A stretch of 33,138 nucleotides of DNA from Thiomargarita sp. GTDB taxonomy: Bacteria; Pseudomonadota; Gammaproteobacteria; Beggiatoales; Beggiatoaceae. Below the pieces are notes generated by a model. That model was not told the origin of the DNA. It ran no database searches and worked only from the letters and a program-made list of their open reading frames with translations. Made by a program: the position numbers and the translations under genes. Below are positions 1-33,138 of this stretch, in pieces (within the stretch, counting starts at the first letter, position 1; each line of letters opens with the position of its first letter). The stretch lies in assembly GCA_020721045.1 (NCBI GenBank), contig DYNN01000024.1, positions 1 to 33,138 on the forward strand. Reading direction: 5' to 3'.

Positions 1-324
1 CATACGCGAAGAGTGACTTCTCGCGGCATTGCATTTGTTGATTCAACCGCGTTGAAGGTGCGCCAAAATCGGCGGATGGGCGACATGGACAGAATTCTTC
101 TGAGAAAACGCACACTTATCGAAACGGTCAACGACCAACTTAAAAACATCTCTCAACTTGAGCATTCGCGTCATCGTAGTGTGGTTGGTTTTATGGTCAA
201 CGTATTGTGTGCGCTTATCGCCTATTCTTGGCAACCCAAAAAGCCCTCTTTGAACATCAGAACTTCCAACGGACAATCTCTCTTTGTTGTCACCAACAAC
301 GGTGATTATTCTATAATAATCTGA
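1..324 (+). pseudogene. IS982-family transposase remnant, internally deleted
   Basis: The frame is open from the window edge to the TGA at 322-324. It shows two recognisable parts of an IS982-type DDE transposase: a segment around the first catalytic Asp ([14 protein letters not shown]) and the conserved C-terminal block ([19 protein letters not shown], then HSRHRS and [12 protein letters not shown]). In intact family members, as I recall them, roughly 100 residues carrying the middle catalytic Asp lie between these parts. Here they are joined directly at about nucleotides 75-90. The copy should therefore be inactive even if its missing N-terminus lies left of the window. GTG at 13 could start an ORF, but this is not a natural start for the family. 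The family call is confident; the deletion is inferred from family knowledge, not from an alignment. Confidence 0.8.
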
Positions 325-340
325 CTCTTATTGGAATATT

Positions 341-357
341 TACGTCGAACTCACGTT
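341..357 (+). repeat. Possible right terminal inverted repeat of the IS982 remnant
   Basis: The sequence tacgtcgaactcacgtt lies 17 bp after the transposase stop, where an IS982-family right end is expected, and it resembles ends I associate with this family. The left end is outside the window, so the inverted-repeat match cannot be checked here. Confidence 0.3.
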
Positions 358-475
358 AGTGTAATTAAAAATAACCAAAATTCATAATAAGTGACAAAGA
401 TTATTTTTGCATCGTTGACATTCAAGTAACAGTCTATAGAATACAGTATTTTATCATCTGTTAATACCAAGAAAA

Positions 476-2221
476 ATGATGAAATTCTGCTTTGTCTTTG
501 TTTGCCAAGCGGGCGAACTAGAAATTAAATCTTTGTTGTTAGCCGCTTCATTACGGCAATATGTCCAAGGAGATTATGAATTAGTCGCCGCATTGCCACA
601 ACCAGTTGCACGTTGGGGCACATTATCAACAACGACTACCGCTTTACTGCAACAACTTGATATTCGTACTGTTCCAATTACCAATAATATTGATGAAAAC
701 TATCCTATTGCTAATAAGATCGCTTGTTTGGGAATTGCCACGCCAGCAGAAAAAATTATTTTTTTAGACAGCGATATTCTTTGTTTACAACCTATTATAC
801 TCAATAATTACTTTTCTGCTGATTTTAACGCAAAACCAGCTGATTTAGCCACTTTTGGCAAAAATCCGCAATTGTGGCAAAAAGTTTATCAATTGTTTCA
901 ATTACCGCTTCCGGCTTGGCAGACACTTTCAACAGTTTCACGTGAGTTAATGTTGCCTTATTTTAATGCGGGTGTGATTGCGATCAAAAATAATCCAAAG
1001 TTTGCCAATACTTGGGAAGAATGTTGTCGAATTATTGATGCTGATACCAGTATTTCGCATAAACGCCCTTGGTTAGATCAAATTGCGTTGCCCGTTGTAA
1101 TAACACGTTTAAATTTAACCCATTATTGCTTAGATGAACGATTTAATTATCCCGCTCATCTAAAACCTTTATCAAAAAACACCTTCTTTTGTCATTATCA
1201 TTATCCGGTTGTCATTAGGCGAGAGCCTGTTTTAAATAAATTGGTGAATCAATTGGTTGACCGTTATCCAGCTTTAAAAACATTGTTAGAAACTGATGCG
1301 CAATGGGCAACTTTGTTGCGACCGCCGGTATTGCAAAAATTGCCCAGAAAATGGTTTATTCGCCCATTGATTAGTGCTAAAAAACCAATGTCTGATGCGC
1401 CGGGTGCGATTATTACAGGGATGCCACGTAGCGGTACGAGTTATTTATGTCGGTTATTGCATAGTTTACAAAATTGTGTAGTGATTAATGAACCTACTGC
1501 GATTTTTAAACCTTTGGAAAATGATGCTATACCGTGGCAATTGGCAATTTTTTATCAAGATTTGCGTCGTCATATTTTAGAAGGTTATCCTATAGAAAAT
1601 AAAATTAAGGATGGACAACTAATTGAAGATACAGCAATTATTGATGAAAGAAATTTATATTATCCTCAAGTAAGTCATCGTCATTTTATGTTATGCACTA
1701 AAAATACCTTGGCTTATATGGCAAGGATTCCGCAGTTGAGGCAGGTATTACCGCATATGCCGATTATTGCTTGTTTTCGTAATCCTTTTGATACGATTGC
1801 TTCATGGAAATCGACTTTTTCTCATTTACAACAAGCCGATGTAGCGCATTTTCCAATTGGGCATGTTGCTGATCCATTTTTAACTTCTTGGCAACGTCAA
1901 AGATTACAACAAATTGCAATGACGCCTAAGTTGGCATTAAAACGCGCATTGTTATGGGCTTATTTGGCAGAAATCTTGCTTATTTATCAAAATGATATTA
2001 TTCTGCTACCTTATGAAACTTTAGTGACACAACCTACTCAAATATTAAGAGAAATTTTAAATAAAGTTCCCAATATTCCCACCCTATATCCTACGGAAAA
2101 AATAACTGCTTCAGTTGTACGTCAAAAACGCAATTTATTGACCACAGAAGATATTGAAGCAATTCATGATGTGTGCGGGCAGTTGATGATTGAGTTGGAA
2201 AGTGCAACTAATCATAGGTAG
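476..2221 (+). CDS. Bifunctional glycosyltransferase / sulfotransferase fusion protein
   Basis: This 581-residue protein joins two domains. Residues 1-250 look like a GT-A nucleotide-sugar transferase: a beta-strand start (KFCFVFVC), FLDSD at 96-100 as the metal-binding DxD-type motif, and PYFNAGVIAI at 161-170, typical of GT8-like enzymes. Residues 308-575 look like a PAPS-dependent sulfotransferase: GMPRSGTSYL at 315-324 is the 5'-phosphosulfate loop, CFRNPFDTIASW at 433-444 is the 3'-phosphate-binding segment, and LLPYETL lies at 510-516. No signal peptide or membrane segment is visible, so it is probably cytoplasmic. It may glycosylate and sulfate a surface polysaccharide, lipid or other acceptor; the substrate cannot be read from the sequence. 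It stands alone between the IS remnant and the CheW gene. Both domain calls are good; the joint function is inference. Confidence 0.8.
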   Translation: MMKFCFVFVCQAGELEIKSLLLAASLRQYVQGDYELVAALPQPVARWGTLSTTTTALLQQLDIRTVPITNNIDENYPIANKIACLGIATPAEKIIFLDSDILCLQPIILNNYFSADFNAKPADLATFGKNPQLWQKVYQLFQLPLPAWQTLSTVSRELMLPYFNAGVIAIKNNPKFANTWEECCRIIDADTSISHKRPWLDQIALPVVITRLNLTHYCLDERFNYPAHLKPLSKNTFFCHYHYPVVIRREPVLNKLVNQLVDRYPALKTLLETDAQWATLLRPPVLQKLPRKWFIRPLISAKKPMSDAPGAIITGMPRSGTSYLCRLLHSLQNCVVINEPTAIFKPLENDAIPWQLAIFYQDLRRHILEGYPIENKIKDGQLIEDTAIIDERNLYYPQVSHRHFMLCTKNTLAYMARIPQLRQVLPHMPIIACFRNPFDTIASWKSTFSHLQQADVAHFPIGHVADPFLTSWQRQRLQQIAMTPKLALKRALLWAYLAEILLIYQNDIILLPYETLVTQPTQILREILNKVPNIPTLYPTEKITASVVRQKRNLLTTEDIEAIHDVCGQLMIELESATNHR

Positions 2222-2280
2222 ATCGGCAGTCTGTTACCAATTTTAATTCTAACTTTACCATTATTTGGAATCATGTATTT

Positions 2281-3771
2281 ATGACAATTTCTTCAGAACA
2301 AGCCACACATTGGCATCTTGCATTGCCGTCGATGAAAGAGATCACGGAGCCAATATTGCCAGTTGTTATCAACGATATTACTTTTGGTATCCCATTGAAT
2401 CAGGTGCAATATGTGGATCATGTCGGTGATTTAACGCCGTTTCCATTAACTTCATCGCCTATTGAAGGTTTAGTACGATTTAATAATTTGCCATTAATCC
2501 AACTCAGTGTTGCACAAGCCTTGGGGTTTGAAAGTAAAAATGAGGGGAAATTGGTCATTGTTAGATTGCCACAAGGTTATTTAGCATTGAGAGTTGATGA
2601 AGTTCTTGGATTTGTGCATTCACAAGGAAAAGCTGATGAAATGGAGCCAACTCAACAAATACCTTTGCTTAAATTAACAGAAATATTTCCTTGGATTAAA
2701 GATAATCATTATGCGCTTTTAATGGATTTTTCTCCTGAAATTAGCAAAAAAATCAAACAAAATAAGGAACTTAACAATTATATTTTACTTGTTTCTTCAG
2801 GAGATTATACAATTGGTTTGTTAGCTGATAGTGTTGATCGCATTGAAGGAATTGATGAATCGTTGCCATTAAGGAAGTTTGATACTGATGCCGATTTGTT
2901 GGTTCGGATTGAAGATGTTTTATTACCGGCACGTTCTTTAAGTACTTTATTGAGCGTGAAAAGTAAGGAAGAACGTCAGGCAATTTTAATCCGTGGTATG
3001 GATAAGGCTTCGGTATTGGCGGTTGAACGGGTATCGCGTTTAGAAAAAATCGAGCATTTTCATTTGACTATTTCTCCTGTTGGTCATAAAAGTTTGTGGC
3101 ATTTAACTGAGGATAAAAAATCAATTGAAGTCGTGAATGCGAGAGAGTTTTTTTGTAAACCACAGGAATACAATAAGTTATCAATCGTTAATCCTCAGTC
3201 TCGTTGGGATAATTTGCCACAATTGGCTGCTAAGTTGAGTACTGAAGGGGTGCGTGTACGGTGTGGTGATGTGATTTGTGTTTTACCCTTGACAATCGTC
3301 GATCGTATTTTAGGTGATTTAGAAAAGGAAGATTTGGCATTAGTAGATTCTAATGAGATGGAAGAAACAGACTTAAATGTAGATTCTGTCATGCAAAAAT
3401 GTGCGACTGATAAAATTCCAGTGATTGATTGTGTTACGTTATTTGGTCAAAAACATTGTTCTAATGCTGTTGATAGTTATGTGTTGCTTTCTTTGCCATG
3501 TGGTTATGTGCTGATTGCTGTACATCAAGCAGAATTACAGCCTACTTTGCCTGATAATCAGTGGTTTCCACTCGCTTTTATGCCGCCTATCGCTACATTT
3601 TTGTTTGATATGGCAACTTTTAGTGACACCGAGAATCGGTGGATATTTCGAGTAAAATCTCAACTTAATTTCTCTACTTTTCCTTGGAATATTAAACGGT
3701 TATTTGTGTCATCTTTATTAAAATGGGTCTATTTTTCCGAAAATAAGTCCATTAATCTTGAACAAAATTAA
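2281..3771 (+). CDS. Protein with three CheW-like modules
   Basis: This 496-residue cytoplasmic protein is built of CheW-like adaptor modules. Module 1 (about 26-150) opens with PVVINDITFGIPLNQVQYV, the characteristic start of a CheW fold, and has GLVRFNNLPLIQL. Module 2 (about 165-290) has NYILLVSSGDYTIGLLADSV and VRIEDVLLPARSL. Module 3 (about 322-445) has VRVRCGDVICVLPLTIVDRI, PVIDCVTLFG and YVLLSLPCGYVLIAV. CheW proteins couple chemoreceptors to the kinase CheA, and single-module CheW is about 160 residues. A three-module chain could bridge several receptors or kinases in an array. The stop is 12 bp before the start of the chemoreceptor gene, so the two are almost certainly co-transcribed. 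The modules are divergent, and which can bind CheA or a receptor is unknown. Confidence 0.8.
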   Translation: MTISSEQATHWHLALPSMKEITEPILPVVINDITFGIPLNQVQYVDHVGDLTPFPLTSSPIEGLVRFNNLPLIQLSVAQALGFESKNEGKLVIVRLPQGYLALRVDEVLGFVHSQGKADEMEPTQQIPLLKLTEIFPWIKDNHYALLMDFSPEISKKIKQNKELNNYILLVSSGDYTIGLLADSVDRIEGIDESLPLRKFDTDADLLVRIEDVLLPARSLSTLLSVKSKEERQAILIRGMDKASVLAVERVSRLEKIEHFHLTISPVGHKSLWHLTEDKKSIEVVNAREFFCKPQEYNKLSIVNPQSRWDNLPQLAAKLSTEGVRVRCGDVICVLPLTIVDRILGDLEKEDLALVDSNEMEETDLNVDSVMQKCATDKIPVIDCVTLFGQKHCSNAVDSYVLLSLPCGYVLIAVHQAELQPTLPDNQWFPLAFMPPIATFLFDMATFSDTENRWIFRVKSQLNFSTFPWNIKRLFVSSLLKWVYFSENKSINLEQN

Positions 3772-3783
3772 CAAAGGATTTTT

Positions 3784-6531
3784 ATGAATTCAGCCGCTCT
3801 TATTAAAACGCGTCTTGTTTTTCTCGTTATTGTGTTATTTTTCATCATAACCAGTCTATTTGCGTTTAATCGTATGGATGCGTTAAATCAAAAATCGACG
3901 GAGATGGAGGTCAATTGGTTACCCAGCATTGTTAAAATTAATGCAGTTGCTACCACAATGGGTAACTACAGAATTGCCGAACTACTTCATGTATTTTCAC
4001 TTGTTCCGCAGGAAATGGAGCAACAAGAGAGAGAAATGGATCGTCTGATTCAAGAATTAGCAACGCTGAAGAAAGAATATGAGTTGCTCATTACTTCGGA
4101 GAATGAGCGTGCTATCTATCAGAATTTTTTGATCAAGACTGATGAATACTTAGAATCTAGTAAAGAAACACTTGACTATTCTCGAAAAAGTGAAAACGAT
4201 CAAGCGGTGTCACAGTTGAAGAAAAGCAATATTTTGTTTAATGCTTTTAGAATCGAATTAGCTAAATTAGTTGAATTAAATCAAGTCGGTGGTGAAGAAG
4301 CGAGTCGTGGAGGGAATGAAATTTTTGCAGAAGCACAAACTGTTATAATTATTGTCAATATTGTGGTCATAATTGCTATTTTCATCATTATGTTCTTAGT
4401 AGAAGGATGGGCTTCTCGTACTGAAACCAGTGTTGTTATTGAAAATGATGCAAAATATGCACAAGCCAGTTTCATTAATCGATTAAGTATCAGGGCGAAA
4501 TTGCGTGCTGCTTTTTTAGGATTGGCTACTTTATTTATGTTATTTACTTGGTTGTCTCTCAATCGTATGAATTTGGTTAATCAACAATCGACAGAGATAG
4601 AAGTCTCTTGGCTACCCGCAGTTGTCTCAATTAATGCAGTAAATACAGCAACTAGCGATTTAAATACCGCTTTATTTAAGACGATTTCATCAAAAGATGA
4701 GAATGAAAAGATGCAGCAAGAAAAATCAATGCAGGCAATACAAACCATGATTGCTGAACAGTTGCGCACATATGAACCAACGATTGAGACTGATGAAGAA
4801 CGCAATATTCATCGTGAATTTAACAGAAAATATAGTGAATATTTAGCGGCTATTAACGAAGCATTGGAACTTTCTCGAAAGACGAACAAATTTAATGATA
4901 AACCTTTGGAAGTGACAACTGACACTCAAGCAAATGAGGATAACAAACCCATAGAAACAACTGTGGTTGAATCTGTTGAACTTTCACCCGCACAACAAGA
5001 CGACATACTGAGTGCACAGTTACAGCGAGTCGATATACTGTTTGATGATATGTCTATCGATTTATTGAAATTAGTTGCATTTAATAATAAGGGTGCTAAA
5101 GATTCGAGCCATGAAGGTAATCGACTTTATGAATTGAGTCTCACAGTTTTAATGGGTGCTAGCACTTGTGTTTTAATTTTAGCAATATTTTTAATGGTAT
5201 TATTTGAAAAAACAGTTTCACGTCCATTGACGCGTTTGGCAACAATTGTAAAGGAAGTTGCTGAGGGTAAAGTCGTTATTACCGAAGAATACGCTGATCG
5301 ATATGATGAAGTGGGTTATATTGCTAAAGCGGTGAGAGGTATTACTCAAACTTTAGATACCTTGCTTAAAGATTCTGCTGAATTAATTAATGCCGCACAA
5401 ATGGGTGTTTTATCTACACGGATTGATGCTGCGCGTCATCCTGGGGAATTTGGTGTCATTATTTCTGGTATGAATCAATTACTTGCCATCTTGAGCAAAC
5501 CCTTAGTAGAAGTGGCAGAAGTGATGCAACAATTAGCATTAGGTAATCTCAATAAACGGGTTGAAGGAACTTATGAAGGTGATTTACGTACTTTAAAAGC
5601 CAATGTTAATCGTAGTTTAGATTCGTTGGTTGTTCTATTGACAGAATTGGGTGACATCACGAAAAATATGGCAGTAGGTGATTTAACTCATGTAATTGAA
5701 GGTAATTATCAAGGCGATTTTTCTGCTTTAAAATTAAATACAAATCAATCGCTTAAACAAATGAAAGAGATACTTTCTATTGTTGTGGCTAATACCGAAC
5801 ACATTGCTTTAGCATCGACTCAAACGGTGTCAGCCGCCGAACATGTTTCTGAACAATCTGCCAAACAATTATCCGCCTTAGACGAAGTCGCTGCAGCAGT
5901 GGTAGAAACGTCAGCCGCTATTGGACAAATTGCGGATAATACAAAGAGAAGTGGTGAATTAGCTGTGTCAACTGCAGAGTTGGCAGCAAACGGTCGTACT
6001 CAACTCATTAAACTCACTGAAATTATTGAGAAAATTTCAGAAGAATACAAACGAATTGAACAAATTACCACTAAAATCAATCGTATTGCTGATAAAACTC
6101 ATTTACTTTCATTAAATGCCGGTTTAGAAGCAGTGCGTGCAGGTGAACATGGTTTAGGATTTGGCTTTGTGGCACAACAAATTGGTAAATTAGCAGAAGA
6201 AGCTTCACTTTCAGCGCGTGATATTGGAACGCTTATCGCTAATTCATCGCAAAGTGTTTCCTTAAGCGTCAATACTGCTCAACAAACGCGCATGGCAGTG
6301 GAAAATATTGCCAAAGCTGCACAAGAAAGTGGTAGTGCTGTTGAATCTATTTCTGCTGCAATTACTCAACAATCGTCTGCAACTGATTGGATTTCTGAAC
6401 AAGTGAGTAAAATCCAAGGTGGCGGGCAAGAAAATGCGGCAGCCGCCGAAGAAATTGGTGCAACCATGTCAAAATTGTCAGAAACTATTCAAGAAACACA
6501 TACGCAGGTACAACGCTTTAAATTGGCATAA
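3784..6531 (+). CDS. Methyl-accepting chemotaxis protein with duplicated 4-helix sensor
   Basis: This 915-residue chemoreceptor has four membrane segments (about 9-28, 186-206, 241-258, 452-473) instead of two. The segments enclose two related periplasmic helical sensors (29-185 and 259-451). Both begin with the same pattern: FNRMDALNQKSTEMEVNWLP in the first and LNRMNLVNQQSTEIEVSWLP in the second. After the last membrane helix come a HAMP domain (475-525) and two or three further HAMP-like helical segments to about 665 (for example ALGNLNKRVEGTYEGDL and AVGDLTHVIEGNYQGDF). The signalling hairpin (670-915) has its tip at IADKTHLLSLNAGLEAVRAGEHGLGF (middle part at 768-793). Its role is to relay a signal to CheA, presumably through the CheW-like protein encoded 12 bp upstream. 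The channel gene follows with no spacer. The ligand is unknown. Confidence 0.9.
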   Translation: MNSAALIKTRLVFLVIVLFFIITSLFAFNRMDALNQKSTEMEVNWLPSIVKINAVATTMGNYRIAELLHVFSLVPQEMEQQEREMDRLIQELATLKKEYELLITSENERAIYQNFLIKTDEYLESSKETLDYSRKSENDQAVSQLKKSNILFNAFRIELAKLVELNQVGGEEASRGGNEIFAEAQTVIIIVNIVVIIAIFIIMFLVEGWASRTETSVVIENDAKYAQASFINRLSIRAKLRAAFLGLATLFMLFTWLSLNRMNLVNQQSTEIEVSWLPAVVSINAVNTATSDLNTALFKTISSKDENEKMQQEKSMQAIQTMIAEQLRTYEPTIETDEERNIHREFNRKYSEYLAAINEALELSRKTNKFNDKPLEVTTDTQANEDNKPIETTVVESVELSPAQQDDILSAQLQRVDILFDDMSIDLLKLVAFNNKGAKDSSHEGNRLYELSLTVLMGASTCVLILAIFLMVLFEKTVSRPLTRLATIVKEVAEGKVVITEEYADRYDEVGYIAKAVRGITQTLDTLLKDSAELINAAQMGVLSTRIDAARHPGEFGVIISGMNQLLAILSKPLVEVAEVMQQLALGNLNKRVEGTYEGDLRTLKANVNRSLDSLVVLLTELGDITKNMAVGDLTHVIEGNYQGDFSALKLNTNQSLKQMKEILSIVVANTEHIALASTQTVSAAEHVSEQSAKQLSALDEVAAAVVETSAAIGQIADNTKRSGELAVSTAELAANGRTQLIKLTEIIEKISEEYKRIEQITTKINRIADKTHLLSLNAGLEAVRAGEHGLGFGFVAQQIGKLAEEASLSARDIGTLIANSSQSVSLSVNTAQQTRMAVENIAKAAQESGSAVESISAAITQQSSATDWISEQVSKIQGGGQENAAAAEEIGATMSKLSETIQETHTQVQRFKLA

Positions 6532-7977
6532 ATGGAAACACCGAATCAACCGAAGAGGGTTTTAAGGGGGATTATCATTCCCCTTCTTTTAAGCACCCTA
6601 TTTGGGGGTTTAATCTATTACGGCGGAGATGCTTACCAAGCCATTGGTTTAGCGGGTATTGGAACTGCCCGTATGGTATTAGGTTATTTACTGGGTATCG
6701 GTACCTTTTTAACATTAGCTGTGTTGTTGCAACGCTTAGTACAATATGTTTTTTTAGATTGGATTATTGCATCAGCCATTGGTTCGCAACCGCCACGTTT
6801 ACTCAGTCAATTATCCGCTTTTTTTGTTTACCTGTTAGCATTTACCGCCATTGTCGGTGTTGTATTTAAACAAGATTTAACCGTCGTATTGGCGGCATCG
6901 GGGGCAATGGGTATCGTGGTCGGTCTTGCATTGCAAAGCTTGATTTTAGATATTTTCGCCGGATTAGCACTGAATCTTGATCGCATTATTAAATTGGGTG
7001 ATAACGTACAGTTGCATAAAATTGGCGATCAAACGATTGAGGGTAAAGTGGTAGAAATTAGTTGGCGTACGATGCAAATCGTTGATGTTTATCAAAATAC
7101 GGTTGTAATACCTAATCGTTCAGTTTCATCAGCGACGATTACTAATTTTTCATCTCCTAAGCCACTATTAGGAACAATTATTCCTGTCATATTAGATAGC
7201 AAAGTGCCCGTTGATCGGGCGATGCGTATTTTAAAAGCAGCAACGATTGAGGCATTAGCAATTATTTCCCCTTTATCTGAGGTGCTTGAACCGACTATTT
7301 TGGTTTCTGAGATTCTCCATACGCCACGTGCGGTAAAGTACGGTATTTATATTTTTGTACCTTTTGAAAAACGCGCACGTAGTCGAAATTTAATTCAACA
7401 ACAAGTACTTAAACATTTAAGTTTTGCTGGAATTAGAGCCGCACAACAAGAATTACCGAATACGGAACATTTGGTAACATTGATTGCATTAACAGACCTA
7501 TTTAGCGGTATGGACGAAATCAGTGTTCATTGGATGGCTAAACACGCCCACTTAAAGAAAGTTGATGCTAATAAATCAATCACGCAACGTGGTGAAATTG
7601 CAGAGGTGATTTTTTTAGTGATTGAGGGCTTATTAACTGCAGAAAACCGGCATCGTATTGGTGCAAAACCGTCTTCACCAACAATTTTAGGTCCAGGCAG
7701 TTTGATTGGTGGTACAGCGATGTTGATGAACGATGTTTATGAGGCAACCGTATTGAGTAAAACGGCTTGTTTGTTGTTTGAAATTGATTTTCATTTGCTT
7801 GAAAGCGTATTAATGCAGTATCCTAAAGTGGTTGATATTATCGTGCACAACATTTCACAACTCATTATGGCAAAAGATGCTATGAGCAATCAGCAATGGC
7901 AAATGCAGGAAGAAGATATGATAGCTGAAGTGCTTAGAAATTTGAAACGCCGTTTTGGTCATATAAAATCGATTTGA
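6532..7977 (+). CDS. MscS-type channel with C-terminal cNMP-binding-like domain
   Basis: This 481-residue inner-membrane protein has N-terminal helices (about 12-30, 45-68, 95-112) and then the MscS pore helix and beta domain. The pore region VLAASGAMGIVVGLALQSLI (119-138) is rich in Gly and Ala, as in MscS; VYQNTVVIPNRSVSSATITN follows at 186-205. Residues about 320-440 resemble a Crp-type nucleotide-binding fold (VIFLVIEGLL, ILGPGSLIGGTAMLMN, EATVLSKTACLLFEID). This matches the MscS/bacterial cyclic-nucleotide-gated family. The phosphate-binding cassette looks degenerate: the usual Gly-Glu and Arg-Ser/Thr-Ala residues are replaced by GGT (393-395) and VYEAT (402-406). Nucleotide binding is therefore doubtful. 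ATG directly abuts the chemoreceptor stop (TAAATG), which implies translational coupling and a shared role, perhaps linking membrane tension or osmotic state to the receptor complex (inference). Confidence 0.85.
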   Translation: METPNQPKRVLRGIIIPLLLSTLFGGLIYYGGDAYQAIGLAGIGTARMVLGYLLGIGTFLTLAVLLQRLVQYVFLDWIIASAIGSQPPRLLSQLSAFFVYLLAFTAIVGVVFKQDLTVVLAASGAMGIVVGLALQSLILDIFAGLALNLDRIIKLGDNVQLHKIGDQTIEGKVVEISWRTMQIVDVYQNTVVIPNRSVSSATITNFSSPKPLLGTIIPVILDSKVPVDRAMRILKAATIEALAIISPLSEVLEPTILVSEILHTPRAVKYGIYIFVPFEKRARSRNLIQQQVLKHLSFAGIRAAQQELPNTEHLVTLIALTDLFSGMDEISVHWMAKHAHLKKVDANKSITQRGEIAEVIFLVIEGLLTAENRHRIGAKPSSPTILGPGSLIGGTAMLMNDVYEATVLSKTACLLFEIDFHLLESVLMQYPKVVDIIVHNISQLIMAKDAMSNQQWQMQEEDMIAEVLRNLKRRFGHIKSI

Positions 7978-8056
7978 CTGTATTTTGAGTGACAACTAGG
8001 ACAATATCAGTTTACTTGACAAGATCATAAAATCACAAAGGACTAAACAAATAGTT

Positions 8057-8608
8057 ATGCCACAAGATGTCAATCATTTGATTTGGATAGATTTAGAAAT
8101 GACGGGTTTGAACCCTGATGTTGATGTCATTATAGAAATTGCTACAGTAATTACTAATGCCAATTTAGAAGTAATTGCTGAAGGACCCGTATTAGCAATT
8201 CATCAAACCGATGAAATATTAGCAACAATGGATGAATGGAATACTCATCAACATGGTAGCTCAGGTTTAACAGAGCGAGTTCGACAAAGCACAATCACTA
8301 TGGCTGTTGCCGAAAATTTAACCCTAGATTTTTTACGACAGCATGTGCCTGAAAATACTTCTCCTATGTGTGGTAATAGTATTTGTCAAGATCGACGATT
8401 TTTGTGGCATTATATGAATGAATTAGAAAAATATTTTCATTATCGTCACATTGATGTAAGTTCATTGAAAGAACTGAGCAAACATTGGGCACCCAAAGTG
8501 GCGGAAGGATTTAAAAAAGAGTCGAATCATCGTGCCTTAGATGATATTTATGATTCTATTAATGAACTTAAATATTATCGTACGCATTTTTTGCAAACAA
8601 CATTGTAA
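8057..8608 (+). CDS. orn: Oligoribonuclease
   Basis: This is a 3'-to-5' exoribonuclease of the DEDDh family that degrades very short RNAs, including the dinucleotide pGpG left by c-di-GMP hydrolysis. The 183-residue protein has normal family length and the catalytic set in canonical places: D12 and E14 in [10 protein letters not shown]112 in [10 protein letters not shown]158 and D162 in NHRALDD. The GGDEF/EAL protein encoded downstream would make pGpG if its EAL domain is active, so Orn is relevant to c-di-GMP turnover here, although the enzyme is a housekeeping one. It is followed 20 bp later by aat in the same direction. An AAGGA lies about 15 nt before the ATG, rather far for a ribosome binding site. 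Confidence 0.97.
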
Positions 8609-8628
8609 CTTAGTGATTAAATTTTTCT

Positions 8629-9351
8629 ATGCGTCGTCCTTATTGGATTCCTAAACACGCAAGTCCTTATGATTTTCCACCACTGGAACATGCTCTTACT
8701 TATCCCGATGGTTTGTTAGCCGTGGGAGGCGATTTGAGTTCTAGTCGTATTATGGTTGCCTATCGTCGCGGTATTTTTCCTTGGTACGATGAACGACAAC
8801 CGATTTTATGGTGGTCTCCAAGTCGGCGTATGGTATTGTTTCCTGAGCAATTAAAAGTGTCTCGTAGTTTGCGTAAAACGATTCGTCATCATACATTTAT
8901 TGTCACGATTGATCGCGCTTTTCAGCAGGTGATATCAAACTGTGCTATAACACCACGTCACGGTCAAAATGGTACTTGGATTACTCAAGAAATATTAGCC
9001 AGTTACCAACAATTGCATAGTTATGATTTTGCACATTCAATTGAGACATGGCAAGATAATCAACTGGTTGGTGGATTATATGGAGTTGCTTTAGGCAAGG
9101 TGTTTTATGGTGAATCAATGTTTAGCCACGTAACAGATGCTTCTAAAGTTGCTTTTGTGTATTTAGTCCGCCAATTACAAAAATGGGGTTTTGAACTGAT
9201 TGATTGTCAGGTATATACTGATCATCTAGCCAGTTTAGGTGCTATTGAAATTCCACGTACCCAATTTTGCCAACTCTTGGATCATTTGTGTGATATACGA
9301 GTGGACAAGAGAGAATGGCATTTTGATCTCACGGAAACTGAATTATTATGA
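8629..9351 (+). CDS. aat: Leucyl/phenylalanyl-tRNA-protein transferase
   Basis: This enzyme transfers Leu or Phe from charged tRNA to the N-terminal Lys or Arg of proteins, making them substrates of the ClpS-ClpAP N-degron pathway. The 240-residue length is usual. Family signatures are present in order: FPPLEHALTYPDGLLAVGGD (16-35), YRRGIFPWYDE, ILWWSPSRRMVLFPE, GTWITQEI, and GLYGVALGKVFYGESMFS followed by DASKVAFVYL. It overlaps the next gene, bpt, by 4 bp (ATGA), a translationally coupled pair often seen in gammaproteobacteria. The usual next gene in that cluster, infA, is absent. There is no clear Shine-Dalgarno sequence before the ATG. Confidence 0.97.
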   Translation: MRRPYWIPKHASPYDFPPLEHALTYPDGLLAVGGDLSSSRIMVAYRRGIFPWYDERQPILWWSPSRRMVLFPEQLKVSRSLRKTIRHHTFIVTIDRAFQQVISNCAITPRHGQNGTWITQEILASYQQLHSYDFAHSIETWQDNQLVGGLYGVALGKVFYGESMFSHVTDASKVAFVYLVRQLQKWGFELIDCQVYTDHLASLGAIEIPRTQFCQLLDHLCDIRVDKREWHFDLTETELL

Positions 9352-10052
9352 ATAGACGCACGCAATTTTATTTGTATGCCACGCCACCACATAATTGTAG
9401 TTACTTAGCCCAGAGGAAAGCAACGACGGCGTTTATTGACCCGCATTTTCCTAAAGATATGGAACTGTACGAAAATTTATCACAACACGGTTTTAGGCGC
9501 AGCGGCGAACATTTATATCGCCCAGATTGTCATGACTGTCATGCGTGTATTCCAGTTCGCATACCTATTGCTGATTTTCGACCACGACGGGTGCAAAAGC
9601 GTATTTGGAAAAGAAATCAAGATTTGGTTATTGTGCCACAAACCGCTGTTTTTAAACAAGAACAATTTGATTTGTATTGCGATTATATTGCATTGCGTCA
9701 TCAGGGTGGCGGCATGGATAATCCAACACCAGAGAGCTATATTCAATTCTTATCTAGCCAATGGTCTGAAACAGTATTCTATGAATTTTTACTAGAAAAA
9801 CAGTTAATTGCTGTTGCAGTGGTGGATAAATTTGAACACGCTTTATCAGCAGTTTACACATTTTTCTCACCAGAATATGAACAACGCAGCTTGGGTGTTT
9901 ATGCTATTTTATGGCAAATTGAATTAGCTAAACAATTGAATTTAAAATGGTTATATTTGGGTTATTGGATTGAAGAGTGTCAAAAAATGTCTTATAAAAC
10001 TGATTATCAACCACTTGAATATTATCAATATGGTGTTTGGCAAACATTGTAA
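9348..10052 (+). CDS. bpt: Aspartate/glutamate leucyltransferase
   Basis: This 234-residue protein of the ATE1/Bpt family transfers Leu to N-terminal Asp or Glu, a second entry to the N-degron pathway beside Aat. The N-terminal ATE domain has the family cysteines C17 (HNCSYL) and C61, C64 and C67 (PDCHDCHAC). The C-terminal acyltransferase-like half has YCDYIALRHQGGGMDNPTPE, YTFFSPEYEQRSLGVYAI and LYLGYWIEECQKMSYKTDYQ. The ATGA overlap with aat shows co-translation. Older annotation calls this family arginyltransferase (Ate), but the bacterial form of this length next to aat is Bpt. No terminator is obvious after the stop. Confidence 0.95.
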   Translation: MNRRTQFYLYATPPHNCSYLAQRKATTAFIDPHFPKDMELYENLSQHGFRRSGEHLYRPDCHDCHACIPVRIPIADFRPRRVQKRIWKRNQDLVIVPQTAVFKQEQFDLYCDYIALRHQGGGMDNPTPESYIQFLSSQWSETVFYEFLLEKQLIAVAVVDKFEHALSAVYTFFSPEYEQRSLGVYAILWQIELAKQLNLKWLYLGYWIEECQKMSYKTDYQPLEYYQYGVWQTL

Positions 10053-10156
10053 AAATTAAAACTTTTGTATAAATTTCCAAAAAATTGTAACATACTGCAT
10101 ATTATGAGAAGTTTAGTGTTGTCCGTATCAACAAACTTATTTATGGAGAATTCAGA

Positions 10157-10633
10157 ATGAACCTTAAAGTAACGAGTACAATTATCATCACCACATTACT
10201 CTTATCAGCGTGTGTCACCAAAGAACAAGCGGGTGGTGCCGGTGGTGCCGTGTTAGGAGGTGCAGCTGGTGCTGCGGCTTGTAGAAATATGGGTAGAGGA
10301 GATGGTAATACCGCAATGACTGCATTATGCGCAGTAGCGGGTGCAGCAGCAGGTTATTTCATCGGCGGCTCAATCGGTTCCTCTTTGGATAACGCAGATC
10401 AAGCAAAGGCTTTAAGTGCTTTAGATACTGCACCAGATAATCAACCAGTTAGCTGGCAAAATCCTAATAATGGTAATCAATTTACTGTCACCCCAACGTC
10501 CACTTATCAAACAGCAAGCAATGCTAATTGTCGCGAATATACGACAGAAGCCATCATTAACGGTAAACGTGAAACCATCTATGGTAAAGCCTGCCGCCAA
10601 CCTGATGGCACGTGGAAAGATCTCACGAATTAA
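10157..10633 (+). CDS. Glycine-zipper outer-membrane lipoprotein (17-kDa surface antigen type)
   Basis: This 158-residue protein starts with a lipoprotein signal whose lipobox is LLSAC, giving a lipidated Cys19 after signal peptidase II cleavage. Residues about 24-80 form two glycine-zipper hairpins (QAGGAGGAVLGGAAGAAACR and VAGAAAGYFIGGSIGSSLDN), like the Rickettsia 17-kDa antigen and SlyB-type proteins, which insert in or lie against the outer membrane. The C-terminal part (90-158) is the polar surface-antigen domain with two cysteines (NCREYTTEAIINGKRETIYG and KACRQPDGTW). Its job is probably envelope structure. It has its own upstream region of about 100 bp and a GGAG ribosome binding site about 8 nt before the ATG. 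A perfect hairpin follows the stop. Confidence 0.85.
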   Translation: MNLKVTSTIIITTLLLSACVTKEQAGGAGGAVLGGAAGAAACRNMGRGDGNTAMTALCAVAGAAAGYFIGGSIGSSLDNADQAKALSALDTAPDNQPVSWQNPNNGNQFTVTPTSTYQTASNANCREYTTEAIINGKRETIYGKACRQPDGTWKDLTN

Positions 10634-10864
10634 ATTACCTCGCTAATACGTACCATGTCATTTACACCCATATGAAATGACATGGTTAGTTTGTCACTTT
10701 ATCGCTTTGAAAATTTTGATCCGCATTTAAAGCGGTTACCCAATTAATTATTTTAATAGTCACTAAATTTTGTTTAATCATTTAGGTTAATATACTTACT
10801 TTTCTACCAACGCGTGTTAAATTCCAAATTAATATGTGTTATTTTCTGAAAATCTAATAAAATC
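10634..10864. other. Intergenic region before the GGDEF-EAL gene
   Basis: Apart from the hairpin at 10652-10686 this AT-rich stretch holds no ORF or RNA gene that I can recognise. It should carry the promoter of the GGDEF-EAL gene, but no good -35/-10 pair stands out. Confidence 0.4.
10652..10686 (+). terminator. Hairpin downstream of the lipoprotein gene
   Basis: Perfect 12-bp arms (accatgtcattt / aaatgacatggt) flank an 11-nt loop, 19 bp after the lipoprotein stop. The stem is stable, but the run after it (tagtttgtcacttt) is only weakly T-rich, so it may be a weak intrinsic terminator, an mRNA 3'-end stabiliser or a protein-binding palindrome. Confidence 0.5.
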
Positions 10865-12916
10865 ATGCAGGCAGAACAGTTACCTCAAGATCAACTGCTT
10901 TCCAAATTACAAAGCTTTTGCCAAAAACTTGACAATTTAACTTCAGAAAAAATGAATTTAGAGTATGCGCTGAATCTTCGTGAAAATTCGCTTTCCACTA
11001 TTGAAATAGAAATACGCGATAGATTAATAACATTGACGCAAAAATTAACAGAGTTGCAACAAGAACGGGCGCAATTAGATTACATTTTAAAAGCGATTTC
11101 TTTATATACAGATGATTCTGAAAAGAAAATGTTGATTGCACACGCTAAATTGGAACAAGAAGTTTTTAAGCGAACTCAAGAACTGGCTGAAAAAAATACT
11201 TTATTACAAACAGAAATTAGAGAGCGTCAACGAATTGAAAATGACTTGCGATTAGCCGCAACCGTTTTTCAAGCGAGTAACGAAGGCATTTTTATTACCG
11301 ATGCCCAATATAAAATCATTAAAATCAATCCCTCCTATACTAATTTAACCGGTTATACCGAACAAGAAAGTTTAGGGAAAACTTTAGATATACTCCGATC
11401 AAAACGACATCATGATGATTTTTATAGAAAAATGTGGCAAGCATTAACGATTGTCGGTTATTGGAGTGGTGAAATATGGCATCAGCGCAAAAACAGCGAA
11501 GATTTTCCCAGTTGGCTCAGCATGAATGCAGTGAAAAACGATCAAAATGACGTAATTTACTACATTGGTATTTTTACAGACAATACCTACCAAAAACTCT
11601 CTGAAGAACGTGCTTATTATCTGGCAAATTTTGATGCCTTGACCGATTTATCCAATCGAATTTTATTTCAAGATCGCTTACAACAAGTACTTAAATGGGC
11701 GCAACGCGATCAACATTGGGTCGCCTTACTACTGATTGATTTAGACCATTTTAAAGCAATTAATGAAGCTTTTGGACATACATCAGGTGACCAACTTGTG
11801 CGCATGACAGCGAAACGTTTAGTCAGTTGTTTACACGATGAAAAAGATGCGATTGCCCGTTTGGGCGGTGATGAGTTTGTCATTTTACTAAGCGATTTAC
11901 AACCTAATCAGCAAGCATTACAAGTCATTTCCGATTTAGCTGATAAAATTTTGACCAATTTACAACAACTTTTTATTTTAGACGGACATGAAGAACAAGA
12001 AATTTTTATTACCGCGAGTATTGGCATTACGATATTTCCCCAAGACGGTCAAACTGTTGCCGCACTGTTAAAAAATGCGGATTCTGCACTTTATGAAGCC
12101 AAAGAGTTAGGGCGCAATAATTATCAATTTTTTACTAATACAATGAACGTAGTTGCACATAGACGATTGACTTTACAAAATTGTTTACGACGTGCATTGG
12201 AACGAGACGAATTACTTCTTTATTATCAACCACAAATTGACGTATATACCCAAGAAGTCGTTGGTGCAGAAGTATTATTGCGTTGGGATCACCCTAAATA
12301 CGGAATGATAGCACCTTCTGAATTTATTCCGATTGCAGAAGACAGCGGCTTAATTATTCCAATTAGTGAATGGATATTAGCCAAGGTATGCGAACAACGT
12401 CAAGCTTTTCAACAACAAGGATTAAAATCAATTCGTATTGCTGTGAATTTATCCGCACGTCAATTTCATTATGATGGTTTAATTCCAAATATTATCAGTA
12501 CATTAAAAAAATACGACCTGTCAGCTGATTGGTTAGAATTAGAAATTACTGAAACTATTGCCATGAGCGGCGCTGACAAAACAATTAACATGTTAAAAGC
12601 ATTGAAAAATCTTGGTATTTTATTAGCAATAGATGATTTTGGTACTGGTTATTCATCACTGAATTATTTAAAATATTTTACTGTAGATACTTTAAAAATA
12701 GACTCATCTTTTATCAAAGATATTACCACTACTAACGGGGCAGCTTTAGTCGTTGCTATTATTAACATGGCACACAGCTTACAAATGACCATTGTAGCTG
12801 AAGGTGTTGAAACAGAAGAACAACTTATCTTTTTGCATGAACATCGCTGCGACATAGTACAAGGTTATTTCTTCTATCGTCCCTTATTACCCAATGTGTT
12901 GGCAAATTTACTATAA
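10865..12916 (+). CDS. PAS-GGDEF-EAL c-di-GMP synthase/phosphodiesterase
   Basis: This 683-residue cytoplasmic protein lacks membrane segments. Residues 1-130 are largely coiled coil. A PAS domain follows (131-245, from TVFQASNEGIFITD to YYIGIFTDN). The GGDEF domain (about 250-425) has an intact active site RLGGDEF (332-338), so it should make c-di-GMP from GTP. The inhibitory I-site RxxD is replaced by DEKD (325-328), so product feedback is probably lost. The EAL domain (about 435-683) has the variant EVL (469-471), and NLSARQF, ELEITET, AIDDFGTGYSS (588-598), KIDSSFI, AEGVET and QGYFFYRPL, the residues needed for phosphodiesterase activity. The last codons (RPLLPNVLANLL, stop) are the first copy of the downstream tandem repeat. 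Net activity is uncertain. Confidence 0.93.
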   Translation: MQAEQLPQDQLLSKLQSFCQKLDNLTSEKMNLEYALNLRENSLSTIEIEIRDRLITLTQKLTELQQERAQLDYILKAISLYTDDSEKKMLIAHAKLEQEVFKRTQELAEKNTLLQTEIRERQRIENDLRLAATVFQASNEGIFITDAQYKIIKINPSYTNLTGYTEQESLGKTLDILRSKRHHDDFYRKMWQALTIVGYWSGEIWHQRKNSEDFPSWLSMNAVKNDQNDVIYYIGIFTDNTYQKLSEERAYYLANFDALTDLSNRILFQDRLQQVLKWAQRDQHWVALLLIDLDHFKAINEAFGHTSGDQLVRMTAKRLVSCLHDEKDAIARLGGDEFVILLSDLQPNQQALQVISDLADKILTNLQQLFILDGHEEQEIFITASIGITIFPQDGQTVAALLKNADSALYEAKELGRNNYQFFTNTMNVVAHRRLTLQNCLRRALERDELLLYYQPQIDVYTQEVVGAEVLLRWDHPKYGMIAPSEFIPIAEDSGLIIPISEWILAKVCEQRQAFQQQGLKSIRIAVNLSARQFHYDGLIPNIISTLKKYDLSADWLELEITETIAMSGADKTINMLKALKNLGILLAIDDFGTGYSSLNYLKYFTVDTLKIDSSFIKDITTTNGAALVVAIINMAHSLQMTIVAEGVETEEQLIFLHEHRCDIVQGYFFYRPLLPNVLANLL

Positions 12917-13291
12917 AAAATATGTTACATAGATTTAAACAAATTTACTTATTTTTCTCGTTCCCATGCACCGCGTGGGAAAGCTGGTTTTCTTCAATCG
13001 TCCCTTCACCCAATGTGTTGGCAAATTTACTATAAAAATAATATGTTACATAGATTTAAACAAATTTTCTCGTTCCCATGCGCCGCGTGGGAATGCAGGT
13101 TTTCTTCAATCGTCCCTTCACCCAATGTGTTGGCAAATTTACTATAAAAATAATATGTTACATAGATTTAAACAAATTTTCTCGTTCCCATGCGCCGCGT
13201 GGGAATGCAGGTTTTCTTCAATCGTCCCTTCACCCAATGTGTTGGCAAATTTACTATAAAAATAATATGTTACATAGATTTAAACAAATTT
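12861..13291 (+). repeat. 112-bp tandem array carrying EAL-gene tail, yihY head and a hairpin
   Basis: The unit joins three parts: the end of the EAL gene (gtcccttcacccaatgtgtt, then ggcaaatttactataa), the first codons of yihY (atgttacatagatttaaaca), and a REP-like block whose core is ttcccatgcgccgcgtggga. Copies of the EAL-tail segment start at 12878, 12999, 13111 and 13223. The first unit is 121 bp and diverged, the next two are exactly 112 bp and nearly identical, and the last runs into the true yihY gene. Hairpins lie at 12961-12981, 13073-13093 and 13185-13205. The homology with coding sequence extends back over the conserved EAL motif QGYFFYRPL from 12861. Because 112 is not a multiple of three, each copy shifts frame. 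Confidence 0.95.
12922..13259 (+). other. Three tandem chimeric mini-ORFs inside the repeat array
   Basis: Each unit contains an ATG start identical to that of yihY and an in-frame TAA identical to that of the EAL gene. This gives mini-ORFs of 37, 34 and 34 codons at 12922-13035, 13043-13147 and 13155-13259. They begin MLHRFKQI and end PNVLANLL. Each stop lies 6-7 nt before the next ATG, so ribosomes leaving the EAL gene could in principle re-initiate along the chain. They are probably by-products of the duplication rather than functional genes. Confidence 0.4.
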
Positions 13292-14487
13292 ATCTATTCC
13301 GCTTCATCCTATTCTTATTGCATCGATTTTCAGAAGATCGCTGTTTTCAACATGCTGCCGCACTGGCTTATACCACTTTATTATCACTGGTACCGCTATT
13401 AGCTGTTGTTTTTGCAGTCGCCACCGCTTTTCCTATTTTTGAACATTTTAATGAGCAATTTCAAGAAATTATATTTGAAAATTTCGTACCAACTTCTAGT
13501 ATTGTCGTTCAAAATTACATCCAAGACTTCGTAAAAAAAACCTCCCAACTGACTGCCGCTGGAATTTGGGGGTTAATTATCGTATCACTCATGTTAATCG
13601 CAACCATAGACCGCGCTTTAAACACCATTTGGCGCACCCCGAAAACACGTGGACTATTAATGTCATTCTTAGTTTACTGGTCACTACTTACATTGGGTCC
13701 ATTATTCATTGGTGCCAGTCTTGCCGCCACTTCCTACTTGGTTTCCTTACCCCTAATTTCCTACGCAACTTCTAGCACCAGTTTATTGTTAATCATGCCT
13801 TTTTTGTTATCAGTATTTGCCTTTTCCTTACTGTACATCATTGCACCTAATCATACAGTGATTATCAAACATGGAATTGCGGGCGGATTATTTGCAGCAT
13901 TACTCTTTGAAATTGCTAAGAAAGGCTTTGCATTATACGTAAAACATTTTCCGACTTATGAAACCATTTACGGCACGCTGGCAATAATTCCATTTTTTTT
14001 AGTATGGATTTATATTTCATGGGTCATTGCTTTATTAGGTGCAGAATTAACGCATGGTTTAGGCGCATTTCGAGATGATGGTAATTTAAATGCTTTGCCA
14101 CCAGAAGACGAATTTTACTTTTCTTTCAGAATATTAGGACATTTGTGGCAAGCTCAACAAACAGGTTCAATCACATCGACAGAACAATTATTACGATTAG
14201 AATCCACCATGCGATTAGAAGGCTTAGAGCAAATACTTTATCAATTAGAAAAAGTCAAATTTATTCATACGACTGAAGCAGGTAATTGGGCATTATCGCG
14301 TGATTTGTCTCATTTAACTTTGCTAGAATTATACCAAGCACAACCTTTTGTATTACCAAAAATACAACAATTGCGATTAGAAAATTTATGGGATAGGGCA
14401 TTGGCTGATATTTTAAAATCACTTTATCAAAATATTGACGCAGTAATGCCAATTCCTTTGGCAAAATTATATCAATCGGATAATTAA
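13267..14487 (+). CDS. yihY: YihY/BrkB-family inner-membrane protein
   Basis: This 406-residue member of the YihY/virulence-factor BrkB family was formerly mislabelled ribonuclease BN. The N-terminal part has the family pattern EDRCFQHAAALAYTTLLSLV, followed by about six membrane helices to about residue 265 (examples: LLAVVFAVATAF, GIWGLIIVSLMLIATI, GPLFIGASLAATSYLV, IPFFLVWIYISWVIALLGAE). The motif IDRALNTIWRTPKTRG is typical. The C-terminal 130 residues are soluble and resemble the winged-helix-like tail of the longer family members. The frame stays open upstream to an ATG at 13078, but that extension is only repeat array; ATG 13267 gives the normal N-terminus. The stop TAA shares one base with the ATG of the next gene. 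The function of the family is unknown (an exporter has been proposed). Confidence 0.88.
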   Translation: MLHRFKQIYLFRFILFLLHRFSEDRCFQHAAALAYTTLLSLVPLLAVVFAVATAFPIFEHFNEQFQEIIFENFVPTSSIVVQNYIQDFVKKTSQLTAAGIWGLIIVSLMLIATIDRALNTIWRTPKTRGLLMSFLVYWSLLTLGPLFIGASLAATSYLVSLPLISYATSSTSLLLIMPFLLSVFAFSLLYIIAPNHTVIIKHGIAGGLFAALLFEIAKKGFALYVKHFPTYETIYGTLAIIPFFLVWIYISWVIALLGAELTHGLGAFRDDGNLNALPPEDEFYFSFRILGHLWQAQQTGSITSTEQLLRLESTMRLEGLEQILYQLEKVKFIHTTEAGNWALSRDLSHLTLLELYQAQPFVLPKIQQLRLENLWDRALADILKSLYQNIDAVMPIPLAKLYQSDN

Positions 14488-15095
14488 TGAAATTATTTGA
14501 AACTATCAAAATAGTTAATGGAAAAACACCATTTCTCGCTTTTCATCAAGCCCGTTTTGATAAAACAAGACAATTATTATTTCATAACCAAAAATCAATC
14601 GATTTACAAAAAACTATTCAACCACCTGATCAAATTGGTATTTATCGATGTCGCATTGTTTACTCTACTGAAATTGAACAAATTGAGTATTTACCTTATC
14701 AAGAACGTTTATTTAAATATTTTAAAGTAGTTAAAGATGATTATATTCAATATGAATTTAAATACGTACAAAGAGAACAAATAAATAGATTAGTGCAATT
14801 AAAGCAAAGTGCTGATGATGTTGTTGTTATCAAACAAGGTTGGGTGACGGATACAAGTATTGCGAATATTGCTTTTTTTGATGATAATCAGTGGATTACG
14901 TCAAACACGCCTTTGTTGGCAGGCACAACACGACAACGCTTATTAGAACGGGGTGCAATAGTTGAGAAAGAGATTAAAGTAACTGATTTACCAAGGTTTT
15001 CAAAAATGGCATTAATGAATGCGTTACTTGGATTTTATGTTGTGGGGACGTTTGAATGGTCACCACCGTTCCTAAAAATCCATGAAATTCTCTAA
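14487..15095 (+). CDS. Small class IV PLP aminotransferase-like protein
   Basis: This 202-residue protein of the fold-type IV PLP family includes relatives of branched-chain aminotransferase and aminodeoxychorismate lyase. It starts with LFETIKIVNGKTPFLAFHQARFD, the usual opening (first residues at 3-20). K92 in YEFKYVQR is in the position expected for the PLP-binding lysine. WVTDTSIANIAFFDDNQWIT (119-138) and TPLLAGTTRQRLLERG (141-156) form the cofactor and substrate site. It is much shorter than IlvE or PabC (about 270-310 residues) and belongs to a compact subgroup of about 200 residues with no firmly assigned reaction. Aminodeoxychorismate lyase in folate synthesis is one possibility. It overlaps yihY by one base and is co-transcribed with it. 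Confidence 0.75.
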   Translation: MKLFETIKIVNGKTPFLAFHQARFDKTRQLLFHNQKSIDLQKTIQPPDQIGIYRCRIVYSTEIEQIEYLPYQERLFKYFKVVKDDYIQYEFKYVQREQINRLVQLKQSADDVVVIKQGWVTDTSIANIAFFDDNQWITSNTPLLAGTTRQRLLERGAIVEKEIKVTDLPRFSKMALMNALLGFYVVGTFEWSPPFLKIHEIL

Positions 15096-15119
15096 CTTCA
15101 TGCACTTGTGAATTTGACT

Positions 15120-17909
15120 TCAACTGATTGGAAATTCTACGATAAAGGTCGCGCCTTGCTCCAATTCGCTTTCACACCATACTTGTCCATTCATCGCATC
15201 AACGAGCTTTTTCACAATGAACAAACCCAAACCAGTTGAATGTTCGCCGGCGGTGGGTTTAGTGGTTAATCGGGTAAATTTTCCGAATAATTTTTGTTGA
15301 TCTAATTTGCTTAAACCCGGTCCTTCATCTTGAATTTCACAACGAATACTGTGTGCTTTTTTATCAATACGGATGTAAATTTGCTTGTTTTGTGGCGAAT
15401 ATTTCACTGCATTAGAGATTAAATTGTCTAAAATTTGATGTACAGTATTTTCATCAACAACAGCAATAAAAGTTTCTTGTGTTTCAAATAGTTCTTGTGC
15501 TTGAAGAATAATTTGCTTTGCTTGCGCTTTCTTATGATAATCGGTCACTAGTTTGCATAAAATGGGTAAAATATCAATACTTTTCAATGAAATATTAACT
15601 TTTCCAGATTCAATAATGTTGACATCTAACAAATTAGTAATGAGTTGAAACATGCGTTCAGCACTGTCTTGAATAATACCGGAAAATTCTAACAATTCGG
15701 CTTTGCTTAGTTCATCAAATGATTCTTGAATTTCTTCGGCTAATCCTAAGATAGCAGATAATGGATTTTTTAAATCGTGAGCGGCAATGGCTAAAAATTC
15801 ATTCTTGTCTTGATTTAATTTAACCAAGGTTTCATTTTGCCGTTTTAACTGTGCTTCAGTTTGTTTGCGCTCTGTAATATCTCTTGCAATGCCAATGGCT
15901 GCCCAATGTTCTCTTAGTTTGGCAGAAGAGAGGGAAATTTCGACGGGAAATTCAAGCCCGCTTTTATGAATAGTTGAAACTTCAAGTGTTTTGCCAATCG
16001 CTCCGCCACACCCTGTTTTCACAAAATTAATAAAACCTTGTGCATAAGAACTTTGATATTGTTGTGGTATAATGAGTCGGTGTAAATGCTGTCCAACCGC
16101 TTCCTCTTTTGAATAACCAAAAATTCTTTCTGCTGCGTTATTCCAATAAGAAATATTGCCCTGATCGTCCATCATAATAATGGCATCTTGTGCCGCTGAC
16201 CCAATCGCTCTAAAAATTTCTTCACTTTCACGCAATGCAATTTCTGCTTGTTGACGTTTTGTAATATCTTGTCCCGAAGATACCAAACCAATCACTTGAT
16301 CGTTTTCATCTTTTAACAGCGTATTGTGCCATTCGCAGGTAATTATTTTGCCCGATTTAGTTACATTCTCATTAATATTTTGTGATTGATATTTGCCTGC
16401 TAACATCGCTTGCCAAATGGTTGCAATATGTGGGTGATATTCTTTAGGTACAATAAGTTCACAAATGCTAGCATTCAGTGCTTCTTCTTCCGAGTAACCA
16501 AAAATTTTTTCAGCTGCCGGATTCCAGCGTAACGCTTTTTCAAACGGTTTATGCAAAATATCCCACTCGATATAAGCCAAAGGTGTTTGTTGTAAATGTA
16601 ACAGTAATTTTCTTTCAGATTCAACTAATTCTCTTTGAACATGAGTAAGATTGTCTAACATTTGATTCGTGGCTATTGCCAATTTTTTGAATTCTAAAAA
16701 ATATAATTGCTCAGTTTCTATGGCGAGTGAATGATCAATCGCTTTTTGGAATGAGTGCAGAAAACTATCAAAACTATCTTTAATGCGGTTTGTAATGTTT
16801 TTTGCCAAAACGGCGACTAATAAAATTAGGAAAAATAGTATGATAACTGTTTTAAAAACATCTCTTTCCATTCTTGTCAGCAATAATTGTTTCTTTTGAT
16901 CAATAATTTTATCAATTTCATCTATATGAAAACCAGCGCCCATAATAATATTGGTATTGGGAATTTTCTTGATAAATGAAAGTCTTGGAGAACTTCTTTC
17001 ACCACTTTGTTTCAACCAATCGTATTGAATGAAATCACCTTCTGGTTTTTGATTGACGATGTTAGCGGCAGATTGCATGAATTTATTACCTTGACTGTCT
17101 GTCATATCCCACATAGATGATCCAACTAATCTAGCTTGTGCGTGCATTAACATAATACCATTGCTTGTAAATGCAAATAAATAACGTTGATTGTCTTTAC
17201 CAAAACGCCGTTCAGATAATACGGTAAAAATTTCTTGTTGCACGTCACGTTCAATATCATCCAAATATTCCCCCGTACCAATCACCCATTGATAAGGCTC
17301 AAAACGTTTTACAAAGGCATATTTTGGATATTCACTGGTGGTATCTCCTACTTTATTCCGATAATAAAATGTAAAACCTTCATTTTGTTTTTCAACCAGT
17401 TGTAACATATCGCGTATTACCCAACCGCCTTTTACATCACGCCAATTGATTACATTTTTGCCTTCCAACAGAGGATCAAGCGGGTTAAGCAACATATTGC
17501 CTTGTATATCAAATATAAAGAAATAAGATCGCTGTTCAAAAAATCGTATGGGGCGTAACGCATCTAAAATCATTGTCTTAATCGTCGCATCAGATACATT
17601 TTTTTGATTTCTGTTATAAATATTCCACGCAATAGCAAGTGCTTGTTCAACTTGCGCTTGAATTTTTTTATCAATAGAATCGGTAACTTCTGATTTTTTA
17701 TATTGTATATAACGAATGGCATCCTCAACTTCATGTTGGATATTCTGTTTTTGTGAAGTGGTATAATCAATTTGTAGTTGTTGAATATCATCATCCAATT
17801 GGGAATATTGACTCCACATCAATAAAAATCCCATTAGCGTAATAGAAATTAGAGTAATAATTAACAAACTAGCCAGAATAACATTATGAATACTATTATT
17901 TTTTTGCAT
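15120..17909 (-). CDS. Membrane sensor histidine kinase (double Cache, two PAS)
   Basis: This 929-residue inner-membrane kinase has TM1 at 10-32 and a periplasmic region (about 40-345) containing two Cache-type domains: FFIFDIQGNMLLNPLDPLLEG with KYAFVKRFEPYQWVIGTGEYLDD, then YLFAFTSNGIMLMHAQARLVG with FIKKIPNTNIIMGAGFHIDEID (each split here only to mark the pairs). TM2 lies at 352-369. Two PAS domains follow (about 430-550 and 562-680, each with a WN..AE.IFGYS core). The kinase core has H711 in the H-box (AAHDLKNPLSAILG), N833 in NLISNAVKYSP, DEGPG (861-865) and TGLGLFIVKKL (892-902), so it should be active. There is no receiver domain and no response regulator next to it, so the partner is elsewhere. 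Cache domains usually bind small organic ligands. The gene is divergent from the MscK-like gene and convergent with the aminotransferase gene, 24 bp away. Confidence 0.92.
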   Translation of the reverse strand: MQKNNSIHNVILASLLIITLISITLMGFLLMWSQYSQLDDDIQQLQIDYTTSQKQNIQHEVEDAIRYIQYKKSEVTDSIDKKIQAQVEQALAIAWNIYNRNQKNVSDATIKTMILDALRPIRFFEQRSYFFIFDIQGNMLLNPLDPLLEGKNVINWRDVKGGWVIRDMLQLVEKQNEGFTFYYRNKVGDTTSEYPKYAFVKRFEPYQWVIGTGEYLDDIERDVQQEIFTVLSERRFGKDNQRYLFAFTSNGIMLMHAQARLVGSSMWDMTDSQGNKFMQSAANIVNQKPEGDFIQYDWLKQSGERSSPRLSFIKKIPNTNIIMGAGFHIDEIDKIIDQKKQLLLTRMERDVFKTVIILFFLILLVAVLAKNITNRIKDSFDSFLHSFQKAIDHSLAIETEQLYFLEFKKLAIATNQMLDNLTHVQRELVESERKLLLHLQQTPLAYIEWDILHKPFEKALRWNPAAEKIFGYSEEEALNASICELIVPKEYHPHIATIWQAMLAGKYQSQNINENVTKSGKIITCEWHNTLLKDENDQVIGLVSSGQDITKRQQAEIALRESEEIFRAIGSAAQDAIIMMDDQGNISYWNNAAERIFGYSKEEAVGQHLHRLIIPQQYQSSYAQGFINFVKTGCGGAIGKTLEVSTIHKSGLEFPVEISLSSAKLREHWAAIGIARDITERKQTEAQLKRQNETLVKLNQDKNEFLAIAAHDLKNPLSAILGLAEEIQESFDELSKAELLEFSGIIQDSAERMFQLITNLLDVNIIESGKVNISLKSIDILPILCKLVTDYHKKAQAKQIILQAQELFETQETFIAVVDENTVHQILDNLISNAVKYSPQNKQIYIRIDKKAHSIRCEIQDEGPGLSKLDQQKLFGKFTRLTTKPTAGEHSTGLGLFIVKKLVDAMNGQVWCESELEQGATFIVEFPIS

Positions 17910-18133
17910 AAAAGCCTACCAATCTCAGTTATTTTGATTTTTACTAAATAAGATATAATTTATCAGAATTACGCAAAACTTTAATAGTTTAATTTTCTCA
18001 ATATCTCATCGAATATTTAGAATGCAATAATACCATTAACGATTGCCAATTTTGTAATAAAATTTTATTTATTTCAAATAAATAGCAGTTTTTTTAAGTT
18101 CACTTATCAATTTAAATTTAATATCGTAACAAT
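17910..18133. promoter_or_regulatory. Divergent intergenic region (kinase / MscK-like channel)
   Basis: This very AT-rich region of 224 bp must hold the promoters for both divergent genes. TTGCCA at 18043-18048 with a weak TATTTA 17 bp later is a possible plus-strand promoter. I see no strong operator palindrome or RNA gene. Confidence 0.4.
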
Positions 18134-21100
18134 ATGAATCGATTAATAATAATTTTTATCTCTCTCTTTGTCACCTTTCATTCTCTACCTAGTGATGCAA
18201 TGGAGGAAAAATCAGCTTCTACCCCATTGGAAATTATGTCGGTTAAAAGTACAACGGCTCCGTTGGTTATTCCTAAAACTCAATTAACTTTATCATTTTT
18301 GCACCAGAAACAGCAGGCATTAAATGAAACACAAGTGGTATTAAAACGTGGAATTCATGGTTTAGTCAATGAGCAAAAAGAATTGACTAAAAATATCGCA
18401 AATTTACCTTTGACTGAAGTGACATTGAAAATGGTAGAAGATGCTAAATTAACTCAGGATTCTGCCAATATTGAAATAGAAAAATTATTATTAGAACAAC
18501 AAACTGCAGAAGCTAATTTAGATAAACAATCAATTGCTCTTAAAGAGCAGCAAACAGTATTAGAAACGCTACAAAAAACACCGGTAACAACACCCGAACA
18601 ACAAAGTGAACAAAGTAAGGCAATTGATGAATTAAAAGATACCATCGTTTTGCAAGAAGAAGCGATTATTTTAGAAAAACAAGCTGTCAGTTTAGCTAAA
18701 GGACAAGTTGATCTGGCTAGCAAAAAATTACGTTTATTAACAACATGGTATGAATATTTGCAAAATACTTACCAAGCACGTGAAAAGCAAGATTTAGAAT
18801 CACGTTTACAACAAGAACAGCAGGTGCATATGGCGCGTGCTACTTATTTACGTCAAGAATTGGAAAAAACACCCAAGCAGTCGATGGCAGCCTATTTATT
18901 GGAAACGCAAATCCAAGATGCTGATGAAAAATCACAACATGTTGCCCGTAAACTTAAAGTATTCTCTATTCGGGAAGAATTGAATTATTTAACTTTAACG
19001 GCGGAAGATGCGCATGTTGACATATTACCTAATATGTTAGATAAAACTGTTGAAATAGACCAAGAATTAAGCGAATTACAAACATTATTAGGTAACAAAA
19101 TTTCTGTTTTACAACAACAACAAACGGTGAGTGAACGACGCAAAGATATGCTTTCAGATCAAGAATTGGTAGATAATACGCAAATCAGTTTGTTATTGGA
19201 AGGATTAATTAATATGCTGAAAAATCAAGCGGATAAATTGCCAATTTTATTAACCCAGAATCAACAATTGCAAATAATTCTTGCAGAACAGTATAAACAA
19301 GAGTTACGGCGTGATTTACTCAAACAGCGGCAATTACCTACCACAACTGCTGGGTGGACGTTGTTGTTACAAGAGGTGTTTGCGATACCCGCTACTTTTT
19401 TAGGACAATTATATTTAACTGGACGCGCTTTTATTCAAACATTTCAGCAAACTTCTGTCCAAGCGTGGTCATTAATTGGAATTATTAACCTAGTTATTAT
19501 TGGATTAGTAATCTGGAGTAGAACATTATTATTACGAGCTGGAGATGCGATACGCAAAGTGGCAATACGTACATTTGTAGCAAATAATTTATTGATTAGT
19601 ATAAAATTATTGTTTCATAACTTGGTAATTATTGCAATTACACTTGTTTTATTGTTAATCATTTGGATTGCGCGTCCAAATCAGGCAGATAGTTTTCTTG
19701 TGCTGAGTTTGCTATTCATTGGTCTAGGCACTAAGTTGTTGATTGATATAGCTTGGTTACTTCTGGTCGATAAAGAACTGAGTGAGAAAAGATATAATCC
19801 TAAGTTGTACAAGCAAATCGTTTGGATTATCACTTTTACTAGCATTTTAACTGCGATCACTGTATTAGCGCATTTATTGTCTAATGTATCACAAACATTA
19901 CGTGAATTATTTGATAGCCTCTTCATGTTGTTTTTATCACTGACGGTTTTTCCTGTTGCTCAAATTCGTCATATGACATTGAATTTTTTAGCAGAAAAAG
20001 CAATTAAAGGTTATTGGTTATTAGTCATTCAACTCACGAGTTTATTGATACCGCTCTCCATCTTAACCGTTTCGATTTTAGGCGTGATAGGTTATATCAA
20101 TTTAGGATGGAACGTCGCTAAACATTTGAGTTTGTTCTTATTAATTTTAACAGGTTGGCTAATTGCGCGTGGTTTATTACGAGATGTGATCATTTTCTTT
20201 AAAAATTTTGCCATTAAACACAGTCATTATGGATTATTATGGACACAAGATATTATTCCTTTAGTTCACAAAATGTTAGGGCTGGCATTATTCATTTTTG
20301 CAACGGTGGGATTATTTTGGATTAATGGCTGGTATACTGACATTGCAGTATTAGAAAGTATTAAATATTTCTTTGATTATCAACTATTTGATATAGGAAA
20401 TAGTCAAGTTAGCATTGGTACCCTACTGCTCGCTATAGCTACCTTGTGGATGGTTTTTTGGTTTGGTAGTTGGTGTCGACAAATTACCTATCGTTGGATT
20501 TACATTGGAATCAATGATTTAGGAATTAGACACAGCCTTTCTGTATTTACACAATATGCAGTCGTGTTGATTGGATTATTAATCACTTTACGAATTATTG
20601 GCATTGATTTAACGACATTAACTATCTTTGCGGGGGCGTTGGGTGTGGGGATTGGGTTTGGTTTACAAAATATTGCGAATAACTTTATCAGCGGCATTTT
20701 GCTATTGATTGAACGTCCTTTGCGAACAGATGATATTGTTAATATAGCTGGTACTTACGAAGGGCGTGTCACCAGAATTGGGATTCGCTCGTTAACGATT
20801 CAGTCGTGGGATCACAAGGAATTTATTGTGCCTAATTCTGAAATTATTTCTAATACCTTTACCAATTGGACGCATTCTGATCAGGTTTTGCGAACTACGT
20901 TGTACGTTAATACCAGTTATAATAATAATCCGCATGATACGATAGAAATTTTATTAAAAGCGATGAAAAAAACGCCAAACGTGCTAAAAGACCCCTATCC
21001 ATTTGTGACTGTGTGGGATTTTGCAGATTCTTCGATTAAATTTAGAATAGATTATTATATTAATTTGGTAAATGCAGATGGTTTGGAAGTGCGAACTGCA

Positions 21101-21235
21101 ATTTTACTACAAGTTTGGGATGATTTACAGAAAGCGGGTATTGAAATTCCTTATCCACAATATGATTTACATCTCAAAACGTTGGCAGAGCCTTATGAAA
21201 CGATGTTAATGAAAAGCCCGCGTAAGTCCGATTAG
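18134..21235 (+). CDS. Large MscK-type mechanosensitive channel
   Basis: This 1033-residue protein has an N-terminal signal peptide (RLIIIFISLFVTFHSLPSDA), then a periplasmic Gln/Glu-rich coiled-coil region to about 425. A set of roughly ten membrane helices follows (about 445-830, for example SLIGIINLVIIGLVIW). The MscS core is at 824-1015: pore helix TIFAGALGVGIGFGLQNIAN, then LLIERPLRTDDIVNIAGTYE and DHKEFIVPNSEIISNTFTNW. This layout matches MscK/MscM (about 1100 residues), channels that release solutes under hypo-osmotic shock. Start ATG 18134 gives the signal peptide; no good Shine-Dalgarno sequence precedes it. The last codons (RKSD, stop) lie inside a palindromic repeat, so the natural C-terminus may have been replaced. 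It is the second MscS-fold channel in the window. Confidence 0.92.
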   Translation: MNRLIIIFISLFVTFHSLPSDAMEEKSASTPLEIMSVKSTTAPLVIPKTQLTLSFLHQKQQALNETQVVLKRGIHGLVNEQKELTKNIANLPLTEVTLKMVEDAKLTQDSANIEIEKLLLEQQTAEANLDKQSIALKEQQTVLETLQKTPVTTPEQQSEQSKAIDELKDTIVLQEEAIILEKQAVSLAKGQVDLASKKLRLLTTWYEYLQNTYQAREKQDLESRLQQEQQVHMARATYLRQELEKTPKQSMAAYLLETQIQDADEKSQHVARKLKVFSIREELNYLTLTAEDAHVDILPNMLDKTVEIDQELSELQTLLGNKISVLQQQQTVSERRKDMLSDQELVDNTQISLLLEGLINMLKNQADKLPILLTQNQQLQIILAEQYKQELRRDLLKQRQLPTTTAGWTLLLQEVFAIPATFLGQLYLTGRAFIQTFQQTSVQAWSLIGIINLVIIGLVIWSRTLLLRAGDAIRKVAIRTFVANNLLISIKLLFHNLVIIAITLVLLLIIWIARPNQADSFLVLSLLFIGLGTKLLIDIAWLLLVDKELSEKRYNPKLYKQIVWIITFTSILTAITVLAHLLSNVSQTLRELFDSLFMLFLSLTVFPVAQIRHMTLNFLAEKAIKGYWLLVIQLTSLLIPLSILTVSILGVIGYINLGWNVAKHLSLFLLILTGWLIARGLLRDVIIFFKNFAIKHSHYGLLWTQDIIPLVHKMLGLALFIFATVGLFWINGWYTDIAVLESIKYFFDYQLFDIGNSQVSIGTLLLAIATLWMVFWFGSWCRQITYRWIYIGINDLGIRHSLSVFTQYAVVLIGLLITLRIIGIDLTTLTIFAGALGVGIGFGLQNIANNFISGILLLIERPLRTDDIVNIAGTYEGRVTRIGIRSLTIQSWDHKEFIVPNSEIISNTFTNWTHSDQVLRTTLYVNTSYNNNPHDTIEILLKAMKKTPNVLKDPYPFVTVWDFADSSIKFRIDYYINLVNADGLEVRTAILLQVWDDLQKAGIEIPYPQYDLHLKTLAEPYETMLMKSPRKSD

Positions 21236-21256
21236 CGACGCGTAATCGGACCTACG
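21221..21256 (+). repeat. REP-like palindrome overlapping the MscK-like stop codon
   Basis: The arms cgtaagtccgatta (21221-21234) and taatcggacctacg (21243-21256) pair over 14 positions with one mismatch around the 8-nt loop gcgacgcg. The sequence resembles the widely dispersed 'gtaggtccgattagcg' type palindromes of proteobacteria. The stop TAG at 21233-21235 lies in the left arm and loop. It also sits between convergent genes and could act as a bidirectional transcription barrier. Confidence 0.75.
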
Positions 21257-21275
21257 ATCTCTTGTGTACGTTTAC

Positions 21276-21911
21276 TTAGTTTAACAATAACTTAGCTTGA
21301 CGTACACATTTTCTGTCTAACATCCAATTCGCTTGATAAGTAGGTGCTAGATCATCGGGCAATTGATAGAATGACAGTTTAGTAAATTGTTCTTCTAGTT
21401 TGATTAGATATTGTCCGCCATCTGTTATAGAAAGTTCGCTTGGCCAAGTTAAAGTGGCTTCTTCTGCCAACCAATTTTGAGTTGCAATTTGACCAGTTTG
21501 TTTATTTTTTAGTGATAATGTTTGGGTTTGCGTGGTGTGAGATCGCCATAGTACAATTTTTTCTTCCATGTCAAAACAAAAGGCGTTATCTTGTAATACG
21601 TCAATTTCATTAAGTTGCGCATTAGATTTTTCGGTAGAACGTAAGGAAACCAAGGTGATGATTTTTTCCAATAATGTGCTGGTATCTACATTTGGTTCTT
21701 CAATATAAGGTCCCGTTTGTGTGTAAATCTCTTCATTTTGGTGCGCACGAAAACTGATAGTTTCTCCTTTTTTTAATTGGAGTGTGGTTTTTGGTGTAAG
21801 TCGTTGACCTTCTTGGTATAAGGGTGAAGTGCTGGCAACGATTATGATGTCATTAGCCACCACATTTACAAACCAGAAAGTCAGCATTAGAAGGAGTGAA
21901 TATCGTAACAT
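21276..21911 (-). CDS. Exported protein of unknown function
   Basis: This is a 211-residue protein if started at ATG 21911, which has GAGGT 5 nt upstream and gives a clean signal peptide (LRYSLLLMLTFWFVNVVA, cleavage after about residue 19). The frame remains open to 22025, but that extension is read through a dispersed repeat and is not credible. The mature N-terminus (IIIVASTSPLYQEGQRL, then LQLKKGETISFRAHQNEEIY and TGPY) recalls FecR-like or small exported proteins that begin with a beta-sandwich of the form 'G..L..G..L.L..G'. I cannot assign a function. Two cysteines (in NAFCFDME and RKCVRQ) could form a disulfide. It is last in the minus-strand run, about 180 bp after truB, with a repeat in between. 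Confidence 0.65.
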   Translation of the reverse strand: MLRYSLLLMLTFWFVNVVANDIIIVASTSPLYQEGQRLTPKTTLQLKKGETISFRAHQNEEIYTQTGPYIEEPNVDTSTLLEKIITLVSLRSTEKSNAQLNEIDVLQDNAFCFDMEEKIVLWRSHTTQTQTLSLKNKQTGQIATQNWLAEEATLTWPSELSITDGGQYLIKLEEQFTKLSFYQLPDDLAPTYQANWMLDRKCVRQAKLLLN

Positions 21912-21927
21912 TTTACACCTCAAGTTT

Positions 21928-21991
21928 AATTTGCCAACACATTGGGTGAAGGGACGATCCTGCATTCCCACGCGGCGCATGGGAACGAGAA
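21928..21991 (-). repeat. Dispersed copy of the array element
   Basis: On the minus strand this stretch reads through the hairpin ttcccatgcgccgcgtggga and then the tail gtcccttcacccaatgtgtt and ggcaaatt. It is identical to the corresponding part of the array at 13.0-13.26 kb except that 9 nt (ttttcttca) between hairpin and tail are missing. It lies 17 bp upstream of the exported-protein start, between truB and that gene. Confidence 0.9.
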
Positions 21992-22093
21992 TTAACGTCA
22001 TTTGATTCAGTTGTTTCCACGCCATTTTGAATTTCCTGTGACTTTATTTAATATACAAATTTTACGCGATATAAAGAGAATGTGCAAAGGTCT

Positions 22094-23008
22094 CTAAGAG
22101 GTTGAATTAATTAAACGTTTAGGGGCAATGCGTCCGTCTTCTAAAATATGTCCTATGCCTAAAAATTGCGTTTGTTGTGGCACGTAAGTCGCTAAACGTA
22201 CTAAACCGGATTCTGGCACGTCTTCCATTGCAATGAATTGTCCGTGTTGGATGGCTTGCGCGTCCTCTTGTGTTAAAATCACTTCTGGCAAGTGCGCTAA
22301 AGCGGTATCCATCGGTACCAGTAAACTATCGAGTTCGGTTAATCCATGCCTAGATGCTGCTTCTAAGCGCGCAAAGTCAAACATTTCTTGATAATTACCC
22401 ACTTGCAATCGGCGCAGGGCACTGACATGGGCACCACATCCTAAAGCTTGTCCAATTTCTTCAACCAATGTGCGAATATAAGTGCCTTTGGAACAGTGCA
22501 CTTTTAGGGTAATCGTTTCTTCGCCAATGGCTTGCACTGTAATAGCGTAAATTGTGATGTTCCGTGCTTGACGTTCAACAGTTTCTCCACGCCGCGCCAA
22601 TTCATATAACGGTTTTCCTTGATGTTTAAGTGCAGAATACATGGGTGGCACTTGTTGAATTTCACCAATAAAGCTTTGAATGACGGTTTCGATTTTTTCT
22701 GGCGTTAAGTCCTCTATTGGACGAGTTTCTATTACTTCACCTTCTGCATCACCTGTTGTTGTGGTAATTCCTAATGTACAAACAGTGGTATATATTTTGT
22801 CAGCATTGAGTAGAAATCCGGAAATTTTAGTGGCTTCTCCAAAACACACCGGCAATAATCCGCTGGCAAGATTATCTAAACTGCCTGTATGTCCGGCTTT
22901 ATTAGCACGAAAGAAACGTTTTGCACGTTGTAATGCCGCATTGGAAGAGCATCCGATTGGTTTATCTAGTAATAAAATACCATCTATGGCGCGTCGTTTG
23001 TTACTCAT
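22094..23008 (-). CDS. truB: tRNA pseudouridine(55) synthase
   Basis: TruB converts U55 of the T-loop of nearly all tRNAs to pseudouridine. The 304-residue protein has the N-terminal motif GILLLDKPIGCSSN (10-23) and the catalytic site AGHTGSLDNLASGLLP (38-53) with D45 as the nucleophile. TGDAEGEVI, PPMYSALKHQGKPLYELARRGE and the motif KVHCSKGTYIRTLVEEIG follow, and a PUA-like C-terminus completes the protein. It overlaps rbfA by 8 bp, a normal bacterial pairing. The usual next gene, rpsO, is not present downstream. Confidence 0.97.
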   Translation of the reverse strand: MSNKRRAIDGILLLDKPIGCSSNAALQRAKRFFRANKAGHTGSLDNLASGLLPVCFGEATKISGFLLNADKIYTTVCTLGITTTTGDAEGEVIETRPIEDLTPEKIETVIQSFIGEIQQVPPMYSALKHQGKPLYELARRGETVERQARNITIYAITVQAIGEETITLKVHCSKGTYIRTLVEEIGQALGCGAHVSALRRLQVGNYQEMFDFARLEAASRHGLTELDSLLVPMDTALAHLPEVILTQEDAQAIQHGQFIAMEDVPESGLVRLATYVPQQTQFLGIGHILEDGRIAPKRLINSTS

Positions 23009-23360
23009 CTTTTGGTTTATTCGCTAAATTAATTAATGTTGTTAAATGGTTGCCGTATTCGATTGAGCTATCATAGACAAATTGTAAACGGGGAGTGGTA
23101 CGCGTGGTTAAACGCTGAGATAAATGATGACGTAATTGGTTAGCTGATTCATTTAAATAATTGACTGTTTCTTTTGGTGTTAATTGTCCGCCTAATAATG
23201 TAATATAAATACGGGCGGATTTTAAATCAGGTGACAAAGATACCGTGGAAATCGTAATCATTCCAACATCTCGTCGCGTCATCTCTCGACGAATGATTTC
23301 AGCTAATTGGCGTTGAATCACTTCGCCAACGCGTTGAGTACGACTAAATTCTTTTGGCAT
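23001..23360 (-). CDS. rbfA: 30S ribosome-binding factor RbfA
   Basis: RbfA is a single-KH-domain protein that binds the 30S subunit during maturation of 16S rRNA and in cold adaptation. At 119 residues the length is normal. Family motifs are RVGEVIQRQLAEIIRREM (10-27), DVGMITISTVSLSPDLKSAR (31-50) and YITLLG. It overlaps truB (8 bp), as usual, but is preceded only 9 bp upstream by hoxY instead of infB, so its transcription probably depends on the hydrogenase gene promoter or an internal one. Confidence 0.95.
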   Translation of the reverse strand: MPKEFSRTQRVGEVIQRQLAEIIRREMTRRDVGMITISTVSLSPDLKSARIYITLLGGQLTPKETVNYLNESANQLRHHLSQRLTTRTTPRLQFVYDSSIEYGNHLTTLINLANKPKDE

Positions 23361-23369
23361 AAATATTAA

Positions 23370-23912
23370 TCAATCGTAGTGAATTTGGTTGTAGGAAAAG
23401 GTAATTTCTTCCCCTTTCAATAATTGGGTTAAAAATGTCCAAAAAGTATCGGCTGAAGGGGGACAACCGGGTAGAAAATAGTCAACTTTAACGACTTCAT
23501 GAATAGGATGTACTTTGTTTAATAGTAGGGGAATTTCTGGATCGTTAGGAATATGAGGATTTTCTATGCCAATACCATTTAGATAGGCTTCGTCTAAACA
23601 TTCTTTTAATTCGTAATGATTACGCAAAGCCGGTACGCCACCATTGAATGCACAGGCTCCCACAGCAACTAATATTTTGCATTGTGAGCGAAAAGCTTTG
23701 AGTACATGTACATTTTCAGCATTACACACGCCGCCTTCTATTAAGCCTACATCACAAGGTCCGCAAGTTTTAATATCAGTAATTGGCGATCGATCAAATT
23801 CTACGTGTTTAACCAATTCCACTAAACGTTCATCAATATCCAAAAAAGACATGTGACAGCCAAAACAACCGGCTAGAGAAGTTGTGGCAACCTTAATTTT
23901 ATTTGGATTCAT
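23370..23912 (-). CDS. hoxY: NAD-linked [NiFe] hydrogenase small subunit HoxY
   Basis: This is a 180-residue protein from ATG 23912, with AGGAG 9 nt upstream. The longer frame to 23990 would read far into hoxU and is not needed. HoxY carries the proximal [4Fe-4S] cluster, which passes electrons between the [NiFe] site in HoxH and the diaphorase module. Cluster ligands are visible: C16 and C19 in LAGCFGCHMSF, C87 in AVGACAFNGG, and C150 in LPGCPPSADTFW. CGPCDVGLIEGGV (50-62) is also family-typical. It overlaps the hoxU 3' end by 14 bp. The hoxH gene that normally follows is missing; rbfA follows after 9 bp. Confidence 0.92.
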   Translation of the reverse strand: MNPNKIKVATTSLAGCFGCHMSFLDIDERLVELVKHVEFDRSPITDIKTCGPCDVGLIEGGVCNAENVHVLKAFRSQCKILVAVGACAFNGGVPALRNHYELKECLDEAYLNGIGIENPHIPNDPEIPLLLNKVHPIHEVVKVDYFLPGCPPSADTFWTFLTQLLKGEEITFSYNQIHYD

Positions 23913-24633
23913 GTTTTTTCGCTCCTGCATGTATTTGTTGTGCGTCTCCAGCAATATTAATCGGTTGTTGATCATATAGACGTTCACCAATTGGGGTAGT
24001 GTAGCGTAACCGTTTTCTTAAAATAGCCCCCACCGGACAAATAAATGCTGCTTTATCACTGACCGCAAAATCAGTATCTTTCAATTGACCGGAAGTTGAA
24101 TTAATCACAAGATGCGCGTCAATCCCACGTCCGCTGATGCCAAATACATTTTTCTTATCCAGATCGCGACTGGCACGCACACACATTTCGCATAAAATAC
24201 AACGATTAAAGTCTATGATGTAGTCTGGATGTGATGCGTCCAATTCGCGATAAGGGTAAAAATGTTGAAAGTGAGAAGACAACATTCCCACATAATAACC
24301 CACTGCTTGTAATTGACAATTACCCGTTTTAGGACAACCTGGGCAGATGTGATTACCTTCGATAAATAGCATTTGCGTCAATGTTTTTCGATCTTCGTTT
24401 AATTCTTTGGTATTGTTTAATATTTCTTGACCTGTTTGTGCAGGTGTGGTGCACGCTGAAGTGGGACGACCATTAACTAATACGGTACATAAACGACAAC
24501 TGCCGTGCGGTTTTAATTCAGGGTGATAACATAAGTGCGGAATGTAAACATCAGCTGCTTTTGCCGCATCCATAATGGTTTGACCCGATTCAAAGGGTAT
24601 GGTTTTTCCATCAATTATAATTGTTTGTTGCAT
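23899..24633 (-). CDS. hoxU: NAD-linked hydrogenase diaphorase subunit HoxU
   Basis: This 244-residue iron-sulfur subunit is related to the N-terminal part of NuoG. It links HoxF (the flavin/NAD site) to HoxY. The N-terminal plant-ferredoxin-like [2Fe-2S] site has C35, C46, C49 and C61 (PHLCYHPEL, GSCRLCTVLVNG, SACTTPA). The His/Cys [4Fe-4S] site has H95, C97, C100 and C106 (GNHICPGCPKTGNC). A further ferredoxin-type set is C145, C148, C151 and C199 (CILCEMCVRAS, ICPVGAI). All clusters look intact. hoxF would normally precede it; here a DUF3467-like gene lies 71 bp upstream. The gap could hold a promoter, but none is convincing. Confidence 0.92.
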   Translation of the reverse strand: MQQTIIIDGKTIPFESGQTIMDAAKAADVYIPHLCYHPELKPHGSCRLCTVLVNGRPTSACTTPAQTGQEILNNTKELNEDRKTLTQMLFIEGNHICPGCPKTGNCQLQAVGYYVGMLSSHFQHFYPYRELDASHPDYIIDFNRCILCEMCVRASRDLDKKNVFGISGRGIDAHLVINSTSGQLKDTDFAVSDKAAFICPVGAILRKRLRYTTPIGERLYDQQPINIAGDAQQIHAGAKKHESK

Positions 24634-24704
24634 AATAAATCCGTAAAAAAGTAAAAATCTGTATTAAGTATGCTACGTTTGATTATTCTACGCAAGACGG
24701 ATGT

Positions 24705-24989
24705 TCATTTAGAAACCGATTCAAATAAAGAGGGCAATTTTGCGGTCACGTCACTATTGGCTTGACTTGCAGATAAAGCCTGATTAAGTAGCATGACTAA
24801 GCGTTTAGCCCCTGAAATTGAAATCGCAACTCGACTGTGAACAGGTAAATGATTTTCACCTGTCATTGGATCGGGCAAACTACCTGAGGAAAAGTTAATG
24901 ATAAGCTCTTCCTCTGTCGCATTAATCACAAATTGAGAAGCATATAATGCTTTGGTTTCTTCATAACGTACTTTGACTTTATCTGACAT
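24705..24989 (-). CDS. DUF3467-like small protein
   Basis: This is a 94-residue protein from ATG 24989, with GAGGG 8 nt upstream; a TTG 15 bp earlier is a less likely start. The pattern (ETKALYASQFVINATEEELI, then INFSSG, HSRVAISISGAKRLVMLLNQ) matches the DUF3467 form: a 'YAN...' opening, a beta-rich middle and a final helix after 'SP..AK.L'. The function is unknown. It lies about 20 bp after the giant secreted-protein gene and upstream of hoxU, all on the same strand, so it may be co-transcribed with either. It has no signal peptide or membrane segment. The family call is from memory of the pattern. Confidence 0.7.
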   Translation of the reverse strand: MSDKVKVRYEETKALYASQFVINATEEELIINFSSGSLPDPMTGENHLPVHSRVAISISGAKRLVMLLNQALSASQANSDVTAKLPSLFESVSK

Positions 24990-25010
24990 GAAAAATGCCC
25001 TCAATATAAG

Positions 25011-28000
25011 TTAGGGTAATTGGTAAATGATCTGTTTATCACCGTTAGCATGTACTAGCATGAAATCTGGAATAAAATCACCGTTAATGTCAGCTACTTG
25101 GGTAAATTGAATTCCGCCGGTTGCTAATTCTGTCGATTCAATTTGATAAGCAGCAATCCCTTTGATTAATTTATCATTTTCTGCTAATTCAACATAACCT
25201 GAATGTTCAAAACGTACACCGGTTATATTGGGCATTTGGCTGAAAAATGTGTATAAATCAGCTCTATTTTTAATTGCCGGATATAGCGTTTGTTGTCGCT
25301 TGTTGCCTAATGGATCAATAAATACCAAGCTTAAGTTGGGTTGATTCAACACTTGACTGGGCTGTTCTGCTAAACCAATCGGTGTTTCCATCGTTGTCAA
25401 TGGTGCACTCAAATCTGGACGTGCTTCAAAAGTTAAAAACTCATTTTGTACCAAACGCAAATTGCCGTCTTCTTGCCAGCTAAGTGATTGAAAACCACGT
25501 TGTTGTACCGCACGTTCTAAACCACGCCAATCTTGTACCATTGGTTGGGCAAAAAGTTGTCGCGCAGATTGGGTAATAAATTCAACTGACCCATCAGAAT
25601 GTAACATGACTTTGGGCAGCGTGCCGGCTGGCAACTGATCAACGTAATTAGTGCGTAATAAAATCCGCGTACTACCTTGATAAAACAGCAAATCACCTGT
25701 TACTTCTTGACTCACTAAATAGCCACCATAATAAATATCCGGAATCGCTTGTAATTCAGAGATAATCGAAGGTAGAGGTAATAAATACAAAATTTGCTGA
25801 TCACCATTACTGTAAATGACTTTAATATCTTCACTGCCATCACCATTTTGATCCGCGATCGACAAGAATTGGGTAAATCCGTTAGCCGATCCAGTTTCCA
25901 CTTTATAATCGTACATAGCCGTATAAGTTACTTCATTGAGCGTCACCGATAAACTGCCATTATTATAAAACAAAAGATTCTTTGCACCTGGTAATTCAGT
26001 TAAAGCCGCTTTTAATTCAGCGGGATGAGCAGCGGATGGATAAAGCAATTGTTGACGAAAAACGCCCATATTATCAGTGTAGTGTAAGGCGGTTAGATTC
26101 AATTGCGTGGACAAAGTCGCCGGAAACATTGTAATTCCTTCACCGATTTCTGTTTTTGTTGCAGTTTTATCCGGACGTGCCAAATAATAATACTGACCCA
26201 ATGTTGCAGTTTTAATATTGCCGTCGGCATAAGCGGTAAAACCGGCGATTCCCCAATTGTTCAACATTGTTTCTAATGCCAGCGGATTTTCCAATGCCGG
26301 TTGCGTTAAAACTGCTCTACCCGTTGCTGTGACAAATAAAACACTACCATCAGGATTTACAGTAATGCCCGCAATTTGTGTTGATTGGGTCACGGCAATA
26401 GGTGCTAAAATAATGTGTTCTTCTCCTAATACCAAGAATAATACGCCCGTTTCTGGCGATTGGGTAAAAGCTAAACTATTATTTTTTAGATCAGGTAAGG
26501 CATTAATTTCGTTTAATAAAGTATTTTCAGTGCCAACGAGCACATCTGTATATAAATTGACCAAGCCACGATGACTAATTGCATCATAAATATAAGGTAA
26601 AGCAGCCGTTAAATCGATACCCGCTGGAATATTGGCATTGCTAGCAAATTTCACATTAGTCACCAATTTCACAGAAGGATCCAAACTACACCCAACACCG
26701 AGAATCACATGACTCAATTCAGCACCAGCCGCTACTTGTACACCATTGAGAGTCGCGGGATTATTAGCATCTTTACCGATAATTTTGCCTTGTAAAATAC
26801 CACCATTAATAGTTGTATCAGCCTGCAATTTTGCACCGTCAATAATGCCATCATTCGTAATCGTATGCCATAATTCACCACCACCTGTAACAAGGGTATC
26901 TTTCAAAATATGCACATCAGATAACAATCCAAAATTAGTAATGTGACCAGCTAAATTGCCGCCTTTTACCCAACCAGCAACATCGATGATATAATTAGTC
27001 AATGTCTTACCGGTATTGTCATAAGCACCTTCTATTATATTCAATAATACGTTGATTTCTTTATTAATAATGGTGGGAGCGTCTGGATCAAAAGATTGGC
27101 TGGTAATCTGTGTACTACTGGTTACTACACCTTTTTGATTGGGTTTAGCCGTAATCGTCACGATACTGCTAGCGTCTTTACTCAAGCTTGCTAAATTACA
27201 AGTCACCTTATCGGCAAAATAAAAACACGCTTCAGCATTTCCATCTATTTGAGCAGAAATAAATTCCAAACTAGCCGGTAATGTATGTACCAAAACCACA
27301 GTTGACGCAGCATCTGGTCCTTGATTCACAATAGTAAATTGATAACTCATCGGTGAGGCAACCACAACGGGATTAGGCGTAGTCGCCACAGTCACAGTTA
27401 AATCAGCCGTTGCTGCCGCTTCTGTTTCAACCGTAGCTGAACTGGGAGAAATTGGATCAAACTGACTGGCAGACACGTTCACTGAATTAATCAATTTAGC
27501 TGTTTTCGTGGGTGTGACAACGATTGTTACTGTCAATTTACCGTCTTTGTTTAACGTACCTAATACACAGTTCAACATATTTTGCGCTTCTATGTGACAT
27601 ATGCCTTGTGAAGGCGTATAAGAAACTAAATCAACACTATCTGGTAAAGTATCAAATAAACGCACATTGGTTGCTTGATCGGGTCCATGGTTCTCTACAG
27701 TCACAGTATAAGTTAAGTTTCTGCCTACGCTGACTGGGTCTTCACTTTCTGTAATAAAAACAGCAACATCTGCACTGGCAATACGAAGTACACCAACGCC
27801 ATTATCTGTAAAGCCAGCTACGTAAATATGAATTCCTGTTGGATCAATAGCCACAGCACGCGCACCACCCAAACCATCAACACCGTTTTGCCCATCGGTC
27901 AAACTATCAGTGTATGTCAACAATCCAGTCGTTGCATCTCGTTTAAAGACAACGAGCGCACTGTCTCCAGTAGAAGCGACATAGAGGTAATTACCCATGG

Positions 28001-31000
28001 GAGTCAACGCAATTCCAAAGGCACCGGTTAAATTTTGCGCATCACCATTACGAATAATCGTTTTATAAGTTAAAAGTCCCGTCTGTGCGCGTTCAAATAT
28101 GGCTATGCCGCTATTTGAGCCACCGCCAGTCGTATAAACATGTTTACCCTCTGAGCTAATAATCACTGAATTAACTGATTTTAAGCCTTCAACGCTTTCT
28201 ATTCCTTCAGTCAAAGTTTGCAAATAAGTTAATTGACCGGTACTTAAATCACGGCTAAATACAGTCAAATTACCGCTATTGGTACTGGTTGCTAAAACAT
28301 TGGTACCATCTTGACTGATAGTTAAGTGACTGACACCATCTAAAAGTACAGTATCACTACTAGCAATTTTTTCTACAAAAGTGAGTTCGCCAGACTGGTC
28401 ACGACTGAATACGGCAATCGCATCGTCTGTGACTCCCGCTACATAAACATGATTGGCAGTGACTATAACAGAAAATGCACCGGCTATTCCGTCAATTCCC
28501 TCTAAACCATCTTTATAAACTTTTTTAAATTCAAGCGCACCGGTTGTGGGATTTACGGCGTGTACGCTGATTGCATTATCGCTAAAACCTGTTGCATATA
28601 CGAAAGTGCCGTCTGGACTTACTGCAACACTACTGGCTGCGGCTAATCCGTCAACGCCGTTACTACCGTCTAGTAATACTTGGGCAAAACTAAGAGTTCC
28701 TGTTTTAATGTCACGACTAAATACGACTAAAGAATTATCATTAAAACCAACGGCATAGAGGTGTAATCCATCAGGGCTAAGCGTTATATCGTTCACTCGA
28801 TTTAATCCGTTCACACCGGCGATGCCGTTTTTCTGGGCTTCTACAAAAAATAAACTAGCAGGCATGACGACGCGATTTTCAGATGTCACGGTGTTATTTT
28901 CTAATACGGGATCAGATTCTAAACTTTGTATTTGTGCTACGTTGGTCACGGTTCCGGCAATATCTGGTTGTGTGATAAGTGTAACTGACGCCGTTTTATC
29001 TAAAGCCAAGTTTTCTATGCTACATGTCACAATGCCGCCAGTACCCTCTTTATCAAGCGGTATGCAACTACCAGCCGGCTCAACTGTTGCTGCTAAAAAC
29101 GTCACATTTTCAGACAATGTATTAGTTAAGACAATACCAGTTGCAACATCAGGTCCAACATTTTTAATAGTCATAGTGTAAGTCAATGGATTTGCTACTA
29201 AAACCGGATTAGGATCGGAATTGACTGTTAAGCTCAAATCACTGTTGTATTCGCTAACTATTGTTTCCACTTCAAGTTTATTATTGCTTTGTACTGGATC
29301 AAAAATAGGACTGTTGGCAGCGACTGCTGTATTGTATTTACCGACAATTAAGGGTCTGATTTTAGTCACTAATGTCGCAGTATCGTCTTTATTAATCGTG
29401 CCCAATTGACAAGTAATAACATTTTCAGTTTGCGTACATGTTGTGCCTTGACTGCTTTCTGTCGAAATAAATTCAATATCAGTCAATGGCAATGTCTGTT
29501 GTAAAACTACTCCTGTAGCGTCGCTGGGTCCTTTGTTCAAAACTGTGACGGTGTAACTGAAGTTTTTTTCTATAAATGGTACGGGTGGATTTGTTTCTAA
29601 TGTGACTTCTAAATCTGCAATTGCATTGGAAACTGTGACTTCTCTTGTCGCAATATTGGGTATCGTTGGATCGTAGTAAAATCCCCCCTGCCCCCTTTCA
29701 TCAAGGGGGGGAACAGCTTCGACTACTAGGGAAAGTGTGCCTAATTCTGTGGGTGTGATTTCTATCACTACGCTGTCTTCTGCACCGGATTCTAATGGAT
29801 CAAGCACACAGTCAATTTTGGTGGCTAAACCGCAGGGGTTGTTGATGATTGCATTGGCTGCACTTTCTAAAATTCCTGTTAATTTAACTGCGGCGATATT
29901 GGGTCCATTGTTGGCGACTTTGATGGTAAAAGTAAAGGGTTTGTTTAATACGGCTGGATTTCCGCTGTCTGTGATGGTGACAACAATGTCTGCCATGTCT
30001 CCTGTAATTGTAACATTTGCAGAATCAGCATTATTGGTGTTGTTTGTATCTGTGCCATTGCCTGTTACGATGAATGTTGCATTTGCATTTGGAATAGATT
30101 GAATGGCTTGTGCGCGTATATGAACAATTGTACTGGGATTTCCTACTGCATCTAAAGTACCTAATGCACAACTGAGTTTGCTGAGTGCTTGATTACAATG
30201 TCCCGTATCGCTGATATAACGGACTTGTGAAGGTAATGTAGCGGTTAATAAACTACCTGTTGCGGCTGTTTCACTTTGATTGACAATTGTGACATGGTAG
30301 GTCAAATAATTTCCTACTGATATAGAATCGGGTTCTGCATAAGCATTTGTAATCGCTAAATCTATATTTAATTCACTGACATGCGTGCTAACCATTGCGT
30401 TGTTGTTGGTTTGAACTGGATCAAATTCGCTACTGGTGACGGTGCTGGTCAATATAATTTCTTCAGTACTGGTCACACTGGGCGTATCTACGATAATTTC
30501 TGTGTTGTTCAATGATTCTGTTGCAAGGGTGGCGTAATTACAGGTTAGTTTGTGTGTAGCCAGTTGATAATTACATTGTGCGTCATTGGAAGATACATAA
30601 GTCATTGAAGTAGGTAAGGTATGCACCACTTTAACAGATGTTGCGTTATCGGGTCCATTATTGTTTGTTGTGATTTTATAAGTAACCTCATTATTAACGC
30701 CCACTGGATCAGCTATGGAATCAATTTTCAGTTGTAAATCAGCAGTTGGAACAGAGGCTTGTAATGAGGTGGTTTGTGTAATTGTATTATTGGCGGCATT
30801 ACCATCTGGTTGACCACTACTTGCTGTGGCTTTATTAACTAAACTGCCATTTCCCACAGAGCTAGGCGAAGTCATGGTGAGTGTTATTTTTGCGTTTGCA
30901 TTAACATCTAAGCTATTCAATAGACACGTTATATTATGAGTTACAGTGTCGTGATTACAATTGCCAGAACTGCTCGTTGCTATAACATTTGTCACGCCGC

Positions 31001-32285
31001 TTGGTAAATTATCAACCACAGTCACGTCAGTTGCTTGGCTAGGTCCATTGTTAGTTATTGTCAGGGCGTAATTCAGTTCGGTATTAATCGCGACTATTGG
31101 ATATTCTGTCATGGTTAAACTTAAGTCTGAAGAAACTACGCTAAATAAGCTCACCGCATGGCTCAATAAGGCTGTTGTATATATATGAGCGTTATCTGGA
31201 CTGATAGTAAGCGCAGATGCACCATTGAGCGTTGTTATATTTTGAGAACCATTTTTTAACACGCTATTAAATGTCAATAAATGGGTATTTAACTCACGAT
31301 TAAACACCACAATTGCGCTGTCACTGGTACTGATTGCATAAACTTGATTATTAGTCACTGCCACACCACGTACGCCACTTAATCCAGATATGCTTTCTTT
31401 GCCATTGGAATATGAGGCTAAATATGTCAGTCCGCCTCCTGTAACACGTTGAAAAGCAATTATCGCATTATCAGTATTACTGGCAACATAGAGCGCATTG
31501 TTATCTGGACTTAAAGCAGCACTATATGCACCGCGTAATCCCGTAACACCGCCTACATTGTTTTTGTAAACTGCGATAAATGCGAGTTCTCCTACACTTG
31601 GACTACGAGAAAAAACGGCGACTGAATTATCTAATGGGCTGGTTACGTAAATATATCCATCAGAACTCACTGTGACACCTGTTGGACCATCTAAACCATC
31701 AACATTATTAAGCCCATCTTTGTGCATGGCTAATAATGTGAGTGCACCGGTTTGTGGATCGCGAGAATAAGCAGTCAATGCATCATCAATAGCACCAGTG
31801 ACATACACTCTTAAATTATCTGGACTGAAAGCAATGGCATTAGCACCAGATAAACCCGTATTATTAGAAATACCATTTTGTTGAATTTCGACTAAAGACA
31901 AAGTACCATTTGCCATATCGCGATTGAAAACAACGACTGCACTGTCTTTATAGCTGGCAACATACACATGTTTATTATCAGGGCTAACCACAACGCCATT
32001 AGCACCGCTTAAGCCATTGACTCCTAAAGTGGTATTATTGATCGATTGCATAAAAGTCAATAAACCATCGGTGGGATTACGTTTAAACACCACCAAAGCA
32101 TTATCGTTAAAGCCGGTTGCATAAACATTTTGTCCATCAGGACTGGCAACAACTGCGCTAGCACCGGCTAATCCATCAATACCCGCCACTCCATCGATTT
32201 TAGCGTCGACAAAAGTAATAGCATAACTGGTTGAATTTATAATCAGTAAACTCAAAAACCAGATCAAACGTTTGTTAACATTCAC
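25011..32285 (-). CDS. Giant secreted multidomain protein (two beta-propellers, eight DUF11 modules)
   Basis: This 2424-residue protein starts at GTG 32285 with GGAGAG 6 nt upstream; a nearby ATG is out of frame. Signal peptide: about 1-22 (LIWFLSLLIINSTSYA). Residues 24-384 form a seven-bladed beta-propeller of about 50-residue blades (GLSGANGVVVSPDNKHVYVA type, ending in VVFNRD..TG.LT). Residues 385-1137 hold six DUF11 modules of about 122 residues (NNGP..AT.V.V...LP). A second seven-bladed propeller (about 1146-1503) and two more DUF11 modules (1505-1745) follow. Residues about 1750-1890 are short Gly/Asn-rich repeats suggesting a beta-helix. Two related C-terminal modules (about 1972-2170 and 2224-2424) end in D.NGD...GD.QI.Y.LP. 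It is probably a surface or adhesion protein. No sorting signal or autotransporter barrel is seen. Two palindromic repeats interrupt it in frame (859-871 and about 1075-1086). Confidence 0.88.
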   Translation of the reverse strand: MNVNKRLIWFLSLLIINSTSYAITFVDAKIDGVAGIDGLAGASAVVASPDGQNVYATGFNDNALVVFKRNPTDGLLTFMQSINNTTLGVNGLSGANGVVVSPDNKHVYVASYKDSAVVVFNRDMANGTLSLVEIQQNGISNNTGLSGANAIAFSPDNLRVYVTGAIDDALTAYSRDPQTGALTLLAMHKDGLNNVDGLDGPTGVTVSSDGYIYVTSPLDNSVAVFSRSPSVGELAFIAVYKNNVGGVTGLRGAYSAALSPDNNALYVASNTDNAIIAFQRVTGGGLTYLASYSNGKESISGLSGVRGVAVTNNQVYAISTSDSAIVVFNRELNTHLLTFNSVLKNGSQNITTLNGASALTISPDNAHIYTTALLSHAVSLFSVVSSDLSLTMTEYPIVAINTELNYALTITNNGPSQATDVTVVDNLPSGVTNVIATSSSGNCNHDTVTHNITCLLNSLDVNANAKITLTMTSPSSVGNGSLVNKATASSGQPDGNAANNTITQTTSLQASVPTADLQLKIDSIADPVGVNNEVTYKITTNNNGPDNATSVKVVHTLPTSMTYVSSNDAQCNYQLATHKLTCNYATLATESLNNTEIIVDTPSVTSTEEIILTSTVTSSEFDPVQTNNNAMVSTHVSELNIDLAITNAYAEPDSISVGNYLTYHVTIVNQSETAATGSLLTATLPSQVRYISDTGHCNQALSKLSCALGTLDAVGNPSTIVHIRAQAIQSIPNANATFIVTGNGTDTNNTNNADSANVTITGDMADIVVTITDSGNPAVLNKPFTFTIKVANNGPNIAAVKLTGILESAANAIINNPCGLATKIDCVLDPLESGAEDSVVIEITPTELGTLSLVVEAVPPLDERGQGGFYYDPTIPNIATREVTVSNAIADLEVTLETNPPVPFIEKNFSYTVTVLNKGPSDATGVVLQQTLPLTDIEFISTESSQGTTCTQTENVITCQLGTINKDDTATLVTKIRPLIVGKYNTAVAANSPIFDPVQSNNKLEVETIVSEYNSDLSLTVNSDPNPVLVANPLTYTMTIKNVGPDVATGIVLTNTLSENVTFLAATVEPAGSCIPLDKEGTGGIVTCSIENLALDKTASVTLITQPDIAGTVTNVAQIQSLESDPVLENNTVTSENRVVMPASLFFVEAQKNGIAGVNGLNRVNDITLSPDGLHLYAVGFNDNSLVVFSRDIKTGTLSFAQVLLDGSNGVDGLAAASSVAVSPDGTFVYATGFSDNAISVHAVNPTTGALEFKKVYKDGLEGIDGIAGAFSVIVTANHVYVAGVTDDAIAVFSRDQSGELTFVEKIASSDTVLLDGVSHLTISQDGTNVLATSTNSGNLTVFSRDLSTGQLTYLQTLTEGIESVEGLKSVNSVIISSEGKHVYTTGGGSNSGIAIFERAQTGLLTYKTIIRNGDAQNLTGAFGIALTPMGNYLYVASTGDSALVVFKRDATTGLLTYTDSLTDGQNGVDGLGGARAVAIDPTGIHIYVAGFTDNGVGVLRIASADVAVFITESEDPVSVGRNLTYTVTVENHGPDQATNVRLFDTLPDSVDLVSYTPSQGICHIEAQNMLNCVLGTLNKDGKLTVTIVVTPTKTAKLINSVNVSASQFDPISPSSATVETEAAATADLTVTVATTPNPVVVASPMSYQFTIVNQGPDAASTVVLVHTLPASLEFISAQIDGNAEACFYFADKVTCNLASLSKDASSIVTITAKPNQKGVVTSSTQITSQSFDPDAPTIINKEINVLLNIIEGAYDNTGKTLTNYIIDVAGWVKGGNLAGHITNFGLLSDVHILKDTLVTGGGELWHTITNDGIIDGAKLQADTTINGGILQGKIIGKDANNPATLNGVQVAAGAELSHVILGVGCSLDPSVKLVTNVKFASNANIPAGIDLTAALPYIYDAISHRGLVNLYTDVLVGTENTLLNEINALPDLKNNSLAFTQSPETGVLFLVLGEEHIILAPIAVTQSTQIAGITVNPDGSVLFVTATGRAVLTQPALENPLALETMLNNWGIAGFTAYADGNIKTATLGQYYYLARPDKTATKTEIGEGITMFPATLSTQLNLTALHYTDNMGVFRQQLLYPSAAHPAELKAALTELPGAKNLLFYNNGSLSVTLNEVTYTAMYDYKVETGSANGFTQFLSIADQNGDGSEDIKVIYSNGDQQILYLLPLPSIISELQAIPDIYYGGYLVSQEVTGDLLFYQGSTRILLRTNYVDQLPAGTLPKVMLHSDGSVEFITQSARQLFAQPMVQDWRGLERAVQQRGFQSLSWQEDGNLRLVQNEFLTFEARPDLSAPLTTMETPIGLAEQPSQVLNQPNLSLVFIDPLGNKRQQTLYPAIKNRADLYTFFSQMPNITGVRFEHSGYVELAENDKLIKGIAAYQIESTELATGGIQFTQVADINGDFIPDFMLVHANGDKQIIYQLP
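29030..29062 (-). repeat. Possible decayed second in-frame copy of the same palindrome
   Basis: The minus strand encodes IPLDKEGTGGIV (residues 1075-1086), parallel to PPLDERGQGGFY in the clear copy. The nucleotide alignment is also recognisable (ccgcttgataaagagggtac against cccccttgatgaaagggggc), but with many substitutions. It lies between the two Cys of the sixth DUF11 module. Confidence 0.45.
29675..29711 (-). repeat. G/C-run palindromic repeat inserted in frame in the giant gene
   Basis: The minus strand reads a C-run, ttgatgaaag, ggggcagggg and ggatttt, encoding PLDERGQGGFYYDP (residues about 860-873) in the fourth DUF11 module. It matches the repeat at 32.52 kb over about 33 positions with few differences. 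The low-complexity C and G runs stand out sharply from the surrounding sequence. Confidence 0.8.
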
Positions 32286-32666
32286 ACAGTTCTCTCCATA
32301 ATTTGATGATCGCTTTTATCCATCGGGTATTTATTGATGATATAAAAGATGTAATATAAGAAATCATAGCACATTGCTAAGAGAGAGAGAAATGAACACT
32401 GTTTATGTTGGATTCGCTATCATACGGTGGACAGGGTTTGGGGCATTTAGTGTGGGATTTACGTTATACCGTGGTTAAAAAATGGAGTTATGTAAAGCAT
32501 CAATACCATTAAGTTAAGTGTTTCCCCCCTTTTTTAAAGGGGGTAGGGGGATTTAAGTAATTGAAATATAAAAAATCCCCCTCAATCTCCCTTTGGTAAA
32601 GGGGGAAGCAAAATTTCCTTAATTTAATGCTATTGACGTAAAGCATGGTAGGAATGAAACAATAAA
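32286..32666. other. Intergenic region between the giant gene and hsdR
   Basis: This 381-bp region contains the ribosome binding site and presumably the promoter of the giant gene (minus strand), a GAGAGAGAGA tract at about 32381-32390 before a 28-codon ORF that I do not accept as a gene, and the inverted repeat pair at 32522-32608. No RNA gene is recognised. Confidence 0.5.
32522..32608. repeat. Inverted pair of G/C-run palindromes (MITE-like)
   Basis: Left copy (32522-32556) reads C-run, T-run, aaagggggta, gggggattt. Right copy (32571-32608) reads aaaatccccctcaatctccc, then tttggtaaag, ggggaag, which is the reverse complement with some substitutions. The two arms of about 35 bp flank about 15 bp of AT-rich spacer, so the whole can fold into one long hairpin of about 87 bp. 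It lies 59 bp after the hsdR stop and might also act in termination. Confidence 0.8.
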
Positions 32667-33138
32667 TTAAGGTTCATAAATTTTTAATCCAGAAATTTCT
32701 CGCCCTTGAGTGATTTTGTGGAATAAGGGAATTAAATCTCGCATTAAATCCTGTTCTGCCTTCCCGCGCGCCTTCCAACCCAACGCCAACGGAGTAAATA
32801 ACTGACTGAATGCATCGTTGTCTAAAATAAAACGGGTTGCAGTCTCATTTACAAAAGAGCGCAATGCAGTGATATCTAATTGATGTTTTTCAGCTATGCT
32901 AGCTAATTCACGCGCATAATATTCTTCTTTAAAACGGGCAAACCCTTCAAAAATTTCTTGCTTAGTTAAGCCTTCACCGACTTTTAAGCTATTGATATAG
33001 GAAATAATTTCTTCGCTGCTGTCAATAAATTTGGCTTCGGAACGAATTAAGGCAATTAATTGTTCGCGGGTCATTTCTGTGCTGCCACTTGAATAATGAC
33101 TGGTTAAATCCATGATGTAGTCATAATCCACAATGGTC
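32667..33138 (-). CDS. hsdR: Type I restriction enzyme R subunit, C-terminal part (runs off the right edge)
   Basis: The frame is open to the window edge, so only about the last 156 residues are seen. The 5' part with nuclease and motor domains lies to the right. The visible part is the helical C-terminal domain of one HsdR subfamily: VDYDYIMDLTSHY, STEMTREQLIALI, GLTKQEIFEGFARFKEEYYA, FTPLALGWKARGKAEQDLM, LIPLFHKITQGREISGL. In the holoenzyme R2M2S this domain docks the R subunit to the methylase core; the motor translocates DNA and cleaves unmethylated targets. The hsdM and hsdS genes are not in the window. GTG 33131 is internal, not a real start. The family was recognised from remembered sequence patterns. 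Confidence 0.8.
   Translation of the reverse strand, partial: TIVDYDYIMDLTSHYSSGSTEMTREQLIALIRSEAKFIDSSEEIISYINSLKVGEGLTKQEIFEGFARFKEEYYARELASIAEKHQLDITALRSFVNETATRFILDNDAFSQLFTPLALGWKARGKAEQDLMRDLIPLFHKITQGREISGLKIYEP

What the first reader, a model, noticed from the sequence alone, without database searches (positions are those of the whole stretch)
2281..7977. CheW-triple / chemoreceptor / MscS channel operon
Three genes with spacings of 12 bp and 0 bp encode a three-module CheW-like adaptor, a chemoreceptor and a mechanosensitive channel with a regulatory domain. The TAAATG joint implies equimolar translation of receptor and channel. A channel built into a chemosensory operon suggests that osmotic or mechanical state is coupled to receptor signalling, a combination I do not know as a described system.
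Basis: inference. Interest (0 to 1): 0.6.

Follow-up and report, generated by a model that had tools for sequence, protein, structure and literature searches.

The report
Chemoreceptor, adaptor and ion-channel gene trio
In a relative of the filamentous sulfur bacterium Thioploca, and in a few unrelated bacteria, a chemical sensor, its adaptor protein and an ion channel are inherited together as three neighbouring genes, which suggests a sensor that works through a channel instead of the usual kinase.

Summary
Genes at 2281-3771 (triple CheW), 3784-6531 (chemoreceptor) and 6532-7977 (MscS channel) are 12 bp and 0 bp apart; the channel's 'regulatory domain' is a cyclic-nucleotide-binding fold. 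Six further records have the trio in the same order: three of the same family, two gammaproteobacteria of two other families, and Azospirillum plasmid pAB510b; in one (G019) two genes are broken. Six loci compared share no flanking ORF. Trio channels and trio receptors each form one clade, with compatible branching. None of 28 related channels outside that clade has a receptor hit nearby.

Three features point away from the textbook pathway. The cassette Glu and Arg are missing in seven of seven trio channels but present in 18 of 27 others. The receptor tip differs from the host's other 11 receptors at 11 of 40 positions. Complete genome G763 gave no CheW-family match, so no ordinary CheA; but that search also missed its own trio adaptor.

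Best reading, inferred: receptor and adaptor control the channel directly.

The parts
2281..3771 (+). triple CheW-like adaptor, 496 aa
   Evidence: orthologues
2362..2634 (+). CheW module 1 (aa 28-118); the place of the NLRG stretch of ordinary CheW reads RFNN
   Evidence: Pfam E 8.8e-14; alignment
2773..3150 (+). CheW module 2, approximate bounds
   Evidence: hhalign P 0.057, in register; Pfam hits in orthologues
3238..3690 (+). CheW module 3, approximate bounds
   Evidence: hhalign P 0.034, in register; Pfam 2.2e-4, below the curated cut-off, in G265
3784..6531 (+). chemoreceptor (MCP), 915 aa
3802..4308 (+). four-helix-bundle sensor module 1 (aa 7-175); hydrophobic stretches at 11-29 and 187-205
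   Evidence: Pfam 4HB_MCP_1; hydropathy
4474..5202 (+). second four-helix-bundle module; hydrophobic stretches at 242-260 and 455-473
   Evidence: Pfam: 4HB_MCP_1 in two stretches, TarH at 230-367; 35% identical to module 1
5434..5622 (+). HAMP_2 (aa 551-613), the best of two HAMP_2 stretches
   Evidence: Pfam
5956..6471 (+). MCP signalling domain (aa 725-896)
   Evidence: Pfam 2e-24; lowest-scoring of the 12 MCPsignal matches in the genome
6085..6204 (+). hairpin tip of the receptor (aa 768-807), diverged from the host's other MCPs
6532..7977 (+). MscS-superfamily channel with C-terminal cNMP-binding fold, 481 aa
6940..7152 (+). MscS beta-domain (aa 137-207)
   Evidence: Pfam
7555..7821 (+). 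cNMP-binding fold (aa 342-430)
   Evidence: Pfam 1.7e-8
7702..7752 (+). phosphate-binding-cassette equivalent (aa 391-407) without the usual Glu and Arg

Best explanation
A kinase-free chemosensory unit. The receptor senses a periplasmic or membrane stimulus with one to three four-helix-bundle modules and passes the signal through HAMPs and its coiled coil to a specialised hairpin tip. The tip binds the triple-CheW adaptor. The receptor-adaptor complex docks on the cytoplasmic part of the MscS-type channel, probably on the degenerate cyclic-nucleotide-binding fold, and sets its gating, so that the output is ion flux and not CheA-CheY phosphorylation. Shown: the conserved three-gene unit, its co-inheritance, the diverged tip, the absent NLRG stretch in the adaptor, the absent Glu and Arg in the channel's cassette. 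Inferred: physical contact of the parts, direction of signalling, gating, the stimulus, independence of CheA.
For: Seven trios in the same order: window, G002, G019, G026, G265, G763, Azospirillum sp. B510 pAB510b. Trio channels are one clade (100/100 among 34 rows, 27 of them other channels) and trio receptors are one clade (100/100 among 18 rows, the other 11 being the host's own MCPs), with compatible branching. An MCP hit lies by 6 of 6 trio channels outside the window and by 0 of 28 non-trio channels. No shared flanking ORF among six loci. The cassette's Glu and Arg are absent in 6 of 6 trio channels, while 18 of 27 others have both; the seventh lacks them too (read by eye). Receptor tip: at 11 of 40 positions the seven trio receptors share no residue with the host's other 11 MCPs. 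NLRG is absent from module 1 of the seven adaptors. G763, one contig and rated 100% complete, gave 0 PF01584 matches at E <= 0.001 (3 candidates scored) where the three other genomes of the call gave 17 to 39; an ordinary CheA ends in such a domain (recalled).
Against: No interaction or gating data. One search also missed G763's own trio adaptor (29.9 bits by hmmscan), so a divergent CheA could be missed; no CheA-specific family was searched in any genome, and 'CheA-type' here means a long ORF (600 aa or more) with a CheW domain. Such ORFs exist in the five other trio genomes held, and in G002 the trio lies about 9 kb from a cluster with CheA-type, CheW and MCP genes. The receptor keeps tip residues of ordinary MCPs (such as LNA, EA.RAG, GF) and an AAEEI stretch that looks like a methylation site (motif recalled). 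In G019 adaptor and receptor are broken by two copies of a 198-nt repeat while the channel frame is intact. The adaptors are only 17-24% alike between families, 30% for G265 against Azospirillum. 9 of 27 non-trio channels also lack Glu, Arg or both. No usable structure model.
Confidence: 0.45

Rival explanations
1. The channel is the sensor: tension, ion flux or crowding gates it, and its state is passed to the receptor and through CheW to a CheA elsewhere in the genome.
For: CheA-type ORFs (by length and CheW domain) in G000, G002, G019, G026 and G265; trio about 9 kb from a che cluster in G002; MscS relatives are often tension-gated (recalled).
Against: No CheW-family match in complete G763, hence no ordinary CheA (with the limit that its own trio adaptor was missed); tip and NLRG diverged; the receptors have 4HB sensor modules of their own.
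Confidence: 0.2
2. The genes are co-transcribed and co-inherited because they serve one lifestyle trait, but the channel is an ordinary valve and the receptor feeds normal arrays; there is no physical coupling.
For: No interaction data; operon neighbours need not touch; in G019 the channel frame is intact while adaptor and receptor are broken.
Against: These three genes are kept together in four families and two classes, with no shared flanking ORF among the six loci compared; compatible gene trees; Glu and Arg absent in the trio channels; tip diverged.
Confidence: 0.2
3. The channel's fold still binds a ligand other than the usual cAMP or cGMP, and receptor plus adaptor only place or scaffold the channel.
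For: The fold is still recognised by Pfam in 6 of 6 trio channels scanned (G019 was only aligned), and the altered cassette is nearly the same in three of the four channels of the window's family.
Against: The cassette differs between the window's family (GG, then YEAT or YNFT) and the other three trios (DA or D-, then H..T), unlike a fixed binding site.
Confidence: 0.1

Closest known systems
MCP-CheW-CheA chemosensory systems (flagellar, type IV pilus and other-function classes; class names recalled)
   Same: Receptor with 4HB, HAMP and MCPsignal domains beside a CheW-domain adaptor
   Different: No CheA-type gene in the seven trio loci; the adaptor is a triple, diverged CheW; the receptor tip differs from the host's other MCPs; a channel is the third fixed gene
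Bacterial cyclic-nucleotide-gated (bCNG) channels of the MscS superfamily (Caldwell et al. 2010 and Malcolm et al. 2012, seen only as entries in the reference list of PMC4560390)
   Same: MscS pore domain plus C-terminal cNMP-binding fold (that this is the bCNG make-up is recalled)
   Different: Trio channels lack the Glu and Arg of the phosphate-binding cassette and follow a chemoreceptor gene in 7 of 7 records
YnaI and MscS channels
   Same: YnaI is the best solved match for the pore and beta-domain (5.3e-12); a small-conductance channel entry, 2vv5, follows at 1.4e-7
   Different: They have no cNMP fold and no known chemoreceptor partner (both recalled)
CheA with two CheW domains (PMC10542144, one passage seen) and triple-CheW proteins in other contexts (L094, and ORFs of 532 and 518 aa in G265 and G150)
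   Same: Several CheW modules in one chain
   Different: The three triple-CheW proteins seen here score strongly for each module; the trio adaptors are far more diverged

Membership tests
CheA-based chemosensory system | receptor with MCPsignal domain | tested here: met
CheA-based chemosensory system | CheW-domain coupling protein | tested here: met
   diverged, NLRG absent in module 1
CheA-based chemosensory system | CheA kinase in the unit | tested here: not met
   no long CheW-bearing ORF within the trio loci held
CheA-based chemosensory system | CheA somewhere in the genome | tested here: inconclusive
   long CheW-bearing ORFs in G000, G002, G019, G026 and G265; none detected in G763; CheA-specific families not searched; Azospirillum genome not searched
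CheA-based chemosensory system | canonical receptor tip | tested here: not met
   at 11 of 40 tip positions no residue in common with the host's 11 other MCPs; the rest is partly or fully shared
bCNG channel | MscS pore/beta-domain fused to cNMP-binding fold | tested here: met
bCNG channel | phosphate-binding cassette with Glu and Arg | tested here: not met
   0 of 6 trio channels, 18 of 27 others; the seventh also lacks them
bCNG channel | gating by cyclic nucleotide | not testable with these tools
   needs electrophysiology
MscS mechanosensitive channel | MscS beta-domain with pore helix | tested here: met
MscS mechanosensitive channel | gating by membrane tension | not testable with these tools
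   needs electrophysiology

The most novel reading that the evidence does not exclude
A chemoreceptor-gated ion channel: a self-contained, horizontally spread receptor-adaptor-channel cassette in which a bacterial chemoreceptor and a triple CheW drive an MscS-type pore directly, with no histidine kinase, and the old cyclic-nucleotide fold turned into the docking site.
Probability: 0.4. Interest if true: 0.9.

Novelty: new variant of a known kind. Interest (0 to 1): 0.7.

Why it matters
Chemoreceptors are understood as devices that control the CheA kinase. A conserved cassette in which receptor and adaptor travel with an ion channel, and not with a kinase, would give these receptors a second kind of output, ion flux, and would make electrical or osmotic signalling by chemoreceptors directly testable with three genes. 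It would also offer a candidate partner for one branch of the MscS channels that carry a cyclic-nucleotide-binding fold.

Tried and rejected
AlphaFold models of the triple CheW and the channel, from two-row alignments, were unusable (mean pLDDT 31.4, and 39.7), so no fold search was made. hhalign of CheW modules 2 and 3 gave only P 0.057 and 0.034; the module count rests mostly on orthologues. Considered and dropped: chance adjacency (7 of 7 in the same order; 0 of 28 non-trio channels with an MCP hit nearby) and a larger conserved operon (no shared ORF of 100 aa or more among six loci at E 1e-6; only 4 such ORFs were held for G026, and Azospirillum was not in that comparison). Nearest outsider to the trio receptor's signalling part among 57 relatives: G007, 142 bits against 411-749 for the four trios; the channel query found nothing in the 14 kb held around it. 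Promoter and terminator scan: 13 promoter-like sites against 21.0 expected, 8 terminator-like against 4.3; it settles nothing. Channel relatives in viral contigs: none. One phage hit to a stretch of the G763 receptor (8e-6, 37% of the query) was not followed.

Papers. Combination searches: one search listed 3 papers, none, two; of these I saw passages of PMC3180692 only (it lists channel genes, with no link to receptors in the passages shown), the rest as listings. (receptors without CheA) gave 0 papers. Searches gave listings; from them I looked at passages of PMC4560390, PMC7666581 (not used) and PMC10542144. The library is openly licensed papers only.
Full report
OBSERVATION. Three + strand genes lie at 2281-3771, 3784-6531 and 6532-7977, with gaps of 12 bp and 0 bp. 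Pfam finds a CheW domain in the first, two 4HB stretches, HAMPs and an MCP signalling domain in the second, and an MscS beta-domain plus a cyclic-nucleotide-binding fold in the third. The next gene downstream, oligoribonuclease, starts at 8057 and begins a housekeeping run (orn, aat, arginyltransferase).

THREE MODULES. In this copy only module 1 is found by Pfam; modules 2 and 3 align in register with ordinary CheWs (four of the host, three of other genomes) at P 0.057 and 0.034. Orthologues make up for it: module 2 is found by Pfam in G026 (25.8 bits), G265 (1.3e-9) and Azospirillum (1.4e-9), and module 3, below the curated cut-off, in G265 (2.2e-4). In G265 the adaptor lies in two overlapping frames beside a run of ten C; sequencing error and slippage cannot be told apart.

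CENSUS. The adaptor was sought in 57 relatives: extensive matches in 4 of 36 family members (G000, G002, G019 in two pieces, G026) and in 0 of 21 others; a fifth genome, G011, has only a weak ordinary CheW match. The channel in the same 57: these four score 384-1030 bits, the next best 165. Among 369 genomes drawn from the class only G265 joined G000 and G019 (429 bits; next 181). Among 398 drawn from the phylum only G763 joined G000 (487 bits; next 268). In some searches at most four and three candidates per genome were scored. Among 72,556 plasmids one record, Azospirillum sp. B510 pAB510b, has a channel at 472 bits against that of G763; the next has 153. Thioploca is a gammaproteobacterium of the Thiotrichales.

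CONSERVED UNIT. In all seven records the order is adaptor, receptor, channel. The receptor-channel gap is -8 to +32 bp, and the adaptor-receptor gap 12 to 179 bp in six (not measured in G019, whose adaptor is broken; starts chosen mechanically). Azospirillum carries them as AZL_RS21530, RS21525 and RS21520, annotated as CheW, four-helix-bundle MCP and mechanosensitive channel, on a plasmid typed as mobilizable. Among six loci (window, G002, G019, G026, G265, G763; 82 ORFs of 100 aa or more outside the trio, 4 of them for G026) no ORF is shared at E 1e-6. Trees of the channel (7 trio, 27 other) and of the receptor's last 300 residues (7 trio, the host's 11 others) each put the trio on one branch at 100/100, with compatible splits: window with G019, then G002, then G026; and G265, G763 and Azospirillum together, their inner order open in the channel tree. 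The tool warned of an odd letter make-up for Azospirillum and of long branches for L091 and L092; MCPs of other hosts were not in the receptor tree. At one threshold, an MCP hit lies by 6 of 6 trio channels outside the window and by 0 of 28 non-trio channels. Four of the 28 hold under 1 kb of DNA on one side, and a few are near-copies. The same call finds the adaptor by sequence in only 3 of the 6; the others (G265, G763, Azospirillum) rest on position and Pfam.

SIGNS OF A CHANGED PATHWAY. (1) Receptor tip: at 11 of 40 positions the seven trio receptors share no residue with the host's other 11 MCPs. Over 48 columns the window's tip is 92-100% identical to those of the three family members and 56-62% to G265 and G763, against 44-50% to the host's other 11, so it looks constrained and not decayed. 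(2) Adaptor: the NLRG stretch of ordinary CheW (name recalled; seen in the host's CheW) reads RFNN here and is absent from module 1 of the six others. (3) Channel: the Glu and Arg of the phosphate-binding cassette (roles recalled from CRP) are absent in 6 of 6 trio channels; of 27 related channels 21 have the Glu, 18 the Arg and 18 both. The seventh trio channel lacks them too. (4) G763, one contig, rated 100% complete: 0 PF01584 matches at E <= 0.001, with 3 candidates scored, while the three other genomes of the call gave 17-39 and 7 of 14 control genomes rang. Limit: G763's own trio adaptor (29.9 bits in hmmscan) was missed as well, so only a CheA with an ordinary CheW domain is made unlikely. 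No CheA-specific family was searched.

SENSOR MODULES. Pfam counts one 4HB stretch in the receptors of G002, G265, G763 and Azospirillum, two in the window and three in G026. The window's two are 35% identical; its second is closest to the single one of G002 (52%). The input side varies in copy number while the output side does not.

AGAINST. The window's genome has CheA-type ORFs (long, with a CheW domain) on C230, C19 and C252, and the other four trio genomes with such a search, apart from G763, have them too. In G002 the trio is about 9 kb from a cluster with CheA-type, CheW and MCP genes. The receptor keeps much of the ordinary tip. In G019 two inverted copies of a 198-nt repeat (96% complementary) interrupt adaptor and receptor while the channel frame is intact; this may be recent decay, but a channel that works alone is possible. 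The trio is patchy: 32 of 36 family genomes lack the adaptor. All mechanism is inference.

MECHANISM. I judge most likely (0.45) that receptor and adaptor act on the channel directly. Uncoupled co-inheritance 0.2; an unusual ligand of the fold 0.1.

NOVELTY. Searches for MscS with chemoreceptor and CheW, MscS with MCP and cNMP-binding, mechanosensitive channel with chemosensory and CheA, and CheA-independent MCPs turned up no such system, judged from listings and passages of PMC3180692. The library holds only openly licensed papers. The bCNG papers were seen only as reference-list entries. As a gene unit it is a new variant that joins two known kinds; if the gating claim holds it would be categorically new.

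Noticed in passing
L037:2614-6108 and L038:5496-8924 (own genome C51 and C175); L096:4750-8547: ORFs of 1142-1265 aa with an N-terminal periplasmic-binding / ANF-receptor domain joined to an MscS domain and a cNMP-binding fold that has the cassette Glu and Arg: candidate ligand-gated channels. Many long ORFs of the family match the trio channel, up to 16 matches in one genome.
   Followed up: partly
L033:10595-10792 and 11908-12105: Two inverted, 96% complementary copies of a 198-nt repeat interrupt the receptor and the adaptor of the G019 trio; looks like a short mobile element.
   Followed up: partly
L088:6104-6113: Run of ten C beside which the G265 adaptor changes frame: sequencing error or slippage.
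   Followed up: no
window 3784-5202: The number of four-helix-bundle sensor modules varies from one to three among the trio receptors.
   Followed up: yes
L094:1752-3215; G265 C206 ORF of 532 aa; G150 C24 ORF of 518 aa: Triple-CheW proteins in other contexts with strong CheW scores for each module.
   Followed up: no
window 18134-21235: A second MscS-superfamily ORF, 1033 aa, in the same window.
   Followed up: no
window 25011-32285: ORF of 2424 aa on the - strand with repeated DUF11 domains and lactonase-type beta-propeller matches.
   Followed up: no
window 476-2221: ORF with a C-terminal sulfotransferase domain and a weak match, below the cut-off, to glycosyltransferase family 8 in its N-terminal half.
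   Followed up: no
L160:7458-8546: Hypothetical gene 19 bp before the Azospirillum trio adaptor; only a weak match, below the cut-off, to the neurotransmitter-gated channel ligand-binding family (0.0057).
   Followed up: no
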